Shown one piece after another: positions 1-64,000 of a stretch of 64,000 nt of DNA. Under the pieces are notes generated by a model. That model saw only the letters and a list, made by a program, of their open reading frames with translations. It was not told the DNA's origin and made no database searches. The DNA comes from Rhizobium alarense (GTDB lineage Bacteria > Pseudomonadota > Alphaproteobacteria > Rhizobiales > Rhizobiaceae). Numbering within the stretch: the stretch's first letter is position 1; each line of letters opens with the position of its first letter. The translations under genes were made by a program, and so were the position numbers. The stretch lies in assembly GCF_021555155.1 (NCBI RefSeq), contig NZ_JAKGBU010000009.1, positions 1 to 64,000 of the forward strand, written 5' to 3'.

Positions 1-831
1 GGTAATGCCCCGCTGCGGCGCGATGAAGCGCGGAAGCGTCGTCATGATCGAGGAGCCGGTGCCGAAGGTCACCTTGCCGTCGCCGGGATTGAAGGCACCG
101 TGGCCGAAGAGCGCGGCGTGACTGTCACCAATGGCCGAGGCAATCGGGATGCCGTCCCTGAGGCCCGGCACGTTCTTCGTGACGCCGAAGTTCGAGGCGC
201 TGTCGCGCACCTCGGGCAGGGCGGATTTCGGCACGCCGAACAGGGCGCAGAGTTCATCGCTCCAGACCTGCCGGTTGAGATCATAGAGTTGGCTGCGGGC
301 GGCGTTGGCGGCGTCGCAGGCATGCACCGCGCCATCCGTGAAGCAATGGATGAGCCAGGCATCGATCGTGCCGAGCCGAACCGCGTGGCGTGCGGGAACG
401 CGATCGAGCAGCCACTTCATCTTGGGGCCAGGGAACATCGGATCGATGGGAAGGCCGGTAAGCGTCCGGACCCGTGCGGCATGGCCCGCCGCGATGAGGT
501 CGGCGCAGACCGACGCGCTGCGGCGGCATTGCCAACTCACCACCGGGCCGAGCGGTTTTCCCGTTGCGGCGTCCCAGACAGTGACGGATTCACGCTGGTT
601 GGAGATCGCGATACCGAGAATGTCGACGGCAGGTCCGGCTTTCCGGCAGGCGACAATCGCCTCCTGCACGGATTCCCAGATGCGCAGCGGGTTCTGTTCG
701 ACCCAGCCGGGCTGCGGGTGTTCGATGCCGACCGGAGAGGAGCCGCGCGACAGGATTTCGCCGGCCGTGGAAACCAGCACGGCCTTGGAATTCGTGGTGC
801 CCTGGTCGATGGCGAGAATGGCGGTCGTCAT
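1..831 (-). CDS. FGGY-family carbohydrate kinase (3' end outside window)
   Basis: The protein begins MTTAILAIDQGTTNSKAVLV, the phosphate-1 loop (DQGTTNSK) of FGGY sugar kinases such as glycerol, xylulose and erythritol kinases. Only the first 277 residues are inside the window, ending after a GTGSSIMT-like phosphate-2 segment. The family transfers phosphate from ATP to a sugar or polyol in the cytoplasm. It lies about 80 bp downstream of the split transketolase genes on the same strand, so it probably supplies a phosphorylated ketose to them. The substrate cannot be read from the sequence; xylulose, apulose or erythrulose would all fit. The truncation is the window edge, not a mutation. Confidence 0.9.
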   Translation of the reverse strand, partial: MTTAILAIDQGTTNSKAVLVSTAGEILSRGSSPVGIEHPQPGWVEQNPLRIWESVQEAIVACRKAGPAVDILGIAISNQRESVTVWDAATGKPLGPVVSWQCRRSASVCADLIAAGHAARVRTLTGLPIDPMFPGPKMKWLLDRVPARHAVRLGTIDAWLIHCFTDGAVHACDAANAARSQLYDLNRQVWSDELCALFGVPKSALPEVRDSASNFGVTKNVPGLRDGIPIASAIGDSHAALFGHGAFNPGDGKVTFGTGSSIMTTLPRFIAPQRGIT

Positions 832-912
832 GGCGGCTCCGGCAGGCAGGAATTGGGGGCGCGGCACCAGGGAGGATTTGCCGCGCCCGGCACGGGATCT
901 GTACACGTCATA

Positions 913-1884
913 TCAGACGCGTGACGATTTCCGTGCAATCAACGCGGCAGCCGCCTCGGCGATGGCGGCGGGGGCCATGCCGAATTCGTCGAGCAGGAAC
1001 TCGGCCGAACCGGTGGGGGCGAAGACGCCCGGAACACCCAGGATCTTCATCGGTACGGGCGATTCCGCGACAACGACTTCGGCAATGGCCGAACCGAGAC
1101 CGCCGAAGGTGGAGTGCTCTTCCGCTGTCAAAATGGCGCCGGTTTCGCGCGCCGCAGCCGTCACCGCTTCGGCGTCGATCGGGCGGACCGTCGCCATGTT
1201 CAGCACGCGTGCCTCGATCCCCTTTGCGGCCAGAAGGGCAGCGGCCTTCAACACGCGGTGGGTAAGCGTGCCATTGGCAACCAGCGTGATTGCATCGCCG
1301 TCACGCATCAGGTTGGCCTTGCCGAGTTCGAATTTGTGTCCGGCCGGCAGAAGGTCAGGTACACCGACGCGCGACAGCCGCAGGAAGACCGGGCCCTCGT
1401 GCGCGGCGGCCCATTCCACGGCCGCCGCCGTCTCGATCGAATCGCACGGTGCGATCACCGGCAGGTTGGGCAGCACGCGGAGCCAGGCAAAATCCTCGAT
1501 GGAATGGTGCGTCGGCCCAAGCTCGCCATAGGCCATGCCGGAGGAAATGCCGATCAGCTTCACGTTGGCGTTGGAATAGGCGATGTCGGCCTTGATCTGC
1601 TCCAGCGACCGGCCGGTCAGGAAGCAGGCGGCACCGCAGACGAAGGGCAGCAGGCCGCCATTGGCAAGACCGGCGCCCACGCCCACCATGTTCTGTTCGG
1701 CGATGCCGACATTGACGAGCCGTTCAGGCCATCTGGACTTGAAGCCGCCCAGCTTGGATGAGCCGACCGAGTCGTTGCAGACGGCGACGATCCTGGGGTT
1801 GTCGGCGCCGAGGCGTTCCAGGACGGCAACGAAGGCGTCGCGGCAGTCATGCAGCTTGGGAGATGGTGTCACGGCATTCATCAC
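913..1884 (-). CDS. Transketolase, C-terminal subunit (split transketolase)
   Basis: The 323-residue product matches the pyrimidine-binding and C-terminal domains of transketolase. Visible features are VGIAEQNMVGVGAGLA near residue 60, with the glutamate that activates thiamine diphosphate, then GPTHHSIEDFAWLR, and a C-terminal domain with EEHSTFGGLGSA. It overlaps the upstream N-terminal subunit gene by 4 bp (ATGA), so the two halves are co-translated. With that subunit it should form a heteromeric enzyme moving a ketol unit between sugar phosphates. Two-subunit enzymes are common in catabolic loci and include apulose-4-phosphate transketolase (AptAB). That specific assignment is a hypothesis based on context only. 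Confidence 0.93.
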   Translation of the reverse strand: MMNAVTPSPKLHDCRDAFVAVLERLGADNPRIVAVCNDSVGSSKLGGFKSRWPERLVNVGIAEQNMVGVGAGLANGGLLPFVCGAACFLTGRSLEQIKADIAYSNANVKLIGISSGMAYGELGPTHHSIEDFAWLRVLPNLPVIAPCDSIETAAAVEWAAAHEGPVFLRLSRVGVPDLLPAGHKFELGKANLMRDGDAITLVANGTLTHRVLKAAALLAAKGIEARVLNMATVRPIDAEAVTAAARETGAILTAEEHSTFGGLGSAIAEVVVAESPVPMKILGVPGVFAPTGSAEFLLDEFGMAPAAIAEAAAALIARKSSRV

Positions 1885-2690
1885 AGGGCCTCCGAAAGCT
1901 CAGCCACGGCAATCTTGTACTGTTCGGCGTCGGGCACCTTGTGGTGCCAGTCGACCTTGTCCTGCATGAAGGAAATGCCGTGGCCCTTGTTGGTGTGCGC
2001 GACAATGCAGTGCGGCCGGCCGGGGCGCCGTTCCAGAGCCGGTACGATCTCGTCCATCGCGTTGCCGTTGATCTCGGTGACATCCCAGCCGAAGGCAGCC
2101 AGCTTGGCCGGGAAGGGCGCGAGATTGTTGGTGTCCTTCAGCGCGGCGCCCTGCTGGAAGCGGTTGTGGTCGATGATGAGCGTCAGGTTGTCGAGGCGGA
2201 ATTGCGCGGCGGCGGCGATAGCCTCCCAGTTCGATCCTTCCTGCATTTCCCCGTCACCGGTCATGACGTAGGTGTGGTATTTCGCGTCCGTCAGCTTCGC
2301 GGCTTTGGCCATGCCGACGGCAACCGGCAGGCCGTGACCGAGCGGGCCGGTATTGGTTTCGACGCCCGGAACCTTGTTGCAGTTCGGGTGTCCGTTCAGG
2401 CGCGAATGCGGCTTCAGGAACGTGCCGATCTCCTCCTCCGGCAGGAACCCGCGCTTGGCGAGGGTCACGTAGAGCGCGAGTGCCACATGGCCCTTCGAAA
2501 GCACGAAGCGGTCGCGGTCCGGATGTCTGGGTTGGTCGGGCCAGATGCGCAGCACCCGAAAATAGAGCGCCGTCAGAATGTCGATGGCGGACATCTCCCC
2601 GCCGATATGGCCGGCGCCGGCTTCGAAAACCGCTTGCAGATCGCGAAGGCGGATCTGTTGAGCGATACGGTCGAGATCGTTCGGCTGCAT
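1881..2690 (-). CDS. Transketolase, N-terminal subunit (split transketolase)
   Basis: The 269-residue product is the thiamine-diphosphate-binding half. It shows GHIGGEMSAIDILTALYF near the N-terminus and a GDGEMQEGSNWEA...DHNRFQQ stretch typical of the Mg/ThDP motif (GDG followed by N). I chose the ATG at 2690 because a GAGGA ribosome-binding site lies just upstream. A more upstream in-frame ATG at 2708 sits inside a palindrome and promoter-like region. It is the first gene of a minus-strand operon (tktN, tktC, kinase) that diverges from the sugar ABC transporter genes. Confidence 0.93.
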   Translation of the reverse strand: MQPNDLDRIAQQIRLRDLQAVFEAGAGHIGGEMSAIDILTALYFRVLRIWPDQPRHPDRDRFVLSKGHVALALYVTLAKRGFLPEEEIGTFLKPHSRLNGHPNCNKVPGVETNTGPLGHGLPVAVGMAKAAKLTDAKYHTYVMTGDGEMQEGSNWEAIAAAAQFRLDNLTLIIDHNRFQQGAALKDTNNLAPFPAKLAAFGWDVTEINGNAMDEIVPALERRPGRPHCIVAHTNKGHGISFMQDKVDWHHKVPDAEQYKIAVAELSEAL

Positions 2691-2703
2691 GAAATCCTCA
2701 TGA

Positions 2704-2735
2704 TGCATAATTATACAGTCATCTATATACTTGCA
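2704..2735. promoter_or_regulatory. Imperfect palindrome, candidate operator of the divergent sugar locus
   Basis: A 32-bp AT-rich dyad with the symmetric pattern TGCA-N4-TATA-N-A ... T-N-TATA-N4-TGCA lies directly upstream of the split transketolase start. It is in the only intergenic space of the divergent locus, where a regulator would be expected to act on one or both operons. No regulator gene for this locus is inside the window. The symmetry is seen in the sequence; the operator role is inferred. Confidence 0.4.
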
Positions 2736-2799
2736 TGAGGTTTGGGCAAGTCAAGGGGAAAAGCCGCCTGCCGTGTGAAAATTACCCGAATTCGCCGTA

Positions 2800-2829
2800 T
2801 TGACACATCATGGATGGATCGGTTACGAA
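2800..2829 (+). promoter_or_regulatory. Putative sigma-70 promoter of the sugar ABC operon
   Basis: TTGACA at 2800-2805 is a perfect -35 hexamer. TACGAA lies 18 bp downstream at 2824-2829 as a weak -10. The first gene starts at 2899 after a GGGAGGAG ribosome-binding site, which leaves a leader of about 60 bases. Confidence 0.45.
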
Positions 2830-2898
2830 TTTACAGACGGTAATGAATATTTATGCGTATTGCCCATTGGGACACTGGGCTGACCGGGAGGAGCATTC

Positions 2899-3873
2899 AT
2901 GCTGGCTGCAGCGAAGGAGAAACAAGGGGTTGCGGGCGGAATGCTTCCCTCGTTGCGCGGAGCCACGGGGCCGCTGATCGGCCTCATCGTGCTGTGCCTT
3001 TTCCTTACCTTCGCGACGGACAGATTCCTTTCGGTCCGGAATTTCCTCAATGTGCTCGATCAGATAACGGTGCTGGGCGTCATGGCCGTGGGCATGACGC
3101 TGGTCATCCTGATCGGAGGCATCGACCTTGCGGTCGGCTCGGTCATGGCGCTGGCGATGATGGTGCTCGGCTACCTCAACGTCGTGGTCGGCGTGCCGAT
3201 GGGGATCGCCATTCCGCTGGCCCTCGTCGTGGCCGCGCTGAACGGCCTGGTGGCGGGCCTGCTCATAACGCGCTTCAACGTGCCGGCCTTCATCGCCACG
3301 CTCGCCATGATGTCGATCGCGCGCGGCCTGGCGAACATGATCACCGACGGCCAGCAGATCATCGGCTTTCCCGCCTGGTTCAACACGATGGCAATCGTGC
3401 GTTTCGGCGGCTTTCTGACCTTGACGGTAGCCGTGATGCTGGTGGTCTTCGCCGTCGGCCTTCTCTACCAGCGCTACCGTCACGGCGGGCGCGTGCTCTA
3501 TGCCATCGGCGGCAATGCGGAAGTGGCGCGACTTGCAGGTATCAACGTCCAGCGGGCAACCGTGCTCGTCTATGTCGTATGCAGCTTTCTGGCCGGCCTT
3601 TCCGGCATGGTGCTCGCGGCGCGTCTCGACTCGGTCCAGCCGTCGTCCGGCGTCTCCTACGAACTTGACGCGATTGCGGCGGTCGTCATTGGCGGTACCT
3701 CTCTTTCGGGCGGCACGGGCGGCATCGGCGGCACCATCATCGGCGTGCTGATCATCGGCGTCCTGCGCAACGGCCTCAACCTGCTCAGCGTCTCCCCGTT
3801 CATGCAGCAAGTCATCATCGGCGCCGTCATCGTGCTCGCCGTCACTGCGGAAACCTACCGCAAGCGAAAGTAA
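2899..3873 (+). CDS. Sugar ABC transporter permease (RbsC-like)
   Basis: This 324-residue hydrophobic protein has about 8-10 membrane helices and the BPD_transp_2 pattern of ribose/xylose-type permeases. Examples are GMTLVILIGGIDLAVGSVMA in the first third, and AVVIGGTSLSGGTGGIGGT near residue 270, the usual site of contact with the ATPase. GGGAGGAG precedes the ATG. It is first in the order permease, binding protein, ATPase, SDR. The family forms the inner-membrane pore of CUT2 sugar importers. The cargo is probably the polyol or sugar used by the kinase and transketolase genes. Confidence 0.95.
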   Translation: MLAAAKEKQGVAGGMLPSLRGATGPLIGLIVLCLFLTFATDRFLSVRNFLNVLDQITVLGVMAVGMTLVILIGGIDLAVGSVMALAMMVLGYLNVVVGVPMGIAIPLALVVAALNGLVAGLLITRFNVPAFIATLAMMSIARGLANMITDGQQIIGFPAWFNTMAIVRFGGFLTLTVAVMLVVFAVGLLYQRYRHGGRVLYAIGGNAEVARLAGINVQRATVLVYVVCSFLAGLSGMVLAARLDSVQPSSGVSYELDAIAAVVIGGTSLSGGTGGIGGTIIGVLIIGVLRNGLNLLSVSPFMQQVIIGAVIVLAVTAETYRKRK

Positions 3874-4001
3874 CGGAATTTCTTCCCGGCGGCGGAGGCG
3901 TCGGCGGGGGCTGAAAACGGTCGGCAATGGTGCGGACCGGCAAAAGGGAGGTGGCGTCCTGCGCAGGCAGGCCGCACACCAGGAAACTCGGAGGAAAAAT
4001 C

Positions 4002-4940
4002 ATGAAACGTTCCAAACTGCTGATGGCGGCAACTGCGGCCGCGATCCTCGCATCGCCGTTCGGCGCATCCGCCGCAGAGGTCAAGACGATCGGCCTTGCC
4101 GTTCCGAACCTCCAGGCCGACTTCTTCAACCAGATCAAGCTCGGCGTGGAAAAGTACGCAAAGGAGAAAGGCCTCGAGGTCATCGTCGTCGATGCGAAGA
4201 ACGACACTGCCACGCAGGTTAGCCAGGTGCAGGACCTGATGACCCAGGGTATCGACGCATTCATCTACATTCCCGCCGGCGCGGCAGCAGCGGCGGTGCC
4301 GACGCGCCTTGCCCGCGAAGCCGGCATTCCGGTGATCAACGTCGATCGCGTTCCGGAAGGCGCGCCGGGCGACACTTTCATCGCCGGCGAGAGCGTCGAA
4401 TCTGCCTACGCCGTCTGCAAGCACATCATCGAAAAGGCCGGCGGCTCGGGCAAGATGGCGATCATCCATGGCCAGAAGGGCACCACGCCGGAAGTCGACC
4501 GCTTCACCGGATGCAAGCGCGCCATCGACGAGACCCCGGGCGTCGAGCTCGTCGACCAGCAGTGGAGCAACATGTGGTCGGCCGACGAGGGTTTCTCGAT
4601 CGCCCAGAACATGCTGCAGGCAAACCCCGACATCACGATCATCTTCGGGCAGGCCGACGGCCTGGCGATGGGCGCGGCCAAGGCGATGGACGTTGCCAAC
4701 CTCTCCGACAAGGTCATCATCGGCGGCTATGACGGCGACGTCTCGGCGCTGGAATACCTCGCCAAGTGCAAGGGCCCGTTCATCGCCACCGCGACGCAGA
4801 GCACGCAGAAGATGGGCGTGCTTGCCGTCGAATCCGCGCTTGCCGTCGCCGCCGGCCAGAAAGTCGAAGAGCGCCAGACGCCGAACGCCGTGCTGACGAC
4901 CTGCGAGAACGCGCCGGAATTCGTGAAGAGCCATCCGTAA
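4002..4940 (+). CDS. Periplasmic sugar-binding protein (RbsB/Peripla_BP_4 family)
   Basis: The 312-residue protein starts with a classical Sec signal peptide (MKRSKLLMAATAAAILAS, cleavage near ASA-AEV). It then shows the fold of ribose-type binding proteins: IGLAVPNLQADFFNQIKLGV, a QVQDLMTQGIDAFIY segment and IIGGYDGD near residue 245. I chose the ATG at 4002 because of the GGAGG at 3990 and because it places the signal peptide at the N-terminus. It captures the sugar in the periplasm for the permease and ATPase encoded on either side. Ligand unknown. Confidence 0.95.
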   Translation: MKRSKLLMAATAAAILASPFGASAAEVKTIGLAVPNLQADFFNQIKLGVEKYAKEKGLEVIVVDAKNDTATQVSQVQDLMTQGIDAFIYIPAGAAAAAVPTRLAREAGIPVINVDRVPEGAPGDTFIAGESVESAYAVCKHIIEKAGGSGKMAIIHGQKGTTPEVDRFTGCKRAIDETPGVELVDQQWSNMWSADEGFSIAQNMLQANPDITIIFGQADGLAMGAAKAMDVANLSDKVIIGGYDGDVSALEYLAKCKGPFIATATQSTQKMGVLAVESALAVAAGQKVEERQTPNAVLTTCENAPEFVKSHP

Positions 4941-4971
4941 CCCGGCTCGATACCCGAAAGGCAGCAGCGCC

Positions 4972-6459
4972 ATGACGATCCGCTCTCCCATCCTGTCGCT
5001 CCGTGGAATCCAGAAATCCTACGGTCCGATCAAGGTTCTCCATGGTGTCGATCTCGACATCCATCCGGGAGAGGTCGTGGCGCTGCTCGGCGAAAACGGT
5101 GCCGGAAAATCGACCCTGTCGAACATCATTTCCGGCGCCGTCCGGCCCTCCGCAGGGGAGATGGTCTGGCTTGGCAAGACGTATGCCCCGGCCAATCCCC
5201 GCGCCGCGATGGACGAGGGCGTGGGCATGATCCATCAGGAACTGAAGCTGCTGCCGAAGCTCTCCATCGCGGAGAATGTCTTCGTGGGTCGTTATCCCAT
5301 GAGGTCCGGCCGTATCGATCGCAAGGCGATGGAGGAGCGGGCACGCAGCGGTCTCAAGCGGCTCGGGCTCGACATTTCGCCCGATCGCCTCGTCGAGGGG
5401 CTTTCGACGGGAAAACAGCAGCTCATCGAGATCGCCAAGGCCCTGACGCTCAACGCGCGCCTGCTCATCCTGGACGAGCCGACCGCGGCACTTGGCGGCG
5501 AGGAGACGCAGCTCCTCTTCCAGCAGATCGAGCGGCTGAAGTCGGAAGGTGTCGGCATCGTCTACATCTCGCACCGCCTGGAGGAAATCCGCCAGATTGC
5601 CGACCGCATCGTCGTCATGCGCGACGGCGCCAAAGTGCAACAGTTCGATACCGGCGACGTGCCGATCCGCACCATCGTCGAGGCCATGGTCGGGCGTTCC
5701 CTCGAGCGCATGTTCCCGGCGCTTCCGAGGCCGACGGAGGAGGTGGCGCTGGAGGTGCGGAACCTTTCATCGCCGTCCAGGGCGTTCCGCGACATCAGTT
5801 TTTCCGTCCGAAAGGGCGAGGTGTTCGGCATTGCAGGCCTCATGGGCGCCGGCCGGACGGAACTTGTGCGCGCCGTTACCGGCGCCGATCCCGTTTCCGG
5901 AGGCGAGGTCCTGCTGCACGGCAAGCCCATTACGCCGCGTTCACCCATCGATGCGATCCGCAATGGCATCGTTCTCGTCCCGGAAGACCGCAAGCTGCAG
6001 GGCGTGGTGCTCGATCATTCGATTGCGGAAAATATCGGCTACGCCAATCTCGGAGAGATCGCCCGCACAGGCTGGCTTTCGTCCCGCCGTATCCAGCAGT
6101 TCGCTGAGGACTATATCAGGAAGTTCGGGGTCAAGGGCCGTGGCGGGCAGAAAGCCGGCGAGCTTTCCGGCGGCAACCAGCAAAAGGTCGTGCTCGCAAA
6201 ATGGCTGGCGCGCAAGCCGCAGGTCGTGGTGCTGGATGAGCCGACGCGTGGCATCGACGTCGGCGCCCGCTCGTCGATCTACGATCTCATCATGGACCTC
6301 GCGCGCGCGGGTGTTGCGGTGATCGTGGTCAGCTCGGACCTCGAGGAAGTGCTCGGCGTCTCCAGCCGTATCATGGTCATGGCACAGGGCAAGCAGGCCG
6401 GCATCCTGGACCGCGAGGACGCCAACGACGTCTCGGTCATGGAACTGGCAACGATCTGA
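4972..6459 (+). CDS. Sugar ABC transporter ATP-binding protein (RbsA-like, two ABC domains)
   Basis: The 495-residue protein has two ABC cassettes in tandem, as in RbsA, XylG and MglA. The N-terminal cassette has Walker A GENGAGKST (residues 40-48), a signature LSTGKQQ and Walker B LLILDEPT. The C-terminal cassette has the family's degenerate Walker A (GLMGAGRTE) but a good LSGGNQQK signature and VVVLDEPTRGID. It powers import by the preceding permease and binding protein. It follows the binding-protein gene by about 30 bp. Confidence 0.95.
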   Translation: MTIRSPILSLRGIQKSYGPIKVLHGVDLDIHPGEVVALLGENGAGKSTLSNIISGAVRPSAGEMVWLGKTYAPANPRAAMDEGVGMIHQELKLLPKLSIAENVFVGRYPMRSGRIDRKAMEERARSGLKRLGLDISPDRLVEGLSTGKQQLIEIAKALTLNARLLILDEPTAALGGEETQLLFQQIERLKSEGVGIVYISHRLEEIRQIADRIVVMRDGAKVQQFDTGDVPIRTIVEAMVGRSLERMFPALPRPTEEVALEVRNLSSPSRAFRDISFSVRKGEVFGIAGLMGAGRTELVRAVTGADPVSGGEVLLHGKPITPRSPIDAIRNGIVLVPEDRKLQGVVLDHSIAENIGYANLGEIARTGWLSSRRIQQFAEDYIRKFGVKGRGGQKAGELSGGNQQKVVLAKWLARKPQVVVLDEPTRGIDVGARSSIYDLIMDLARAGVAVIVVSSDLEEVLGVSSRIMVMAQGKQAGILDREDANDVSVMELATI

Positions 6460-6476
6460 ACAGGGAACGATCCACT

Positions 6477-7265
6477 ATGACTGATATCATGCTCAACGCG
6501 CCGACATTGTTCGATCTTTCCAGCAACGTCGCTCTCGTGACGGGTGCGGGCAGCGGCATCGGCCAGCGCATCGCAATGGGCCTCGCCCAGTGCGGCGCGG
6601 ACGTCGCTCTGCTCGACCGTCGCACCGATGATGGCCTTGCGAAAACGGCTGACTTCATCGCGCGGGCAGGGCGGCGCAGCATCCAGATCGCCGCGGACGT
6701 TACCAGCGGCGCGGCGCTCAACGATGCGGTTGTCCGTACCGAGGCAGAGCTCGGCCCGCTGACACTCGCCGTCAACGCCGCCGGCATCGCCAATGCCAAT
6801 CCGGCGGAGGAGATGGAGGAAAGCCAGTTCCAGACGATGATGGACGTCAACCTGAAGGGCGTTTTCCTCTCCTGCCAGGCGGAAGCGCGCGCCATGCTGA
6901 AGTCAGGCCGCGGATCGATCGTCAACATCGCCTCCATGTCCGGCGTCATCGTCAACCGAGGCCTGAGCCAGTGCCATTACAACGCTTCCAAAGCCGGCGT
7001 GATCCACATGTCGAAATCGATGGCGATGGAATGGGTCGGGCGCGGCATCCGGGTGAACACGATCAGCCCGGGCTACACGGCAACGCCGATGAACACCCGG
7101 CCCGAAATGGTGCACCAGACGAAACTCTTCGAGGAGCAGACGCCGATGCAGCGCATGGCAAGCGTCGACGAAATGGTCGGACCGGCCGTTTTCCTGTTGT
7201 CGGACGCGGCGAGCTACGTGACCGGTGTGGATCTGCTCGTCGATGGCGGTTTCTGCTGCTGGTGA
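6477..7265 (+). CDS. SDR-family dehydrogenase, probable polyol/sugar dehydrogenase
   Basis: The 262-residue short-chain dehydrogenase has the cofactor motif TGAGSGIG (residues 22-29), NAAG, an active-site serine region (NIASMSG), the catalytic pair Y168/K172 (YNASK), and a C-terminal VDGGF. It is the last gene of the sugar import operon, 17 bp after the ATPase. A likely role is NAD(P)-dependent oxidation of an imported sugar alcohol to a ketose for the FGGY kinase. The family covers xylitol, arabinitol, threitol and gluconate enzymes, so the exact substrate is open. Confidence 0.9.
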   Translation: MTDIMLNAPTLFDLSSNVALVTGAGSGIGQRIAMGLAQCGADVALLDRRTDDGLAKTADFIARAGRRSIQIAADVTSGAALNDAVVRTEAELGPLTLAVNAAGIANANPAEEMEESQFQTMMDVNLKGVFLSCQAEARAMLKSGRGSIVNIASMSGVIVNRGLSQCHYNASKAGVIHMSKSMAMEWVGRGIRVNTISPGYTATPMNTRPEMVHQTKLFEEQTPMQRMASVDEMVGPAVFLLSDAASYVTGVDLLVDGGFCCW

Positions 7266-7292
7266 TATTGCGAGGCCGATGGAAGCCGGCCC

Positions 7293-7321
7293 TTGCATTC
7301 TACCGCGGGAATTCCTTACTT
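7293..7321 (+). promoter_or_regulatory. Putative promoter of the ribB riboswitch leader
   Basis: TTGCAT (7293-7298), a 17-bp spacer and TTACTT (7316-7321) lie immediately upstream of the FMN aptamer. They would start transcription close to its 5' end. Both hexamers are weak, but the position is right. Confidence 0.35.
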
Positions 7322-7326
7322 ACGTC

Positions 7327-7466
7327 TGTTCTCAGGGCGGGGTGAAACTCCCCACCGGCGGTATCCGGAGCGATCCGGGAGCCCGCGAGCGCTTCCACGC
7401 AGGTGGAAGGTCAGCAGACCCGGTGCGATGCCGGGGCCGACGGTCACAGTCCGGATGGAAGAGGGC
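7327..7466 (+). promoter_or_regulatory. FMN riboswitch (RFN element)
   Basis: The conserved blocks of the RFN aptamer are present in order: TCTCAGGGCGGGGTGAAA, CCCCACCGGCGGTA, AGCCCGCGAGCG, GGTCAGCAGACCCGGTG, CCGACGGTCACAGTCCGGATG and GAAGAGGGCA. The aptamer binds flavin mononucleotide and turns off downstream expression. The distance of about 90 bases to the ribB start and the lack of a clear U-tract hairpin favour translational control, but the expression platform is not resolved. Confidence 0.95.
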
Positions 7467-7557
7467 ATGTCTGTACGCCGCCTTACCGGGTGGTTGCGGA
7501 CCTGTTCGCCCAAGGGATTGATGATGTCCGATAGCGGCACCCTTGAAAGGCAATGGA

Positions 7558-8193
7558 ATGGCAATCTCGAAAATTGAAGACGCAATCGCCGCCCTGGCGC
7601 GGGGCGAGATGATCGTGGTCGTTGACGATGAGGATCGCGAGAACGAAGGCGACATCGTCGTCGCCTCGGACTGCGTAACCCCGGAAACGATCGCCTTCAT
7701 GATGAAACACGCCCGCGGGCTGATCTGCGTCGCGATGCAGGGCGAACGCCTCGACGCGCTCGGCATCCCGCTGATGGTGCCGCAGAACACCGAGCTTCAC
7801 AAAACCGCCTTCACTGTCTCCGTCGACTATCTGCCGGGAACCACGACCGGCATTTCCGCGGCCGACCGCGCTACGACTGTCCGGGCTCTGATGGATTCTA
7901 CAGCGCGGCCGGCCGATTTCGCCCGGCCCGGGCACGTCTTTCCCCTGCGCGCCCATCCGATGGGCGTGCGCGGGCGCCCCGGCCACACGGAAGCCGCGGT
8001 GGACCTCGCCCGTCTCGCCGGAAAATCCGCCTCCGGCGTGATCTGCGAAGTCGCCAATGACGACGGAACGATGGCCCGGCTACCCGAGCTTCTGGTGTTT
8101 GCTGAAGCGCACCAAATCCTGCTGATCACCATCTCGGACCTCGTTCTGTACCTCGGGAGCCGGGAGCCCGCCGACGCAGCGCAAGCGGCTTGA
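7558..8193 (+). CDS. ribB: 3,4-dihydroxy-2-butanone 4-phosphate synthase
   Basis: The 211-residue product has the RibB signature DDEDRENEGD (residues 23-32), TAFTVSVD, TGISAADRATT and the late RPGHTEAAVDLARLAG segment. Length is close to E. coli RibB, and no GTP cyclohydrolase II domain is fused. It converts ribulose 5-phosphate to dihydroxybutanone phosphate and formate, the four-carbon precursor of riboflavin. The ATG at 7558 is preceded by AAGG with good spacing; an upstream in-frame TTG at 7543 is less likely. It stands alone behind an FMN riboswitch, which indicates feedback control by FMN. Confidence 0.96.
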   Translation: MAISKIEDAIAALARGEMIVVVDDEDRENEGDIVVASDCVTPETIAFMMKHARGLICVAMQGERLDALGIPLMVPQNTELHKTAFTVSVDYLPGTTTGISAADRATTVRALMDSTARPADFARPGHVFPLRAHPMGVRGRPGHTEAAVDLARLAGKSASGVICEVANDDGTMARLPELLVFAEAHQILLITISDLVLYLGSREPADAAQAA

Positions 8194-8488
8194 CCCACGG
8201 GAGGTCGATTCCATCGCGGGCGTGGACATTCCTTCGAATATCGCTTTCGCCCGCGGTGTTCGCATCGTCGTCGATGGTCCGGGCCGTACCGCCGGATTTG
8301 TGGCGACAGGCTCAGGCAGGTCATCTCAGGCGCCTGCCGTCCACGCCTCTGGACGATTGACAGGAGCCGGGCGCTGGTCCGCCCGCCTCCGGTTTCCCGC
8401 CTCCGGATTGTGTCCTTCCGCGATGTTGCCAAGGCCCTGAACACCAGGTCGAGGGGCGTGCCTTTCTGGGATGCCGCCTCTCCGCCAC
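8194..8488. other. Intergenic region without a supported gene
   Basis: The 388 bp between ribB and the next transporter operon contain no reading frame with a ribosome-binding site or recognisable protein similarity. The first 295 bp are GC-rich like coding DNA. The last 90 bp become AT-rich and hold the promoter and operator-like repeats described separately. Confidence 0.5.
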
Positions 8489-8546
8489 ATTGAACGCTGA
8501 TTCAATATGTATTGACTCGCCGTTCAAAATCTCCCTAGCTTGAACG
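8489..8546 (+). promoter_or_regulatory. Two inverted repeats around the promoter of the Pot-type operon
   Basis: ATTGAA-N6-TTCAAT (8489-8506) and CGTTCAA-N12-TTGAACG (8521-8546) are exact inverted repeats sharing the TTGAA core. A -35-like TTGACT (8512-8517) lies between them, and a -10-like CTAGCT (8535-8540) falls inside the second repeat. A repressor bound there would block RNA polymerase. The repeats are visible; the regulator is unknown. Confidence 0.5.
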
Positions 8547-8581
8547 ATCAAAATCCAGGATGAACCACTGGAGGGGAGAAC

Positions 8582-9700
8582 ATGCAGCGCATCAAGTTCA
8601 TTGACCGCATGGCATCGGGCCGGGTCTCCCGTCGCGATATTCTGAAAAGCGCCGCGGCCTTTGGCGTGGGCGCGACCCTCATTCCAAAGCTCGGCCATGC
8701 CGCCGAAGTGCTGACCTGTCTCGAATGGACCGGGTACGACGCGCCGGAATATTTCGCACCCTACGTGGGAAAACACGGCTCCGGGCCGAATTTCTCGACC
8801 TTCGGCGGCGAAGAGGAAGCGCTTGCCAAGGTGCGCGCGGGCTTTGCGGCCGACGTCATGCACCCTTGCAACTATTCGGTCGGCCGCTTCGTCGAGGCCG
8901 GGCTGACGGTGCCGATCGACACCGCGCGATTGTCCAACTGGAAGGACGTCTTTCCCGCTCTCCAGAAAGCCGCGGGCGTCGTCGTTGACGGCAATGTGGT
9001 CATGGCGCCGGCCGATTGGGGCAATGCCAGCATCGCCTATCGACCGGATCTGATCGGCGACGCCTTCAAGGACGGCGAAACCTGGGGCATCTTCTATGAT
9101 GACGCCTTCGCCGGAAAGGTCTCGATGCTCGACGATCCTCTCGTCATCGCGATCGGCCAGATGGTCAAGGGCATGAGCTACAAGCAGGCCAATCTTCTTG
9201 TCGGAGAGGACCTCCAGGCCGCCAAGGCCTTCGGCGCAAAGGCGGTCAACAACAGCCGCTTCCTCTGGACCGACGCGACCGAGCTGCAGCAGGGCCTCGC
9301 CTCCGGCGAGATTGTCGCCGCCTATGCCTGGAACGACACTGTCAAGAACCTCAAGGATCAGGGCATCGAAGCGGTCTATGCCAAGCCGAAGGAGGGGTAT
9401 TTCACCTGGTTCTGCGGCATGACGCTTCTCAATTCCGGCAAGGCCGATGTGGCGCTCGCCTATGACTTCATCGATGCCTGGCTTTCGCCTGAAACCGGCA
9501 AGACATTGATCGACGGCTCCGGTTATGGCCATGCCAACATGAAATCCTTCGAGATCGCCGATCCGGAGGTCGTGAAGGCGATGGGCATCACCGACCCGGT
9601 CGAGCATATGAACAGCGCGATCCTGTTCGAGCCGCAGCCGAGCAATGTCGTCAACGAGCAGACCAAGGTGTGGGAGGAGATCAAGGCGCTGAAGCTCTGA
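8582..9700 (+). CDS. Extracellular solute-binding protein, PotD/spermidine-putrescine type
   Basis: The 372-residue protein begins with a twin-arginine-like leader (SRRDILKSAAAFG, cleavage near GHA-AEV). The mature part is of the PotD/IdiC kind: LECLEWTGYDAPEYF-like start, a GGEEEALAKVRAGFAADV segment and MAPADWGNASIAYRPD in the hinge region. GGAGGGGAG precedes the ATG. It is first of a four-gene operon with two permeases and an amidohydrolase, so the cargo may be an amide, hydantoin-like compound or polyamine derivative. The ligand is not determinable from sequence. Confidence 0.93.
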   Translation: MQRIKFIDRMASGRVSRRDILKSAAAFGVGATLIPKLGHAAEVLTCLEWTGYDAPEYFAPYVGKHGSGPNFSTFGGEEEALAKVRAGFAADVMHPCNYSVGRFVEAGLTVPIDTARLSNWKDVFPALQKAAGVVVDGNVVMAPADWGNASIAYRPDLIGDAFKDGETWGIFYDDAFAGKVSMLDDPLVIAIGQMVKGMSYKQANLLVGEDLQAAKAFGAKAVNNSRFLWTDATELQQGLASGEIVAAYAWNDTVKNLKDQGIEAVYAKPKEGYFTWFCGMTLLNSGKADVALAYDFIDAWLSPETGKTLIDGSGYGHANMKSFEIADPEVVKAMGITDPVEHMNSAILFEPQPSNVVNEQTKVWEEIKALKL

Positions 9701-9710
9701 GGCGTCCGGC

Positions 9711-10637
9711 ATGACGCTTCGAGCGCGCCAATCTGCCGCCATGCGGGCGCGGACGACCGCGGGCTACGGCCTGGTTGCGATCCTTGTGCTGATCCTGATC
9801 GCGCCGCTTCTGGCCCTGCTGGCGTTGAGCTTCTGGACGCAGACCGGCTTTTCCATCGACACGTCGCCGACGCTCGCAAACTACCGGAGCCTGATCGAGC
9901 CGGCGGACACGCCGACGGTCTATTTCGGTATTCCCTTTCATCTTGCCAATCCGGTGCCGGCGATCCTCCTCCTGAAGTCGCTCGTCATGTCCTTGACGGC
10001 GTCGGCGGCCGTCATCCTCGTCGCCTATCCGATGGCCTATTTCCTCGCCTTCCGGGTGACGGCATACAAGGTCGTCTGGCTGATCCTGATCACCATACCG
10101 TTCTGGACCAGCTATCTGCTCCGGGTCTTCGCCTGGAAGATCGTGCTCGGTTTCAACGGCGCCATCAATTCCGGGCTGATGAGCCTCGGCCTCATCGAGA
10201 AGCCACTGGAGTTCCTGCTCTACAACCCCGCTGCCGTCACGCTGACGCTGACCCATGCCTGGGTGACCTTCGCGGTCCTGCCCATCTATGTCTCGCTGGA
10301 GAAGATCGACCGCACGCTTCTCGAAGCCGCGACAGATCTCGGCGATAGCCGCTGGGCGCGTTTTTGGCGCATCACGCTGCCGCTGTCGCTGCCCGGCGTC
10401 GTCTCTGCGGCGCTGCTGGTTTTCATCCCGACGGTCGGCGACTATGTGACGCCGACGCTCGTCGGAGGACCGGGCGGCACAATGATCGGCAATGCGATCC
10501 AGACGCTGTTCTTCAAGCAGGACAACGCGCCGCTGGGAGCTGCCGTCGCCATCGTCATGATGCTGGTGATCGCCGCGCTCTGCCTGCTTTTCCTCTGGGC
10601 GATCGGCTACCGCAAGCTGCGCGAACGGAGCACCTGA
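9711..10637 (+). CDS. ABC transporter permease, PotB-like
   Basis: The 308-residue protein has about six membrane helices and the BPD_transp_1 EAA loop (LLEAATDLGDSRWARFWRIT near residue 205). This is followed by LPLSLPGVVSAALLVFIPTVGD, the usual PotB/PotC pattern. It starts 10 bp after the binding-protein gene. It pairs with the next permease to form the channel. The start codon context is weak, so an internal ATG at codon 11 is possible. Confidence 0.93.
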   Translation: MTLRARQSAAMRARTTAGYGLVAILVLILIAPLLALLALSFWTQTGFSIDTSPTLANYRSLIEPADTPTVYFGIPFHLANPVPAILLLKSLVMSLTASAAVILVAYPMAYFLAFRVTAYKVVWLILITIPFWTSYLLRVFAWKIVLGFNGAINSGLMSLGLIEKPLEFLLYNPAAVTLTLTHAWVTFAVLPIYVSLEKIDRTLLEAATDLGDSRWARFWRITLPLSLPGVVSAALLVFIPTVGDYVTPTLVGGPGGTMIGNAIQTLFFKQDNAPLGAAVAIVMMLVIAALCLLFLWAIGYRKLRERST

Positions 10638-10639
10638 AC

Positions 10640-11443
10640 ATGACGCACCGCTTTCGGTTCCTCAGCCTCTATGCCGTCCTGTTCCTGGTCTTCCTCTACG
10701 CGCCGGCCGCCCTGCTGCCGGTCTTTTCCTTCAACGACAGCACATTCGCGGTCTTTCCACTGAAGGCGTTCACCCTCAAGCACTACGAGGCGATGTTTGC
10801 CAATCTTTCGATGCTCGATGCGCTCAGGAACAGCATCGTCGTGGGCGTCATCGCCTCCGTCGCGGCGACCGCGATCGGCATCCCGCTCGCCATCGGCCTT
10901 GCCCGCAGGCTGCTGCCGGCAGGCAGCGTGTTGCTCGCGACGGTGATGCTTCCGCTCGTCGTACCCTCGATCATCTTTGCCGTCGCCTTTCTGGTCATCC
11001 TGGTCCGCATCCTGCAGGTCGATCTGTCCCTGTGGTCGATCACGATCGCTCATGTATTCCTGTGCCTGCCCTTCTCGGTCATGGTTTTGATGTCGCGCCT
11101 CGACGGGCTCGGCCGGAGCCTCGAGGAAGCGTCGCGCGACCTCGGCGAGACGGCACTCGGAACGTTTCGCCGCGTGACGTTGCCGCTCATCCTGCCGGCG
11201 GTGATTTCCAGCCTGCTCATGTGCTTCATCACCTCCTTCGACGAGTTCGTGCTGGCCTTCTTCCTCAGCGGCACGCAACCTACCCTGCCGGTCTTCCTCT
11301 ACGGCCAGCTCCGTTTTCCCAACAAGCTGCCGTCGATGCTGGCGCTCGGCTCGGTCATCCTCATCGTCTCGACCCTTCTCGTCATTCTCTCCGAAGTCAT
11401 TCGCCGGCGCGGCGTCGCCGGCGTGACAGCCGGGGACGCCTGA
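10640..11443 (+). CDS. ABC transporter permease, PotC-like
   Basis: The 267-residue permease has six predicted helices and an EAA loop (LEEASRDLGETALGTFRRVT). It ends with the family's TSFDEFVLAFFLSG and a last helix. The ATG at 10640 is 2 bp after the stop of the first permease, which argues for translational coupling. With the PotB-like partner it forms the membrane part of the importer. No ATP-binding gene follows, so the ATPase must come from elsewhere. Confidence 0.93.
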   Translation: MTHRFRFLSLYAVLFLVFLYAPAALLPVFSFNDSTFAVFPLKAFTLKHYEAMFANLSMLDALRNSIVVGVIASVAATAIGIPLAIGLARRLLPAGSVLLATVMLPLVVPSIIFAVAFLVILVRILQVDLSLWSITIAHVFLCLPFSVMVLMSRLDGLGRSLEEASRDLGETALGTFRRVTLPLILPAVISSLLMCFITSFDEFVLAFFLSGTQPTLPVFLYGQLRFPNKLPSMLALGSVILIVSTLLVILSEVIRRRGVAGVTAGDA

Positions 11444-11470
11444 CAATTCCGCGCAAGCAAAGGCCGCCCC

Positions 11471-13111
11471 ATGTCTCAGCCGGACCTCGTCATTCTGAAT
11501 GCTGCAATCGTTACCATGGACCCGCTGACGCCCTACGTCGAGGCACTGGCGGCGCGGGGCGGCAGGGTCGCCGCACTCGGAACGACAGAAGATATCCGGG
11601 CGCTCGCCGGCCCAGCGACGCGGATCGTCGACGCCGGCGGACGGCTCGTCCTGCCGGGTTTTCAGGACACCCACATTCACCTGCAGGATTCCGGTTACCA
11701 CTATGGCATGACCGCCAATCTCGACGACGCGCGCACGATTGCAGAGCTTCGATCCCTCCTCACCGCGTTTGCCGCAGGCAAGCCGGATGCGGCCTGGGTG
11801 AACGGCGTCGGCTGGTACACCGGCATCTTTACGGACCACAATCTGGACCGGCACGTGCTCGATACGGCCGTACCGGACCGCCCCTGTTTCATCCTCGCCT
11901 CCGACGGGCACAATGCCTGCATCAATACGAAGGCGATCGAAGCCGTCGGGCTCGCCAAGGGGGCGGCCGATCCGCTGAACGGTCATTTCGTTCTTGATGA
12001 ACACGGCGAACCCACGGGCATGCTGCACGAGAGCGCCGTCAACTGGGTCGAGGATCGCATGCCCGAGGTCACCGACGCGGACTATGCGGACGGCGTGCGG
12101 TTCGGCCAGACGCTCTGCAACCGGCATGGCATCACGGGCGTGCTCGACGCGCTCGTCGAGGAGCGCCACGCGCGCGTTTATCGCGGCCTTGCGGAGGCGG
12201 GTGAATTGACGGTCCGGATCGGCGCCACCGCCAAGGTCTTTCCGGAAGAGGCGACGGCCGATGCGCTCGCCCGGGTCGAGGCGCTGCGCCGCGAGAACCG
12301 GCTCGACATGTTCCGCATCCACTCGGCGAAGTTCTTCCTGGACGGTGTCATCGAAAACCGGACTGCCGCGATGCTGGAGGATTATTCCGATCCGACCGGC
12401 GGCAACGCACCGCTGATGTTCGGCTACGAGCAGGTCAGGGAGCTCTTCACCGTCTTCGATGCTGCGCGGTTCCAGATCCATGTGCACGTCATTGGCGATG
12501 GAGCCGTGCGTGCGGCGCTTGACGGGCTGGATGCCGCGAAGGCGGCGAACGGCCTGTGGCCGAGCCTGCACCAGATCGCCCATATCCAATGCATCGATCC
12601 GGCGGACATCCCGCGCTTTGCCGAACTCGGCGCGGTGGCCAACGTCCAGGCTCTTTGGGCGCGTCACGAACCGTCTGTCACCGATGTGGCGCTGCCGATG
12701 GTGGGCGAACAGCGCGGAAAATGGATGTATGCCTTCCGTTCGCTGATCGATGCCGGTGCGCTCCTTACGCTGTCGAGCGATTGGGGCGTCTCCACCCTCA
12801 ACCCCTTCCAGATCATGGAAACGGCGCTCACCCGCCAGCCGCCGCGCAGGAACGGCGACCACCCGGTCTTCCTGCCGCACGAGCGGCTGACCCGTGAGCA
12901 GTGCATCAAGGGTTACACGACCCATGCCGCCGCCTCCGCCTGGCGTGCAGAAACGACGGGTTCGCTGTCGATCGGAAAATTCGCCGACCTGATCGTCCTC
13001 GACCGGAACATCCTGACATGCGACCTCTACGACATCGGTGACACCGAGGTATTGCTGACGGTTCTCGGTGCCCGGGAAGTCCACCGCGCGGCGGCGTTCA
13101 CGACCCAGTGA
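11471..13111 (+). CDS. Amidohydrolase, YtcJ-like (amidohydrolase family 3)
   Basis: The 546-residue enzyme has the metal-binding DTHIHL motif (H68, H70) after an N-terminal beta-sandwich with LVLPGFQD. It then shows HVHVIGDGAVRAAL in the middle and a late LSSDWGVSTLNPFQ aspartate, ending with SIGKFADLIVLDRN. Members hydrolyse C-N bonds of amides or imides in the cytoplasm, with one or two zinc-type ions. It has no signal peptide and follows the PotC-like gene by 27 bp, so it probably acts on the imported solute. Substrate unknown. Confidence 0.92.
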   Translation: MSQPDLVILNAAIVTMDPLTPYVEALAARGGRVAALGTTEDIRALAGPATRIVDAGGRLVLPGFQDTHIHLQDSGYHYGMTANLDDARTIAELRSLLTAFAAGKPDAAWVNGVGWYTGIFTDHNLDRHVLDTAVPDRPCFILASDGHNACINTKAIEAVGLAKGAADPLNGHFVLDEHGEPTGMLHESAVNWVEDRMPEVTDADYADGVRFGQTLCNRHGITGVLDALVEERHARVYRGLAEAGELTVRIGATAKVFPEEATADALARVEALRRENRLDMFRIHSAKFFLDGVIENRTAAMLEDYSDPTGGNAPLMFGYEQVRELFTVFDAARFQIHVHVIGDGAVRAALDGLDAAKAANGLWPSLHQIAHIQCIDPADIPRFAELGAVANVQALWARHEPSVTDVALPMVGEQRGKWMYAFRSLIDAGALLTLSSDWGVSTLNPFQIMETALTRQPPRRNGDHPVFLPHERLTREQCIKGYTTHAAASAWRAETTGSLSIGKFADLIVLDRNILTCDLYDIGDTEVLLTVLGAREVHRAAAFTTQ

Positions 13112-13469
13112 TCTGTCGAAACGAAATCCTTTCCGCGGCGGCACACCTGTCGGAAGCGCCGATAACAAGCGATGCGACGGCGATAGAGATCGATGAAAAA
13201 TAGAAAAGTCAGTATTATTGACTTATGTTCGTTAAATCGATTGAAAATTATGTAAGCGTTGCAAAAAAGTTATGCCGCACTGCGAATTGATATTCGACTT
13301 AAGTCGAATATGTCCAGAATTATACAAGCCTGCGGCCTGCTTTTCGAAAGTTTCTACTCAATATGACGGCTTTGTCTCGCGAGACGTCCTTGCTATCGCG
13401 GGGGAAGTACAAAATAATATTCTCGGGATAAGGGCAAAGGGAACGCCCGCCCGAACTGGGAGGTAGACA
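13112..13469. promoter_or_regulatory. AT-rich control region upstream of the TRAP operon
   Basis: This 358-bp region holds no supported gene. From 13200 on it is strikingly AT-rich. It contains the inverted repeat AAGTCA-N7-TGACTT (13206-13224), which covers a -35-like TTGACT (13218-13223), and a perfect 22-bp palindrome (13290-13311, listed separately). GGGAGG lies just before the dctP start. I see no intrinsic terminator for the preceding amidohydrolase gene. Confidence 0.5.
13290..13311. repeat. Perfect 22-bp palindrome, candidate operator of the TRAP operon
   Basis: Each half reads ATATTCGACTT followed by its exact reverse complement, with no spacer. It lies about 160 bp upstream of dctP and about 70 bp downstream of the -35-like TTGACT. 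A regulator dimer site is the simplest reading. No regulator gene is adjacent. Confidence 0.6.
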
Positions 13470-14606
13470 ATGCACAATTCCGATCATGGAATCGTTTCGC
13501 GCCGTTCGTTTCTCACGAAGGGTGCACTGGCCGGTGGTGTCGCAGCTGCCGGAACGCTCGCGGCACCCGCCGTTCTGGCACAGGCTCCGCTCGTCATGAA
13601 GATGCAGACGTCGTGGCCGGCCTCGGATATCTGGATGGATTTCGCCCGCGAGTACACAACCCGCGTCGAAGCCATGTCCGGCGGCCGGCTGAAGGTGGAT
13701 CTCCTGCCGGCGGGTGCCGTCGTCGGTGCGTTCCAAGTGCTGGATGCCTGCAACGATGGCGTCATCGACGCCGCGCACTCGGTGCCGGTTTACTGGTATG
13801 GCAAGTCCAAGGCGGCCTCGCTCTTTGGCACGGGCCCTGTCTTCGGCGGTTCTGCAACGACCATGCTCGCCTGGTTCAACGGTGGCGGCGGCGCCGAATT
13901 CTACCGCGAGCTCACGCAGGATGTGCTCGGCCTCAACATCGTGGGCTTCCTCGGTTTTCCGATGTTCGCCCAGCCTTTCGGCTGGTTCAAGGGCGAGGTC
14001 AACACGGTCAGCGACATCCAAGGCTTCAAGTACCGCACCGTTGGTCTTGCGGCCGACCTGATGCAGGCGATGGGCATGTCGGTCGCCCAGCTTCCGGGCG
14101 GCGAAATCGTGCCGGCCATGGAGCGTGGCGTCATCGACGCCTTCGAGTTCAACAACCCGTCTTCCGACATGCGTTTCGGCGCCCAGGACGTGGCGAAGAA
14201 CTATTATCTGTCGTCCTATCACCAGGCATCGGAAAGCTTCGAGTTTCTGTTCAACAAGGATTTCTACGACGATCTCGAGCCGGATCTGCAGGCGATCCTG
14301 AAATATGGCGTCGAGGCGGCGTCGACGTCGAACACGGCGACGGCGATGAACAACTATTCGGCTGACCTGTTGAAACTGCAAAACGACAATGGCGTCAACG
14401 TTCGCCGGACGTCCAAGGAACTGCTCGATGCGCAGATCAAGGCCTGGGATGGCCTGATCACGGAACTCGAGAAAGACCCCTTCATGAAGAAGGTGCTGGA
14501 CAGCCAGCGCGCATGGGTCGAGCGCGTCACCTATTACGAACTGATGAACTCGCCGGACTACGCGCTCGCCTACGAGCACTATTTCCCCGGCAAGCTGAAG
14601 CTCTGA
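13470..14606 (+). CDS. TRAP transporter substrate-binding protein (DctP family, TakP-like)
   Basis: The 378-residue protein has a Tat-type leader (VSRRSFLTKGALAGG, cleavage near VLA-QAP) and the DctP fold. It resembles TakP-type 2-oxoacid binding proteins in VVGAFQVLDACNDGVIDAAH and in a VPVYWYGKSKAASLFGTGP stretch. It also carries the substrate-carboxylate arginine region KYRTVGLAADLMQAMG. It delivers a carboxylate-type ligand to the QM membrane proteins encoded next. The downstream amidase suggests an amide or amino-acid-like substrate. Confidence 0.94.
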   Translation: MHNSDHGIVSRRSFLTKGALAGGVAAAGTLAAPAVLAQAPLVMKMQTSWPASDIWMDFAREYTTRVEAMSGGRLKVDLLPAGAVVGAFQVLDACNDGVIDAAHSVPVYWYGKSKAASLFGTGPVFGGSATTMLAWFNGGGGAEFYRELTQDVLGLNIVGFLGFPMFAQPFGWFKGEVNTVSDIQGFKYRTVGLAADLMQAMGMSVAQLPGGEIVPAMERGVIDAFEFNNPSSDMRFGAQDVAKNYYLSSYHQASESFEFLFNKDFYDDLEPDLQAILKYGVEAASTSNTATAMNNYSADLLKLQNDNGVNVRRTSKELLDAQIKAWDGLITELEKDPFMKKVLDSQRAWVERVTYYELMNSPDYALAYEHYFPGKLKL

Positions 14607-14632
14607 GCCTGCACGACAAACCCCAATGCAGA

Positions 14633-14662
14633 GCCCGGCGGGAGTTTCCCGCCGGGCCTTTT
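14633..14662 (+). terminator. Intrinsic terminator/attenuator between dctP and dctQ
   Basis: An 11-bp perfect GC-rich stem (GCCCGGCGGGA, loop GTT, and its complement) is followed by CTTTT. It sits between the binding-protein and permease genes of one operon. Partial read-through would give more binding protein than permease, a common arrangement. Confidence 0.85.
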
Positions 14663-14685
14663 CGGCAAGAGAGAAGTTGGCTCAG

Positions 14686-15267
14686 ATGGTTTCCTTCATC
14701 CGTTTCGCAGACGCACTGTCGGCGTGGTTCGGCAAGGCATTCGCATGGCTGATCGTCCTTATGACCTTCGGCACCGCCTATGAGGTCTTTGTTCGCTATG
14801 TGCTGAACAGCCCGACACCCTGGGCGCTGGACGTCTCGTTCATCATGTACGGCGCACTTTTCATGATAGGCGGCGCCTACACGTTGTCGCGCGGCGGCCA
14901 TGTACGCGGCGACTTTCTCTATCGTCTCTGGCAGCCCAGAACGCAGGCGAAGGTTGATTTCGTCCTTTACCTGATTTTCTTCTTTCCGGGCATTACGGCA
15001 CTGGTTTTCGCCGGTTGGAAATACGCCTCGCGCTCCTGGCAATATGGCGAAGTGAGCGTGAACAGCCCCGCCGGCATTCCGATCTATCAGTTCAAGACGG
15101 TCATTGTCGCGGCGGGCCTCCTGCTCTTCGTGCAGGGGATCGCCCAGCTTTTCCGCTGTGTGCTGTGCATACGCACCGGCCACTGGCTGGAGGCCGAAGC
15201 AGATGTGGAGGAAACCGAAACGATCCTTATCCAGGAACACCAGCACGAGCAGGAGCCGCAGCGATGA
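14686..15267 (+). CDS. TRAP transporter small permease (DctQ)
   Basis: The 193-residue protein has four predicted membrane helices and DctQ landmarks such as FGTAYEVFVRYVLNSPTPWALDV-like text and GGAYTLSRGGHVRGD. I chose the ATG at 14686 because the earlier in-frame start at 14626 lies before the terminator hairpin. The C-terminus is acidic and histidine-rich (QEHQHEQEPQR). It overlaps dctM by 4 bp (ATGA). DctQ supports the large subunit in the inner membrane. Confidence 0.92.
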   Translation: MVSFIRFADALSAWFGKAFAWLIVLMTFGTAYEVFVRYVLNSPTPWALDVSFIMYGALFMIGGAYTLSRGGHVRGDFLYRLWQPRTQAKVDFVLYLIFFFPGITALVFAGWKYASRSWQYGEVSVNSPAGIPIYQFKTVIVAAGLLLFVQGIAQLFRCVLCIRTGHWLEAEADVEETETILIQEHQHEQEPQR

Positions 15268-16682
15268 CCGATCCCCAGGTGGCCCTCTTCATGCTGGGTC
15301 TGTTCATCTTCATCGTCTTCCTCGGATTTCCGATCGCCTTCAACCTCATGGCGCTCGGTATCGCCTTCGGCTACTACGCCTATTTCGATGCCGGTCGCAT
15401 GTGGCGCGCCTATGGTCGTCTCGACGAGACGGCGAGTTGGTGGGACAGCACGTCCCTCTGGCTGGAAGGTTTCGTCAACAACCGGATCTTCGACCTGTTC
15501 ATCAATCAGACATACACGGTCATGTCGAACGAGGTGCTGACGGCCGTCCCCCTCTTCCTCTTCATGGGCTACATCGTCGAACGCGCCAATATCGTCGACC
15601 GGCTGTTCACGACGCTCAACGTCGCCTCCAAGAACGTGCCCGGCTCCATGGGTGTCGCGGCTCTTGTTACCTGCGCGCTCTTCGCGACGGCGACCGGCAT
15701 CGTCGGCGCCGTGGTGACGCTGATGGGCCTGTTGGCGCTACCCGCCATGCTCAAGGCGCGCTACGACCAGTCCTTCGCCTCGGGCATCATCTGCGCCGGC
15801 GGCACGCTCGGCATCCTCATCCCGCCGTCGATCATGCTGATCGTCTACGCGGCGAGTTCCGGCGTCTCCATCGTCAAGCTCTATGCCGGCGCGCTGCTGC
15901 CGGGTTTCACGCTCGTCAGCCTCTATCTGATCTATGTGGTGACGCGCTCAATCCTCCAGCCGTCGGTCGCGCCGCGACCGACGTCCGAAGAAGTGCCGGA
16001 CGTTCCACTCGGCAAGCTGCTGTTCATGATCGCCACGTCGTTCTTCCCGCTCGCCTTCCTGATCCTCGCGGTGCTCGGTTCGATTCTCTTCGGCCTCGCC
16101 ACCCCGACGGAAGCAGCCTCGATCGGTGCGCTCGGCGGCATGGTGCTCGCCGTTGCCTATCGGGCGATGACCTGGCAGCGGCTGCGCGAGAGCGTGTATC
16201 TGACGGTGCGCACCACGGCGATGGTCTGCTGGCTCTTCGTCGGTTCCTACACGTTCTCCTCGGTCTTCTCCTATCTCGGCGGCGAGCAGATCATTTCGGA
16301 ATTCGTGCAGACGCTCGACTTAACGCCGTTCCAATTCCTGCTTCTCGCCCAGCTCATCATCTTCCTGCTCGGCTGGCCGCTCGAATGGTCGGAGATCATC
16401 ATCATCTTCGTGCCGATCTTCCTGCCGCTCCTGGTGCTCTTCAACATTGACCCGCTGTTCTTCGGCATCCTCGTGGCGCTCAACCTGCAGACTTCCTTCC
16501 TTACGCCACCCATGGCCATGTCGGCCTATTATCTTAAAGGGATAGCGCCGCCGGAGGTGCGGCTCACGCAGATCTTCTCGGGTGTCATGCCCTATGTCGG
16601 CATGGTCTTCATCGCAATGGCGCTGATATATGCCTTCCCGCAGATCGTCTTCTACCTGCCGGAGCAGCTCTATGCACGCTAG
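15264..16682 (+). CDS. TRAP transporter large permease (DctM)
   Basis: The 472-residue protein has about 12 membrane helices and the DctM hallmarks: LFLFMGYIVERANIVDRLF, FATATGIVGAVVTLMG, SGIICAGGTLGILIPPSI, and the late LQTSFLTPPMAMSAYYLKG. It is the ion-coupled transport subunit. It is translationally coupled to dctQ at its start and overlaps the amidase gene by 11 bp at its end. Confidence 0.95.
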   Translation: MTDPQVALFMLGLFIFIVFLGFPIAFNLMALGIAFGYYAYFDAGRMWRAYGRLDETASWWDSTSLWLEGFVNNRIFDLFINQTYTVMSNEVLTAVPLFLFMGYIVERANIVDRLFTTLNVASKNVPGSMGVAALVTCALFATATGIVGAVVTLMGLLALPAMLKARYDQSFASGIICAGGTLGILIPPSIMLIVYAASSGVSIVKLYAGALLPGFTLVSLYLIYVVTRSILQPSVAPRPTSEEVPDVPLGKLLFMIATSFFPLAFLILAVLGSILFGLATPTEAASIGALGGMVLAVAYRAMTWQRLRESVYLTVRTTAMVCWLFVGSYTFSSVFSYLGGEQIISEFVQTLDLTPFQFLLLAQLIIFLLGWPLEWSEIIIIFVPIFLPLLVLFNIDPLFFGILVALNLQTSFLTPPMAMSAYYLKGIAPPEVRLTQIFSGVMPYVGMVFIAMALIYAFPQIVFYLPEQLYAR

Positions 16683-18036
16683 ACTTGCGGCTGCGACCGG
16701 CGGGATCGCCGACCTCGATGCATTGGCGATCCGGGACCGTATCGCCGGCGGCGCCCTCAAGGCCGTCGAGGTTGCGGAAGCGTTCCTCGCCAGGACGGCG
16801 GAAAGGGAGCCGGACATACGGGCCTTCGCGCATCTCGACCGCGAGCACGTGCTGGCCCAGGCGCAGGCGCTCGACGCCTACCGCGCCAAGGGACGGCCGC
16901 TCGGTCCTCTGCATGGTGTTCCCGTTGCCCTGAAGGACATCATCGACACGGCGCGCATGCCGACGGAGAACGGAACGGTGCTCGACGCCGGGCGCATTCC
17001 CGCCGAGGACGCCGCAGTCGTGCGTCGTCTTAGGGCGGGTGGCGCCGTCATCATGGGCAAGACTGTCACGACCGAGCTCGCCTTCCTGCATCCGTCGCAC
17101 ACGCGCAATCCGATCGACGCCGGCCACACGCCGGGCGGTTCGTCCTCCGGTTCGGCTGCAGCGGTCGCCGCCGGCATGGTGCCGCTTGCCGTGGGCACGC
17201 AGACCGGCGGCTCCGTCATCCGCCCGGCTTCCTATTGTGGCATCGTCGGCTTCAAGCCGAGTTTCGGGGCGATTTCGCGCGCCGGCATCCTCACGCAGTC
17301 CCCGTCGCTCGATACGGTCGGCGTGTTCGCCCGCAACGTAGCGGACGCGGCCCTTCTCGCCGAGGTTCTCTTCGGCGACGATCCGGCGGATCGCGCGACG
17401 CAGCCCATGCCGCATCCGCGACTGCTCGAAGCGGCCCGCTCCGCCGTGCCGGTCCCTCCGATATTCGCTTTCCTACGCACGCCGTTCTGGAGCAAGGCCA
17501 CGCCGGCGATGCAGGGTGCAATGGAGGAACTGGCAGTGCGTCTGGGCGAGCAGGCATTCGAGGCCGATTTGCCCCCGGCCTTTGCGGCCGCAGGCGAAAT
17601 CCGCGAGACGATCAACTTCGCCGAGATGGCCAAGTGCTACGACCGCTACAGCCGGAAGAGAACCGGGCTTTCGGAAACGATCGTCCAGGCGATCGAGAGG
17701 GGGCTTTGCATTTCGGCGCGCGATTATCTCGCCGCGCGCGACTGGCCTTCCATCTATGGTGCTGCGCTCGACGAGATTTTCAGCCGCTGCGATGTCCTGC
17801 TGACACCGCCTGCAACGGGTCCGGCGCCCGCCGGATTGTCCTCGACTGGCTCGCCGGTCTTCAACGGATTGTGGACCCTGTGCGGCCTGCCGGCGGTGAC
17901 GCTGCCGTTCTTCGAAGACGAAAACGGCCTGCCGATGGGAGCGCAGCTCGTCGGCCGCAAAGGCGAGGACGGCCGCCTGTTGCGCACCGCTCGCTGGTTG
18001 TCGGAATTCATCGCCGGACAGAAAGAGGAGACCTGA
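16672..18036 (+). CDS. Amidase (amidase-signature family)
   Basis: The 454-residue enzyme carries the full catalytic triad of the family: K88 in VALKDI, cis-serine S157 in GGSSSGS, and nucleophile S181 in TQTGGS. The ATG at 16672 has GGAG 7 bp upstream and overlaps the end of dctM by 11 bp. There is no signal peptide, so it hydrolyses an amide bond in the cytoplasm, presumably of the solute brought in by DctPQM. Distinguishing it from GatA is straightforward: gatB and gatC are absent and it sits in a transport operon. Confidence 0.93.
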   Translation: MHARLAAATGGIADLDALAIRDRIAGGALKAVEVAEAFLARTAEREPDIRAFAHLDREHVLAQAQALDAYRAKGRPLGPLHGVPVALKDIIDTARMPTENGTVLDAGRIPAEDAAVVRRLRAGGAVIMGKTVTTELAFLHPSHTRNPIDAGHTPGGSSSGSAAAVAAGMVPLAVGTQTGGSVIRPASYCGIVGFKPSFGAISRAGILTQSPSLDTVGVFARNVADAALLAEVLFGDDPADRATQPMPHPRLLEAARSAVPVPPIFAFLRTPFWSKATPAMQGAMEELAVRLGEQAFEADLPPAFAAAGEIRETINFAEMAKCYDRYSRKRTGLSETIVQAIERGLCISARDYLAARDWPSIYGAALDEIFSRCDVLLTPPATGPAPAGLSSTGSPVFNGLWTLCGLPAVTLPFFEDENGLPMGAQLVGRKGEDGRLLRTARWLSEFIAGQKEET

Positions 18037-18037
18037 C

Positions 18038-18205
18038 ATGCGCAACAAGGCACTCGCCATCTTCGCGCTCGCCGTGATGGCCGCCTTTCTGTTTATCCTG
18101 TTGTGGCGCGTCCCGCGCCTCGACCTCGGCGTGGTCATCGTCCTCGTCACCGGCATGGCCGCCTACGACTTCCTCCTCTATCGCCAGAACGGAAAGGGCG
18201 ATTGA
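18038..18205 (+). CDS. Small two-helix membrane protein of the TRAP-amidase operon
   Basis: A 55-residue reading frame begins 1 bp after the amidase stop, with AGAGGAG as ribosome-binding site. It encodes two hydrophobic segments (ALAIFALAVMAAFLFILLW and LGVVIVLVTGMAAYDFLLY) joined by a short VPRLD turn, with a charged tail RQNGKGD. The strong start context, coupling and membrane pattern support a real gene. I do not recognise a family. It may accompany the TRAP permease or be an unrelated small membrane protein. Confidence 0.75.
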   Translation: MRNKALAIFALAVMAAFLFILLWRVPRLDLGVVIVLVTGMAAYDFLLYRQNGKGD

Positions 18206-18474
18206 GCGCCGGAAGGCGCGTTGCCTGGCACCGCAACGTTGGGCGTTGCAATCAGTAGACCGCTACCGGTATCGTTAATGCCGCGTCGGCTGGATGGGTG
18301 GCGAGGTCGGGGCGGTCACTGCTGCTGGCCGTGCAGGAGGCAAATTCGTCTTGCGCACACATGACAAGGCTCGGCGGCGCGCTCCACATGTCCTTGAAGG
18401 GTTCCGCTCAGCCTGTGCATTGTGCATGGAGCACCAATATCACCGCCTTATCCGCGCAGCGACGGCGGGCGTTT
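18206..18474. other. Convergent intergenic region
   Basis: The space between the plus-strand TRAP operon and the minus-strand desaturase holds one short hairpin (GCAACG-N5-CGTTGC, 18233-18249) without a T-run. It has no reading frame I can support. Short frames seen here run antisense to the desaturase end. Confidence 0.4.
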
Positions 18475-19518
18475 TCATCCAGCGGCCGAACGTGATCGCG
18501 ATTCCGCGTCCTGCAGCGACACCAGCCGTTGTGAAGCCTCGTCCCAGAGGATGAGCTTCACACAGCTCAAACTGTCCTTGAGCGTGATGCGCCCCATTTC
18601 CGCAAGTTCCGGATGGTCGCGCAGAACCTCCGGCAGCCTGTAGAAGGGAACGCGGCTTGAGAGGTGATGGATATGATGCATGCCGATATTGCCCGTCATC
18701 CAGCGTAGCGGCCGTGGCAAGTCGTAGTGAGAGGCTCCGTGCATGGCTGCGTATTGGAACGTCCATTCGGGGGGCTTCGACCAGTGGGTGTCTTCGAACT
18801 GGTGCTGCACGTAGAACAGCCATATGCCCGCCGATCCTGCCAGAAGCACGACCGGCAGATGGATCGCGAGGAAAGGAACGATTCCAACGGCCCAAACGAG
18901 GAGGGCAGCGAGTGCGACGATGACGACGTTCGTTGCCATCGTCGAAACCCACGGCAGCATGCCGGAGTTCATCATGCCGAACGGCAGCCTCTGCTTGAAG
19001 AGAAAGAGCCAGGCAGGGCCAATGCCGAACATGACCAGCGGGTGCCGGTAGAGACGATAGCCGAGCTTTCCGCGGCGCGACAAGGCCGCATATTCCGCGA
19101 CGGTAAGCGTCGTGATGTCGCCGACGCCCCGCTCATCGAGGTTGCCGGCCGAGGCGTGGTGCTCCGCATGGGCACGGCGCCAATAGTCGTAGGGTGTCAA
19201 GGTAAGCACGCCGATCGCCCGGCCCGTCCAGTCGTCGAAACGGCGCCGGCCGAAGAAGGAGCCGTGCCCGCAGTCATGTTGCAGCATGAACAGGCGCAAA
19301 AGAAAGCCCGCCGCGGGAACGATGAGGATCATGCCGAGCCAGTAGCCGAAGTGCATCGAGGCCCATGCGCCGGCCCAAAGAACAGCAAACGGAACCAGGG
19401 TCACAACCAGTTCGAACAGGCTTCGACCGACATTTGGCTCGCGGTAGGCTGCCAGAGTTTTGAGCCAGGCTTTCTCAAGATCGATGGTGTTGGGATCGAT
19501 CGCTTTCGTCGGATTCAT
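18475..19518 (-). CDS. Membrane fatty acid desaturase
   Basis: The 347-residue protein has the three histidine boxes of membrane desaturases: HDCGH (81-85), HAEHH (117-121) and HHIHH (281-285, followed by LSSRVPFYRLP). Between them lie paired hydrophobic stretches around residues 35-75 and 190-240. The spacing fits acyl-lipid delta-12/omega-3-type desaturases, which insert a double bond with a di-iron centre at the membrane. Neighbouring cold-shock genes fit a role in membrane fluidity, though operon linkage is not evident. Exact regiospecificity cannot be read. Confidence 0.93.
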   Translation of the reverse strand: MNPTKAIDPNTIDLEKAWLKTLAAYREPNVGRSLFELVVTLVPFAVLWAGAWASMHFGYWLGMILIVPAAGFLLRLFMLQHDCGHGSFFGRRRFDDWTGRAIGVLTLTPYDYWRRAHAEHHASAGNLDERGVGDITTLTVAEYAALSRRGKLGYRLYRHPLVMFGIGPAWLFLFKQRLPFGMMNSGMLPWVSTMATNVVIVALAALLVWAVGIVPFLAIHLPVVLLAGSAGIWLFYVQHQFEDTHWSKPPEWTFQYAAMHGASHYDLPRPLRWMTGNIGMHHIHHLSSRVPFYRLPEVLRDHPELAEMGRITLKDSLSCVKLILWDEASQRLVSLQDAESRSRSAAG

Positions 19519-19630
19519 TGGCAGTAGGCATCTTTCTGTTCTTAGCTGCTCGACTGGGGAACGACGTGGATGCGTTCAGGCGTGCAGGCGGACGGCTTCG
19601 CGGAAGGTTGCGATATCACTTTCCGGGACA

Positions 19631-20011
19631 CTATCCCCGTCTGGCTTTCCGGTTGGCGTAGCGCAGATCGCGCGCGCTCTTTCGCGCTGCCTCATCTTCG
19701 ATCACGCGCGCCACCCGCGCTTTCTCGGCTTTTTCGCGGGCGTCCGTCTCGGCCAATGCGGCAGCATGCGCGGCAGCCTGACGTTCAGCTGCTTCGCGTT
19801 CGACATTTGCCTGCTGCTCCAGCTTAACACGCTCGCGGCCAAGACGCCGCTCTTCTCTCGCCGCGGTGATGGCGGCTCGCTCCGCCTGGCGCGCCGTTTC
19901 TGTTGGTTCAGCGGCGATGCGTGCTGCGCGATAGGCATTCAGGAGAGCCGTCTTCGCTTCGGCGGCTGCCGCTCGGCGGTCGGAAAGCTGGTTGTCTCTG
20001 GCGTTCTTCAA
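19631..20011 (-). CDS. DUF6481-like charged coiled-coil protein
   Basis: The 126-residue protein is almost entirely alanine, arginine and glutamate-rich helix (AARIAAEPTETARQAERAAI and following), predicted as a long coiled coil with no membrane segment. The start MKNARDNQLSDRRAAAAEAK resembles a small family common in Rhizobiales (DUF6481, from memory). It follows the small basic protein gene by 33 bp on the same strand. Function unknown. Confidence 0.8.
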   Translation of the reverse strand: MKNARDNQLSDRRAAAAEAKTALLNAYRAARIAAEPTETARQAERAAITAAREERRLGRERVKLEQQANVEREAAERQAAAHAAALAETDAREKAEKARVARVIEDEAARKSARDLRYANRKARRG

Positions 20012-20044
20012 ATCGTGGTCCTGACTGTGATGTTGGAGCGCTGA

Positions 20045-20269
20045 TCAGTTTGCACTGGCGCGTTTGGCGAGGAGAGCGGACGTTGCTGACTTGCGGTCCT
20101 TCAGTTCCTTGGCAAGGCGCGCTTCCCGAAGCCGCAAGGTCTTGGCCTCACGGGATTGGGCGATGGAGGCGAGCTCTTCGACTGCCTTGTCTTTCGCGAA
20201 GAACTGGGTCTGGATATTGTTGAACGCAATCTCGGCCTTCTGGCGCGATATGCTGTATTTTTCTGTCAT
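20045..20269 (-). CDS. Small basic helical protein downstream of cspA
   Basis: The 74-residue product begins MTEKYSISRQKAEIAF and is a charged helix (EAKTLRLREARLAKELKDRK). I chose the ATG at 20269. A longer in-frame start at 20380 would run through the strong terminator at 20307-20332, and its extra residues read as non-coding. Similar small genes often follow cspA in rhizobia, from general knowledge. Function unknown. It may share a transcript with the DUF6481-like gene. Confidence 0.75.
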   Translation of the reverse strand: MTEKYSISRQKAEIAFNNIQTQFFAKDKAVEELASIAQSREAKTLRLREARLAKELKDRKSATSALLAKRASAN

Positions 20270-20306
20270 GGGAGTTCCGGTGATGGGCTCGACAAACGAG
20301 CGGAAA

Positions 20307-20332
20307 CAAAAAAGCCAGGCGAATCGCCTGGC
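20307..20332 (-). terminator. Intrinsic terminator of cspA
   Basis: On the minus strand a 9-bp perfect stem (GCCAGGCGA with its complement, 1-nt loop) is followed by six U residues. It is placed about 65 bp after the cspA stop and is a textbook Rho-independent terminator. Confidence 0.92.
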
Positions 20333-20397
20333 CTCGCTTGGGTAACGTGCATTCGACAGTGCCAGTACATCCGTGGTCAAAGGAATGCAGATACCGC

Positions 20398-20607
20398 TTA
20401 GGCAGCCTGGAGATTGCAGGCCGACATTTTGCCCGACTTCTTGTCGCGCTCCAGCTCGAAGCCGATCTTCTGGCCTTCGACGAGTTCGCGCATGCCTGCG
20501 CGCTCGACGGCGGAGATGTGGACGAACGCGTCCGCATCTCCGTTGTCAGGCTGAATGAAGCCAAAGCCCTTGGTGGAATTGAACCATTTAACTGTGCCAG
20601 TGATCAT
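20398..20607 (-). CDS. cspA: Cold-shock protein CspA family
   Basis: The 69-residue protein is a single cold-shock domain with both RNA-binding motifs: [15 protein letters not shown] (RNP1 region) and DAFVHISAV (RNP2 region). The ATG at 20607 gives the standard length. It binds single-stranded RNA and DNA and acts as an RNA chaperone. A long leader of about 135 nt precedes it and a strong terminator follows, so it is a single-gene transcript. Confidence 0.96.
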
Positions 20608-20777
20608 TATGAACCCTTTCATAGCAACATTGAGAGACCGCCACGCAAAGACGCCGCGGATGACGATAGCGATTTTGAAAGGAAGTTCGTTCAGGACGCG
20701 GTGCCAATCGCGCAATAACCAAAGCTCAGCAAGCAAATTCGACGCTTCCTAATACCGCACCCGCGCCGAGTCGTCAA
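20608..20777 (-). promoter_or_regulatory. cspA promoter and long 5' leader
   Basis: On the minus strand TTGACG (20772-20777), a 17-bp spacer and TATTAG (20749-20754) form a good sigma-70 promoter. Transcription would begin near 20742, leaving a leader of about 135 nt before the ATG. Leaders of this size are typical of cold-shock genes and fold differently with temperature. Confidence 0.65.
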
Positions 20778-20954
20778 CCATTAGTTCTTCGCATGCGTGG
20801 CCTCGTCGAAAAGTTGTAGAGGCGTGCCATTGATCGCGAGGACGTCTGCCTGCGGGACGCGCGGGCCGGCGATCGCGGAAGCTGCATTCTTCCTCGACGC
20901 CCGTCGTCCATCGCGGCAGGCGGGATTTTCCAACAGGAATGGCGCGACATTGAT

Positions 20955-21287
20955 TCAGTGGCTGATCATCCAGGGTCGTGCGGCGGGAAAGGTCTTGGCC
21001 CCGTCGGCGCGATAGACCGCCTTGGGCTTCGCTTTGCCGTTGCAGCAGCCACATCCGGAGCCATGGCCAAGGTTTTTCAAGGTCTTGGGCTCGTGCGCCG
21101 CCTTCTCGTTGGTCGCATGGGCCACGCGCGCGCCCTTGTCCATCGATGCCAAGAAGGGGGTGGTGAAGAAAGCGCGCGGTGCCGGCGTACCGCAGGCCGG
21201 GCAGTCGCAGCGCTCGGCCGAGCGCGCCATCGGGCGCAGTTCGGTGAAGGGGCCGCAGGCGTCGCAGAGATAGTCGTAATAGGGCAT
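20955..21287 (-). CDS. FmdB-type zinc-ribbon protein
   Basis: The 110-residue protein starts MPYYDYLCDACGPFTELRPM and has a second cysteine pair in CDCPACG, the putative regulatory FmdB zinc-ribbon. A second cysteine cluster (GCGCCNG) follows, with a basic tail. The ATG at 21287 is chosen from the family start. It lies about 70 bp downstream of the formamidase gene on the same strand, as in the fmd loci where the family was named. A regulatory role is only a family suggestion. Confidence 0.9.
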   Translation of the reverse strand: MPYYDYLCDACGPFTELRPMARSAERCDCPACGTPAPRAFFTTPFLASMDKGARVAHATNEKAAHEPKTLKNLGHGSGCGCCNGKAKPKAVYRADGAKTFPAARPWMISH

Positions 21288-21356
21288 GGCTGGCTCCGGA
21301 GCGTGGGATGCGCACAATCGGGGCGGCGGCACGGCCGCCCCGGTCGTCTTCGATGA

Positions 21357-22589
21357 TCACAAATCGGGTGCAAGCGGCACGTTGACCCTGCCGTCGAGGA
21401 ATTTGGTCGGACCGTCGGCGCCGGGCTTCATGTCGAACTCGAAGATGTCGAGCGGCAGCCACAGAGTGGCGCAGGCGTTGGGGATGTCCACCACGCCGGA
21501 GATGTGGCCCTGGACCGGCGCCGTGCCAAGGATGGCATAGGCCTGGGCGCGGCTATAACCGAACTTGGTCATGTATTCGATGGCGTTCAGGCAGGCCTGA
21601 CGGTAGGCGATATGCACGTCGAGATAGTGCTGTGTGCCGCCCTCGTCGACGGAAATGCCCTCGAAGATCAGGTAGTCGTCGTATTTCGGCGTGATCGGCG
21701 AGGGCCGGAAGATCGGGTTCTTGATCCCGTATCTGGCCATGCCGTCCTTGATCAGCGATACCTTGATATGCAGCCACCCCGCCATCTCGATGGCGCCGCA
21801 GAAGGTGATCTCGCCGTCGCCCTGGCTGAAATGCAGGTCGCCCATGGAAAGGCCGGCTCCGTCGACATAGACCGGGAAATAGATCTTCGAGCCGCGCGAG
21901 AGGTCCTTGATGTCACAATTGCCGCCGTGTTCGCGCGGCGGGACCGTGCGAGCACCCTCGGCGGCCGCCTTGTCGCGGGCTTCGCCTTTGAGGGCGCCCA
22001 TATGCGCGGTCGGGCCGCCGTCCGGCAGGGTGGCGAGCGCGGGAATGCGCGCCGGATCGGTGTCGAACAGCGTCTTTTCGCGGGTATTCCACAGATCGAG
22101 CATCTTGCGGTCCGGCAGGCAACCGATCAGGCCTGGATGGATGAGGCCGGCATATTTGACGCCCGGCACATGGCGCGAGGACGTGAACATGCCATGGAAG
22201 TCCCAGATCGACTTCTGCGCTTCCGGGAAATGCTCGGTCAGGAAGCCGCCGCCGTTCTTCTTGGAGAAGAAGCCGTTGAAGCCCCACAGGCTGTTGTCGA
22301 AGGCGCCGATGTCAAGGATGTCGACCACCAGCAGGTCGCCGGGCTCGGCACCCTTCACGCCGATCGGGCCGGACAGGAAGTGGACCTGCGAGAGATCGAC
22401 GTCGCGCACGTCGGAGGCATCGTCGTCATTCTTGATCTGGCCGCCGGTCCAGTCATACGTCTCGACGCGGAAATCGTCGCCGGGTTCGACCCAGCATGCC
22501 ATCGGAATATCGGGATGCCAGCGGTTGTGGATTTTTTCGTTGCCGTAGGCGGACTCGCTGAGATCCACCTTTATGAGGGTATCGGGCAT
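21357..22589 (-). CDS. fmdA: Formamidase (acetamidase/formamidase family)
   Basis: The 410-residue enzyme matches formamidase along its length: MPDTLIKVDLSESAY, FLSGPIGVKGAEPGDLLVVDILD, SSRHVPGVKYAGLIHPGLIG, EHGGNCDIKDLSRGS and YLIFEGISVDEGGTQHYLD. The family hydrolyses formamide, and less well acetamide, to ammonia and the acid. AGGAAGGAG precedes the ATG. It is the last enzyme gene after urtABCDE on the same strand. The transporter therefore likely brings in short amides and urea for use as nitrogen, as in the FmdDEF system. Confidence 0.95.
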   Translation of the reverse strand: MPDTLIKVDLSESAYGNEKIHNRWHPDIPMACWVEPGDDFRVETYDWTGGQIKNDDDASDVRDVDLSQVHFLSGPIGVKGAEPGDLLVVDILDIGAFDNSLWGFNGFFSKKNGGGFLTEHFPEAQKSIWDFHGMFTSSRHVPGVKYAGLIHPGLIGCLPDRKMLDLWNTREKTLFDTDPARIPALATLPDGGPTAHMGALKGEARDKAAAEGARTVPPREHGGNCDIKDLSRGSKIYFPVYVDGAGLSMGDLHFSQGDGEITFCGAIEMAGWLHIKVSLIKDGMARYGIKNPIFRPSPITPKYDDYLIFEGISVDEGGTQHYLDVHIAYRQACLNAIEYMTKFGYSRAQAYAILGTAPVQGHISGVVDIPNACATLWLPLDIFEFDMKPGADGPTKFLDGRVNVPLAPDL

Positions 22590-22653
22590 GCCGTTCTCCT
22601 TCCTGGTTTGATGAATGGCGTTGCTTGACGAATGGGATCGGGCAGGAATGCGG

Positions 22654-23343
22654 TCAGACGGAGAGAAAGGCGGAGACCTTTTCTTCATCGATACCCGCGC
22701 GCGGCGCCTCGTGGACGATCTGGCCCTTTTCGATGACCAGGACCCGGTCGGCCATATCGAGAGCGAAGCTCAGCACCTGCTCGGAAACGAGGATGGACAG
22801 TCCCATCTCGTCGCGGATGCGGCAGAGCGTGCGGGCCATCTCCTTGATGATCGACGGCTGGATGCCTTCGGTCGGCTCGTCGAGGATCAGCACCTTCGGC
22901 CTGGAAGCCAGCGCTCTGGCGATCGCCAATTGCTGTTGCTGTCCGCCTGAGAGATTGCCGCCGCGTCGGCTTTTCATCTCCAGCAGCACCGGGAACAGTT
23001 CGTAGATATGATCGGGCACGGTCCTTTCGCCCGTCACGGTGAGACCTGTTTCGATATTCTCGGTGACTGTCATGGCGGAGAAGATCATCCGCCCCTGCGG
23101 CACGTAGGAGAGGCCCGCGCCGACGCGCTGGTAGCTTTCGAGCATTTCGATCGGCCGGTCGCCGATGCGGATGACGCCCCGGCTCGACGGCACGATGCCG
23201 ATCAGCGATTTCATCAGCGTGGTCTTGCCCATGCCGTTGCGGCCCATGACGGCGACGATTTCACCGGGCGCGATGGTGAGGTCGAGGCCGTGGATGACCT
23301 CGCTCTGGCCATAGGCGACATGGAGGTTTTCGACTGAGAGCAT
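22654..23343 (-). CDS. urtE: Urea/amide ABC transporter ATPase UrtE
   Basis: The 229-residue LivF-like ATPase has Walker A GRNGMGKTT, signature LSGGQQQQLAIARAL and Walker B VLILDEPTEGIQPS; the EGIQPS tail is typical of UrtE. It is the fifth gene in the conserved order A-B-C-D-E. It energises import together with UrtD. Confidence 0.94.
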   Translation of the reverse strand: MLSVENLHVAYGQSEVIHGLDLTIAPGEIVAVMGRNGMGKTTLMKSLIGIVPSSRGVIRIGDRPIEMLESYQRVGAGLSYVPQGRMIFSAMTVTENIETGLTVTGERTVPDHIYELFPVLLEMKSRRGGNLSGGQQQQLAIARALASRPKVLILDEPTEGIQPSIIKEMARTLCRIRDEMGLSILVSEQVLSFALDMADRVLVIEKGQIVHEAPRAGIDEEKVSAFLSV

Positions 23344-23354
23344 GGCGATGCCTC

Positions 23355-24107
23355 CTAGTGCCCGAGATAGACTTCAACGACCTTCGGGTCGTTCTTGACG
23401 CGCTCCATCGAACCCTCGGAGAGCACCCGTCCCTGATGGAGCACGGTCACCCGGTGGGCGATGTCCTCGACGAATTTCATGTCGTGCTCGATCACGATCA
23501 CCGACTGGTTGCGGATGATGGTGTTCAGGAGTTCCGCGGTCTTCCTGCGCTCGGCGATGCTCATGCCTGCGACGGGTTCGTCCAGCATCAGGAGCTTGGG
23601 GCTCTGGATCAGAAGCATGCCGATCTCCAGCCATTGCTTCTGTCCGTGGCTGAGGATCGCCGCCTCGGTGTTCAGGTGATCCTTCAGGAAGATCATCTCG
23701 GCAACCTCCTCGACCCGGTCGCGCACTTCGGCGTCGCGGCGGAAGAAGAGCGCGCCGAACACATTGCGGCCCCGCGGAAAGGAAAGCTCGAGGTTCTCGA
23801 ACACCGTCAGATCCTCATAGATCGACGGGTTCTGGAACTTGCGGCCGACCCCGGCATGGACAATCTCGTGTTCCCGCATCCCGGTCAGTTCCTCTCCCTT
23901 GAAGCGGATGGAACCTTCGGTGGGCCGGGTGCGCCCGCAGATCAGATCGAGCACGGTCGTCTTTCCGGCGCCGTTTGGACCGATGATCACGCGAATCTCG
24001 TTTTCATCGACATAGAAGGAAAGGTCATTGACCGCCTTGAAACCGTCGAAGGAGACCGTGAGCCTTTCGACGCTCAGAAGGAAATCGGCAGGTGCGTTCG
24101 GGTCCAT
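23355..24107 (-). CDS. urtD: Urea/amide ABC transporter ATPase UrtD
   Basis: The 250-residue LivG-like ATPase has Walker A GPNGAGKTT and Walker B LLMLDEPVAGMS. In place of the usual LSGGQ it has LSHGQKQWLEIGMLL, the substitution characteristic of UrtD-type subunits. It is 11 bp upstream of urtE. Role: ATP hydrolysis for the Urt/Fmd importer at the inner face of the membrane. Confidence 0.94.
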   Translation of the reverse strand: MDPNAPADFLLSVERLTVSFDGFKAVNDLSFYVDENEIRVIIGPNGAGKTTVLDLICGRTRPTEGSIRFKGEELTGMREHEIVHAGVGRKFQNPSIYEDLTVFENLELSFPRGRNVFGALFFRRDAEVRDRVEEVAEMIFLKDHLNTEAAILSHGQKQWLEIGMLLIQSPKLLMLDEPVAGMSIAERRKTAELLNTIIRNQSVIVIEHDMKFVEDIAHRVTVLHQGRVLSEGSMERVKNDPKVVEVYLGH

Positions 24108-24119
24108 GGCGATGGCCTT

Positions 24120-25253
24120 TCACTGCGAAGAGGAGGAGGCGGCCACGGCACTGCCGCGCTGCAGGACCAGACGCCTGGTGACCCTCAATAGCGCCGGCTC
24201 GACGTGTTCGCGGATTACCCCGGCAAGCCCGAGGGGGAAGGCCATGACCACTGCGATGAACAGCCCGCCCATGGCAAACAGCCAGAGTTCGGGGAAACTT
24301 TCGGAGAAACTGGTTTTGGCGAAGTTGACGAGCAGCGCGCCATAGACGGCGCCGAACAGCGACAGGCGGCCGCCGACCGCGCAGAAGATCACCATTTCGA
24401 TCGATGGCACGATTCCGACGAAGGAGGGCGACATGAAGCCGACCTGCAGCGTGAACATCGCCCCGCCGACGGCCGAGAAGGCGGCGGCCAGGCAGAAGAT
24501 GAAGATCTTGAAGTTCGACACGTCATAACCGGAAAAACGCACGCGGTCCTCGCGGTCGCGCATCGCAACCAGGAGGCGGCCGAACTTGGACTTCCTGACC
24601 AGCTGGGCGAGGACCAGGCATGCGATCAGCAGCACTGCATTGACGAAATAAAGGACGACTTTGGCGGCGTCGGTGCGGATGTCCCAGCCGAGCAGCGTGC
24701 GCAGGTCGGTAATGCCGTTGACGCCGCCGGTATACCCCTGCTGACCGATGATCAGGATGGTGAGGATGGCCGCGATCGCCTGAGTGATGATGGCGAAGTA
24801 GACCCCGCCGACCCGTCGCTTGAACATGGCTGCACCGATGACATAGGCAAACAGCACCGGCACGGCCAGGATTGCGATGAGCGTGAACCCCAGGGAATGG
24901 AACGGCTGCCACCAGAAGGGCAGTTCGGTCACCTGGTTCCAGTCCATGAAATCGGGAATGCCCGGCGTCGACTGGATCTTCGTCGCCTCCGGCGTGGACG
25001 CCTCAAGCTTCAGAAACATCGCCATGCAGTAGCCGCCGAGGCCGAAGAATATCCCTTGGCCGAGGCTCAGGATGCCGCCAAGTCCCCAGCAGAGCACAAG
25101 CCCCAATGCCACAAAGGCATAGGTCAGATATTTGCCGACCAGATTCAGCCGGAAGACATCGACGCTCGCTGGCAGGACGATCAGGATGATTGCAGCAAGA
25201 ATGACAAAAGCCAGCCATTCGCGTTGCTTGAAAAGAAAGGTGTCGGAGAGCAT
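24120..25253 (-). CDS. urtC: Urea/amide ABC transporter permease UrtC
   Basis: The 377-residue LivM-like permease has about ten helices, GLGLVLCWGLGGILSLGQ-type text near residue 60 and VRFSGYDVSNFKIFIFCLAA at about 230. A short hydrophilic tail ends in AASSSSQ. Long periplasmic insertions near residues 85-115 are usual in UrtC. It follows urtB by 12 bp and forms the channel with it. Confidence 0.94.
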   Translation of the reverse strand: MLSDTFLFKQREWLAFVILAAIILIVLPASVDVFRLNLVGKYLTYAFVALGLVLCWGLGGILSLGQGIFFGLGGYCMAMFLKLEASTPEATKIQSTPGIPDFMDWNQVTELPFWWQPFHSLGFTLIAILAVPVLFAYVIGAAMFKRRVGGVYFAIITQAIAAILTILIIGQQGYTGGVNGITDLRTLLGWDIRTDAAKVVLYFVNAVLLIACLVLAQLVRKSKFGRLLVAMRDREDRVRFSGYDVSNFKIFIFCLAAAFSAVGGAMFTLQVGFMSPSFVGIVPSIEMVIFCAVGGRLSLFGAVYGALLVNFAKTSFSESFPELWLFAMGGLFIAVVMAFPLGLAGVIREHVEPALLRVTRRLVLQRGSAVAASSSSQ

Positions 25254-25265
25254 CGGTGGTACTCC

Positions 25266-26192
25266 TCAGCGGCGGATGTTGAGTGTGAAAAGGCCCTGCG
25301 GGCGCAGCATCAGGATGCCGACGACGGTCAGCAGCGTAAGAACCTTTGCCATGGAGCCGCTCATGAAGAATTCCATCGTCGATTGCGCCTGAGAGATGGT
25401 GAAGGCCGACGCGATCGTGCCGATCAGGCTGCCGGCGCCGCCGAACACGACCACCAGGAAGGTGTCGACGATGTAGAGCTGGCCTGCGGTCGGCCCGGTC
25501 GAGCCGATCATCGTGAAGGCGGAACCGGCGATTCCGGCAATGCCGCAGCCGAGCCCGAAGGTCATGCGGTCGACCCGCTTGGTATCTATGCCGACCGCGC
25601 CGGCCATCACCCGGTTCTGCAGCACGGCACGCACCTGCTTGCCGAAGATGGACCGCGTCATCATCAGATAGACGGCAAAGGCGATCAGGATCGTCAGGCC
25701 CATGACGAACAGGCCGTTGATCGGGATTTCGATCATGTCGGTCAGTGCGACCGATCCCATCATCCAGTCAGGCAGCGTAACGCCGACCTCGCGGGCACCG
25801 AAGACCGAACGGTAGACCTGCTGCAGGATCAGGGACAGTCCCCAGGTCGCCAGAAGCGTGTCGAGCGGCCGGCGATAGAGATGGCGGATGAAGCTCCATT
25901 CCACCAATACGCCGAGTGCAAAGGAGGCACAGAAGGCCAGTGCCATGGCCGCGAAGAAATAGACCGGAAACAGCACCGGCACATATTCCGTGACCAGATG
26001 GGAACAGAGATAGGTGACATAGGCCCCGAGGATCATGAACTCGCCATGAGCCATGTTGATGACGCCCATCTGGCCGAAGATGATGGCAAGACCGAGCGCC
26101 ATCAGCACGAAGACGGAAAACAGGCTGAGGCCTGCGAAACCCTGCATGGCCAAAATCGAAGTGAACTCACCAAAGGTATAGTCGCCAATCAT
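25266..26192 (-). CDS. urtB: Urea/amide ABC transporter permease UrtB
   Basis: The 308-residue LivH-like permease has about eight helices, GLAIIFGQMGVINMAHGEFMILGAY-type text near residue 40 and the coupling segment QVRAVLQNRVMAGAVGID. It ends with GILMLRPQGLFTLNIRR, a typical UrtB end. Only the first 26 residues are less typical. It is second in the operon after a gap of about 80 bp. Confidence 0.94.
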   Translation of the reverse strand: MIGDYTFGEFTSILAMQGFAGLSLFSVFVLMALGLAIIFGQMGVINMAHGEFMILGAYVTYLCSHLVTEYVPVLFPVYFFAAMALAFCASFALGVLVEWSFIRHLYRRPLDTLLATWGLSLILQQVYRSVFGAREVGVTLPDWMMGSVALTDMIEIPINGLFVMGLTILIAFAVYLMMTRSIFGKQVRAVLQNRVMAGAVGIDTKRVDRMTFGLGCGIAGIAGSAFTMIGSTGPTAGQLYIVDTFLVVVFGGAGSLIGTIASAFTISQAQSTMEFFMSGSMAKVLTLLTVVGILMLRPQGLFTLNIRR

Positions 26193-26274
26193 CGCGGCCT
26201 CGCCATTCGCAATTCGGGAGGGGAAGGAAAGGGGCGCTGCCCTGCCTGGCGGGCGGGACAGCGCCAGGAAAGGC

Positions 26275-27537
26275 TTATTGATAGCCTTCGGGGAACGGGT
26301 CGGGTTCCATCAGGTCGGACGTCTCGTAGACCACCTTGTACTGGCCGTCGGGCTGGGCGAGGCCGACACGCGCCTTCGACCAGAGGTGATGGTTCTCGTG
26401 AATCTTGACGTAGCCTTCCGGCGCGGTGGTCAGTTCGATGCCCGGAGACGCGGCCTTCACCTTGTCGATGTCGAAGGAGCCGGCCTTCTCGACGGCCGCC
26501 TTCCACAGCCAGGGGCCGAGATAGGCCGCCTGGGTCACGTCACCGATGACGATGCTGTCGCCCCACATCTTCTTGAAGGCGGCGACGAACTGCTTGTTGT
26601 TGTCGTTCTCAAGGCTCTGGAAGTACTTCATCATGGCATAGGCGCCGGTCATGTTCTCACCGCCGATGCCGAGGATCTCGTCCTCCGTCACGGAGATCGT
26701 CAGCAGCAGCGGCTTCTCCTTTGAAAGGTCGATGCCGGCCGCCTTCAGCTGCTTGTAGAAGGCGACGTTGGAACCGCCGACAATGATCGCGTAGATGACG
26801 TCGGGCTTCTTCAGCTTGATCTTGTTGATCACCGAGTTGAACTGGGTGTGGCCGAGCGGATAGTATTCCTCGCCCACCACCTCAAGACCCAGCTTCTCGA
26901 TATGCTTGCGGGCGATCTTGTTGGAGGTGCGCGGCCAGATATAGTCGGAGCCGAGGAGGTAGAAGGACTTGGCGCCTTTTTCCTTCACCACCCAATCGAT
27001 CCCGGCCAGGATCTGCTGGGTTGCCTCCTGCCCCGTGTAAATCACGTTCGGGCTTTCCTCGAGGCCTTCGTAGAAGGTCGGGTAATAGAGCATGCCGTTA
27101 TACTGCTCGAAGACCGGCAGCACGGCCTTGCGCGAGGCGGACGTCCAGCAGCCGAAGACGGCGGCGGCCTTGTCCTGGACCAGCAGCTTCTTCGCCTTCT
27201 CCGCGAAGGTTGGCCAATCGGAGGCACCGTCTTCCTGGATGAATTCGATCTTGCGGCCGAGCACGCCGCCCGCGGCGTTGATCTGCTCGATTGCCAGCTT
27301 CTCCGCCTGAACCGAGCCGGTTTCGCTGATCGCCATCGTCCCGGTGACGGAATGCAGGATGCCCACCTTGACGGTGTCGTCCGTGACGGCGAGCCCGGTC
27401 GTGTTGACGGCGGCAGTGGGATAGTCGGCGGCCAGAACCGGCGCACCGCCCATGGTGAGCAAGGGCATTGCGGCAATACCCGCCAGCAGCGTCCTGCGGG
27501 TCACGGGCATCGGTTTTTTCGATGGTTCGTCCTTCAT
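26275..27537 (-). CDS. urtA: Urea/amide-binding protein UrtA
   Basis: The 420-residue protein has a Tat-type leader (TRRTLLAGIAAMPLL, cleavage near VLA-ADY). It then has the UrtA sequence: VKVGILHSVTGTMAISETG, FIQEDGASDWPTFAEKAKKL, VFGCWTSASRKAVLPVFE and YPTFYEGLEESPNVIYTGQE. It binds urea or short-chain amides in the periplasm for UrtBCDE. It is the first gene of the operon, divergent from the NCS1-kinase. Whether urea or formamide is the main ligand cannot be told; the formamidase gene and absence of urease genes here favour amides. Confidence 0.95.
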   Translation of the reverse strand: MKDEPSKKPMPVTRRTLLAGIAAMPLLTMGGAPVLAADYPTAAVNTTGLAVTDDTVKVGILHSVTGTMAISETGSVQAEKLAIEQINAAGGVLGRKIEFIQEDGASDWPTFAEKAKKLLVQDKAAAVFGCWTSASRKAVLPVFEQYNGMLYYPTFYEGLEESPNVIYTGQEATQQILAGIDWVVKEKGAKSFYLLGSDYIWPRTSNKIARKHIEKLGLEVVGEEYYPLGHTQFNSVINKIKLKKPDVIYAIIVGGSNVAFYKQLKAAGIDLSKEKPLLLTISVTEDEILGIGGENMTGAYAMMKYFQSLENDNNKQFVAAFKKMWGDSIVIGDVTQAAYLGPWLWKAAVEKAGSFDIDKVKAASPGIELTTAPEGYVKIHENHHLWSKARVGLAQPDGQYKVVYETSDLMEPDPFPEGYQ

Positions 27538-27890
27538 GGCAGAGCCTCATCTCGCTTGTGTTCGGAAGGTGCTGGCTTGATCCGGCCAACTGACGCGAGT
27601 GTCGCGATGATGCTGCAACGCAACAATGGAGCGTTTGACGTATTTGTCCTTGCCCGTTTTCCCCCTAGCATTGGGGCAAATGGCAGGATCGATACATCGG
27701 AGAATTGAATTCGTTGGGAAAAATTGAAGTTTTGAATCCGGATATCACGGTCTGCAGCAAGGATGTCCCGCGGGTGACGGCGCATGGCGACATGACTGGA
27801 ACATTTCTTGCTTCGCCGTGGCAGCATAATCGGGACGCGCCGACCGCTTGGTGCGGCGGACGGGCCGGCAACCCGGTGGAGTAACCTGTC
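27538..27890. promoter_or_regulatory. Divergent control region, urt operon and sensor kinase
   Basis: The 353-bp region between urtA (minus) and the hybrid kinase gene (plus) has no supported reading frame. It contains the inverted repeat CCCC-N7-GGGG (27662-27676), flanked by outer arms TTGCCC (27650) and GGGCAA (27674-27679). It also holds the sigma-54-like element listed separately. It is the natural place for the LuxR-type response regulator to act. Confidence 0.45.
27797..27812 (+). promoter_or_regulatory. Sigma-54-like promoter upstream of the NCS1-kinase gene
   Basis: TGGAACATTTCTTGCT has the invariant GG and GC exactly 10 bp apart, and matches the -24/-12 consensus (TGGCAC-N5-TTGCT) except at the fourth base. 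It lies about 80 bp before the GTG start. Sigma-54 control would fit nitrogen regulation of the locus. Confidence 0.45.
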
Positions 27891-30800
27891 GTGACCGTAG
27901 CGGAGAGGATTCCGAGAAATCGCAGGACTTATAACAAATGGGTCGCCAACCAGACCCTGGAGGACTACGCGCTGCGCTTTACCGCCTATCGCGTGCGTCG
28001 TTTCTCCAGCGGCCGCATCGCCAACACGGCGATCGGCGCAATTTCCTTTCTGGCTCTGGAAGCGATCGGCGGATCGATCACGCTCAATTACGGCTTCGCA
28101 AACGCAGTCGCCGCAATCCTCGTCAGTTGCACGATCATCTTCCTGATGGGAATTCCGATTGCCTACAATGCCGCAAAATTCGGCGTCGACATCGATCTGC
28201 TGACCCGCGGCGCAGGCTTCGGCTATATCGGCTCGACCGTCACGTCGCTGATCTATGCCACATTCACCTTCATCTTCTTTGCCATCGAGGCGGCGATCGT
28301 GGCGACGGCGCTGGAGTTGTGCACCGGCCTGCCCCTGTCGATCGGCTACATCGTCAGTGCCCTGGTAATCATCCCGCTGGTGACGCACGGGGTGACCTTC
28401 ATCAGTCGCTTTCAGGCCTGGACGCAGCCTTTCTGGATCGTGCTGCAGCTTGCACCTTTCGTCTTCATCGCCGTGCAGAGCCACGTCTCGGTGCGCCAGT
28501 GGACCGGATATACCGGCCTCTGGGGTCAGCCGGACGGCTCTGTCGATCTTGCCCATTTCGGTGCGGCTTCCGCGGTCTTGTTTTCGCTGGTCGCGCAGAT
28601 CGGGGAACAGGTCGACTTCCTGCGCTTCCTGCCGCGCCAGGAGCGAAAGAACCGCCTGCGGTGGTGGGCGGCGCTGATGTTCGCCGGTCCCGGCTGGGTC
28701 CTGATCGGCGGCCTGAAGATCCTCGCCGGCTCGTTTCTGGCCTTCTACGCCTTTCAGCACGGTGTCATCTTCGACAATGCTGCTGATCCCACCCAGATGT
28801 ATCTCAGCGTTTTCAGGGAAATGCTCGCCTCGCCGGAACTGGCGCTGGGGCTCACCGGCATTTTCGTCATCGTCTGCCAGGTCAAGATCAACGTCACGAA
28901 CAGCTATGCAGGTTCGATCGCCTGGTCGAATTTCTTCTCACGCCTGACCCACAGCCATCCGGGGCGCGTCGTCTGGCTGGTGTTCAACGTGCTGCTCGGC
29001 CTGCTGTTGATGGAATTCGGCGTCTACAAGGCGCTCGAGCAGACGCTCGGCCTTTATGCCATCGTCGCGGTATCCTGGATGGCGGCGATCGTCGCCGATC
29101 TCACGGTCAACAAGCCGATGGGGCTGTCGCCGCGCACCATTGAGTTCAAGCGCGCCCATCTTTACGACATCAACCCGGCCGGCTTCGGTGCGATGTGCAT
29201 CGCCGACCTCGCCGGCCTGCTGGCCTATCTCGGCTTCTTTGGTACTTTCCTCGCCCAGATCTACATCTTTGTGGCGCTGCTCTGCGCCTTTGTCCTTGCC
29301 CCGGTGATCGCCTTCGCCACGCGCGGGCGCTACTACATCGCCCGCGAGACAAAGGCGGATTGGGCCAACCAGCCGATGATCCAGTGCTGCATCTGCGAGC
29401 ACCGCTTCGACCGCGAGGACATGGCCGGCTGCCCGGTTTATTCCGGACCGATCTGCTCGCTTTGCTGCTCGCTTGACGCGCGCTGCGGTGACCTTTGCAA
29501 GACCGATGCACGGCTCATGGACCAGGTGCGCAGCGCCGCTGCAGCCCTTCTGCCCGCCCGTTTCGCGGTCTGGGTAGAGGGCCGGCTGATGCGCTATGCC
29601 GCCATCCTGACGATGGTTACGCTGTCGATCGGCGTGGTATTCTGGCTGATCTATTTTCAGAGCACCATCGACCGCTCGCTGCCGGCCGGTCCGATCTCGG
29701 CGGTGCTTTGGAAACTGTTCATCATCGTCTTCATTATTTCCGGCATCATCGTCTGGTTGTTCGTGCTCGCCCAGGAAAGCCGGAAATTCGCGGAGGACGA
29801 ATCACGGCGCCACACTCGCCTGCTCATGGATGAGATCAAGGCGCATGAGGAGACCGATCGGCAGTTGCAGAAGGCAAAGGAGGCGGCCGAGTCCGCCAAT
29901 GTCGCCAAGAGCAAATATGTGGTTGGGCTCAGCCACGAACTGCGCACGCCGCTGAGCGCCATTCTGGGTTATGCCCAGTTGCTGGAGAGACAGAAGGGCA
30001 TGCCGGGATATGTTCACAATGCCGCGCGCACGATCAAGCGCAGTGGCGAACACCTGGCCGACATGATCGAAGGTCTGCTCGATATTTCCAAGATCGAGGC
30101 CGGCAAGCTGGAGATCTTCCGACACAAGATTGCGCTCGGGCCCTTCCTCGATCAGATCGTCGACATGTTCAGCCTGCAGGCGCAGGCCAAGGGAATCGGC
30201 TTCGAATTCCGCGCGACCTCAAGCATGCCCGACTACGTCTACACCGACGAGAAGCGGCTTCGTCAGGTGCTCATCAACCTGCTTTCGAACGCCATCAAGT
30301 TTACCCATGCCGGCAGCGTTTGCTTCAGTCTGTCCTATCGCGGGCAGGTGGCGACCTTCGAGATCGAGGATACCGGCGTTGGCATCAAGGCGAGCGATAT
30401 CGAGCGGATCTTTCTCCCTTTCGAGCGCGCCGAGGGCGTGGCCGGTCAAATCGGTCCGCCCGGCACCGGTCTTGGTCTGACGATCACCAAATTGCTGGTG
30501 GAGATCATGGGTGGTGAACTCACCTTGAAAAGCACACCCCGGAAGGGCACCCATTTCACCATCCGGCTTATGCTGTCATCGGCGGCCAAGCCGGACGACA
30601 TGGCGGGGCTGGCGCTCGCCATCACCGGCTACGAAGGGCCGCGGCGAACGGTGCTGGTTGCCGATGACGACCCCGTTCAGCGCGCGTTGATGGAGGACGT
30701 CCTTGTGCCGATGGGCTTCGCGGTCGTCACCGTGACCGATGGACCTGCTTGCCTGTCACAGTTGGCGCTCCATCGTCCTGACATCGTCATCCTCGACATT

Positions 30801-31268
30801 GCCATGCCCTCGATGTCAGGCTGGGAGGTGGCCCGACGGATCCGGCAGCGCCTCGACCGCGACCTGCCGATCCTGATCCTGTCTGCCGAGGCGGGGACCG
30901 ATCGGACCAGGCCCGAATATTCCGACCTCCATGATTCCTACCTGATAAAGCCATTTGGCTTCGAGGAGCTCTTCGAACGACTGGCAGCCCTTGTTCCGCT
31001 GACCTGGACCTATGGCGATGGCCGGCCGCAAGATGTCGAAATCCCGCCGCGCTTCTCCGCAGGGGAACTGCCGGACGAGCAGAAGCTGCGCCAGCTGCGC
31101 ACCCTGGGCCAGACCGGCTTTGTGCGCTCGATCGAGGCTATGCTGAACGATCTCGAAGTCTCCGAGCCGGAAACGGCGCGGTTTTGCAGACACATGCGTC
31201 ATCTGGCAACGAGTTATCGCCTGCGCGATTTCCTTGCCGTGATCGAGGATACGAAGAAAAATGTCTGA
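27891..31268 (+). CDS. Transporter-like hybrid sensor kinase: NCS1 permease domain, Cys cluster, HisKA, HATPase, receiver
   Basis: This 1125-residue protein joins an NCS1 (CodB/purine-cytosine permease) domain of about 12 helices (residues 25-490) to a kinase. A cysteine-rich segment follows (CCIC at 497 to about 535, with GCP, CSLCC and CGDLC). Two more helices (about 565-590 and 605-626) and a linker lead to HisKA with H682 (SHELRTPLSAILGYAQLL). Next come the HATPase with the N-box NLLSNAIKF, DTGVGIK at 827 and GPPGTGLGLTI, then a receiver with D969 and K1020, and an 85-residue helical tail. The start is GTG with GGTGGAG upstream. It probably senses a nucleobase-, urea- or amide-like solute and phosphorylates the response regulator overlapping its end. 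The sensing role is inferred from architecture and location. Confidence 0.93.
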   Translation: MTVAERIPRNRRTYNKWVANQTLEDYALRFTAYRVRRFSSGRIANTAIGAISFLALEAIGGSITLNYGFANAVAAILVSCTIIFLMGIPIAYNAAKFGVDIDLLTRGAGFGYIGSTVTSLIYATFTFIFFAIEAAIVATALELCTGLPLSIGYIVSALVIIPLVTHGVTFISRFQAWTQPFWIVLQLAPFVFIAVQSHVSVRQWTGYTGLWGQPDGSVDLAHFGAASAVLFSLVAQIGEQVDFLRFLPRQERKNRLRWWAALMFAGPGWVLIGGLKILAGSFLAFYAFQHGVIFDNAADPTQMYLSVFREMLASPELALGLTGIFVIVCQVKINVTNSYAGSIAWSNFFSRLTHSHPGRVVWLVFNVLLGLLLMEFGVYKALEQTLGLYAIVAVSWMAAIVADLTVNKPMGLSPRTIEFKRAHLYDINPAGFGAMCIADLAGLLAYLGFFGTFLAQIYIFVALLCAFVLAPVIAFATRGRYYIARETKADWANQPMIQCCICEHRFDREDMAGCPVYSGPICSLCCSLDARCGDLCKTDARLMDQVRSAAAALLPARFAVWVEGRLMRYAAILTMVTLSIGVVFWLIYFQSTIDRSLPAGPISAVLWKLFIIVFIISGIIVWLFVLAQESRKFAEDESRRHTRLLMDEIKAHEETDRQLQKAKEAAESANVAKSKYVVGLSHELRTPLSAILGYAQLLERQKGMPGYVHNAARTIKRSGEHLADMIEGLLDISKIEAGKLEIFRHKIALGPFLDQIVDMFSLQAQAKGIGFEFRATSSMPDYVYTDEKRLRQVLINLLSNAIKFTHAGSVCFSLSYRGQVATFEIEDTGVGIKASDIERIFLPFERAEGVAGQIGPPGTGLGLTITKLLVEIMGGELTLKSTPRKGTHFTIRLMLSSAAKPDDMAGLALAITGYEGPRRTVLVADDDPVQRALMEDVLVPMGFAVVTVTDGPACLSQLALHRPDIVILDIAMPSMSGWEVARRIRQRLDRDLPILILSAEAGTDRTRPEYSDLHDSYLIKPFGFEELFERLAALVPLTWTYGDGRPQDVEIPPRFSAGELPDEQKLRQLRTLGQTGFVRSIEAMLNDLEVSEPETARFCRHMRHLATSYRLRDFLAVIEDTKKNV

Positions 31269-32181
31269 TCCATCCGATTGCAACAAGGTCCTGGTCGTCG
31301 ATGACTCCCCTGATGCGCTCGCCATGCTTTCCGACGCGCTGAGCCTCGAGGGCATGGACGTCGTCTTGTCCAGCAGCGGCAGGCAGGCGATCACGCTCGC
31401 CAACACGACGGCCCCCGATATCGTCCTGATGGATGCGATCATGCCCGGCATGGATGGCTTCGAGACCTGCCTGATCCTGAAGGCCGCGCCTGGCTTCGCA
31501 GACCTGCCGGTCATCTTCATGACAGGTTATAACGAGAGCGAGCACGTGGTGAAGGCGCTGGCTTCGGGCGGTGTCGATTTCGTCAGCAAGCCGATCCTGC
31601 TCGATCAGCTCTTCGCCCGCATGCGGGTGCATCTCGGCAATGCCAGGCGTGCCCGCTCGGCCCGCAATGCGCTGGATTCCACGGGCCGCTGGATCGTCGC
31701 CTGCGACGGCAACGGCCGGATCGGCTGGTCGACGCCGCAAGCCAGCGAACTGCTGCTGCGAGTCGGGGTACGGCCTGATGCCGGCGCCTATCTGCCGTGG
31801 GAAGTCGTCGGGTGGCTCTGTGATTCGCCGGCCCAGGAGGGACCGCCCCTGCCGCAGATATTGCGCTATTCCCGCCATTCTCAAGATATCGAATTTCGGC
31901 TGCTGTCGCATGGTGAGGACGGCGAAATTCTGCTTAGGCTCGTCGATCGGCATCGCGGCACCGACGAGGAGCAGCTCATCAAGGCCTTCGGTCTGACACT
32001 GCGCGAGGCCGAGGTCCTGCTCTGGGTGGCACACGGCAAATCCAACAAGGAAATCGCCGACATCCTGGCCATGTCGCCGCGGACGGTGAACAAGCACATG
32101 GAGCAGATATTCAACAAGCTCGCCGTGGAAAAGCGGACATCCGCCGCCACGCTCGCGGTCAAGGTCCTGTGGCGGGAGTAA
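31261..32181 (+). CDS. Response regulator, receiver plus LuxR-type HTH
   Basis: The 306-residue protein has a receiver domain with D58 (DIVLMDAIMPGMDG) and K110. A middle segment (about 140-235) resembles a small sensor or PAS-like domain, and a C-terminal LuxR HTH follows (LTLREAEVLLWVAHGKSNKE, 246-265, then MSPRTVNKHMEQIFNKL). It overlaps the kinase gene by 8 bp, so the two are co-translated and are almost surely partners. Likely targets are the urtABCDE-fmdA operon and its own operon. Confidence 0.94.
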   Translation: MSDPSDCNKVLVVDDSPDALAMLSDALSLEGMDVVLSSSGRQAITLANTTAPDIVLMDAIMPGMDGFETCLILKAAPGFADLPVIFMTGYNESEHVVKALASGGVDFVSKPILLDQLFARMRVHLGNARRARSARNALDSTGRWIVACDGNGRIGWSTPQASELLLRVGVRPDAGAYLPWEVVGWLCDSPAQEGPPLPQILRYSRHSQDIEFRLLSHGEDGEILLRLVDRHRGTDEEQLIKAFGLTLREAEVLLWVAHGKSNKEIADILAMSPRTVNKHMEQIFNKLAVEKRTSAATLAVKVLWRE

Positions 32182-32220
32182 CCGTGTCAACTCCCGGACG
32201 CGTTCGGTGCGCAGAAGGCC

Positions 32221-33543
32221 TCAGGCGTGCGGCGGCAGTTCCGCGCCGGCGAGCCTTGTTCTGATCCAGTCGGAAACGCGGTAGTAGCGCAGTGCCAGCG
32301 GCGGTCCGAAGTTCATGTAGAAGGGCGCGGCCGAGAGCGGTTCCACCTTGAGGTCGAGATCGGCTTCCGGCACGTCCAGTGCCCATTCGGACAGGATGCC
32401 GCCAAGCATGCTGCCGGTCGGCACGCCGCGGCCCGAAAGCCCCGTCAGCGCGACGACGCCGGGTGCGAGGCCATAGAGGCGGGGAATCGTGCGGTATTGC
32501 ATGTCGAGTTCGCCGAACCAGAAATAGTCCCAGCGGATATCGCCGGTGATCTGCGGGTGCAGCCATTTCAGCCGGTCGGTCATGACGCGGCGGGTATAGT
32601 CGAGGTCGCGGCCCCGTTGCCCCATGGGGAACATCGAGGCGACGATGCGGCCTTCGGCATTGTATTTGTAGACATAGATGTCGCCGCGCCCGTCATGGAT
32701 CGTCGTGTTGCGCGGGAGCACCGTGGCGCGGAGCGTCGGATTGAGCGGCTGCGTGGCTGCGACGAAGACCTTGTGGATCTTGTAGGTCCGGTCGAGCTTC
32801 GGCCATCCACCGACGGTATAGGCACCGGTCGCGAAGATCACCTTGTCGGCGACGACCGTGCCGCGCTGCGTGCCGACCGCCCAGCCCGAGCCCTCGCGCT
32901 CGCAGGAGGCCGCCGCCGAGCCGGTATGGATGGTGCCGCCTTCCTGCATGACGGCGCGGGCGAGCCCGCGGGCATAGCCGAGCGGGTTCAGATGGCCGCC
33001 TTCCTCGTGCAGCCAGCCGCCGTGGAAACGCGGACTGCCGGTGATGGCCTCCGCCTCGGCCCTGTCGATCAGCCGCGTGCGGGCGCCGGCGGCATTGTAG
33101 CTGCGCACCTTCTCCTCAAGCGCCTTCAAGGCCCTGGCGTGCGGCGCGCCCATCACATAGCCGTTCTGCTGCCATTCGCACTGGATCTGGTAGCGTCCGA
33201 TCATGTCTGCGACGCGGTCATTGGCGCATGTCTGGCGGGCGATCAGGCGTTCGGCCCAGGGCTCGCCCAGCATGCGGCGCAGCTCGGCAAGGCTGTAATG
33301 GGTGAAGGTGGGCGTAGAATGCCCGGCATTGCGGCCGGATCCGCCGAAGCCGACCTCCATGCGTTCGAGCAACACGACCCTGACACCCTTCCGGGCGAGT
33401 TCAAGGGCGGTCGTCAGGCCCGTATAACCGCCGCCGACAACGCAGACGTCCGTGCGCACGCGTCCTTCCAGAGGAACCGTCGGCGATGCCGGCACGGCGG
33501 TCGCATGCCAGAGCGAGGCATCGAAGGGGGAAAACGAAGCCAT
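32221..33543 (-). CDS. FAD-dependent amine/amino-acid oxidoreductase (DAO family, PuuB-like)
   Basis: The 440-residue flavoprotein has VCVVGGGYTGLTTALELARK for FAD binding, GFGGSGRNAGH typical of PuuB/OrdL-type oxidases, and a C-terminal GLSGRGVPTGSMLGGILSEW. Members oxidise secondary amines or amino acids to imines. It is the last gene of the MarR-linked peptide/opine-type operon, 10 bp after the DppC-like permease gene, and convergent with the response regulator. It may process the imported substrate after, or in parallel with, the other DAO-family enzyme of the operon. Confidence 0.92.
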   Translation of the reverse strand: MASFSPFDASLWHATAVPASPTVPLEGRVRTDVCVVGGGYTGLTTALELARKGVRVVLLERMEVGFGGSGRNAGHSTPTFTHYSLAELRRMLGEPWAERLIARQTCANDRVADMIGRYQIQCEWQQNGYVMGAPHARALKALEEKVRSYNAAGARTRLIDRAEAEAITGSPRFHGGWLHEEGGHLNPLGYARGLARAVMQEGGTIHTGSAAASCEREGSGWAVGTQRGTVVADKVIFATGAYTVGGWPKLDRTYKIHKVFVAATQPLNPTLRATVLPRNTTIHDGRGDIYVYKYNAEGRIVASMFPMGQRGRDLDYTRRVMTDRLKWLHPQITGDIRWDYFWFGELDMQYRTIPRLYGLAPGVVALTGLSGRGVPTGSMLGGILSEWALDVPEADLDLKVEPLSAAPFYMNFGPPLALRYYRVSDWIRTRLAGAELPPHA

Positions 33544-33553
33544 CGGGCATTCC

Positions 33554-34444
33554 TCAGTTCAGGTCGCTGCGGGCGTCGAGCGCGTCACGCAGGCCGTCGC
33601 CGATGAAGTTGAAGCTCGTTACCGCCAGCGTGATTGCGATGCCGGGCACGATGGCGAGCCAGGGGGCGCTGTCCAGATATTGCTGGGCGCCGTTCAGCAT
33701 GTTGCCCCAGCTTGGCAGCGGCGGCTGGATGCCGTAGCCGAGGAAGCTGACATAGGCTTCGAGCAGGATGGCGCGTGCGACCGTGAGCGTCGCCGCGACG
33801 ATGATCGGGCCGATCGCGTTGGGCAGCAGTTCCCGGAACATGATCCAGCTGTTCGAGAGGCCGAGCATGCGCGCGGCAACGACGAAGTCGCGTTCGCGCA
33901 GCGAGCGGATTTCCGCCTCCACCAGCCGCGCGATCTCCATCCAGCTCGTGACCGCGATGATGACCGTGATCATGAAGGGGCTCGGCTTGATGAAGGCCGC
34001 AAGCGCGAGCAGCAGGAAGATGCTGGGGAAGGAAAGAAAGGCATCGACGAAGCGCATCAGCGCCGCGCCGATCCGCCCGCCGTAGTAGCCGGCGACGATG
34101 CCGATCACCGTGCCGATCAGCGTGGAGAGCAGCATCGCGAAGAAGCCGACGAGGAGCGAGATGCGCCCGGCATTGAAGAGGCGCGCGGCGACGTCACGGC
34201 CGAGCGGGTCGGTTCCGAAGATATGGTAACCGGTGAAGGGTGGGGCGAAGCGCGCCCTCAGGTCGATGAAGAGCTCGTCATAGGGGAGGATGTGGGGCCC
34301 GAGGACACAGGCGAGCACCAGGAGCGTGATCATGATGAGGCCGAAGAGCGCGAGCCGGTGACGTGTGAAGCGGCGAAGCGTGCGGTTCTGCCACCAGCGG
34401 GAGGTGCGGCCGGCGTGTCCAGCCGAAAGGGTCGTCGCGGGCAT
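33554..34444 (-). CDS. Peptide/opine-type ABC permease, DppC-like
   Basis: The 296-residue permease has an N-terminal helix after a cytoplasmic stretch (RFTRHRLALFGLIMITLLVL) and the DppC-type motif GTDPLGRDVAARLFNAGRISL. An EAA loop reads VAARMLGLSNSWIMFRELLPN. About six helices are predicted. It pairs with the DppB-like permease encoded 10 bp upstream and forms a typical nickel/peptide/opine (PepT-family) channel. Confidence 0.95.
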   Translation of the reverse strand: MPATTLSAGHAGRTSRWWQNRTLRRFTRHRLALFGLIMITLLVLACVLGPHILPYDELFIDLRARFAPPFTGYHIFGTDPLGRDVAARLFNAGRISLLVGFFAMLLSTLIGTVIGIVAGYYGGRIGAALMRFVDAFLSFPSIFLLLALAAFIKPSPFMITVIIAVTSWMEIARLVEAEIRSLRERDFVVAARMLGLSNSWIMFRELLPNAIGPIIVAATLTVARAILLEAYVSFLGYGIQPPLPSWGNMLNGAQQYLDSAPWLAIVPGIAITLAVTSFNFIGDGLRDALDARSDLN

Positions 34445-34454
34445 GGTGCTTCTC

Positions 34455-35405
34455 CTAACCGAGCCGGATACGGGGGTCGACGAAGGCGACCAGCAGATCG
34501 GCCATCAGGCTGCCGATGAGCACGAGGATGGCGGAAAACATGAGGAGCCCCATGATCACCGGATAGTCGCTGTAGCCGAGACTATCGAGGAAGAGCCGGC
34601 CCATGCCGGGCCAGGTGAAGACGGTCTCGGTGACCAGCGCGCCGCCAAGGATGGTGGGCAGTTGCAGGCCGGCGAGCGTGATCATCGGCAGAAGCGCGTT
34701 GCCGACCACGTGTTTCATCAGGACCCGCCGCGGCTTGAGCCCCTTGGCACGCGCCGTGCGCACGAAATCCTGATTGATCACGTCGAGCGTTGCGGTGCGC
34801 ATGTATCGGCTCCAGACGGCGATGTTGACGAGCGCCAGCACGAGGCTCGGCATGATGAGATGAATGGCGTAGTCGCCGAGCGAGCCGTCGCCGATCGTGT
34901 ACATGTTGCCGGCCGGAAGCCACTTCAGCTTGAGCGAGAAGACGTAGATCGAAACGAGACCGAACCAGAATGTCGGGATGGAAAGCGCAATCATCGCGCC
35001 GACCGTCGCGGTATAGTCGAAGATCGAATAACGCTTCGTCGCACCCCTGATGCCGATCCAGGTGCCGACGAGGATGGAGATGACGGTGGATGTCCCCATC
35101 AGCAGAAGGGTCGCGAAAAGGTGCCCGCCGATGATGTCCAGGACCGGCTGCCCGTCGCGATAGGACTTGCCCCAGTCGCCCTGGACGAGGTTCCAGATCC
35201 AGTCGAGATACTGGATCGGCAGGGGTCGGTTCAGCCCCATGCGCTCGGCGATGCGATCCAGCGCCTCCTGGGTCATGCCGGGCGTCAGCGTATATTGCGA
35301 AAGCGGTCCGCCGGGCGCGAGGTTGAGGACGGCAAATCCGATCATCGAAACGAGGACCAGAAGCACGAGGCTTTGCCACAGGCGGCCGATCAGATAGCGC
35401 AGCAT
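34455..35405 (-). CDS. Peptide/opine-type ABC permease, DppB-like
   Basis: The 316-residue permease begins MLRYLIGRLWQSLVLLVLVS and carries DppB landmarks: FAVLNLAPGGPLSQY, an EAA loop (FVRTARAKGLKPRRVLMKHVVGN-like, residues near 205) and the end AFVDPRIRLG. The ATG at 35405 has AGGAG upstream; the in-frame start at 35462 adds a proline-rich non-native extension and is rejected. It forms the inner-membrane channel with the DppC-like protein. Confidence 0.95.
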   Translation of the reverse strand: MLRYLIGRLWQSLVLLVLVSMIGFAVLNLAPGGPLSQYTLTPGMTQEALDRIAERMGLNRPLPIQYLDWIWNLVQGDWGKSYRDGQPVLDIIGGHLFATLLLMGTSTVISILVGTWIGIRGATKRYSIFDYTATVGAMIALSIPTFWFGLVSIYVFSLKLKWLPAGNMYTIGDGSLGDYAIHLIMPSLVLALVNIAVWSRYMRTATLDVINQDFVRTARAKGLKPRRVLMKHVVGNALLPMITLAGLQLPTILGGALVTETVFTWPGMGRLFLDSLGYSDYPVIMGLLMFSAILVLIGSLMADLLVAFVDPRIRLG

Positions 35406-35507
35406 GGTGATCTCCTGTCTCGGCGGCGGCGCCGGTCTTTCCGACGCCGGCCGCCGCGTCACGGAAGCAATGCAGGTGACGAAGTAGTCCGGCCGTAGGC
35501 GGCCGGA

Positions 35508-37181
35508 TCAGGATTCCCAGTACCAGGTGGCGACGTTCCAGGTGTCGATGCGGTTGTTGATGTTCGGCTTGAAGCCTTCGACACCGATCTTGCGGCCTCT
35601 CACCGTTGCGTACTGGAACATCGGCAGGAAAGGCAGTTCGGCACGCATGATCTCCTGGATCTTCACGTACTTCGCCTTGCGTTCCTCCGGAACGAAGAGA
35701 TTACCGGCCTCCTTGAGGAGCGTGTCCACATCCGGATTGTCATATTGCCAGGTGTTCTGGCCGTTGCCGCCCTTGGCGGGACTGGATGTCGACAGGAAGT
35801 AGTCCGACGTGTCCGGATCGGGACCGGTCAGGAAGTTGATGCCGACGACGACGGAATCGAACTGCGATTGCATCCAGTACTCGCCCCACATGACGGCAGG
35901 CGGCAGGTTGGAGATCGTCATCTCGACGCCGATTTCCTTGAACGATTGCTGCATGAACTGCTGCACCTGCTCCCGGATGTGGTTTCCGGCCGTCGTGGAA
36001 TTCGAGAAGGCGAGACGCACGCCGTCCTTGGTGCGAATGCCATCGGCGCCGGGCGCCCAACCCGCGTCGTCGAGCAGCTTCTTCGCCTTTTCGAGGTCGT
36101 ATTCATGCTTCGGCAGGTCCGGATTGTAGTAGAAGGACTGCTGCGGCATGTAGGTCTCGGTCGGCGTCGGCAGGCCGTAGTAGAGCGCTTCGATGATCGA
36201 TTGCTTGTCGATGGCGTGATAGAGGGCCTGGCGCACTGCAAGATCCTTGAACTGCGGGCGGGCCATGTTGAACGTGATCGACTCGACGGTGGCGCTCGGA
36301 ACGATCTCGACGATCTTTCCCTCGAGCCCCTTGGCCTCGTCATAGTGGTCGGGCGTGATCCATTGCAGGCCGACGAGATCGATGTCACCGGTCTTGAACT
36401 GGGTATACATGACCGTCAGGTCCGGAATGTACTTGATGATCAGCGTCTCGAGATAGGGTCCGTCGCCGAAATAGTCCGGGTTTGCGAGAAGCTCGATATG
36501 GTCGCCGGCAACGCGGTTTCCCCATTTGAAGGCGCCGGTACCGACCGGCGCATTGTTGAAGGGCGCGGTGTTCTTGTCCTTTTCCGGCTCGAGAATGTGC
36601 TTCGGCACGATGAAGGTGCTGGCGAGGATGGACGGGTAGGGGGCAAAGGCTTGGTCCATCCGCCAGGTGATCTCCGTCGGAGAAACCACCGTGAGATCGC
36701 GCACACGCTCGTGCCCGGTGCGGCGCCAGCTGATGAAATCGGGATCGACCATGAGTTCCAGCGTAAACTTGACGTCCTCTGCCGTGAACGGCGTGCCGTC
36801 ATGCCATTTGACACCGTCCCTCAGCTTGACCTTCCAGCTCAATCCGTCGGCGGAGATACCGCCATTGTCGACGGTGGGCACTTCGGCGGCGAGCGCCGGT
36901 ATGAAGTTGCCTTCCGGATCGACGTTGAAGAGCGGGTCGAAGACCGCGAAATGGATGCCCTCGTCTACTTCGATGTGGGCGAGGTGCGGATTGAAGACCG
37001 TCGGCTCCTGCGAGAAACCGACGATAAGCTGGCCGGTCGGCTTGTCGGGCGCTGCCGCAAATGCTCGGTCCTTGCCGAGGAGATTGGGCATGACCAGGCC
37101 GGACGCACCCGCCATGAACATCATGGTCAGGGCCTGCCGGCGGGTCGGGTTCAGGATCGCATTTTCTCTGCTGTCGGGCAT
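35508..37181 (-). CDS. Peptide/opine-type ABC substrate-binding protein (SBP family 5)
   Basis: The 557-residue protein has a Tat-like leader (NPTRRQALTMMFMAGASG) and then the SBP_bac_5 fold: WKVKLRDGVKWHDGTPFTAEDV near residue 120, PVGTGAFKW, and the long DPDTSDYFLS region. I chose the ATG at 37181 because AAGGAG lies 7 bp upstream; an in-frame ATG at 37223 adds only a Q-rich extension. It binds the substrate for the Dpp-like permeases. Opines or amino-acid conjugates are plausible because two DAO oxidases are in the operon. Confidence 0.93.
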   Translation of the reverse strand: MPDSRENAILNPTRRQALTMMFMAGASGLVMPNLLGKDRAFAAAPDKPTGQLIVGFSQEPTVFNPHLAHIEVDEGIHFAVFDPLFNVDPEGNFIPALAAEVPTVDNGGISADGLSWKVKLRDGVKWHDGTPFTAEDVKFTLELMVDPDFISWRRTGHERVRDLTVVSPTEITWRMDQAFAPYPSILASTFIVPKHILEPEKDKNTAPFNNAPVGTGAFKWGNRVAGDHIELLANPDYFGDGPYLETLIIKYIPDLTVMYTQFKTGDIDLVGLQWITPDHYDEAKGLEGKIVEIVPSATVESITFNMARPQFKDLAVRQALYHAIDKQSIIEALYYGLPTPTETYMPQQSFYYNPDLPKHEYDLEKAKKLLDDAGWAPGADGIRTKDGVRLAFSNSTTAGNHIREQVQQFMQQSFKEIGVEMTISNLPPAVMWGEYWMQSQFDSVVVGINFLTGPDPDTSDYFLSTSSPAKGGNGQNTWQYDNPDVDTLLKEAGNLFVPEERKAKYVKIQEIMRAELPFLPMFQYATVRGRKIGVEGFKPNINNRIDTWNVATWYWES

Positions 37182-37273
37182 GATGCTGCTCCTTTGCTGT
37201 TGCATCTCAAGCTGCTGTTCCATTTTGCGGCCACCTCTTGCGGGTGGCTCGGTGTTCGACCGCTGTCCGGTCG

Positions 37274-38605
37274 TCAGAAGCCGCTGATCAGCTCGATCTT
37301 CGATCCGTCGCTGAAGCGGGAGAAGCGGAATGCATGGGGATCGACCAGCGGTGGCCGGCCGGTCACGATATCGGCCATCAGACGACCGGCGGCCGGGCCG
37401 ATGCCGAAGCCGTGGCCGGAAAACCCGGTCGCGATGTGGAAGCCGGGTATTGCGTCGATCGCCGATATGACGGGGACGGCGTCCGGCGTCACGTCGATGT
37501 AGCCGGCCCAGCGCTGTGCCACTTCGGCGCCGGCAAAGGCGGGGAAAGCCTTGGCGAGATTGGCAAGCGCCTTGTCCGCGAGCTTCTTTGCCGGTTTCGG
37601 GTCGAGCACCCTGCAATATTCAAAGGGGCTCGCCTCATCCATTGCCCAGCGATCAGGGATTCGGATTTCGTCGACGAAGCGGCCGCCGACGCGAAAATTG
37701 AGCGAACGCCACTCCTTGCGCAGCGCCGGCAGGAAATCGAGCGCGTAGCGGAATGACGTCGGCACGATGTCGACGACGTTCTCATGGCCGGAGGCGATCG
37801 TGTAGCCGCCGTCCTGGCGCTTCCTGACGGCGAAGCCGTTCGACCAGATCGCCTGTTCCGGACCGCCCTCGAATGGTTTGGTGCGGATGACGGAGTTCTT
37901 CACCTTGAGCTGCGGCAGCCGCAGCCCGAGCATGCCGGAAAACAGGCTCGACCAGGCGCCGCCGGCGAGCACCACCGCCGTGCAGGCAATCGGTCCGCGT
38001 TCGGTGATCACGCCGCTGACGCCGCCGCCCGACGTCTCGATGCCGCGAACCGCGCATTCCGTGAGGATCGCCGCGCCCTTTTCGCGTGCGGCCTCTGCGA
38101 TCGCAGGCGCGGCCTTCTGCGGCTCGGCCCGGCCATCTGCGGCGGTGTAGAGTGCGCCCTTCAGCTTCATCTGCGAACCCGGGAACATTCCGGCGAATTC
38201 GGATGCGCTCAGTATGCGCGACTCGAACTGGTAGCCGTCGAGATTCCGGTTCCAGCGCTCGTGGTTGGCGTATTCCTCGTCGTTCGCGCAAGTGAAGATG
38301 ATGCCGGCACGCCTGTAACCGGTATCGCGGCCGATGCGCTGGTCGAGACCGCTCCAGATGCGCAGCGCCTCCGCCATCAGCGGAACCTCGCGCGGGTCGC
38401 GGCGGGAGATGCGCACCCAGCCCCAGTTGCGGCTCGATTGCTCATGACCGATGCCGCCCTTTTCGCAGAGCGCGACACGCAGGCCCCGTTCCGAAAGCTC
38501 CAGCGCCGTCGAGCAGCCGACGATGCCGCCGCCGATGACGACCACGTCGACGTCCTTGGGCAATTCAGCGTCCCCGTGAACGGGAACGACATAGGGACCG
38601 GGCAT
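37274..38605 (-). CDS. FAD-dependent oxidoreductase (DAO family, opine/amino-acid type)
   Basis: The 443-residue protein shows VDVVVIGGGIVGCSTALELS for FAD binding, SSRNWGWVRISRRDP and a C-terminal ATGFSGHGFGIGPAAGRL, all usual in D-amino-acid/opine/sarcosine-type oxidases. The ATG at 38605 is 1 bp after the SDR stop, so they are coupled. It is predicted to oxidise the C-N bond of the imported solute. No partner subunit of an opine-oxidase heteromer is seen. Confidence 0.92.
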   Translation of the reverse strand: MPGPYVVPVHGDAELPKDVDVVVIGGGIVGCSTALELSERGLRVALCEKGGIGHEQSSRNWGWVRISRRDPREVPLMAEALRIWSGLDQRIGRDTGYRRAGIIFTCANDEEYANHERWNRNLDGYQFESRILSASEFAGMFPGSQMKLKGALYTAADGRAEPQKAAPAIAEAAREKGAAILTECAVRGIETSGGGVSGVITERGPIACTAVVLAGGAWSSLFSGMLGLRLPQLKVKNSVIRTKPFEGGPEQAIWSNGFAVRKRQDGGYTIASGHENVVDIVPTSFRYALDFLPALRKEWRSLNFRVGGRFVDEIRIPDRWAMDEASPFEYCRVLDPKPAKKLADKALANLAKAFPAFAGAEVAQRWAGYIDVTPDAVPVISAIDAIPGFHIATGFSGHGFGIGPAAGRLMADIVTGRPPLVDPHAFRFSRFSDGSKIELISGF

Positions 38606-38606
38606 G

Positions 38607-39311
38607 TCAGAAGAACTCCTCAAGCTGGCAGTTGACGGCGAACTCGGCGACGCTCGCCTCGTTCGGCAGGTCGAGCAACATGGCGATGATGCGGGCAAGG
38701 TCGGCCGGATCGGTCATCAGCTCGGCGGGTCGATCGGTGATCGCGACGGCCATGTCCGTCGCGACGAAGCCCGGGCAGACGGCGGTGGCGCGGATACCCT
38801 GATCGAAGCCGGCCTGCCGGATGCCGTGGGCAAGGGCGACGGCGGCGAACTTGGACATCGAGTAGAGGCCTGCCTTCGCCGATTTGACGCGCTTGCCGGA
38901 AAGCGATGCCAGGATGATGAAGCGGCCGCGTCGGCTCGCCACAAGCGAAGGCCATGCTGCCTTGGCGAGACGGCGCGGTGCCTTGACATTCACCGACAGC
39001 ATGGCGTCGAGGTCTGCATCATCCGCCTCGATCACCGTCTTCGGGATCATGATACCGGCATTAGCGACGATGGCATCGATCCGTCCGAAACGGTCGAGCG
39101 CGTTTGCTACCCAGCGCATCTCTGCTTCGGTGTCACTGGCGTCGTAGGTCTCGACATGAACGGAATTGGGTTCTGCCCAGGCGGGTGCCTGCGGCTTGCG
39201 CATCCCGAGCGAGAGCTGCCATCCCTGTTGTGCGAGCTCTTTGGCGATGAAGACACCGATGCCACGACCGGCACCGGAAACAAGTGCGACGCGCTCGCCC
39301 GCTCTGGTCAT
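38607..39311 (-). CDS. SDR-family oxidoreductase
   Basis: The 234-residue SDR has VSGAGRGIGVFIAKEL for cofactor binding, VANAGI, the serine region LASLSG and the YSMSK active-site pair. The start at 39311 overlaps the MarR gene stop (ATGA), so the two genes are translated together. The larger reading frame around it is not coding. Substrate unknown; it may reduce or oxidise the keto acid or alcohol produced by the adjacent flavoenzyme. Confidence 0.9.
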   Translation of the reverse strand: MTRAGERVALVSGAGRGIGVFIAKELAQQGWQLSLGMRKPQAPAWAEPNSVHVETYDASDTEAEMRWVANALDRFGRIDAIVANAGIMIPKTVIEADDADLDAMLSVNVKAPRRLAKAAWPSLVASRRGRFIILASLSGKRVKSAKAGLYSMSKFAAVALAHGIRQAGFDQGIRATAVCPGFVATDMAVAITDRPAELMTDPADLARIIAMLLDLPNEASVAEFAVNCQLEEFF

Positions 39312-39814
39312 GCGAGCCCCACGATCCGCCGATAGGCCCGGCCGAGAATGTCCATGAGCTGGGCCTGTTCGTCTTCCGGGATGAAGGAGAAGAAATCCTT
39401 GGATTGCCTGGTGACGAGGTCGCGAACCTTGGTCGCCAGTTCCGCGCCGCTTTCCGTGATGTAGAGCTCCTGTGCCCGGCTGTCCTCGGCGGAGGTCTCG
39501 CGCCGGATCAGGCCGTGCGATACCAGGTGCTCGACAATGCGGCCCATCGCCGAACGGTCCTTCATCGTCAGTTGCGCGATCAGCGACGGACGGATGCCGG
39601 GGTGGCTGTCGACGAGGAGGAGTGTGGTGATCTTGCCCGTTCCTTTCGCGACGTCGAGGCCCTCGAGGCATTCGTCGAGGTCGCGGGACACCGCAAGGTT
39701 TATCGTTCGGATGTAAAAGCTCAGCGTGTCGTTCAGGACGTCGAGATCTACGTCCTCCGCCATTGTTGGAAGCTTGTCCGGTGTTTTCAAAATCGTGTCC
39801 TGTTCGAGACGCAT
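39308..39814 (-). CDS. MarR-family transcriptional regulator
   Basis: The 168-residue protein is a winged-helix MarR regulator: the recognition region IRPSLIAQLTMKDRSAMGRI is followed by the wing LIRRETSAEDSRAQELYIT, flanked by dimerisation helices. It is the first gene of the minus-strand operon (marR, SDR, DAO, SBP, dppB, dppC, DAO). A candidate operator lies 90 bp upstream, and a copy precedes the ATPase gene. An internal start at 39763 is possible because no strong ribosome-binding site precedes the first ATG. Confidence 0.92.
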   Translation of the reverse strand: MRLEQDTILKTPDKLPTMAEDVDLDVLNDTLSFYIRTINLAVSRDLDECLEGLDVAKGTGKITTLLLVDSHPGIRPSLIAQLTMKDRSAMGRIVEHLVSHGLIRRETSAEDSRAQELYITESGAELATKVRDLVTRQSKDFFSFIPEDEQAQLMDILGRAYRRIVGLA

Positions 39815-39903
39815 ACAGAGGCAGGGAGTTGTGAAGCGCGCATTGAACTCGGTGGGTCACCGTTCCTCGCTCTCGCCCGTGTCGAGCCTCAATCAAAAGG
39901 CAG

Positions 39904-39924
39904 ATAGTGGATAAATGCAACTAT
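39904..39924. promoter_or_regulatory. Candidate MarR operator at the marR operon
   Basis: ATAGTGGAT followed by 3 bp and an imperfect right arm (TGCAACTAT) matches the perfect palindrome at 41769-41789 in length and at 6 of 9 right-arm positions. A TATAAT-like hexamer overlaps its right edge. A second short palindrome, TTCCTA-A-TAGGAA, lies at 39951-39963. Autoregulation by the MarR protein is the likely reading. Confidence 0.5.
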
Positions 39925-39986
39925 AATATCGTCTTGAGGAGAAAATAAAATTCCTAATAGGAAACATTGCGGCAGCAGAAACGTCC

Positions 39987-40006
39987 CCGGTTCTGTTACG
40001 AACCGG
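39987..40006 (-). terminator. Hairpin after the Dpp ATPase gene
   Basis: CCGGTTC-N6-GAACCGG forms a 7-bp stem about 70 bp downstream of the ATPase stop. Only a short T-run follows on the minus strand, so it may be a weak terminator or a 3' stabilising hairpin. Confidence 0.4.
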
Positions 40007-40073
40007 AGCGGTCAGATGAACTCTTTTGGCACGCGGTGCACGTGCTTCCGCACGCCGCTGTCATTCTCTCAAA

Positions 40074-41705
40074 TCAGGCGGCCGTTCCCCACTCTGCGCC
40101 CGGGATGGCGGCGACGAGCCGCTGCGTATAGTCGTGCTCCGGCGTGCGGAATATCTTCTCCGGCGGACCGGATTCGACGATCCTGCCCTTGTACATGACG
40201 AGCACTTCGTCACAGATTTGGCTGGCGACGCGCAGATCGTGGGTGATGAAGATCATCGCCAGCTTCATTTCTTTCTGCACGCCTGCGAGCAGTTCGAGAA
40301 TCTGTGCCTGGATCGAAACGTCGAGCGCCGAAACGGCTTCGTCGGCGACGAGCAGCACCGGATCGAACATCAATGCCCTCGCGATGCCGATGCGCTGGCG
40401 CTGGCCGCCGGAGAACTCGTGGGGAAACCGCTCAAAGGCTCCGGCGTCCAGGCCGACGCGCTGTAGCAGTTCAAGAGCCTTGGTCTTCGCTTCATGTGGC
40501 GCCGTGCCATGCGCAACGGGCCCGACGGTCAGAATGCTGCCGACCGTACGACGCGAGTTGAGCGAGGCGAAGGGATCCTGAAAGATCATCTGGATGTAGG
40601 GTCGCAGCGAGCGGAACGCGTCTTCCGGCATGTCAGCGATGTCGCGGCCGTCGAAGAGGATTCGTCCGCCATCGCAATCCGTCAGCTTCAGCAACACGCG
40701 CCCGAGGGAGGATTTGCCTGATCCGCTTTCGCCGACGATGCCGATCGTCTGCCCTTTGCGGATGGTGAAGCTGACGCGATCGACGGCCTTGACGGCGCGG
40801 CCCTTCCTGAAAAAGGAGCCGGTCGCTCGATACGCTTTTTCGACGTTCTGCGCTTCGAGCACCACGGGAGCCTGCGTGTCGGCACTGCGTGCCTCCTCGC
40901 GCAGATGCGGCACGGCCGCGACGAGGCGCTGCGTATAGGGATGGCCCGGCGCGTTGAGGACATCCGCAGCCGGTCCCTGTTCGACGAGTTCACCCTTTTC
41001 CATCACGACAACCCGGTCGGCGATCTCCGCCACCACGCCGAAGTCGTGGGTGATGAACATCACGCTCATGTTCTTGCGCCGCTGTATCTTGCGGATCAGG
41101 TCGAGGATTTGCGCCTGCGTCGTGACATCGAGCGCTGTCGTCGGTTCGTCGGCAATCAGCACGTCCGGATCGAGCGCGAGCGCCATGGCGATCATGACGC
41201 GCTGACGCTGCCCCCCCGAAAGTCTGAAGGGGTACTGGTTTTGCAGGATCGGGGGGTCGGGAAGGCCCACTTCATCGAGCAGTTCGAGTACCTTGGCGCC
41301 GCGGCTTTCCGTCGTGCCGACGCCGTGGGCCGCCATCACCTCCGCGATCTGGCGCCCGATCGTCATCAGCGGATTGAGTGCCGAAAGCGGATCCTGGAAA
41401 ATCATCGAGACCGCACGCCCGCGCAACGGCCTCAGCCGCTCTTCCGGTGTCTTCACGATGTCCATTCCCTTGAACAGGATCTGGCCGCCGGTCACCGCGA
41501 TCGATGGGGCGAGAAGCCCCATGATGGCATTGGCCGTCACCGATTTCCCGGAGCCGGACTCGCCGATGATGCAGAGAATTTCCCCGCTCCTGAGATCAAA
41601 GGAGATATCGCGGACCGCATAGGGGCGTTCCATGTTCGCCGGCAGTTCGACCGTCAGGTCACGGACGGAAAGCACGACGTTTTCGGGCATGAATGGCTGC
41701 GACAT
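40074..41705 (-). CDS. Fused peptide/opine-type ABC ATPase (DppD-DppF in one chain)
   Basis: The 543-residue protein has two complete ABC domains. The first has [28 protein letters not shown] and [14 protein letters not shown], like DppD. The second has [28 protein letters not shown] and [14 protein letters not shown], like DppF; note DEAVSALD instead of DEPVSALD. Each is followed by the oligopeptide C-terminal tail ([14 protein letters not shown] and [13 protein letters not shown]). The ATG at 41705 has AAGGGGA upstream. It should power the Dpp-like permeases encoded in the next transcript. Confidence 0.94.
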
Positions 41706-41768
41706 ATGTTCCCCTTTTCGGCTGTCGAATTCGGGCACGCTCACGGCAGGTCATCTCGCTGATGCGAG

Positions 41769-41789
41769 ATAGTGGATGATATCCACTAT
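41769..41789. promoter_or_regulatory. Perfect operator palindrome upstream of the Dpp ATPase gene
   Basis: ATAGTGGAT and its exact reverse complement ATCCACTAT are separated by GAT. The element lies 64 bp before the ATPase start, and on the minus strand a -35-like TGGACA sits just upstream of it. The same left arm occurs at the marR promoter, so both transcripts of the locus may share one regulator. Confidence 0.6.
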
Positions 41790-41893
41790 TTTTGTCCAGA
41801 TGTTTTATCGGCAAAGTGCGGAATGCGAGGAGTGTCCCTCCGTACGAATGCGGCCGTCACCAGCCGCACCATCAAACCCTTGCGATCAAGCAC

Positions 41894-43183
41894 CTAAGCC
41901 TTGCCGTCCTTGAAGCGGTGCCAAGGGTGCATGCGGTTCGCGATCTGCACGGCTACGGGGTGGAAAGGTACCGGTTTCATCGCGGTGACAGGGAGAGGCA
42001 TCTGATCGTCCGCGCGCCGGCCGGCGGCCCAGCGGCCGAGTTCCTGGCCGAGCGACAGGGAGAGCGCCACGCCGCGGCCGGAATAGACGCCGCCGAAGAC
42101 GAGGCCGGGGGCGAGCCGGTAGAGGCGCGGTCGCCGGTCCGGCACGACCGCGAATGTGCCGTGCCAGTATTCCACCATCCGGGGCGCGCCGCCGAAGGCC
42201 GGAAAGGCCTGGCCGAGCATCTGCGAGACCTTGGCACGGCCGCGGTCGGCCTCGTCGAACCAAAGGGTATGCGTCCCGCCGCTCACCAGCCGGTTGTCGC
42301 AGTCGTAGTGAAAGTAGCGGATGTCGTTGCGCATGTCCGAGACCGCAGGGTTGCCGACGAGGATCCTCGCGCGAAGGTCGTCGGGCAGCGGATCGGTCGC
42401 CGACTGGAAAACCTTGAAGGGGATCAGCGTGCGCTTCAGCCCCGGCCAGACGTCGCCGGTGAGCGCGTTGGTGGCGAGCACCACCTCGCGCGCCGTCACG
42501 CTGCCTTTCGCCGTCGTTACGCGCCAGCCGTCGCCGGTCTTCTCGATGGCGGTGCCGCGGGCGTTCTCGAAGATCCGGACGCCCTCCCGTTCGAGCGCGG
42601 CGGCGAGGCCGACCGTCATGGCGAAAGGGTTGATATGGCCGGAATTGAGGACCTTCCAGCCGCCGAGATAGGGGCTGCCGATGATGTCGGTCGCTTCCTT
42701 CCGGTCGAGCCAGGAGACGTTCGCGCCGAAGGCCTTCCATTCCTCGTAGAAAATGCGGGCGCGCTTGAGCGTCGTCTCCGTGTGGGCCGGCTGGATCCAG
42801 CCTTCCTGCACCTGGTGGGCATCGATGCCGAAGCGCTGCATCAGGCCGAAGGCGACACCGGCGGCGTCGGCGACCATGCGGTTGTAGCGTTCGCCAAGCG
42901 TCCGGCCGTAGGCAGCCTCGAATTCGGAGGGCGAGGCCTTTGAGTGATGGGAGATGACGAGGCCGTTGTTGCGGCCGGACGCGGCCGAGCCGATCTCGTT
43001 GCCTTCGAGAAGCACGACGTTTACGCCGCTGTCGCGCGCGCCGAGCGCGGCGGCCAAGCCGGTGAAGCCGCCCCCGACGACGAGCACGTCGGTCGTGATG
43101 TCGCCGTCGAGCGCCGCGGCGGCCGGGCGCGGCGGCGCCGTCTTGCGCCAAAGATGCGGCGTCTTCCAGTCGACCTCAAACAT
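41894..43183 (-). CDS. FAD-dependent oxidoreductase (DAO family, PuuB-like) of the Liv operon
   Basis: The 429-residue flavoprotein has VLVVGGGFTGLAAALGARDS for FAD binding, GSAASGRNNGLVISHH and a C-terminal GVYSGRGVALSLSLGQELGR, typical of gamma-glutamylputrescine-oxidase-like enzymes. Its ATG (43183) lies inside the end of livF, overlapping by 8 bp, so it is coupled to transport. It is probably the first catabolic step on the imported amine or amino acid, in the cytoplasm. Substrate unknown. Confidence 0.92.
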   Translation of the reverse strand: MFEVDWKTPHLWRKTAPPRPAAAALDGDITTDVLVVGGGFTGLAAALGARDSGVNVVLLEGNEIGSAASGRNNGLVISHHSKASPSEFEAAYGRTLGERYNRMVADAAGVAFGLMQRFGIDAHQVQEGWIQPAHTETTLKRARIFYEEWKAFGANVSWLDRKEATDIIGSPYLGGWKVLNSGHINPFAMTVGLAAALEREGVRIFENARGTAIEKTGDGWRVTTAKGSVTAREVVLATNALTGDVWPGLKRTLIPFKVFQSATDPLPDDLRARILVGNPAVSDMRNDIRYFHYDCDNRLVSGGTHTLWFDEADRGRAKVSQMLGQAFPAFGGAPRMVEYWHGTFAVVPDRRPRLYRLAPGLVFGGVYSGRGVALSLSLGQELGRWAAGRRADDQMPLPVTAMKPVPFHPVAVQIANRMHPWHRFKDGKA

Positions 43184-43925
43184 GCAGCGTTTCCTCTGTG
43201 GCTCCGCCCAGATAATGCTCGCCGAGGGCCGCGTGCCGGGCCATTTCCCGGGCCTCTCCGTGCTGGCGCACCCGCCCCGTGTTGAGGAGATAGGCGTAGT
43301 CGCCGCATTCCAGCGCGAGCTGCACGTTCTGCTCGACGAGCAGGACGGAAATGCCCGTCGTCGACAGGTCGAGGATGATGCGGAATATCTGGTGGACGAT
43401 CTTCGGTGCAAGGCCGAGCGAGGGCTCGTCGAGCATCAGGAGCTTCGGCTCCGCCATCAGCGCGCGGCCGATGGCGAGCATCTGCTGCTGGCCCCCGGAC
43501 ATACGGCTCGCCATGCCGTTGCGCCGTTCCCTGAGGACCGGGAAGAGATCGAAGACCTCGGAGCGCAGCGCCTCGAAGCTCTTGCCGGCCCGGCCGATAT
43601 GGGCCGCCACGAGGTTTTCCTCGACGGTCAGCCGCTGGAAGATCTGCCGCCCCTCCGGGCAATGCGTGAGGCCCATGCGCACCACCTGTTCCGGCCGAGC
43701 GCCCGTGATGTCGCGCCCGTCGAAATGGATGGAGCCGGCCGTCGGCCGTGCGACGCCGGATATGGAGTTGAGCAGCGTCGTCTTGCCGGCGCCGTTCGGC
43801 CCCAGGATCACGACGATTTCCCGGTCGTCGACCTCCAGGTCTATGCCGTCAAGGACGCTGACGCGCCCGTATCCCGAGCTGAGCCCGGCGAGCTTCAGCA
43901 GCGGCCCGGATTTCGTCGATGTCAT
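43176..43925 (-). CDS. Branched-chain-type ABC ATPase LivF-like
   Basis: The 249-residue ATPase has Walker A GPNGAGKTT, signature MSGGQQQMLAIGRAL and Walker B LLMLDEPSLGLAPK. It is a standard LivF. I use the ATG at 43925, which overlaps the 3' end of livG by 77 bp; an upstream TTG at 43946 would lengthen the overlap. It works with LivG, LivH, LivM and the binding protein. Confidence 0.93.
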   Translation of the reverse strand: MTSTKSGPLLKLAGLSSGYGRVSVLDGIDLEVDDREIVVILGPNGAGKTTLLNSISGVARPTAGSIHFDGRDITGARPEQVVRMGLTHCPEGRQIFQRLTVEENLVAAHIGRAGKSFEALRSEVFDLFPVLRERRNGMASRMSGGQQQMLAIGRALMAEPKLLMLDEPSLGLAPKIVHQIFRIILDLSTTGISVLLVEQNVQLALECGDYAYLLNTGRVRQHGEAREMARHAALGEHYLGGATEETLHV

Positions 43926-44679
43926 TGGCGGTCCCCAGATAGGCAAGTTGAACGTCGGCGCTCGCCTGCACCTCGGCCGGCGTGCCCTGGAAGAGGAGTT
44001 TGCCGTGGTGCATGACCACGATCCGGTCGCACAGCGCCATCACGAGGTCCATGTCGTGTTCGACGACGATCATGACACGCTCCGGCGAGCGCAGTTCGGC
44101 AAGCTTGGCAGTAAGCTCGACCGTCTCGTGATGGTTGAGGCCGGCTGCCGGCTCGTCGAGCAACAGCACGCGCGGGTGCGTCACCAGCGCCCGGGCAATT
44201 TCCAGCATGCGCTGGCGACCGTAGGGAAGGCTGCCGGCTTCCGCGTCCGCATAGGTCTGCAGATTGAAGAAACGCAGGATCTCCATACAGGCCGAGCGCC
44301 GTTCGGCGACGCGGGCGCGGCCGTAGGGCGGCCACAGCACCTCCTTCCAGGCGTGGTGTGCCTCGGAGGGATAGTAGCAGACCTCAAGGTTCTCCAGTGC
44401 CGTCATCTGGTCGAAGAGGCGGATGTTCTGGTAGGTGCGGGCGACGCCGGAATTGGCGATCTCGTGTTTCTTCAGGCCGTCGAGGCGCCGGCCGTCGAGC
44501 AGGATCGCGCCGCCCGAGACGGTGTAGGAACCGGCCGTCATGTTGATCAGCGTCGATTTGCCGGCGCCGTTCGGACCGATGATGCCATGGATGAGGCCGG
44601 GCGCGAATTCGGTCGAGACATCGTCGATCGCGACATTCGCGCCGTACTGCTTGCGGAGATTCTGGAAGACGACGGTCAT
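43849..44679 (-). CDS. Branched-chain-type ABC ATPase LivG-like
   Basis: The 276-residue ATPase has Walker A GPNGAGKST, signature LPYGRQRMLEIARAL (a PYG variant of LSGGQ, common in LivG proteins) and Walker B VLLLDEPAAGLNHHE. Beyond the usual end (VQLAYLG) it continues for 28 basic and acidic residues into the livF reading frame. The ATG at 44679 overlaps the livM stop by 4 bp. Confidence 0.93.
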   Translation of the reverse strand: MTVVFQNLRKQYGANVAIDDVSTEFAPGLIHGIIGPNGAGKSTLINMTAGSYTVSGGAILLDGRRLDGLKKHEIANSGVARTYQNIRLFDQMTALENLEVCYYPSEAHHAWKEVLWPPYGRARVAERRSACMEILRFFNLQTYADAEAGSLPYGRQRMLEIARALVTHPRVLLLDEPAAGLNHHETVELTAKLAELRSPERVMIVVEHDMDLVMALCDRIVVMHHGKLLFQGTPAEVQASADVQLAYLGTANDIDEIRAAAEARRAQLGIRARQRP

Positions 44680-45671
44680 TTTCCGATGAGCCTCCGGAAG
44701 AACTGGCCGGGGCCGAAGGTCCGCGGCACGAGACCGCCGGGGCGGATGATGATCAGCGCGATCATCAGGAGGCCCAGGAAAAGGATACGCCATTCCGCGA
44801 ACTCGCGCAGCACCTCCGGCAGCAGGATGAGGATCGCTGCGCCCGCGACGATTCCGAGGATGTTTCCGATGCCGCCGATGACGATCATCAGCACGATCAG
44901 CACGGATTCCTGCAGGGTGAAGCTCTCCGGGCTGACGAAACGCTGCGAGGCGGCGAAGATCACGCCCGCGATGGAACCGATCGTCGCCGAGGTTGCGAAA
45001 GCGGCGAGCTTGGCGTTCGTGGTGTTGATGCCGATGCCGCGCGCCGCGTCCTGGTCCTCGCGGATTGCCGCCCAGGCCTTGCCGAGGATCGAGTGCTCCA
45101 TGCGCCAGACGACGACAGCGGTCAGGATCACGGTCACGACCAGCAGCCAGTAGATTTCGCCCGGCCGGGCGATCTCGAGACCGGCGATCGATGCCTTGTC
45201 GAGCCGCGCGATGCCTTGCGGTCCGCCGGTCAGCCAGTCGAGATTGTTGATGACGATGCGGATGATCTCGCCGAAGCCGAGGGTCACGATGGCGAGGTAG
45301 TCGCCGCGCAACTTGAGCACCGGCATGCCGAGCAGGATGCCTGTCAGCATGCCGAGCAAGGCGGCTATGACGACGATGAGAAGAAACGGAAGGTGCAGGT
45401 CGAGCTGAGGGCTCGCCAGCAGACCGTAGGTATAGGCGCCGACCGCATAAAACGCGACGAAGCCGAGGTCGAGCAGGCCGGCATAGCCGATGACGATGTT
45501 AAGGCCGATGCCGAGCAGGATGTAGATCAGCAGGCCGTTGACGACGCGGACATAATAATTCGGCAAGAAGGGGGTTGTGAGGAGGAGCGCGATGGCCAGC
45601 GCGAAGAAAAGGAAAGGCAGCAGCCGGGCGACGCGCGGCGCTGCCTTGACGGTTGTCTCGACGGCGGACAT
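44676..45671 (-). CDS. Branched-chain-type ABC permease LivM-like
   Basis: The 331-residue permease has about nine helices. It shows the LivM text LNIVIGYAGLLDLGFVAFYAVGAY near residue 60, LAIVTLGFGEIIRIVINN at about 150, and AIREDQDAARGIGINTTNAKL in the coupling region. It shares one base with the livH stop. It forms the channel with LivH. Confidence 0.95.
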   Translation of the reverse strand: MSAVETTVKAAPRVARLLPFLFFALAIALLLTTPFLPNYYVRVVNGLLIYILLGIGLNIVIGYAGLLDLGFVAFYAVGAYTYGLLASPQLDLHLPFLLIVVIAALLGMLTGILLGMPVLKLRGDYLAIVTLGFGEIIRIVINNLDWLTGGPQGIARLDKASIAGLEIARPGEIYWLLVVTVILTAVVVWRMEHSILGKAWAAIREDQDAARGIGINTTNAKLAAFATSATIGSIAGVIFAASQRFVSPESFTLQESVLIVLMIVIGGIGNILGIVAGAAILILLPEVLREFAEWRILFLGLLMIALIIIRPGGLVPRTFGPGQFFRRLIGK

Positions 45672-46621
45672 CAGAACTCCCTCTTGTAGACCATGCTCTC
45701 CTCGGAGACCGGCTCGCCAAGGAGACCGGCCGGCTTCACGAGCAGAACGAGGATGAGGATCGCGAAGGCGAGCACGTCGCGATATTCGGTGCCCAGCAGG
45801 CCGCCGGAGAGCGTGGGGAGCAATGCGGTGCCGGCCACCTCCACGAAGGCGAGGATATAGGCGCCGAGCATGGCGCCGGGGATCGAGCCTATGCCGCCGA
45901 GGATTGCCGCGGTGAACGCCTTGAGGCCGATGACGGCGCCCATGGTGGGGGTCATGATGCCGTAGTAGCTCGCATAGAGGATGCCGCCGGCGGCGCCGAG
46001 AAGCGGCCCGGAAAAGAACACCATGGAGATCGCGAGATTGACGTTAATGCCGAGCAGTTGCGCCGTGGACCGGCTTTCCGACACGGCACGCACGATGATG
46101 CCGATCTTGCTGCGGTTGACGAGCGTATAGAGCGCGAACATCAGCAGGAAGGCCGCGACCAGGATGCCGATCTGCACCGACGTCACCGTGCCACCGAGGA
46201 TAGTGTAGCGCTCTGCGGGGAAGAAATTCGGGAAGGCAACGGGCTGCGGCCCGGCGAGGATTTGTATGCCGGTCACGAGCGAGAGCGACACGCCGAGCGA
46301 CGAGAGCATCGGCGCAAGCCTGGTCGAGGAGCGCAGCGGCTTGTAGGCGAGCCGTTCGATGCCGACGCCGATGAAGCCGATGCCGATGACGGCGGCGAAG
46401 AAGGCCAGCGTGAGTGCAAAGGCGCCGGCCGCTCCGATGTCGCCGACGAGCACCGTCAGCACGAGGAAGGCGGCGTAGGCGCCGAGCATGAACATTTCGC
46501 CGTGGGCGAAGTTGATCATGCGCAGCACGCCGTAGACCATGGTATAGCCGAGCGCGATCAGAGCGTAGATCGAGCCGATGGTCAGCGCATTGACGGTCTG
46601 TTGAATGAAGGTTCCCAGCAT
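45671..46621 (-). CDS. Branched-chain-type ABC permease LivH-like
   Basis: The 316-residue permease starts MLGTFIQQTVNALTIGSIYA and has the LivH landmarks LGYTMVYGVLRMINFAHGEM and AVIGLKAFTAAILGGIGSIPG. About eight helices are predicted. It lies 147 bp after the binding-protein gene, with a hairpin between them. The transporter family carries amino acids, but related systems carry amides, aromatics and other small solutes. Confidence 0.95.
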   Translation of the reverse strand: MLGTFIQQTVNALTIGSIYALIALGYTMVYGVLRMINFAHGEMFMLGAYAAFLVLTVLVGDIGAAGAFALTLAFFAAVIGIGFIGVGIERLAYKPLRSSTRLAPMLSSLGVSLSLVTGIQILAGPQPVAFPNFFPAERYTILGGTVTSVQIGILVAAFLLMFALYTLVNRSKIGIIVRAVSESRSTAQLLGINVNLAISMVFFSGPLLGAAGGILYASYYGIMTPTMGAVIGLKAFTAAILGGIGSIPGAMLGAYILAFVEVAGTALLPTLSGGLLGTEYRDVLAFAILILVLLVKPAGLLGEPVSEESMVYKREF

Positions 46622-46729
46622 GGGCGTCCCCTCCGTTGGGCCCGGCGCGAAGGGCGCGCGGGATGACGAGGGATAGGAATGCGCGGCCGGTCAGGAAAGG
46701 CAAGCCATGCCGACAGCGCGACGGCGTCG

Positions 46730-46752
46730 CCGGCCGGCATCATGCCGACCGG
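46730..46752 (-). repeat. Intercistronic hairpin between the binding protein and livH
   Basis: CCGGCCGGCAT, one base, and ATGCCGACCGG form an 11-bp stem with one mismatch, in the 147-bp gap after the binding-protein stop. No T-run follows. It may protect the upstream mRNA from 3' decay and so raise binding-protein levels. Confidence 0.5.
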
Positions 46753-46768
46753 ACGACGGGTCGGGGCC

Positions 46769-47878
46769 TTACTTCTGTCCGATCAGGACGAAGGCCTTGC
46801 CTTCCACCTTGTAGAGGTAGGACGGAGCCACCTTGAGTTCGCCGGTCTCGTCGAATTCCAGTTCGCCGACGGCGGTCTTCACCTTCACGGCGTGCAGGGC
46901 GTCGTTCATCTCCTCGCGGCTGAAGCCCGCGGCGGATTTGATCACCGCCTCGAGGATCTGGCCCTGGACATAGCCGTAGATCGAATAGGGACCGGCGTCC
47001 TCGCCATACTTCTCCTTGTAGAGCCTGGCGAACTCGGCGATCTCCGGCGAGGCGTCCATCGGCGGCACCTGGATGGCGACCAGCGAACCCTGGACATTGG
47101 CTTCGCCTGCCTGGTCGATGTATTCCGGCGTGTAGCCGCCGTCCGGGACGAGGAGGGTGGCCGTGACGCCCTGCTCGTGCATCTGTTTCGCGAAGAGCGA
47201 GAGCTGCGGCATGACGGCGCCGAGATAGATGACGTCCGGCGCCTTCGCCTTGATCTGCGCGAGAACAGCCGTGAAATCCACGTCGGTCGGTGCGACGGAG
47301 AGGGTATCGAGGAGCTGGCCGCCGCCCTCGACGAAGTTCTTGCCGAAGATTTCCGAAATGCCCTGGCCGAACACCTGCTTGTCGTTGACCACAATCGCGG
47401 TCTTCGCGCCAAGCTCCTTGAGCGCGTATTCGGCCGGCAGGAGCGCGCCGGCGAGATCGTTGGCGACAGGGCGGACCATGAACTTGTAGCCCTGCTGCGT
47501 CAGGGTCGGGTTCGAGCCGAAGGTCATCGTCGGCAGCGAGCAGTCCTCGTAGATCGGCAGGGTTGACTGGGCAACACCGGAATTGAAGTTCACGAGGCCG
47601 ATAACGACGTCGTCATCGTCGCAAAACTTCTGGGCGACGAGCGTGCCTTCACGCGGGTCGGCCTTGTCGTCCTGTTGATTGTACTTGACCGTCGTGCCGT
47701 TGACGCCGCCGGCGGCGTTGAGCTTGTCCCAGTAGAGCATGAAGCCCTTGTGCCAGGTCGTGCCAAAATAGGCCTGAGGACCGGAGAGCGGACCGGAGAG
47801 GCCGATGGTGATCTCGTCGGCAAAAGACGGGGTGGCGATCAGCGACATGCCGAGGCAGAGCGAGGTGACGAACTTCAT
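46769..47878 (-). CDS. Liv-type periplasmic binding protein
   Basis: The 369-residue protein starts with a Sec signal peptide (MKFVTSLCLGMSLIATPSFA, cleavage before DEI). It continues as a Peripla_BP_6 protein: ITIGLSGPLSGPQAYFGTTW, GLVNFNSGVAQSTLPIYEDC, VRPVANDLAGALLPAEYA and VIYLGAVMPQLSLFAKQM. The ATG at 47878 has AAGGGGA upstream. It is the first gene of the LivHMGF-oxidase operon and has the GntR-type palindrome about 100 bp before its start. Ligand unknown. Confidence 0.94.
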   Translation of the reverse strand: MKFVTSLCLGMSLIATPSFADEITIGLSGPLSGPQAYFGTTWHKGFMLYWDKLNAAGGVNGTTVKYNQQDDKADPREGTLVAQKFCDDDDVVIGLVNFNSGVAQSTLPIYEDCSLPTMTFGSNPTLTQQGYKFMVRPVANDLAGALLPAEYALKELGAKTAIVVNDKQVFGQGISEIFGKNFVEGGGQLLDTLSVAPTDVDFTAVLAQIKAKAPDVIYLGAVMPQLSLFAKQMHEQGVTATLLVPDGGYTPEYIDQAGEANVQGSLVAIQVPPMDASPEIAEFARLYKEKYGEDAGPYSIYGYVQGQILEAVIKSAAGFSREEMNDALHAVKVKTAVGELEFDETGELKVAPSYLYKVEGKAFVLIGQK

Positions 47879-47977
47879 TTGGTTCCCCTTTGTTCGAATC
47901 CTGTTCGATATGGCAGGCCGTTCCGGTCTTCTTGCCGATGAAGACATGGAAGCAGACTATCGGGACGCCGTCAAGAA

Positions 47978-47989
47978 AGTGTCGACACT
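47978..47989. promoter_or_regulatory. GntR-type operator AGTGTCGACACT at the Liv operon
   Basis: A perfect 12-bp palindrome lies between the gntR gene end and the binding-protein start. On the minus strand a TTGAAC lies just upstream and TTGACG just downstream, either of which could be the -35, so the site is close to the promoter. The same palindrome is found at three other promoters of the cluster. Confidence 0.7.
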
Positions 47990-48026
47990 ATTGCGTTCAA
48001 TTTTTGTGCGGGTTACCTTGCCCTTG

Positions 48027-48791
48027 TCAGAACCTGCGGCGCCGTGGCTTTGCGTCGTCGTCGCCAGGAGCGAAAACTTTCAGCAAGGCGTCCTTCAGCG
48101 CCTGCTGCGTTGCGGAGACCGTCATTTCGATATGCTGGCGCAGCAGTTCCACGCCCTGTTCCGTATCCCGCCTCATGGCCGCGTCGACGATGGCGGAATG
48201 CGAGGCCACCTGCCGCTTGTCGTGTGTGCGATGCTCGATCTGGATGCGGCGGATGAAACGGATGCGGGCATTGATCGCCGCCAACTGAGCGACGATTTCC
48301 GGATTGCCGGACAGCTCGGCGATCAGCAGATGGAAGCCCTCGTCCTCGGTCAGGATGATGTCCGGCGGATGATCCTGATAGCCCTCGACAATCGCCTCCC
48401 AATAGGCGCGGAGCCGGTCGAGCTGGTCATCCTCCGCGCGTTCGCACATGAGCCTGAAGGCGGCGCATTCGATGATGGAGCGCAATTCGTAAAGGTCGAG
48501 AAGACCCTCGGTCGAGAGGCTGCGCACGAAGAAGCCGCGGTTCGGCGTCAGCGACACGAAACCTTCGGAGGCGAGCCGGTTCAGCGCCTCGCGGATCGGC
48601 GTGCGGGAAATGCCGAGGCTGCGCGACAGCTGCATCTCGTTGATGCGCTCCTCGGGCTTCAGCTTGAACTCGACGAGGAGCTTGCGGATCGTGTTGTAGG
48701 CCCGTTCGCTGCTGTCGGCGGACCGGCGGCCTTCGGGTTCGCTTCCCGGCAGGCCGTCGGCAATGTCGGTCAAGTCGGATCGTTCGGTCAT
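48027..48791 (-). CDS. GntR-family regulator (FCD subfamily)
   Basis: The 254-residue regulator has an N-terminal winged helix (ERAYNTIRKLLVEFKLKPEE, then LSRSLGISRTPIREALNRLA, residues about 62-81) and a C-terminal FCD domain. That domain shows ELRSIIECAAFRLMCERA, DEGFHLLIAELSGNPEIVAQL and SHSAIVDAAMRRD, with aspartate/histidine metal-site residues. The ATG at 48791 has GGAG upstream. A site close to the shared palindrome precedes its own start, which argues that it is the regulator of the whole cluster and represses itself. Confidence 0.94.
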   Translation of the reverse strand: MTERSDLTDIADGLPGSEPEGRRSADSSERAYNTIRKLLVEFKLKPEERINEMQLSRSLGISRTPIREALNRLASEGFVSLTPNRGFFVRSLSTEGLLDLYELRSIIECAAFRLMCERAEDDQLDRLRAYWEAIVEGYQDHPPDIILTEDEGFHLLIAELSGNPEIVAQLAAINARIRFIRRIQIEHRTHDKRQVASHSAIVDAAMRRDTEQGVELLRQHIEMTVSATQQALKDALLKVFAPGDDDAKPRRRRF

Positions 48792-48820
48792 GAAATCTCC
48801 GGGACGGTTCTGCGGGATCC

Positions 48821-48865
48821 TGTGTCGACAGTTCAATACGCATCCTTTTTCCCTGAGTCGACACG
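48821..48865. promoter_or_regulatory. Paired GntR-type sites between gntR and the ProC-like gene
   Basis: TGTGTCGACAGT (48821-48832) keeps the TGTCGACA core. A second, weaker site at 48854-48865 keeps TCGACAC. Their centres are 33 bp apart, about three helical turns, in the divergent region of gntR and the ProC-like gene. Confidence 0.6.
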
Positions 48866-48925
48866 GGTGGCAAGATTGTCGGACATGACATTCCGCGAAA
48901 GTGCTGCAACGGAGAAGGGCGAACG

Positions 48926-49678
48926 ATGAGTGTCGGAATTCTCGGCGTCGGGCATCTGGCCCAAAGCTTGATCGAAAGCCTGCTGCGATCGGGTCTTCCC
49001 GCCGCCGACATCGTCCTGTCGCCGCGCGGCAAGGCGCCCTCGCTCGCAGACCTTCACCGCCTGCGGCTTGCCGCCGACAACAGGGCGCTGGTGGAAGACA
49101 CGGACCTTGTTCTTCTCGCCGTACGCCCCGAGGATGCGCCGGCCGCGGTCGCCGGACTTCCCTGGCGGGTCGGGCAGGTGGTGGTGTCCGTCTGCGCCGG
49201 CGTTCCTCTTGAAGCCCTTGCCGTTGCTCCGGCCGAGGTGGTTCGCGCCATGCCGCTGACCGCGGCCGCGATTGGTGCCAGCCCGACCGTTTATTTTCCC
49301 GACAACGGCGTGGCCCGCGATCTGATCGGCCGCTTCGGAACGGCCATCCCCCTTGCGAGCGAGGCCGATTTCGAAATCGCGACGGTGAACGCGGCGGTCT
49401 ATGGCTGGGCGCAGGATCTCATCCGGCGCACGGCAGGCTGGTCGGTCGAGCGAGGCGCGGACGCCGCCACCATGCGCCGGCTCGTCGCGCTCACCTTCGT
49501 CGCCGCCGGTCGGATGATGGCGGAGAAGCCGGAGCCCATGGAGGAAATCCTTGCGGACCTCGTCACGCCCGGCGGCATTACCGAGCTCGGCCTCGGCATT
49601 CTCGAAGCCCGCGACCAACCGGGCGCCTGGCAGGCGGCCTGCACGGCCGTCCACCGCCGGCTCGCCGACAGACGGTGA
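48926..49678 (+). CDS. ProC-like NAD(P)-binding reductase
   Basis: The 250-residue protein begins MSVGILGVGHLAQSLIESLL and follows pyrroline-5-carboxylate reductase layout: VLLAVRPEDAPAAV, VVSVCAGVPLEALA and VRAMPLTAAAIGAS-PTVYF. The C-terminal half has AGRMMAEKPEPMEEI and TPGGITELGLGILE, the ProC dimerisation part. It is divergent from gntR. Catabolic placement suggests reduction of a cyclic imine, or a related reaction, rather than proline biosynthesis. This is inference. Confidence 0.88.
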   Translation: MSVGILGVGHLAQSLIESLLRSGLPAADIVLSPRGKAPSLADLHRLRLAADNRALVEDTDLVLLAVRPEDAPAAVAGLPWRVGQVVVSVCAGVPLEALAVAPAEVVRAMPLTAAAIGASPTVYFPDNGVARDLIGRFGTAIPLASEADFEIATVNAAVYGWAQDLIRRTAGWSVERGADAATMRRLVALTFVAAGRMMAEKPEPMEEILADLVTPGGITELGLGILEARDQPGAWQAACTAVHRRLADRR

Positions 49679-49683
49679 GGTTG

Positions 49684-50433
49684 TCACGGCACCGGCGCTG
49701 CGGGATATGTTTGTCCGCCGGCGGCCTGCTCGGTCGGCGACAATGTCAGTTCGGCAATGTCGACGTGCTCGGGAAGGTTGAGCGCCGAGACGAGGACGGA
49801 AGCGATATCTGCCGGCCGCAGCGGCCGCTGATGGGTGTACATGCGCTCGCTCAGAGCGTCGCGGTCGCCGTCGAAGGCCTTCAGGTAGAATTCCGTCTCG
49901 ACGCGCCCGGGAGCGAGTTCCGTCAACCGTACGCCTGTGCCGGCGAGGTCGTAACGCAGGACGCGGCCTGCCTGGGAAAGGCCGGCCTTGGCGGCGGCGT
50001 AGGTGGTTGTGGCGGGAAAGACGGCGGCCGCCGCCGTGCTGGTGAGATTGAAGATATGGCCGCGCCTCTGTGCGATCATGCCCGGCAGAAGGAGACGGAT
50101 GAGCTGAAGCGGGGCCGTCAGGTTGAGAGCCACCACATCCGTCGTCTCTTCCGCCGTCTGCCCGTACAAGGGCTTGACGGAGACGAGGCCGCCGGCATTG
50201 TTGACGAGCACGTCGATTTCGACAGTCGCCAGCGTCTCGGCGATCGTCGCGTGATCGCGCACGTCGGCGACAAGCGGCCGCAGCCGCGGGCCGAGCCGGT
50301 CGGCGAGCGCCCGAAGCGCCGTCGCGTCGCGTGCAAGCGCGTGAACGATCAGCCCCTCCTTAACCAGGGCTTCGGCGATGGCTGCCCCGATGCCCTTCGA
50401 GGCGCCGGTGACGAGGGCGGTCCGGTAGTGCAT
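49684..50433 (-). CDS. SDR-family dehydrogenase
   Basis: The 249-residue SDR has TALVTGASKGIGAAIAEALV, NNAGG, the serine region NLTSTAAA and YAAAKAGLS with the catalytic tyrosine and lysine. It is the last gene of the operon that begins with the E1 alpha gene, 25 bp after the hydroxyacyl-CoA-dehydrogenase-like gene, and its 3' end converges with the ProC-like gene. Substrate unknown. Confidence 0.91.
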   Translation of the reverse strand: MHYRTALVTGASKGIGAAIAEALVKEGLIVHALARDATALRALADRLGPRLRPLVADVRDHATIAETLATVEIDVLVNNAGGLVSVKPLYGQTAEETTDVVALNLTAPLQLIRLLLPGMIAQRRGHIFNLTSTAAAAVFPATTTYAAAKAGLSQAGRVLRYDLAGTGVRLTELAPGRVETEFYLKAFDGDRDALSERMYTHQRPLRPADIASVLVSALNLPEHVDIAELTLSPTEQAAGGQTYPAAPVP

Positions 50434-50458
50434 CGTTCAGATCTCCTTCGCTCGCGGA

Positions 50459-51382
50459 TCAATGCGCGCCGTGGCGGGCGACAGTCCGCAGAATGCCGAC
50501 CAGGCCGGCCTCCCGGGATTCGCGCAAATCCTCCTGGGTGCGGCCACGCACCGCTTCGGCTGTCGACGTGGTGACGGCACGGATGGTCGGCTCGTCGAGC
50601 TTCGCATCGAGAAGCGTGTCCCAGATCGCCTGGTAGGTCGGTCCGTATTTGCGCAGGAAATCCTCCATGCCCGCCGCATTGAGCTGGTTGGAGATGAAGG
50701 AACCCTGCAGCGTCCATTTCGGTCCCGGGCCGTACATGAAGGCGCGATCGACGTCCTCGACCGATGCGACGCCGTCGCGCACCAGCGCGATCGCCTCGCG
50801 CCACATGGCCCCCATCAGACGCAGCGCCAGGTGCCCGGTGATCTCGCGTTTCAGCGTTACCGGCTTCTTGCCGACCGCCTCGTAGACGGAGCGCGCCGTC
50901 GCCATCGCCTTTTCGTCCGTCGCCCTGCCGCCGACGATCTCGACGAGCGGCATCAGGTGGGCCGGATTGAACGGGTGGCCGAGCACGATCCGCCCGGGGA
51001 TGCGGCAGTCGGTCTGCATGTCGGAAACGAGGAGCGCCGAGGAGGAAGAGGCGATGACGACCTCGTCATCCACATGGGTCTCGATCTCGGCGAGCAGAAG
51101 CCGTTTTATGGCGATGTCCTCGGGGCCGCTTTCCTGCACGAAGCCGACGCCGGAAAGCGCTTCCGCCATGGACGGGAAGAGCCGGATCGATCCGGGCGTT
51201 TCGGAAGGCCCCGCCAATGCATCGAGATCGGCCATCAGGCCGGGCAGGGCATCCGTGAAGGCCGCTTCCCGTCCTCCGCCGGGATCATAGGCGCGGACAT
51301 CGTGGCCGGCATGGGCGAAAGCGGCCGCCCAGCGCTGCCCGATGACCCCAAATCCGATGATGCCGATCGACAGCTTGTCCAT
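50459..51382 (-). CDS. 3-hydroxyacyl-CoA dehydrogenase-like NAD enzyme
   Basis: The 307-residue protein has the Rossmann motif GIIGFGVIGQRWAAAF (G10, G12, G15), the HPFNPAHLMPLVEIVGG motif of 3-hydroxyacyl-CoA dehydrogenases, and a short C-terminal domain. The length fits the small-molecule branch (L-carnitine dehydrogenase, lambda-crystallin/L-gulonate dehydrogenase). It would oxidise a 3-hydroxy acid with NAD. The ATG at 51382 has AAGGAG upstream. Carnitine itself is possible but not supported by other genes here. Confidence 0.9.
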   Translation of the reverse strand: MDKLSIGIIGFGVIGQRWAAAFAHAGHDVRAYDPGGGREAAFTDALPGLMADLDALAGPSETPGSIRLFPSMAEALSGVGFVQESGPEDIAIKRLLLAEIETHVDDEVVIASSSSALLVSDMQTDCRIPGRIVLGHPFNPAHLMPLVEIVGGRATDEKAMATARSVYEAVGKKPVTLKREITGHLALRLMGAMWREAIALVRDGVASVEDVDRAFMYGPGPKWTLQGSFISNQLNAAGMEDFLRKYGPTYQAIWDTLLDAKLDEPTIRAVTTSTAEAVRGRTQEDLRESREAGLVGILRTVARHGAH

Positions 51383-51393
51383 GATGCGCTCCT

Positions 51394-52257
51394 TCAGTCC
51401 AGGGCCTTGCGAAAGGCTTCGTTGATGCCGTTCCACGGAATGAGAAGGTCGAGCCAGGCGCCGATGCGTCCCGCGGCAAGGATGGCCTCGTCGATCAGGG
51501 CTCCGAAGGGCAGCCCCGGCTCTTCCATTGCGATCGACAGGCGGAATAGGAGGTCCGGCGTCTGCGCCATGTGGCAGAAGTCGCGCAACCGCGTGGCCGT
51601 CTTGTCGAGTGCGATCGCCGCGGTCTGGCGCAGGACCGTTTCGTCACGCCGGCTGCGCGCCGCGCGCAGCCACCAGAGCAGTTCGTGAAGGACGCGGGCT
51701 TCGGATTCCGCCATGAAGACAGGACCGGCCGGATGCATGATGGCCCGGGAAGTCGTCACGCGGACAATGTCGTCGGGACATGCCGACCAGAGCGCCCGCA
51801 GCGCGGCGACAAGCGTCTCGGGCAGCGGCGACGCCGGGCTTGGCGCCGGTTCGACCGCTCCGGTTGCGGCCAGCGTTCCGGTCAGCATGCGTCTGCCCGC
51901 CTCGCGCCTGAGCGTGGCCGCGAGTGCGGCGATGCCGTCGACCGGTGCGTCCAGATGGCCGAGCACGGTGATCTCGGCGTTCTCGGCCTGCAGCGGCGCG
52001 AAGGTGATTTCGAGGAACTGCCGCACCGGCCAGTAAATGAATGCGCCGGCTTCGGCCGCGAGCACATGGGTCGCGCCCTCGACGTCCTCGACGAAGGGTG
52101 CGTGCCAGTAGATGTGGCTGCCGGCGATTTTGGGCGTGTGCAGCTGCAGCGGCATCGGCAGCGCGGCGACGAGTGCGCGGCATGTGCGCTCCGCGCCGCC
52201 GGCGAGCCGGATCGGCCAACTCTGTCCTTCGGCCGAGAAGAGAAGGTGCATGCTCAT
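51394..52257 (-). CDS. DUF3830/cyclophilin-like protein with a C-terminal extension
   Basis: The 287-residue protein begins MSMHLLFSAEGQSWPIRLAG. Its first 150 residues resemble the cyclophilin-like DUF3830 fold (HTPKIAGSHIYWHAPF, FIYWPVRQFLEITFAPLQAE). The last 110 residues are helical and unlike that family. The ATG overlaps the NIPSNAP stop (ATGA). Family members often sit in catabolic operons, but their reaction is not known. I do not recognise the C-terminal half. Confidence 0.75.
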   Translation of the reverse strand: MSMHLLFSAEGQSWPIRLAGGAERTCRALVAALPMPLQLHTPKIAGSHIYWHAPFVEDVEGATHVLAAEAGAFIYWPVRQFLEITFAPLQAENAEITVLGHLDAPVDGIAALAATLRREAGRRMLTGTLAATGAVEPAPSPASPLPETLVAALRALWSACPDDIVRVTTSRAIMHPAGPVFMAESEARVLHELLWWLRAARSRRDETVLRQTAAIALDKTATRLRDFCHMAQTPDLLFRLSIAMEEPGLPFGALIDEAILAAGRIGAWLDLLIPWNGINEAFRKALD

Positions 52258-52577
52258 TTCCCGGGATTGAAGAAGGAGACCGGCTTCAGGATCTGGTTGC
52301 GCATGTCGGCGAGATAGTCGGTCTCGATGACCTTGCGGCGATAGGCCTGCCACTCGGGATCGGCCTCCATCCGGTCGCGGCGCGCTTCGCGGTCGGCGAG
52401 ACTGTCATATTTCCACAGGTGCACGGTGCGCGAAAGGTCGCCGATATGCGTCTGGAAAAAACCGAAGGGTTCGCCCAGATAATGCCGCTGCATCGGCAGT
52501 CCAACGTCCTCGTAGAGCTTCAGGAAATGCGGCAGCATGTTGGGGCGGGCGGTATAGGTTCGGTGATCGAAGATCAT
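52254..52577 (-). CDS. NIPSNAP-family small protein
   Basis: The 107-residue protein begins MIFDHRTYTARPNMLPHFLK and has GEPFGFFQTHIGDLSRTVHL plus YDSLADREARRDRM, typical of the NIPSNAP ferredoxin-like fold. AAGGA precedes the ATG at 52577. Such proteins accompany catabolic enzymes, probably as small isomerases or binding proteins; no catalytic residue can be named. It lies 74 bp after the E2-like gene and is coupled to the DUF3830-like gene. Confidence 0.88.
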   Translation of the reverse strand: MIFDHRTYTARPNMLPHFLKLYEDVGLPMQRHYLGEPFGFFQTHIGDLSRTVHLWKYDSLADREARRDRMEADPEWQAYRRKVIETDYLADMRNQILKPVSFFNPGK

Positions 52578-52651
52578 GTCATTTTCCTTATTCATGTTTC
52601 GGGCGGTTGCGTCCGCCCGGTCCGCCGCCCCGTGCCGGGGTGGAGAGGCCT

Positions 52652-53944
52652 TCAACCGGCGCTTCTGACGGTTTCCGAGATCAGGCGGGCGGCAAGCGCT
52701 GGAACCTCCATCTGCGGAACATGGCCGACGCCGTCGAGAAGGTGCACCGCCGCGAAGCCCGGCGCGCGTGCCGCATGGCCGGCAGGCACAACGCGATCCG
52801 AACGGCCCCAGACGATCCGGGTCGGAACTGCAAGGCCGGCAAGGGACTGCGCGAGGCTGAACGCCTGCGTTCCATGGGGAAAAAGCGTGTCGGCCATGGC
52901 CCGAAGGGTCGCGGCATTGCCGGTGCGCTGCATCTGCCTCAGCGCCGCGCGGGCATAGCCGTCCGGCAGGACGGAGCGGTCCGCCACCATGAAGCCGAGC
53001 CACTGGTCGAGCGCCTCGGGTGACGAAGCCTCGGTGAGGCCGGCAACGAAGCCGCCGTGGATCTCGGGCCCCAGGCCACCGGGCGCAAAGAGCGTTACCG
53101 AACGAACCGCTACGCGGCCGAGCGCGGCGAGCGCCAGCCCGGCCGCACCGCCGAGCGAATGGCCGACGACATGGGCGCGCGAAATGCCGAGCGCCTCCAG
53201 CCGGTCGGAAAGTGCAAGCGCGATCGCCTCGATGCCGAAAGCGGGGGCGGCCGCCTGCGAACCATGGCCGGGCAGGTCGAGCGCTACCGCCTCCACATCC
53301 GCCGGCAACAGCGGGATCACCTGCCGCCAGGCGGTGCGGTCGGCCGCAAAACCGTGCAGCAGAACGGTCGGGTCGCTCACCCGCACAGGGGGCTCTGCTT
53401 TCCGGACCGCCGCCGCGCGGATTTCACCGGCCGCTTTTTCGACGAGGCTGCCTGCCTGCCTGGCTTCGTCGGCGAGGGCCGCCACCACGTCGCGCTGTTT
53501 GATGCGGCCACGGGGGCCGGTGCCGGCGATCCCGCCGAGATCGAGACCGCCAGCGCGGGCAAGCCGGCGGGCGAGCGGGCTTGCGACGACGCGGGCCTTC
53601 GCGGCGGCGGCAACGCCATCATCGGGAGCGGCCGTCGAAAGAGGAGCACCGGCCGCCACCGCGCCGGATGTCGTCGCCGCTGTTCCGATGCCGGTGATCT
53701 CGCTGTCCGACAGCGTGCCCAGCACGGCACCCACCGGAGCCTCCTGTCCCTCTTCGAAAAAGATCTCCGTCAACCAGCCGTCGCGCTCGGCTTCAATTTC
53801 CGTTGCCGCTTTCGCCGTTTCGACGGTGACAAGCAGGTCGCCGGTCTTGAGGTGATCGCCAGGCTTTGCGGCCCAGGCGACGACCAGCACGGATTCCATA
53901 TATTCGCCGCCGGCGCTTTCGATCGTGATCGGATGGGTTGCCAC
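52652..53944 (-). CDS. E2-like protein: lipoyl domain, E3-binding domain and alpha/beta hydrolase (AcoC-like)
   Basis: The 430-residue protein has an N-terminal lipoyl domain with K45 in VETAKAATEIE, a peripheral-subunit-binding domain (about 117-157, ASPLARRLARAGGLDL), and an alpha/beta hydrolase in place of the usual acyltransferase core. That core has GHSLGG with S263, LLHGFAADRTAW and a late GVGHVPQ. This layout is that of acetoin dehydrogenase E2 (AcoC). I chose a GTG start at 53944 because AAGGGGAAG precedes it; the GTG at 53959 overlaps the E1 beta stop without a ribosome-binding site. It acts with the E1 subunits. Confidence 0.9.
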   Translation of the reverse strand: MATHPITIESAGGEYMESVLVVAWAAKPGDHLKTGDLLVTVETAKAATEIEAERDGWLTEIFFEEGQEAPVGAVLGTLSDSEITGIGTAATTSGAVAAGAPLSTAAPDDGVAAAAKARVVASPLARRLARAGGLDLGGIAGTGPRGRIKQRDVVAALADEARQAGSLVEKAAGEIRAAAVRKAEPPVRVSDPTVLLHGFAADRTAWRQVIPLLPADVEAVALDLPGHGSQAAAPAFGIEAIALALSDRLEALGISRAHVVGHSLGGAAGLALAALGRVAVRSVTLFAPGGLGPEIHGGFVAGLTEASSPEALDQWLGFMVADRSVLPDGYARAALRQMQRTGNAATLRAMADTLFPHGTQAFSLAQSLAGLAVPTRIVWGRSDRVVPAGHAARAPGFAAVHLLDGVGHVPQMEVPALAARLISETVRSAG

Positions 53945-53955
53945 TGCCTTCCCCT

Positions 53956-54930
53956 TCACTTCAGTGTCGCAAGGGCGGCGGAGCGGATCGTCTCGGCGTT
54001 CGGCAGCATTGCCGTCTCCAGTGGCTCCGAATAGGGAATCGGCATGTCGGGCAGGGCGACACGGGCGACCGGCGCGTCCAGTTCGTCGAAGGCATGGTCC
54101 ATGATGGTGGCAGAGAGCTCCGCGGCATAACCGCAGAAGCGCCAGCCTTCGTTGACGACCACCGCATGATGCGTCTTGGCGATCGAGGCGACGATGGCGC
54201 CGACGTCGAGCGGCCGGAGCGAGCGCAGATCGATGACCTCGGCGAACACGCCGTCGCCGGCAAGAAGGTCGGCGGCCTTTGCCGCCTCCACCACCATCTT
54301 GGACGTCGCGAAGATCGAGACATCCGTGCCCTCGCGCACGATGCGGGCCTTGCCGAGCGGCTCGACGACATCACCCTCCGGCACCTCGCCACGGGTGTTG
54401 TAGAGCAGCTTGTGCTCCAGGAAGACCACCGGCTGGTCGTCGCGGATCGCCGCCTTCAGCATGCCCTTGGCGTCGGCAGGCGTGGAGGGCGCCACGACCT
54501 TGATGCCCGGGATATGCGCGAGCATGGAATCGAGCGCCTTGGAGTGCTGGGCGCCCGCTCCCGCGCCGCCGCCGCCCTGGGTGCGCAGCACGAAGGGCAT
54601 CTTCACCTGCCCGTTCCAGATGTAGTTGTAGATGGATGCCTGGTTGACGAGGGCGTCAAGGCAGAGTGGCACGAAGTCGGCATACATGATCTCGAGCACC
54701 GGCCGCGTCCCGGTCATGGCCGCCGTCACCGCCATCGCGGTCAATGCCTGTTCCGAGATCGGCGTGTCCCGCACGCGCATGTCGCCGAACTCCTCCCTCA
54801 GGCCCCTGGTGACCTTAAACACGCCGCCATAGCGACCGATGTCCTCGCCGAACAGGAAGACGGACGGGTCTGCGAGCATTTCCTCGCGGAGCGCGGCATT
54901 CAGCGCCTCGGCATATCGCATCAGGGCCAT
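53956..54930 (-). CDS. E1 beta subunit of an acetoin/2-oxoacid dehydrogenase-like complex
   Basis: The 324-residue protein starts MALMRYAEALNAALREEML and has FGEDIGRYGGVFKVTRGL, RDTPISEQALTAMAVTAA with the ThDP-activating glutamate, and PFVLRTQGGGGAGAGAQHSK. It is 1 bp downstream of the E1 alpha stop. It forms the alpha2beta2 E1 enzyme that cleaves a 2-oxo acid or diketone-type substrate and passes the acyl group to lipoyl-E2. Confidence 0.94.
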   Translation of the reverse strand: MALMRYAEALNAALREEMLADPSVFLFGEDIGRYGGVFKVTRGLREEFGDMRVRDTPISEQALTAMAVTAAMTGTRPVLEIMYADFVPLCLDALVNQASIYNYIWNGQVKMPFVLRTQGGGGAGAGAQHSKALDSMLAHIPGIKVVAPSTPADAKGMLKAAIRDDQPVVFLEHKLLYNTRGEVPEGDVVEPLGKARIVREGTDVSIFATSKMVVEAAKAADLLAGDGVFAEVIDLRSLRPLDVGAIVASIAKTHHAVVVNEGWRFCGYAAELSATIMDHAFDELDAPVARVALPDMPIPYSEPLETAMLPNAETIRSAALATLK

Positions 54931-54931
54931 G

Positions 54932-55903
54932 TCAGTGCGCCTCGCTGTAGGGATTGCAGGCTTCGTCGATTGCGAAAATGGGCATGGGGTCGTCAAGAGC
55001 GAGTGCGAAGGCCGCGTCGACCTCCGCCTTCGCCGCAGCCTCGATTTCCATGAGCCTGGCCTCTTCGATATCCGCAAGAAGGGTTCTGCGGGAGCGGGCG
55101 AGAGGGTCGCGCGCCTTCCAGGCGGCGATATCCTCGGGCTTCTGGTATCCGCCCATGTCGGAGGTGGAGAAGCCCTCGACCCGATAGGTCTTGCATTCGA
55201 CCATGCCGGGGCCCTCGCCGCGGCGTGCCCGTTCGGCCATCGCGGCGACGGCGCGGTAGACGGCGACCGCATCGTTGCCGTCGACGATTTCGGAAGGCAT
55301 CGCATAGCCCGCGGCGCGCATGGCGAGATCTTCGACCGGCGACTGGACGTCGGAGGGAACCGTCAGGCCGAACTGGTTGTGCTCCAGCACGAACACCATC
55401 GGCAATTTCCACAGGCCCGCCATGTTCATCGCCTCGTGGCAGATACCGGTCTGGGCGGCGCCGTCGCCGAAGACGCACATGGCGACGTTCGGCTGCCCGA
55501 GCACCTGCATCGAGAGCGCCATTCCGGCCGCGGCCGGGATACCGGCACCGACGATGGCATTGCCGCCGATGACGCCTTTCCCGGCGTCGGCGATGAGCAT
55601 GTGGCCAGCCCGGCCGGCGCAGGCGCCCGTTGCGCGCCCGAAGATCTCGGCGATCACCGGGCGCATCGCCATGCCTTTGCCGATGTAGACCGCATGGCCG
55701 CGATGGGTCGTCGCCACCTTGTCGCCGGCCTCGAGCACCGCGGTGGCCGCGACGCCGACCGCCTCCTGGCCGTCGCAGCGATGGATCGGTCCGCGTGTGC
55801 GGCCTTCCTTGTGCAGCGTTCCAAGCCCCTCCTCCAGATGCCGGACCAGCAGCATCTTGCGGTAGATTTCGAGATGATCCTCGACCGAAGGTGTGTTTTT
55901 CAC
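54932..55903 (-). CDS. E1 alpha subunit of an acetoin/2-oxoacid dehydrogenase-like complex
   Basis: The 323-residue protein has the ThDP motif FGDGAAQTGICHEAMNMAGL followed by LEHNQFGLTVP, and GAGIPAAAGMALS before it, as in AcoA/PdhA. I prefer the GTG at 55903 because GGAGG lies 5 bp upstream. An ATG at 55921 sits almost at the predicted transcription start and would be leaderless. It is the first gene of the seven-gene operon ending at 49684, and the shared palindrome lies in its promoter spacer. Confidence 0.93.
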   Translation of the reverse strand: MKNTPSVEDHLEIYRKMLLVRHLEEGLGTLHKEGRTRGPIHRCDGQEAVGVAATAVLEAGDKVATTHRGHAVYIGKGMAMRPVIAEIFGRATGACAGRAGHMLIADAGKGVIGGNAIVGAGIPAAAGMALSMQVLGQPNVAMCVFGDGAAQTGICHEAMNMAGLWKLPMVFVLEHNQFGLTVPSDVQSPVEDLAMRAAGYAMPSEIVDGNDAVAVYRAVAAMAERARRGEGPGMVECKTYRVEGFSTSDMGGYQKPEDIAAWKARDPLARSRRTLLADIEEARLMEIEAAAKAEVDAAFALALDDPMPIFAIDEACNPYSEAH

Positions 55904-55929
55904 CGATGCCTCCAAATGCATGAAAGAAT

Positions 55930-55957
55930 TTAATACAAAAGTGTCGACACTTTGCAA
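55930..55957 (-). promoter_or_regulatory. E1 operon promoter with GntR-type operator in its spacer
   Basis: On the minus strand TTGCAA (55952-55957) and TATTAA (55930-55935) are separated by 16 bp, and the palindrome AGTGTCGACACT (55940-55951) fills that spacer. A bound repressor would block polymerase directly. The divergent SDR remnant at 56017 could have used the same site. Confidence 0.7.
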
Positions 55958-56016
55958 GCCGTTCTGCACAATGGCCGCAAACAATCGAAAGGAAAGTCCG
56001 GAAGGAGAATGAACCC

Positions 56017-56416
56017 ATGCGTTTGAAGGATGGGATCGCAATCGTAACCGGCGCCGGCATCGGACGCGCGACCGCGGAGCTGTTCGCCCCAGGGCACCAT
56101 GGTGCTCGCAGTCGATCGCGACGGCCAGCTGGCGGTGCCGGCGACGGCCGCGAACGGCGGCGCTCACCTATGACACGGCCTTCCACCATGCCGGCAGCAT
56201 ATCCGCGTCAACGCTGCGGTGCCGGGTGCCAGTTGGTCCAGCTGTTTCGACCGCATGCCGGAGACCCATCCGGATCCGGGGAGGTTCGTGAGGGTACTGG
56301 ATGCGCGGGCACCGATGAACCGCGTCGCCGAGCCGATCGAGACCGCGCAGGCGATCCTCTGGCGGGCAAGCGGCGAATCCTCCTTCGCGGCGGGCTCCAC
56401 CCTGACGGCGGCATGA
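56017..56416 (+). pseudogene. Degraded SDR dehydrogenase gene
   Basis: A GGAAGGAG site precedes an ATG that starts like an SDR (MRLKDGIAIVTGAG, then IGRATAELFA), but two residues of the glycine motif are missing. The frame is lost near 56089; MVLAVDRDGQLA reads on in another frame. IRVNAAVPGA and the C-terminal RVAEPIETAQAILWRASGES appear later, with the final TLT-VDGG motif broken. The middle third with the YxxxK active site is absent. About 400 bp remain of an expected 750. It is divergent from the E1 operon. Confidence 0.85.
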
Positions 56417-56437
56417 CGGCTTGGCGACGCTTTTCCG

Positions 56438-58180
56438 TCAGGCGGCCGGCAGGTCGATGGTCAACGCCGCCAGCATCTGGTCGAGATCGGCGCAGGGACG
56501 GCAGCCGAGCGTGGCAATCTCCCGCGTCACGTCGACCGGCAGGCCGGAATTGGAATCCCTCGGCACCTCGTTCAGCCGTCCGCCGATCAGGACCGGCAGA
56601 GCGAGCCCCTGCTTCCTCATGGCGGCCTTAACAGCCCTCGCGTAGGAGAGCGCGACGCCGTTATAGGTGCTGATGGCAATCGCGTCGGCGCCGGATGCGA
56701 TGGCGTGCGCCACCAGCGCTTCGGGATCGACCGCGACGCCGGCATCCGCGATCGCCACGCCGAGTCCCTCGAGGGCCTGCTCGACCAGATACTTGCCGTG
56801 TTCGTGCACGTCGGTGGTGCCGATGCAGACCGTCAGACGTCGGGGAACGACGAGCGGCGGCTGTGCCGCGACCCAGTGTTCCGCCTTCTCGTTGAGCTCG
56901 CGAGCCCACTCGGCGTGGATGAGCGGCCGCCGGCCGCGACCGCTTTCGGTGCCGGGTCCGAACAGCGCCTCCATGCGCTTCGGCCCCATGCGCCGGATAG
57001 CGAGCATCAGTGCGGCGGGGTCGGCGCTCGGCACGCCGCGTTCTTCGAGGCCGGAGAGCACCGCCTCCGCAAAGCGCCGACCGCCATTGACCAGCACGCC
57101 GGCCATGGCCTCGACCTTCGTCCAGTCGAGGATCGGATCGTAGCAGGGTGCATGCAGCGTCAGGCGATGTGCGAAGGTCTGTGCGTCGATGATCTCGTCG
57201 ACATCCGGAATGCGCTGGTTTTCCGTCACGGGCACCGGATTGATGGCATGGCCGGCCGGCCAGCGGCCAAGCGCCAGGATATCGGCCGTCAGATAGCTCG
57301 CGAGGCTCGCATAGTTGCCGGCCGGCGCCGACTGGTAGGCAACCGTGTTGCCGAAGATCATCGTGCCCGGCGTGTCGTTGACGCGCACCAGAGCGGCGTG
57401 GAAGGCCATGCGCGACAGGGGATCACTGAAATGGTGGCCGTAACAATGGGCGAGGCGTGCGCCGATCAGATCCTCGACGATATGCTTCTCGACGATCACC
57501 ATGCCGAGGGCGCAGGCCATGTCGACGAAGAGGCCTGCAAACCCGTCGTCAAGATTCGAATGCACGAGAATCTCGGCCTCCTGCGCGGCGATGAGGCCGA
57601 GCGCCGTCACCGTCGCCTCCGTTGTCGCCACGTCGTCGTCCCAATAGGGCAGGCGGAAGGTGAAATACTGGCCGAGATTGCCGACCGCCGTCGCACCTGC
57701 CGCGATTGCGGCGCGGGTGTTCTCGATCGCGCCCGGCAGGCCGAGCATGAAGTCGCCGAAATGCGCCGCTGCCGGTGCCGCATGGGTGATGCGGGCAAAA
57801 TCCTCCGGCCCCGTCAGCACGATGCCGGTACCACGGGAGGCGTTGGCGCGCATCGCATCCGGATAGCCCATCGACCAGTCGAGCGTGATGCCGAAACGGT
57901 CCACCGTGACACCGCGCTCTGCGCAGGTGCCGTGTACGGCACGAATAGCCTCTATCGTGCGGTTGACGTCGCGAAACCCGATATGGGCGTGCTGCATGAT
58001 CCGCTTCTCGGCCGTTGCCCTGCGTTTCCAGTCGGCTTCCGAAGCGACGGAATTCTCCGTCAGGAAGGGGCAGGAGCCGAGCCGCCAGCTTTGGGCCATC
58101 GCGCGGCCGGCGGCGACAAGCTCGGCACCGGGCCTGAGACTCGGATCGACGAGGGCGGGCACTTGGGCGTCAGCAGGCAT
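56438..58180 (-). CDS. Single-chain B12-dependent mutase-like protein
   Basis: The 580-residue protein has a barrel-like N-terminal part (about 60-400). Its segments, such as GATAVGNLGQYFTFRLPYWDD and VIVEKHIVEDLIGARLAHCYG, recall the catalytic subunit of glutamate/methylaspartate-type mutases. A C-terminal cobalamin-binding domain (about 445-575) has the base-off motif DVHEHG (D457, H459, G462), an AISTYNG loop and GGRLNE (533-538). In glutamate mutase these two parts are separate chains. Its ATG overlaps the hydrolase gene by 11 bp. Carbon-skeleton or amino-group rearrangement is inferred; the substrate is unknown. Confidence 0.8.
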   Translation of the reverse strand: MPADAQVPALVDPSLRPGAELVAAGRAMAQSWRLGSCPFLTENSVASEADWKRRATAEKRIMQHAHIGFRDVNRTIEAIRAVHGTCAERGVTVDRFGITLDWSMGYPDAMRANASRGTGIVLTGPEDFARITHAAPAAAHFGDFMLGLPGAIENTRAAIAAGATAVGNLGQYFTFRLPYWDDDVATTEATVTALGLIAAQEAEILVHSNLDDGFAGLFVDMACALGMVIVEKHIVEDLIGARLAHCYGHHFSDPLSRMAFHAALVRVNDTPGTMIFGNTVAYQSAPAGNYASLASYLTADILALGRWPAGHAINPVPVTENQRIPDVDEIIDAQTFAHRLTLHAPCYDPILDWTKVEAMAGVLVNGGRRFAEAVLSGLEERGVPSADPAALMLAIRRMGPKRMEALFGPGTESGRGRRPLIHAEWARELNEKAEHWVAAQPPLVVPRRLTVCIGTTDVHEHGKYLVEQALEGLGVAIADAGVAVDPEALVAHAIASGADAIAISTYNGVALSYARAVKAAMRKQGLALPVLIGGRLNEVPRDSNSGLPVDVTREIATLGCRPCADLDQMLAALTIDLPAA

Positions 58181-58973
58181 CGGACACTCTGGTTATGAAA
58201 TGGCGAATGAGGCCGGCGAAGGTCTCGGCACGGGTCATGGGATGAAAATGGGTACCGGATACGACGACCAGCTCCGCGCCGACAATAGTTTCCGCGATCT
58301 GCCGGGTGAGCGATGGCGGGATGAGAATGTCGCCGTCTGCCGCAATCGCCAGCACCGGCGCCCGGATGATGGGCAGGTCGTCGAGGCGGTCGTGGTCGAG
58401 CAGCATGCGGACCCGTGCGGCAGCGATGGAAGCGGGCGAAAGGAGCTCGCGTGCGGTCGTGACCGCCGCCTCCAGCCGGACGGCATTGGCGGCGAGATAA
58501 TCAGGCTCATGGCCGAAGACATGGGTGAGGCGCTGGTAGCTCTCGAAGAGACCTGCCTCCAGCAGTTCGGCGCGGGCAGTGAAGAGCGTGCGGAAGCGCG
58601 TGTCGGCCCGTGCCCAGGAGCTGCTGATCGTGTAGCTGAGGCCGCAGGCAGCGTGGTCGAGCGCCAGCACCTGGGCGACCGCACCGCCCGTCGAATGGCC
58701 GACGACATGGGCCGGGCCGCCCGTCGCCTTGAGAAGGGCCGCGGCGTCGGCAGCGATCGTCTCGATCGACTGCGGCCCTTCCGGCCGGTCACTGCGGCCG
58801 GCGCCGCGGTGGTCCAAGACAATGAGCCGGTGGTCGCGTTCAAGTGCCGCCACCACGCCCGCGTAGAATCGTCCGTCGCCCCCGAGCCCCGGCACCAGCA
58901 GCACGCGGGGCCCGTTGGTTCCGAAGGTGTCGTAATGGATGCGGCAGTCGTCCGCGGCGACGAGAGCAGGCAT
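58170..58973 (-). CDS. Alpha/beta hydrolase
   Basis: The 267-residue protein has VLLVPGLGGDGRFYAGVVAA (oxyanion region), LDHRGAGRSDRPEG, the nucleophile elbow GHSTGGAVAQ, and a late aspartate (IAADGDILI) and histidine (SGTHFHPM). It resembles 3-oxoadipate enol-lactonase-type hydrolases. It shares one base with the stop of the aspartate-dehydrogenase-like gene and overlaps the B12 protein gene by 11 bp, so the three are tightly coupled. Substrate unknown. Confidence 0.92.
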   Translation of the reverse strand: MPALVAADDCRIHYDTFGTNGPRVLLVPGLGGDGRFYAGVVAALERDHRLIVLDHRGAGRSDRPEGPQSIETIAADAAALLKATGGPAHVVGHSTGGAVAQVLALDHAACGLSYTISSSWARADTRFRTLFTARAELLEAGLFESYQRLTHVFGHEPDYLAANAVRLEAAVTTARELLSPASIAAARVRMLLDHDRLDDLPIIRAPVLAIAADGDILIPPSLTRQIAETIVGAELVVVSGTHFHPMTRAETFAGLIRHFITRVSDAC

Positions 58974-59761
58974 CAGGCTTTCCCCACGCCTTGCAGCAGC
59001 TTGCGCAGCGTCGCGGCGATGCTGAGCCCGGTGATCGCCGAGGTTTTCGGGTTTCCCGGCAGCGGTGCGTTGAAAAAGCGCAGGTTCGCCGTACCCGCCG
59101 CACTCGTCACGACGATCTCGTGCACGTTGCCGGTTGCCGCCGGGTCCGCCACGACGCGGACCTCGACCGGAGCCGGATGTGCGGCGAGCGCGATGGAGAG
59201 CGCGACATTGAGGTTCTTCGGGTACCGCCTCACCGCCTCGTCCGCTGTACCTTCGAACAGCACGCTTTCGCCCGTTGCTCCGTCAAGGTCGTGCGCCGCC
59301 AGCATTTCGGCGAAGGCGGCCGGCGGTTTGCGCGACGTGTAGCGGACGCGCGCGTCGGGCAGAGCTGCGACAGCCGCCAGATAGTCGAGGCCGCCGACGG
59401 CGCCGGACGGAAGAACGATATCCGTTTTCGACGCCCTCCGCGCCGCGACGATCCTTGCGCGGAGCGACGGGTCGGCAAGCGCGCCGACGGAGGCGACGAT
59501 GACGGGGATACCCGCAGCGAGAAGGTCCGGAACATAGGCGCTGGCGGCCTCCTGCCCGGCGGCTTCCACCACCGCGTCCGGTGCCGCAGCGATCAGCTCG
59601 GGCAGGTCGGCGACCGCGCGCACGCGCGGCGGAAGGGCGCAGGCCGTAACGTCTCGGACAAGCACGACCCAACCGATCGTCGCCGGCAGGGCGTCGACGA
59701 TCTGACGCGCGAGCGCGCCGAAGCCGATCAGTCCAACTGTCGCGGGGCCGGCGGGCTGCAC
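58973..59761 (-). CDS. L-aspartate dehydrogenase-like protein
   Basis: The 262-residue protein has a Rossmann start VGLIGFGALARQIVDAL, then VEAAGQEAASAYVPDLL, PSGAVGGLDYLAAV, YPKNLNVALSIALAA and GNPKTSAITGLSIAATL, all landmarks of aspartate dehydrogenase (NadX family). The start is GTG, 3 bp after the cupin stop. The placement in a catabolic operon with no nadA or nadB suggests it oxidises or reduces an amino acid of this pathway rather than making NAD. Confidence 0.87.
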   Translation of the reverse strand: MQPAGPATVGLIGFGALARQIVDALPATIGWVVLVRDVTACALPPRVRAVADLPELIAAAPDAVVEAAGQEAASAYVPDLLAAGIPVIVASVGALADPSLRARIVAARRASKTDIVLPSGAVGGLDYLAAVAALPDARVRYTSRKPPAAFAEMLAAHDLDGATGESVLFEGTADEAVRRYPKNLNVALSIALAAHPAPVEVRVVADPAATGNVHEIVVTSAAGTANLRFFNAPLPGNPKTSAITGLSIAATLRKLLQGVGKA

Positions 59762-59764
59762 GGT

Positions 59765-60298
59765 TCAGCTGCCTTTCGTCGGGTCGAACTTGTCCTTGAG
59801 GTCGGCGCCGAACACGGTCCGGCGCTCGATCTCCAGCACGTTCTCCGGGCGGGGAAAGTTGGACGGCACGCGTTCCCCCGGCGTGCGCGGCCGGCCGATC
59901 AGGCGGAAGAAGTCCTCAAGTCCGTTCGGCACGATCAGCCACATCCAGCGCAATCTAACCTCGCCGTCATTGATGAACATGTGGCGGGTGTTCCTCGGCA
60001 GAAAGATCACGCTGTCCGGGCCGATCGGATATTCCTTGCCATCCACCACGGCACGGCCATGGCCCTCGATGACGTAGACGGCTTCCTCGTTTCGGTCGTG
60101 CGTATGCTCCCGCACATAACCGCCGGGCGCGACCGACTGCGTGCCGAGTGCAAAGGGATGCTCCATCCCGACAATGTGCGGCGCGAGCGCGACGTCGATA
60201 TGGCCGTTCGCCGGCACCGGCTGCCAGTAACTCGCGCGCGCGTCGGGGCCGGAAATGTGAACACCGGATGCGGCCGGCGGCAGCGTGGTCTTCTCCAT
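59765..60298 (-). CDS. Cupin-domain protein
   Basis: The 177-residue protein is a single cupin with both metal motifs: PGGYVREHTHDRNEEAVYVI and LPRNTRHMFIND. A C-terminal tail (RPENVLEIERRTVFG) follows. AGGAAGG precedes the ATG at 60298. It is the first gene of the operon cupin, AspDH-like, hydrolase, B12 protein, and its promoter overlaps the shared palindrome. It could be a dioxygenase, isomerase or ligand-binding protein. Confidence 0.9.
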   Translation of the reverse strand: MEKTTLPPAASGVHISGPDARASYWQPVPANGHIDVALAPHIVGMEHPFALGTQSVAPGGYVREHTHDRNEEAVYVIEGHGRAVVDGKEYPIGPDSVIFLPRNTRHMFINDGEVRLRWMWLIVPNGLEDFFRLIGRPRTPGERVPSNFPRPENVLEIERRTVFGADLKDKFDPTKGS

Positions 60299-60355
60299 GT
60301 CTCTTTTCCTTCCTGCTCTTTTTCGAGGGATGGATGGAACTCTCGGGGCTGGGAA

Positions 60356-60384
60356 ACCATAGTGCGGCAAAAGTGTCGACACAA
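60356..60384 (-). promoter_or_regulatory. Cupin operon promoter overlapping the GntR-type operator
   Basis: On the minus strand TTGTGT (60379-60384) and TATGGT (60356-60361) are 17 bp apart. The palindrome AGTGTCGACACA (60372-60383) covers the -35. Binding would block this promoter and might also affect the divergent one. Confidence 0.6.
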
Positions 60385-60387
60385 TAG

Positions 60388-60426
60388 TAGACAGATTAAA
60401 TTGCATGCTCGTATACTCCGCATGCA
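60388..60426 (+). promoter_or_regulatory. Promoter and second inverted repeat before the FAD dehydrogenase gene
   Basis: TAGACA (60388-60393) and TATACT (60412-60417), 18 bp apart, form a plausible plus-strand promoter. The exact inverted repeat TGCATGC-N11-GCATGCA (60402-60426) surrounds the -10. The repeat differs from the GTGTCGACAC palindrome and may bind another regulator. Confidence 0.5.
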
Positions 60427-60443
60427 GCGAATGGGGAATGGTG

Positions 60444-62048
60444 ATGGATTCGTGCGATGTTCTGGTGATCGGCTCCGGTTCCGCGGCCTGCGCCTCGGCG
60501 CTTCGGGCGGCGCGCGGCGGACTCAAGGTTCTCGTCATCGAAAAGAGCGCGTGGCTGGGCGGGACTTCCGCCATGTCCGGCTCCGGCGTCTGGATCCCGG
60601 CCAACCACGTGGCGGCGGAAGCCGGCGTTGCCGACAGTCGGCAGGAGGCGATCGCCTATCTCCGGGCGGTGTCGCCGGACGGCTGGCTGGAGAAGGAGGA
60701 CGCCCGCTGGTCCGCCTTCGTGGAACGCGCCCCCGACATGCTGAAGTTCCTCGCGGAGAACACGCCGCTCGACTTCCGTCTCGTGAAGGAGCCGGATCCC
60801 TTTTCCGAGGCGCCGGGCGGCAAGCTCGTCGGCCGCATGGTCTCGCCCATGCCGCTTAGCCGCCGCATCCTCGGGCCTTTCGCGTGTCGTCTCCGGCGCT
60901 CCACGCTGCCGCACAGCTTCACCTATCAGGAAGTTGTGGACCATGACCTCTATCACCATCCGATCCGCGCCGGTCTAAAGCTCTGGCCGAAGCTCCTCCG
61001 CCGCTGGCTCACCAATTCCGGCGGACAGGGGACGGCCCTCATGACGGGCCTCATCCGCGGCTGTCTCGATGCCGGGGTGACCTTCTGGCCGGAAACGCGC
61101 GCCGTGAAGCTGGTTCAGGATGCCGCCGAACGGGTGATCGGCGCCGAACTGGAGCGCGGGCAACGGAAGCAGACGGTCATGGCAGGGCGCGGCGTCGTCA
61201 TCGCGTCCGGAGGCTTCGAATGGGATCCGGAGATGCGCGCGCGCCATTTCCCGGGGCCGCTCGACCGGATCGGCAGCCCGCGCAGCAACGAGGGCGACGG
61301 CCAGAAGCTTGCCGCCTCTGCCGGCGCACAACTCGACCTCATGGACCAGGCGAATGTCTATCCCTGTCTGCCGACACGCTATCAGGGCCGCCCGCACGGG
61401 CTGCCGATGACCTTCCAGGCCGAACCGCATTCCATCGTCGTCGACCGTCACGGCAGGCGCTTCGTCAGCGAGAATGATTTCAATATCGGCGAAGCGCTGG
61501 ACAGGCGCGGCGCCGACGGCACGCCGGTACATCTGCCGTGTTACCTCGTCGGCGACCATCGTTTCCTCGGCACGTCGTTGCCTTTCCGCTGGTATGCGTC
61601 CTATGAACCGCAATGGGTCAAGAAGGCACAATCCATTCCGGATCTGGCCGAAAAGCTCGGCCTTCCGGCAGCGGTTCTGCAGGAGACGATAGACCGATGG
61701 AACACCTTCTGCGCCAACGGCTGTGATGAGGACTTCCGACGCGGCGAAAGCGGCTGGGAGGACTACAAGGCCCACGGTCCCGAAAACCGCCTGAAGCCCA
61801 TCGACAAGCCGCCCTATATCGGCATGAGCCTCAATCGTTCGATCCTCGGCACGAAGGGGGGCGCACGGACCAACGAACAGGGGCAGGTGCTGCGGCCGGA
61901 CGGATCGGTGATAGCCGGCCTTTATGCCGCGGGCCTTGCCATGGCAAATCCCTTCGGCACGCGCGCCGTCGGCGCCGGCACCACGATCGGCCCCAACATG
62001 ACCTGGGGTTACATCGCATCGGAAACGATCCTGAGGCAAAACCGGTGA
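60444..62048 (+). CDS. FAD-binding dehydrogenase, fumarate reductase/ketosteroid dehydrogenase-like
   Basis: The 534-residue flavoprotein has CDVLVIGSGSAACASALRAA and EKSAWLGGTSAMSGSGVWIP for FAD binding. It also has ASGGFEWDPEMRARHFPGPL in the middle and a C-terminal GLYAAGLAMANPFGTRAVGAGTTIGP, the layout of 3-ketosteroid-1-dehydrogenase and FrdA-type enzymes. GGGGA precedes the ATG at 60444; the ATG at 60438 is an alternative. It likely introduces or reduces a C=C bond next to a carbonyl. A steroid substrate is not implied. Confidence 0.91.
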   Translation: MDSCDVLVIGSGSAACASALRAARGGLKVLVIEKSAWLGGTSAMSGSGVWIPANHVAAEAGVADSRQEAIAYLRAVSPDGWLEKEDARWSAFVERAPDMLKFLAENTPLDFRLVKEPDPFSEAPGGKLVGRMVSPMPLSRRILGPFACRLRRSTLPHSFTYQEVVDHDLYHHPIRAGLKLWPKLLRRWLTNSGGQGTALMTGLIRGCLDAGVTFWPETRAVKLVQDAAERVIGAELERGQRKQTVMAGRGVVIASGGFEWDPEMRARHFPGPLDRIGSPRSNEGDGQKLAASAGAQLDLMDQANVYPCLPTRYQGRPHGLPMTFQAEPHSIVVDRHGRRFVSENDFNIGEALDRRGADGTPVHLPCYLVGDHRFLGTSLPFRWYASYEPQWVKKAQSIPDLAEKLGLPAAVLQETIDRWNTFCANGCDEDFRRGESGWEDYKAHGPENRLKPIDKPPYIGMSLNRSILGTKGGARTNEQGQVLRPDGSVIAGLYAAGLAMANPFGTRAVGAGTTIGPNMTWGYIASETILRQNR

Positions 62049-62409
62049 TCGATGCTCGTGCCCGGTTGCGGAGCACGGGCCGGCATTGCGTATAACGACC
62101 CCTGGCTCCAACGTTGAGAGGCAGTTCGCGAAAATTGAACGGTTGAGATAAGTGTTTTTCGGCTCAGAAGCACGGCACCATGCCGGGAACAGGAGCCGAG
62201 ATGCCGATTTTGCGCTCGGGCCGTCACGAGAGAACCCAGGGGCCTGATCTTCAGCCCCAGCAGACGATGTCGAGCACCTTCCACTCCGGTACCGACAAAA
62301 TGACAATCCGATGACGGAATTGGAACGGGTGCGGAAAAGCCTGCAATCCGCCTGACAAGCACCGCCGCTATCACCGCAGGGGATTCAAGCCCCCGCACCG
62401 GAGCAGCGC
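62049..62409. other. Intergenic region without a supported gene
   Basis: The 361 bp between the flavoprotein and phosphoesterase genes contain a CAACGTTG palindrome (62109-62116) and a TTGAACG (62135-62141). The remaining GC-rich sequence has no start with a ribosome-binding site. A 129-codon open frame on the minus strand has no recognisable features and covers the end of the flavoprotein gene. Confidence 0.45.
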
Positions 62410-63240
62410 GTGAAAATCATCCAGATCACCGATACGCATTTCAGCGAGAGCAAACGCCATTTCCTCGGCAACTGGGCGCCGCTGTGCGCGTGGATCGAGG
62501 AGCAGGAGGCGGACCTTGTTGTCCACACGGGCGACCTGACGGTCGACGGCGCGGACGACGAGCAGGAACTGCGTTTCTCGATGGAACTGATGCGGCAGGT
62601 CCGGGTTCCGATGCTGCTCGTGCCCGGCAATCACGACGTCGGACATCTCCCCGGAACGCTCCAGCCGGTGACGCCGGACAGGCTGCGACGCTGGGAGACG
62701 CATGTCGGTCCCGACCGGTGGATCGAGGATACGACGGGCTGGCGGCTGATCGGCTTCAACACCCTGCTGATCGGTCACGGCAACGAGGCCGAGAACCGCC
62801 AGCTCGAATGGCTGTCCGAAGCGATCGCGACGGCGGCCGGTCGACGGATCGCGCTTTTCACGCACAAGCCGCTCTTCGTCGACGATCCGCTGGAGGGCGA
62901 CACGGATTATTGGGGCATCCGGCCCAGGGAACGGCGGCGGATCTTCGATGCGATGGCCGGAAACGATGTCGCGCTCGTTGCATCGGGCCATCTGCACTGG
63001 GCCTGGCAGGGCACCCTCGGGGCGACGGCGTTGACCTGGGGGCCGTCCGCAGCCTTCGTCATCGACAAGCTGGAACGGGAGATGCCGGGTCGGCGCGTCG
63101 TCGGGGCCGTGGTGCACGACCTCGGCGACGGCGTCGAGAGCCGGATCGTCGCCGTGCCCGGCATGATGGCGCATGTCTTCGACGAGGTGTTCCACGAGGT
63201 CTATCCGATGCTCGCCACGGCGAAGGAGGCCGCCCGATGA
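62410..63240 (+). CDS. Calcineurin-like metallophosphoesterase (CpdA/GpdQ type)
   Basis: The 276-residue protein has the full metal-site set: D-x-H in ITDTHFSE (D8, H10), HTGDLTVDG, VPGNHDVGH, a later FTHKPLF, and SGHLHWAW. Members hydrolyse cAMP or glycerophosphodiesters. The start is GTG with GGAG upstream. It overlaps the UgpC-like ATPase gene by 4 bp (ATGA), which favours a role on an imported phosphodiester or sugar-phosphate conjugate rather than signalling. This is inference. Confidence 0.93.
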   Translation: MKIIQITDTHFSESKRHFLGNWAPLCAWIEEQEADLVVHTGDLTVDGADDEQELRFSMELMRQVRVPMLLVPGNHDVGHLPGTLQPVTPDRLRRWETHVGPDRWIEDTTGWRLIGFNTLLIGHGNEAENRQLEWLSEAIATAAGRRIALFTHKPLFVDDPLEGDTDYWGIRPRERRRIFDAMAGNDVALVASGHLHWAWQGTLGATALTWGPSAAFVIDKLEREMPGRRVVGAVVHDLGDGVESRIVAVPGMMAHVFDEVFHEVYPMLATAKEAAR

Positions 63241-64000
63241 GCGCGCTCGTCCTGTCACAGGTGACGAAATCCTTCGGGGAGAACGCGATACTCAAGGGTA
63301 TCAGCCTCGCAGTGCAGGAGGGCGAGTTCATCGCGCTCGTCGGGCCGTCGGGCTGCGGCAAGAGCACGCTGCTGCGTATTGTGGCGGGGCTGGAGCAGGT
63401 ATCGTCCGGCACGATCGCCGCAGGCGGGCGCGATCTCACCGGCCTGCCGGCCGCTGACCGGAACGTCGCCATGGTGTTCCAGTCCTATGCACTCTATCCG
63501 CATCTTACGGCGGGGCAGAACATTGCCGTGCCGCTTGCCATGCGACAGCTGAGCCGCGCCCGGCGATTGCCGATCGTCGGTCCGTTGCTGCCTGGCCAGA
63601 AGCAGGCATGCGCGGCGATCCGGCAACAGGTCGACGAAATGGCGCGCGCCCTGAAAATCGAGCATCTCCTCGACCGGAAACCGGGGCAGATGTCGGGCGG
63701 TCAGCGTCAGCGCGTGGCGCTTGCCCGGGCGATGGTCCGCCATCCGGCGCTCTTCCTGATGGACGAGCCCTTGTCCAATCTCGATGCCAATCTCAGGGTT
63801 CACGCCCGGGGCGAGATCGTCGATCTCCATCGGCGGGCCGGCGTTCCGACGCTTTATGTGACGCATGACCAGGCGGAGGCGCTGTCCATGGCGGACCGGG
63901 TCGCGGTGATGATCGCCGGCAGTCTCCTGCAGATCGCCTCGCCGCAACAGATCTACGACGACCCGACCCATCTCGAGGTGGCGCGCTTCATCGGGCAGCC
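63237..64000 (+). CDS. UgpC/MalK-type ABC ATPase (3' end outside window)
   Basis: The first 254 residues are visible. They include Walker A GPSGCGKST (36-44), Q-loop VFQSYALYPHLT, signature [15 protein letters not shown] and Walker B LFLMDEPLSNLD, then the switch histidine in YVTHDQAEA. Between the Q-loop and the signature lies an insertion (SRARRLPIVGPLLPGQKQAC) longer than in E. coli MalK. The C-terminal regulatory domain is beyond the window edge. It probably belongs to a sugar or glycerophosphodiester importer whose other genes follow. Confidence 0.93.
   Translation, partial: MSALVLSQVTKSFGENAILKGISLAVQEGEFIALVGPSGCGKSTLLRIVAGLEQVSSGTIAAGGRDLTGLPAADRNVAMVFQSYALYPHLTAGQNIAVPLAMRQLSRARRLPIVGPLLPGQKQACAAIRQQVDEMARALKIEHLLDRKPGQMSGGQRQRVALARAMVRHPALFLMDEPLSNLDANLRVHARGEIVDLHRRAGVPTLYVTHDQAEALSMADRVAVMIAGSLLQIASPQQIYDDPTHLEVARFIGQ

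Follow-up and report, generated by a model that had tools for sequence, protein, structure and literature searches.

The putative mutase gene and its operon

The window (the whole stretch of 64,000 nucleotides that was analysed) carries a gene for a B12-dependent mutase-like protein within a catabolic operon of about 20 kb, at about 41.9-62.0 kb, which also includes a branched-chain-type (LIV) transporter, a regulator and a gene resembling pyrroline-5-carboxylate reductase (P5CR-like; Table 1). The gene closes a tightly packed run in the order cupin, aspartate-dehydrogenase-like, hydrolase and mutase, with the hydrolase overlapping the mutase start. The initial annotation had named these three neighbours correctly, but had missed the extent of the operon and its wide conservation. 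It had also reported that neither MutL nor methylaspartate ammonia-lyase is encoded at the locus, and this was borne out. The operon has no reactivase gene, and in the source genome we found no MutE gene and no MutL gene above the cut-off. Four genes with a B12-binding domain were found in that genome. Their open frames measure 296, 228, 1275 and 584 aa, the 584-aa frame being that of the mutase, and none corresponds in length to a methylmalonyl-CoA mutase. No cobalamin riboswitch was found in the window; it contains an FMN riboswitch at 7324-7470 (+), scoring 108.8 bits. Between the mutase and E1 alpha genes, at 56017-56407 (+), lies a decayed SDR gene remnant, which lacks about residues 53-162 and is broken in frame, while many relatives carry intact copies at the same place.

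Table 1. Features of the mutase gene and of the operon around it
Feature	Position	Strand	Remark
FAD amine/imino-acid oxidase	41894..43183	-	Shinella relative matches L-pipecolate oxidase model, below cut-off
LIV ABC transporter, five genes	43176..47947	-	
GntR/FCD regulator	48027..48791	-	
P5CR-like protein	48926..49678	+	commonest partner of the mutase
SDR oxidoreductase	49684..50433	-	
3-Hydroxyacyl-CoA/carnitine-dehydrogenase-like protein	50459..51436	-	
Conserved protein	51394..52257	-	weak cyclophilin-like match
NIPSNAP-domain protein	52254..52577	-	by its 95% identical Neorhizobium relative
E2 component, lipoyl and hydrolase domains	52652..53959	-	acetoin-dehydrogenase type
TPP-dependent dehydrogenase E1 beta	53956..54930	-	start inferred from relatives
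TPP-dependent dehydrogenase E1 alpha	54932..55921	-	start inferred from relatives
Single-chain B12-dependent mutase-like protein	56438..58180	-	580 aa; open frame runs from 58180 down to 56438
B12-binding Rossmann domain, residues 446-580	56441..56845	-	C-terminal, MutS-like; Pfam and structure comparison
DVHEHG, DxHxxG cobalt-ligand motif	56795..56812	-	sequence, conservation
Predicted (beta/alpha)8 barrel and helical extension, about residues 14-440	56861..58141	-	N-terminal, glutamate-mutase-epsilon-like fold; predicted structure
Glu320, paired with the adenosine-binding Glu330 of glutamate mutase	57221..57223	-	profile alignment; role of the Glu from literature
Alpha/beta hydrolase	58170..58973	-	overlaps mutase start by 11 bases
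Aspartate-dehydrogenase-like NAD enzyme	58973..59761	-	
Cupin protein	59765..60298	-	start inferred from relatives
FAD-dependent ketosteroid-dehydrogenase-like protein	60405..62048	+	

Predicted fold and active site

The protein contains the motifs DVHEHG (residues 457-462), STYNG (504-508) and GGRLNE (533-538). Its sole Pfam domain is B12-binding, matched above cut-off at residues 456-536 (E 3.4e-10), and the same model matched all nine members of our first family alignment. The first 440 residues gave no convincing sequence match in Pfam, NCBIfam or PDB, and neither the Met_asp_mut_E (PF06368) nor the MM_CoA_mutase barrel family matched any of the nine members up to E 10. We therefore turned to structure, using AlphaFold2 models built with 35 relatives, whose mean pLDDT was 91 for the whole chain and, in a separate prediction, 90.5 for residues 1-445 alone. 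With the barrel alone, the epsilon subunit of glutamate mutase ranked first in two structure-comparison programs, one of them Foldseek (6h9e_B: Z 28.9 over 373 residues at 3.4 A and 11% identity; Foldseek E 2.5e-9). Lysine 5,6-aminomutase came next (Z 26.8), ahead of ornithine 4,5-aminomutase (22), methylmalonyl-CoA mutase (20) and unrelated generic barrels (15-17). The whole chain gave a similar match to 1cb7_B, again glutamate mutase epsilon (Z 28.8, 364 residues, 3.3 A, 10% identity), while residues 446-580 matched the sigma subunit (1i9c_A, Z 16.0, 23% identity for the B12 domain), tied with other B12 domains. When Foldseek was given the whole chain it ranked methylmalonyl-CoA mutase first, because that enzyme has the same one-chain order of barrel and B12 domain. 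Residues 60-400 are thus modelled as a mutase-type barrel, closest to that of glutamate mutase.

Open frame, Pfam match and predicted structure together confirm the initially proposed fusion of a barrel to a B12 domain, in that order and with all three motifs. The fusion as such is not the novelty that had been supposed. Methylmalonyl-CoA mutases are also single chains with the barrel first, though they match the fold less well and the protein studied here lacks their Pfam barrel match. Fused MutS-MutE proteins occur in other Proteobacteria (L134, 1474-3405; L135, 1477-4080) and likewise join parts of the glutamate-mutase class in one chain, but there the B12 part comes first. The L134 fusion adjoins a PLP-dependent decarboxylase-like gene, and a Roseibium locus (L161) has a coding sequence long enough, judged by length only, for another such fusion.

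Taken by itself, the B12 part also matches MetH and the B12 domain of a MerR-family protein, as would be expected if the protein were a methylcobalamin-dependent methyltransferase or a non-catalytic B12 sensor, and one relative (L137) has a glycine-betaine-monooxygenase-like gene nearby. We regard this reading as most improbable: the barrel and the putative adenosine-binding Glu match mutases, STYNG resembles the S-x-x-x-G of mutases and not the MetH motif, and the barrel is conserved beyond what a sensor would need.

Close and distant relatives alike conserve E320, R323, P325, D457, H459, G533 and G534, and every relative compared has the cobalt-ligand His (H459) and E320; of three distant relatives, two have Ala for the last Gly of DxHxxG. 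A barrel profile of 99 relatives aligned with 13 MutE sequences at E 0.0043, collinearly over 276 columns (HHalign probability 8%), pairing E320 with Glu330 of glutamate mutase and keeping the I-P that follows. An earlier barrel-only profile had given E 0.06 before more MutE sequences were added, and the full-length profile aligned through its B12 part alone, as fused proteins make up two of the MutE rows. The barrel match is weak by itself, yet agrees with the fold and the strand order; the residue pairings should accordingly be read as suggestions from a marginal alignment and strand order. In glutamate mutase Glu330 contacts the adenosyl group, a role also held by Glu370 of methylmalonyl-CoA mutase and Glu338 of ornithine aminomutase (PMC4413051), and E320 may have the same function.

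The substrate-binding residues appear to differ. Glutamate mutase holds its substrate by an arginine claw (PMC10947579). In the marginal profile alignment, claw residue R66 faces His66 or Gln in the family, R149 has no Arg at the matching position and Glu171 faces N168/L169, while the third claw arginine, R100, falls by a gap. Since the claw is largely absent, the enzyme probably acts on a substrate other than glutamate or methylaspartate. A fused glutamate (methylaspartate) mutase would account for the best fold match, and the aspartate-dehydrogenase-like enzyme could take its methylaspartate product; with R66, R149 and Glu171 unmatched and no MutE Pfam match, it is nevertheless highly improbable, the more so as one relative occurs alongside a classical cluster for glutamate mutase (see below). 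The MutS-MutE fusions, in contrast, keep the MutE claw arginines.

An aminomutase that needs both PLP and B12, such as lysine 5,6- or ornithine 4,5-aminomutase, would share the second-best barrel, the B12 domain and an amino- or imino-acid context. These enzymes carry PLP on a lysine, Lys629 in ornithine 4,5-aminomutase and a Rossmann-part Lys in lysine 5,6-aminomutase (PMC3958899). Among close and distant relatives we found no conserved Lys in or by the Rossmann domain that would fit a Schiff base. K463, the only Lys at least 85% conserved in the Rossmann part, adjoins the cobalt-ligand motif and is replaced by Met in two of the three distant relatives. Among the lysines of close relatives K52 alone is fully conserved; it precedes the barrel and is Arg in one distant relative. 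The check for a PLP lysine that the initial annotation had proposed thus turned up no candidate, and an aminomutase of this kind is very unlikely.

Relatives and conserved neighbourhood

One scan of genome contigs gave at least 207 relatives, of which 80 were kept, alphaproteobacterial where identified; this number and the conserved motif residues exclude a chance resemblance. The mutase was present in 17 of 385 sampled whole genomes of Alphaproteobacteria, no match was seen outside that class among 398 sampled whole genomes of the phylum, and none was found in the viral contigs or phages searched. The family is thus conserved and, in the sampled genomes, alphaproteobacterial. Much of the gene order of the window recurs in Rhizobium, Neorhizobium, Mesorhizobium, Ochrobactrum and others, with a shorter form in Shinella. 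One relative's contig (L149, G367:C20) carries within 12 kb two P5CR-like genes and several mutase copies, with an internal TAA at one of the matching places.

We counted partner genes in 100 loci (80 from genome contigs, 19 from whole genomes and the window). A P5CR-like gene occurs in 63 of them and proline-racemase-family genes in 17, and no counted locus has both; the loci are related and hence not independent cases, and they vary in length, so that a missing partner may reflect a short contig. Both partners occur together at a Phyllobacterium plasmid locus (L024) that was left out of the count. With three P5CR-dimer genes in the 5.2 Mb of the source genome, the chance expectation of one within 20 kb is roughly 1%. 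In a tree of 99 members, made by a quick method and with some long branches, the P5CR label lies on deep branches outside a three-member outgroup, and the racemase label needs three changes. At some relatives' loci the GC-based gene calls are rough and include false frames; the genes relied on here are backed by conservation or models. In operons of the Brucella/Ancylobacter type, a curated model identifies one racemase-family gene as a 4-hydroxyproline epimerase (577 bits against a cut-off of 376); next to it are D-amino-acid-dehydrogenase-like, DHDPS-family and trans-3-hydroxyproline-dehydratase-like genes, all three below their cut-offs. The P5CR-like and proline-racemase-family partners and the hydroxyproline epimerase operon point to the catabolism of cyclic imino acids. 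Other partners vary by lineage and include PhyH, betaine-monooxygenase-like and ectoine-hydrolase-like genes, so that context does not fix the substrate.

The claim that the gene lies outside any known glutamate mutase locus is true of the window, where the P5CR-like partner stands in place of MutL and ammonia-lyase, but not of all relatives. In a Mesorhizobium MAG (L054, 9980-21684) a MutS/MutL/MutE/ammonia-lyase-like cluster lies about 6 kb downstream of the mutase; as both are present, the two do not substitute for each other there. In a distant subgroup of about 33% identity (L138, L142, L144), a MutL-like gene adjoins the mutase in L142 and L144, which supports a role for AdoCbl.

The nearest one-chain precedent is 2-methyleneglutarate mutase of Eubacterium barkeri, whose chain of about 610 aa has the barrel first and the B12 domain at its C-terminus; the likeness is to the size and layout described for that carbon-skeleton mutase. 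A genome survey from 2009 detected this enzyme in none of the genomes then sequenced, citing it only from E. barkeri (PMC2667541). Near one relative (L139) we found a gene of the methylisocitrate-lyase family, to which the last step of that enzyme's nicotinate pathway belongs. The pathway is anaerobic. It has no fitting place for P5CR, proline racemase and pipecolate-oxidase-like partners, so an enzyme of this type, or an aerobic relative of it, seems unlikely. A B12 family predicted in the same survey was set aside, as its B12 part is N-terminal and it is found in other phyla. We found no paper in the open-licence literature that places a B12 mutase in a hydroxyproline, proline betaine or rhizobial context.

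Proposed reaction and its significance

The predicted fold, the conserved His and Glu, the replaced claw and the lack of a PLP lysine make it very likely that the protein is an AdoCbl-dependent mutase of the glutamate-mutase structural class that acts on a different substrate. The family is apparently uncharacterised, and its assignment to the AdoCbl type is well supported by computation. Our preferred reading, which we hold to be likely, is a single-chain enzyme of this class with the barrel before the B12 domain, its substrate perhaps a proline-like compound or the ring-opened product of one. Going beyond the computed fold, motifs, conservation and operon, we infer AdoCbl as the cofactor and a radical mechanism. 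Cobalamin would be bound base-off with His459 as the cobalt ligand, and substrate binding in the barrel would set off homolysis of the Co-C bond. Glu320 would hold the adenosyl group thus set free, the radical would abstract a hydrogen, and a group would migrate by a 1,2 shift. The substrate may be a cyclic imino acid imported by the LIV transporter, or its ring-opened product. This class of substrate is a faint indication from gene context: the link to imino-acid catabolism is an association, which suggests the pathway and gives no step to the cupin, the NIPSNAP protein or the TPP complex. As to the undescribed rearrangement raised at the outset, we put forward only tentatively, at somewhat less than even chances, that the enzyme carries out such an AdoCbl radical reaction on a proline-like compound or its ring-opened product, in an uncharacterised aerobic catabolic pathway common to rhizobia and other alphaproteobacteria.

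To our knowledge, the carbon-skeleton and amino mutases that depend on AdoCbl are few, and most of these belong to anaerobes or act on CoA esters. Their list would gain a reaction from a family that is widespread in aerobes and combines a barrel like that of glutamate mutase with a different active site, and the transporter and regulator of the operon offer a route to the growth substrate of the mutase pathway in cultivable strains.
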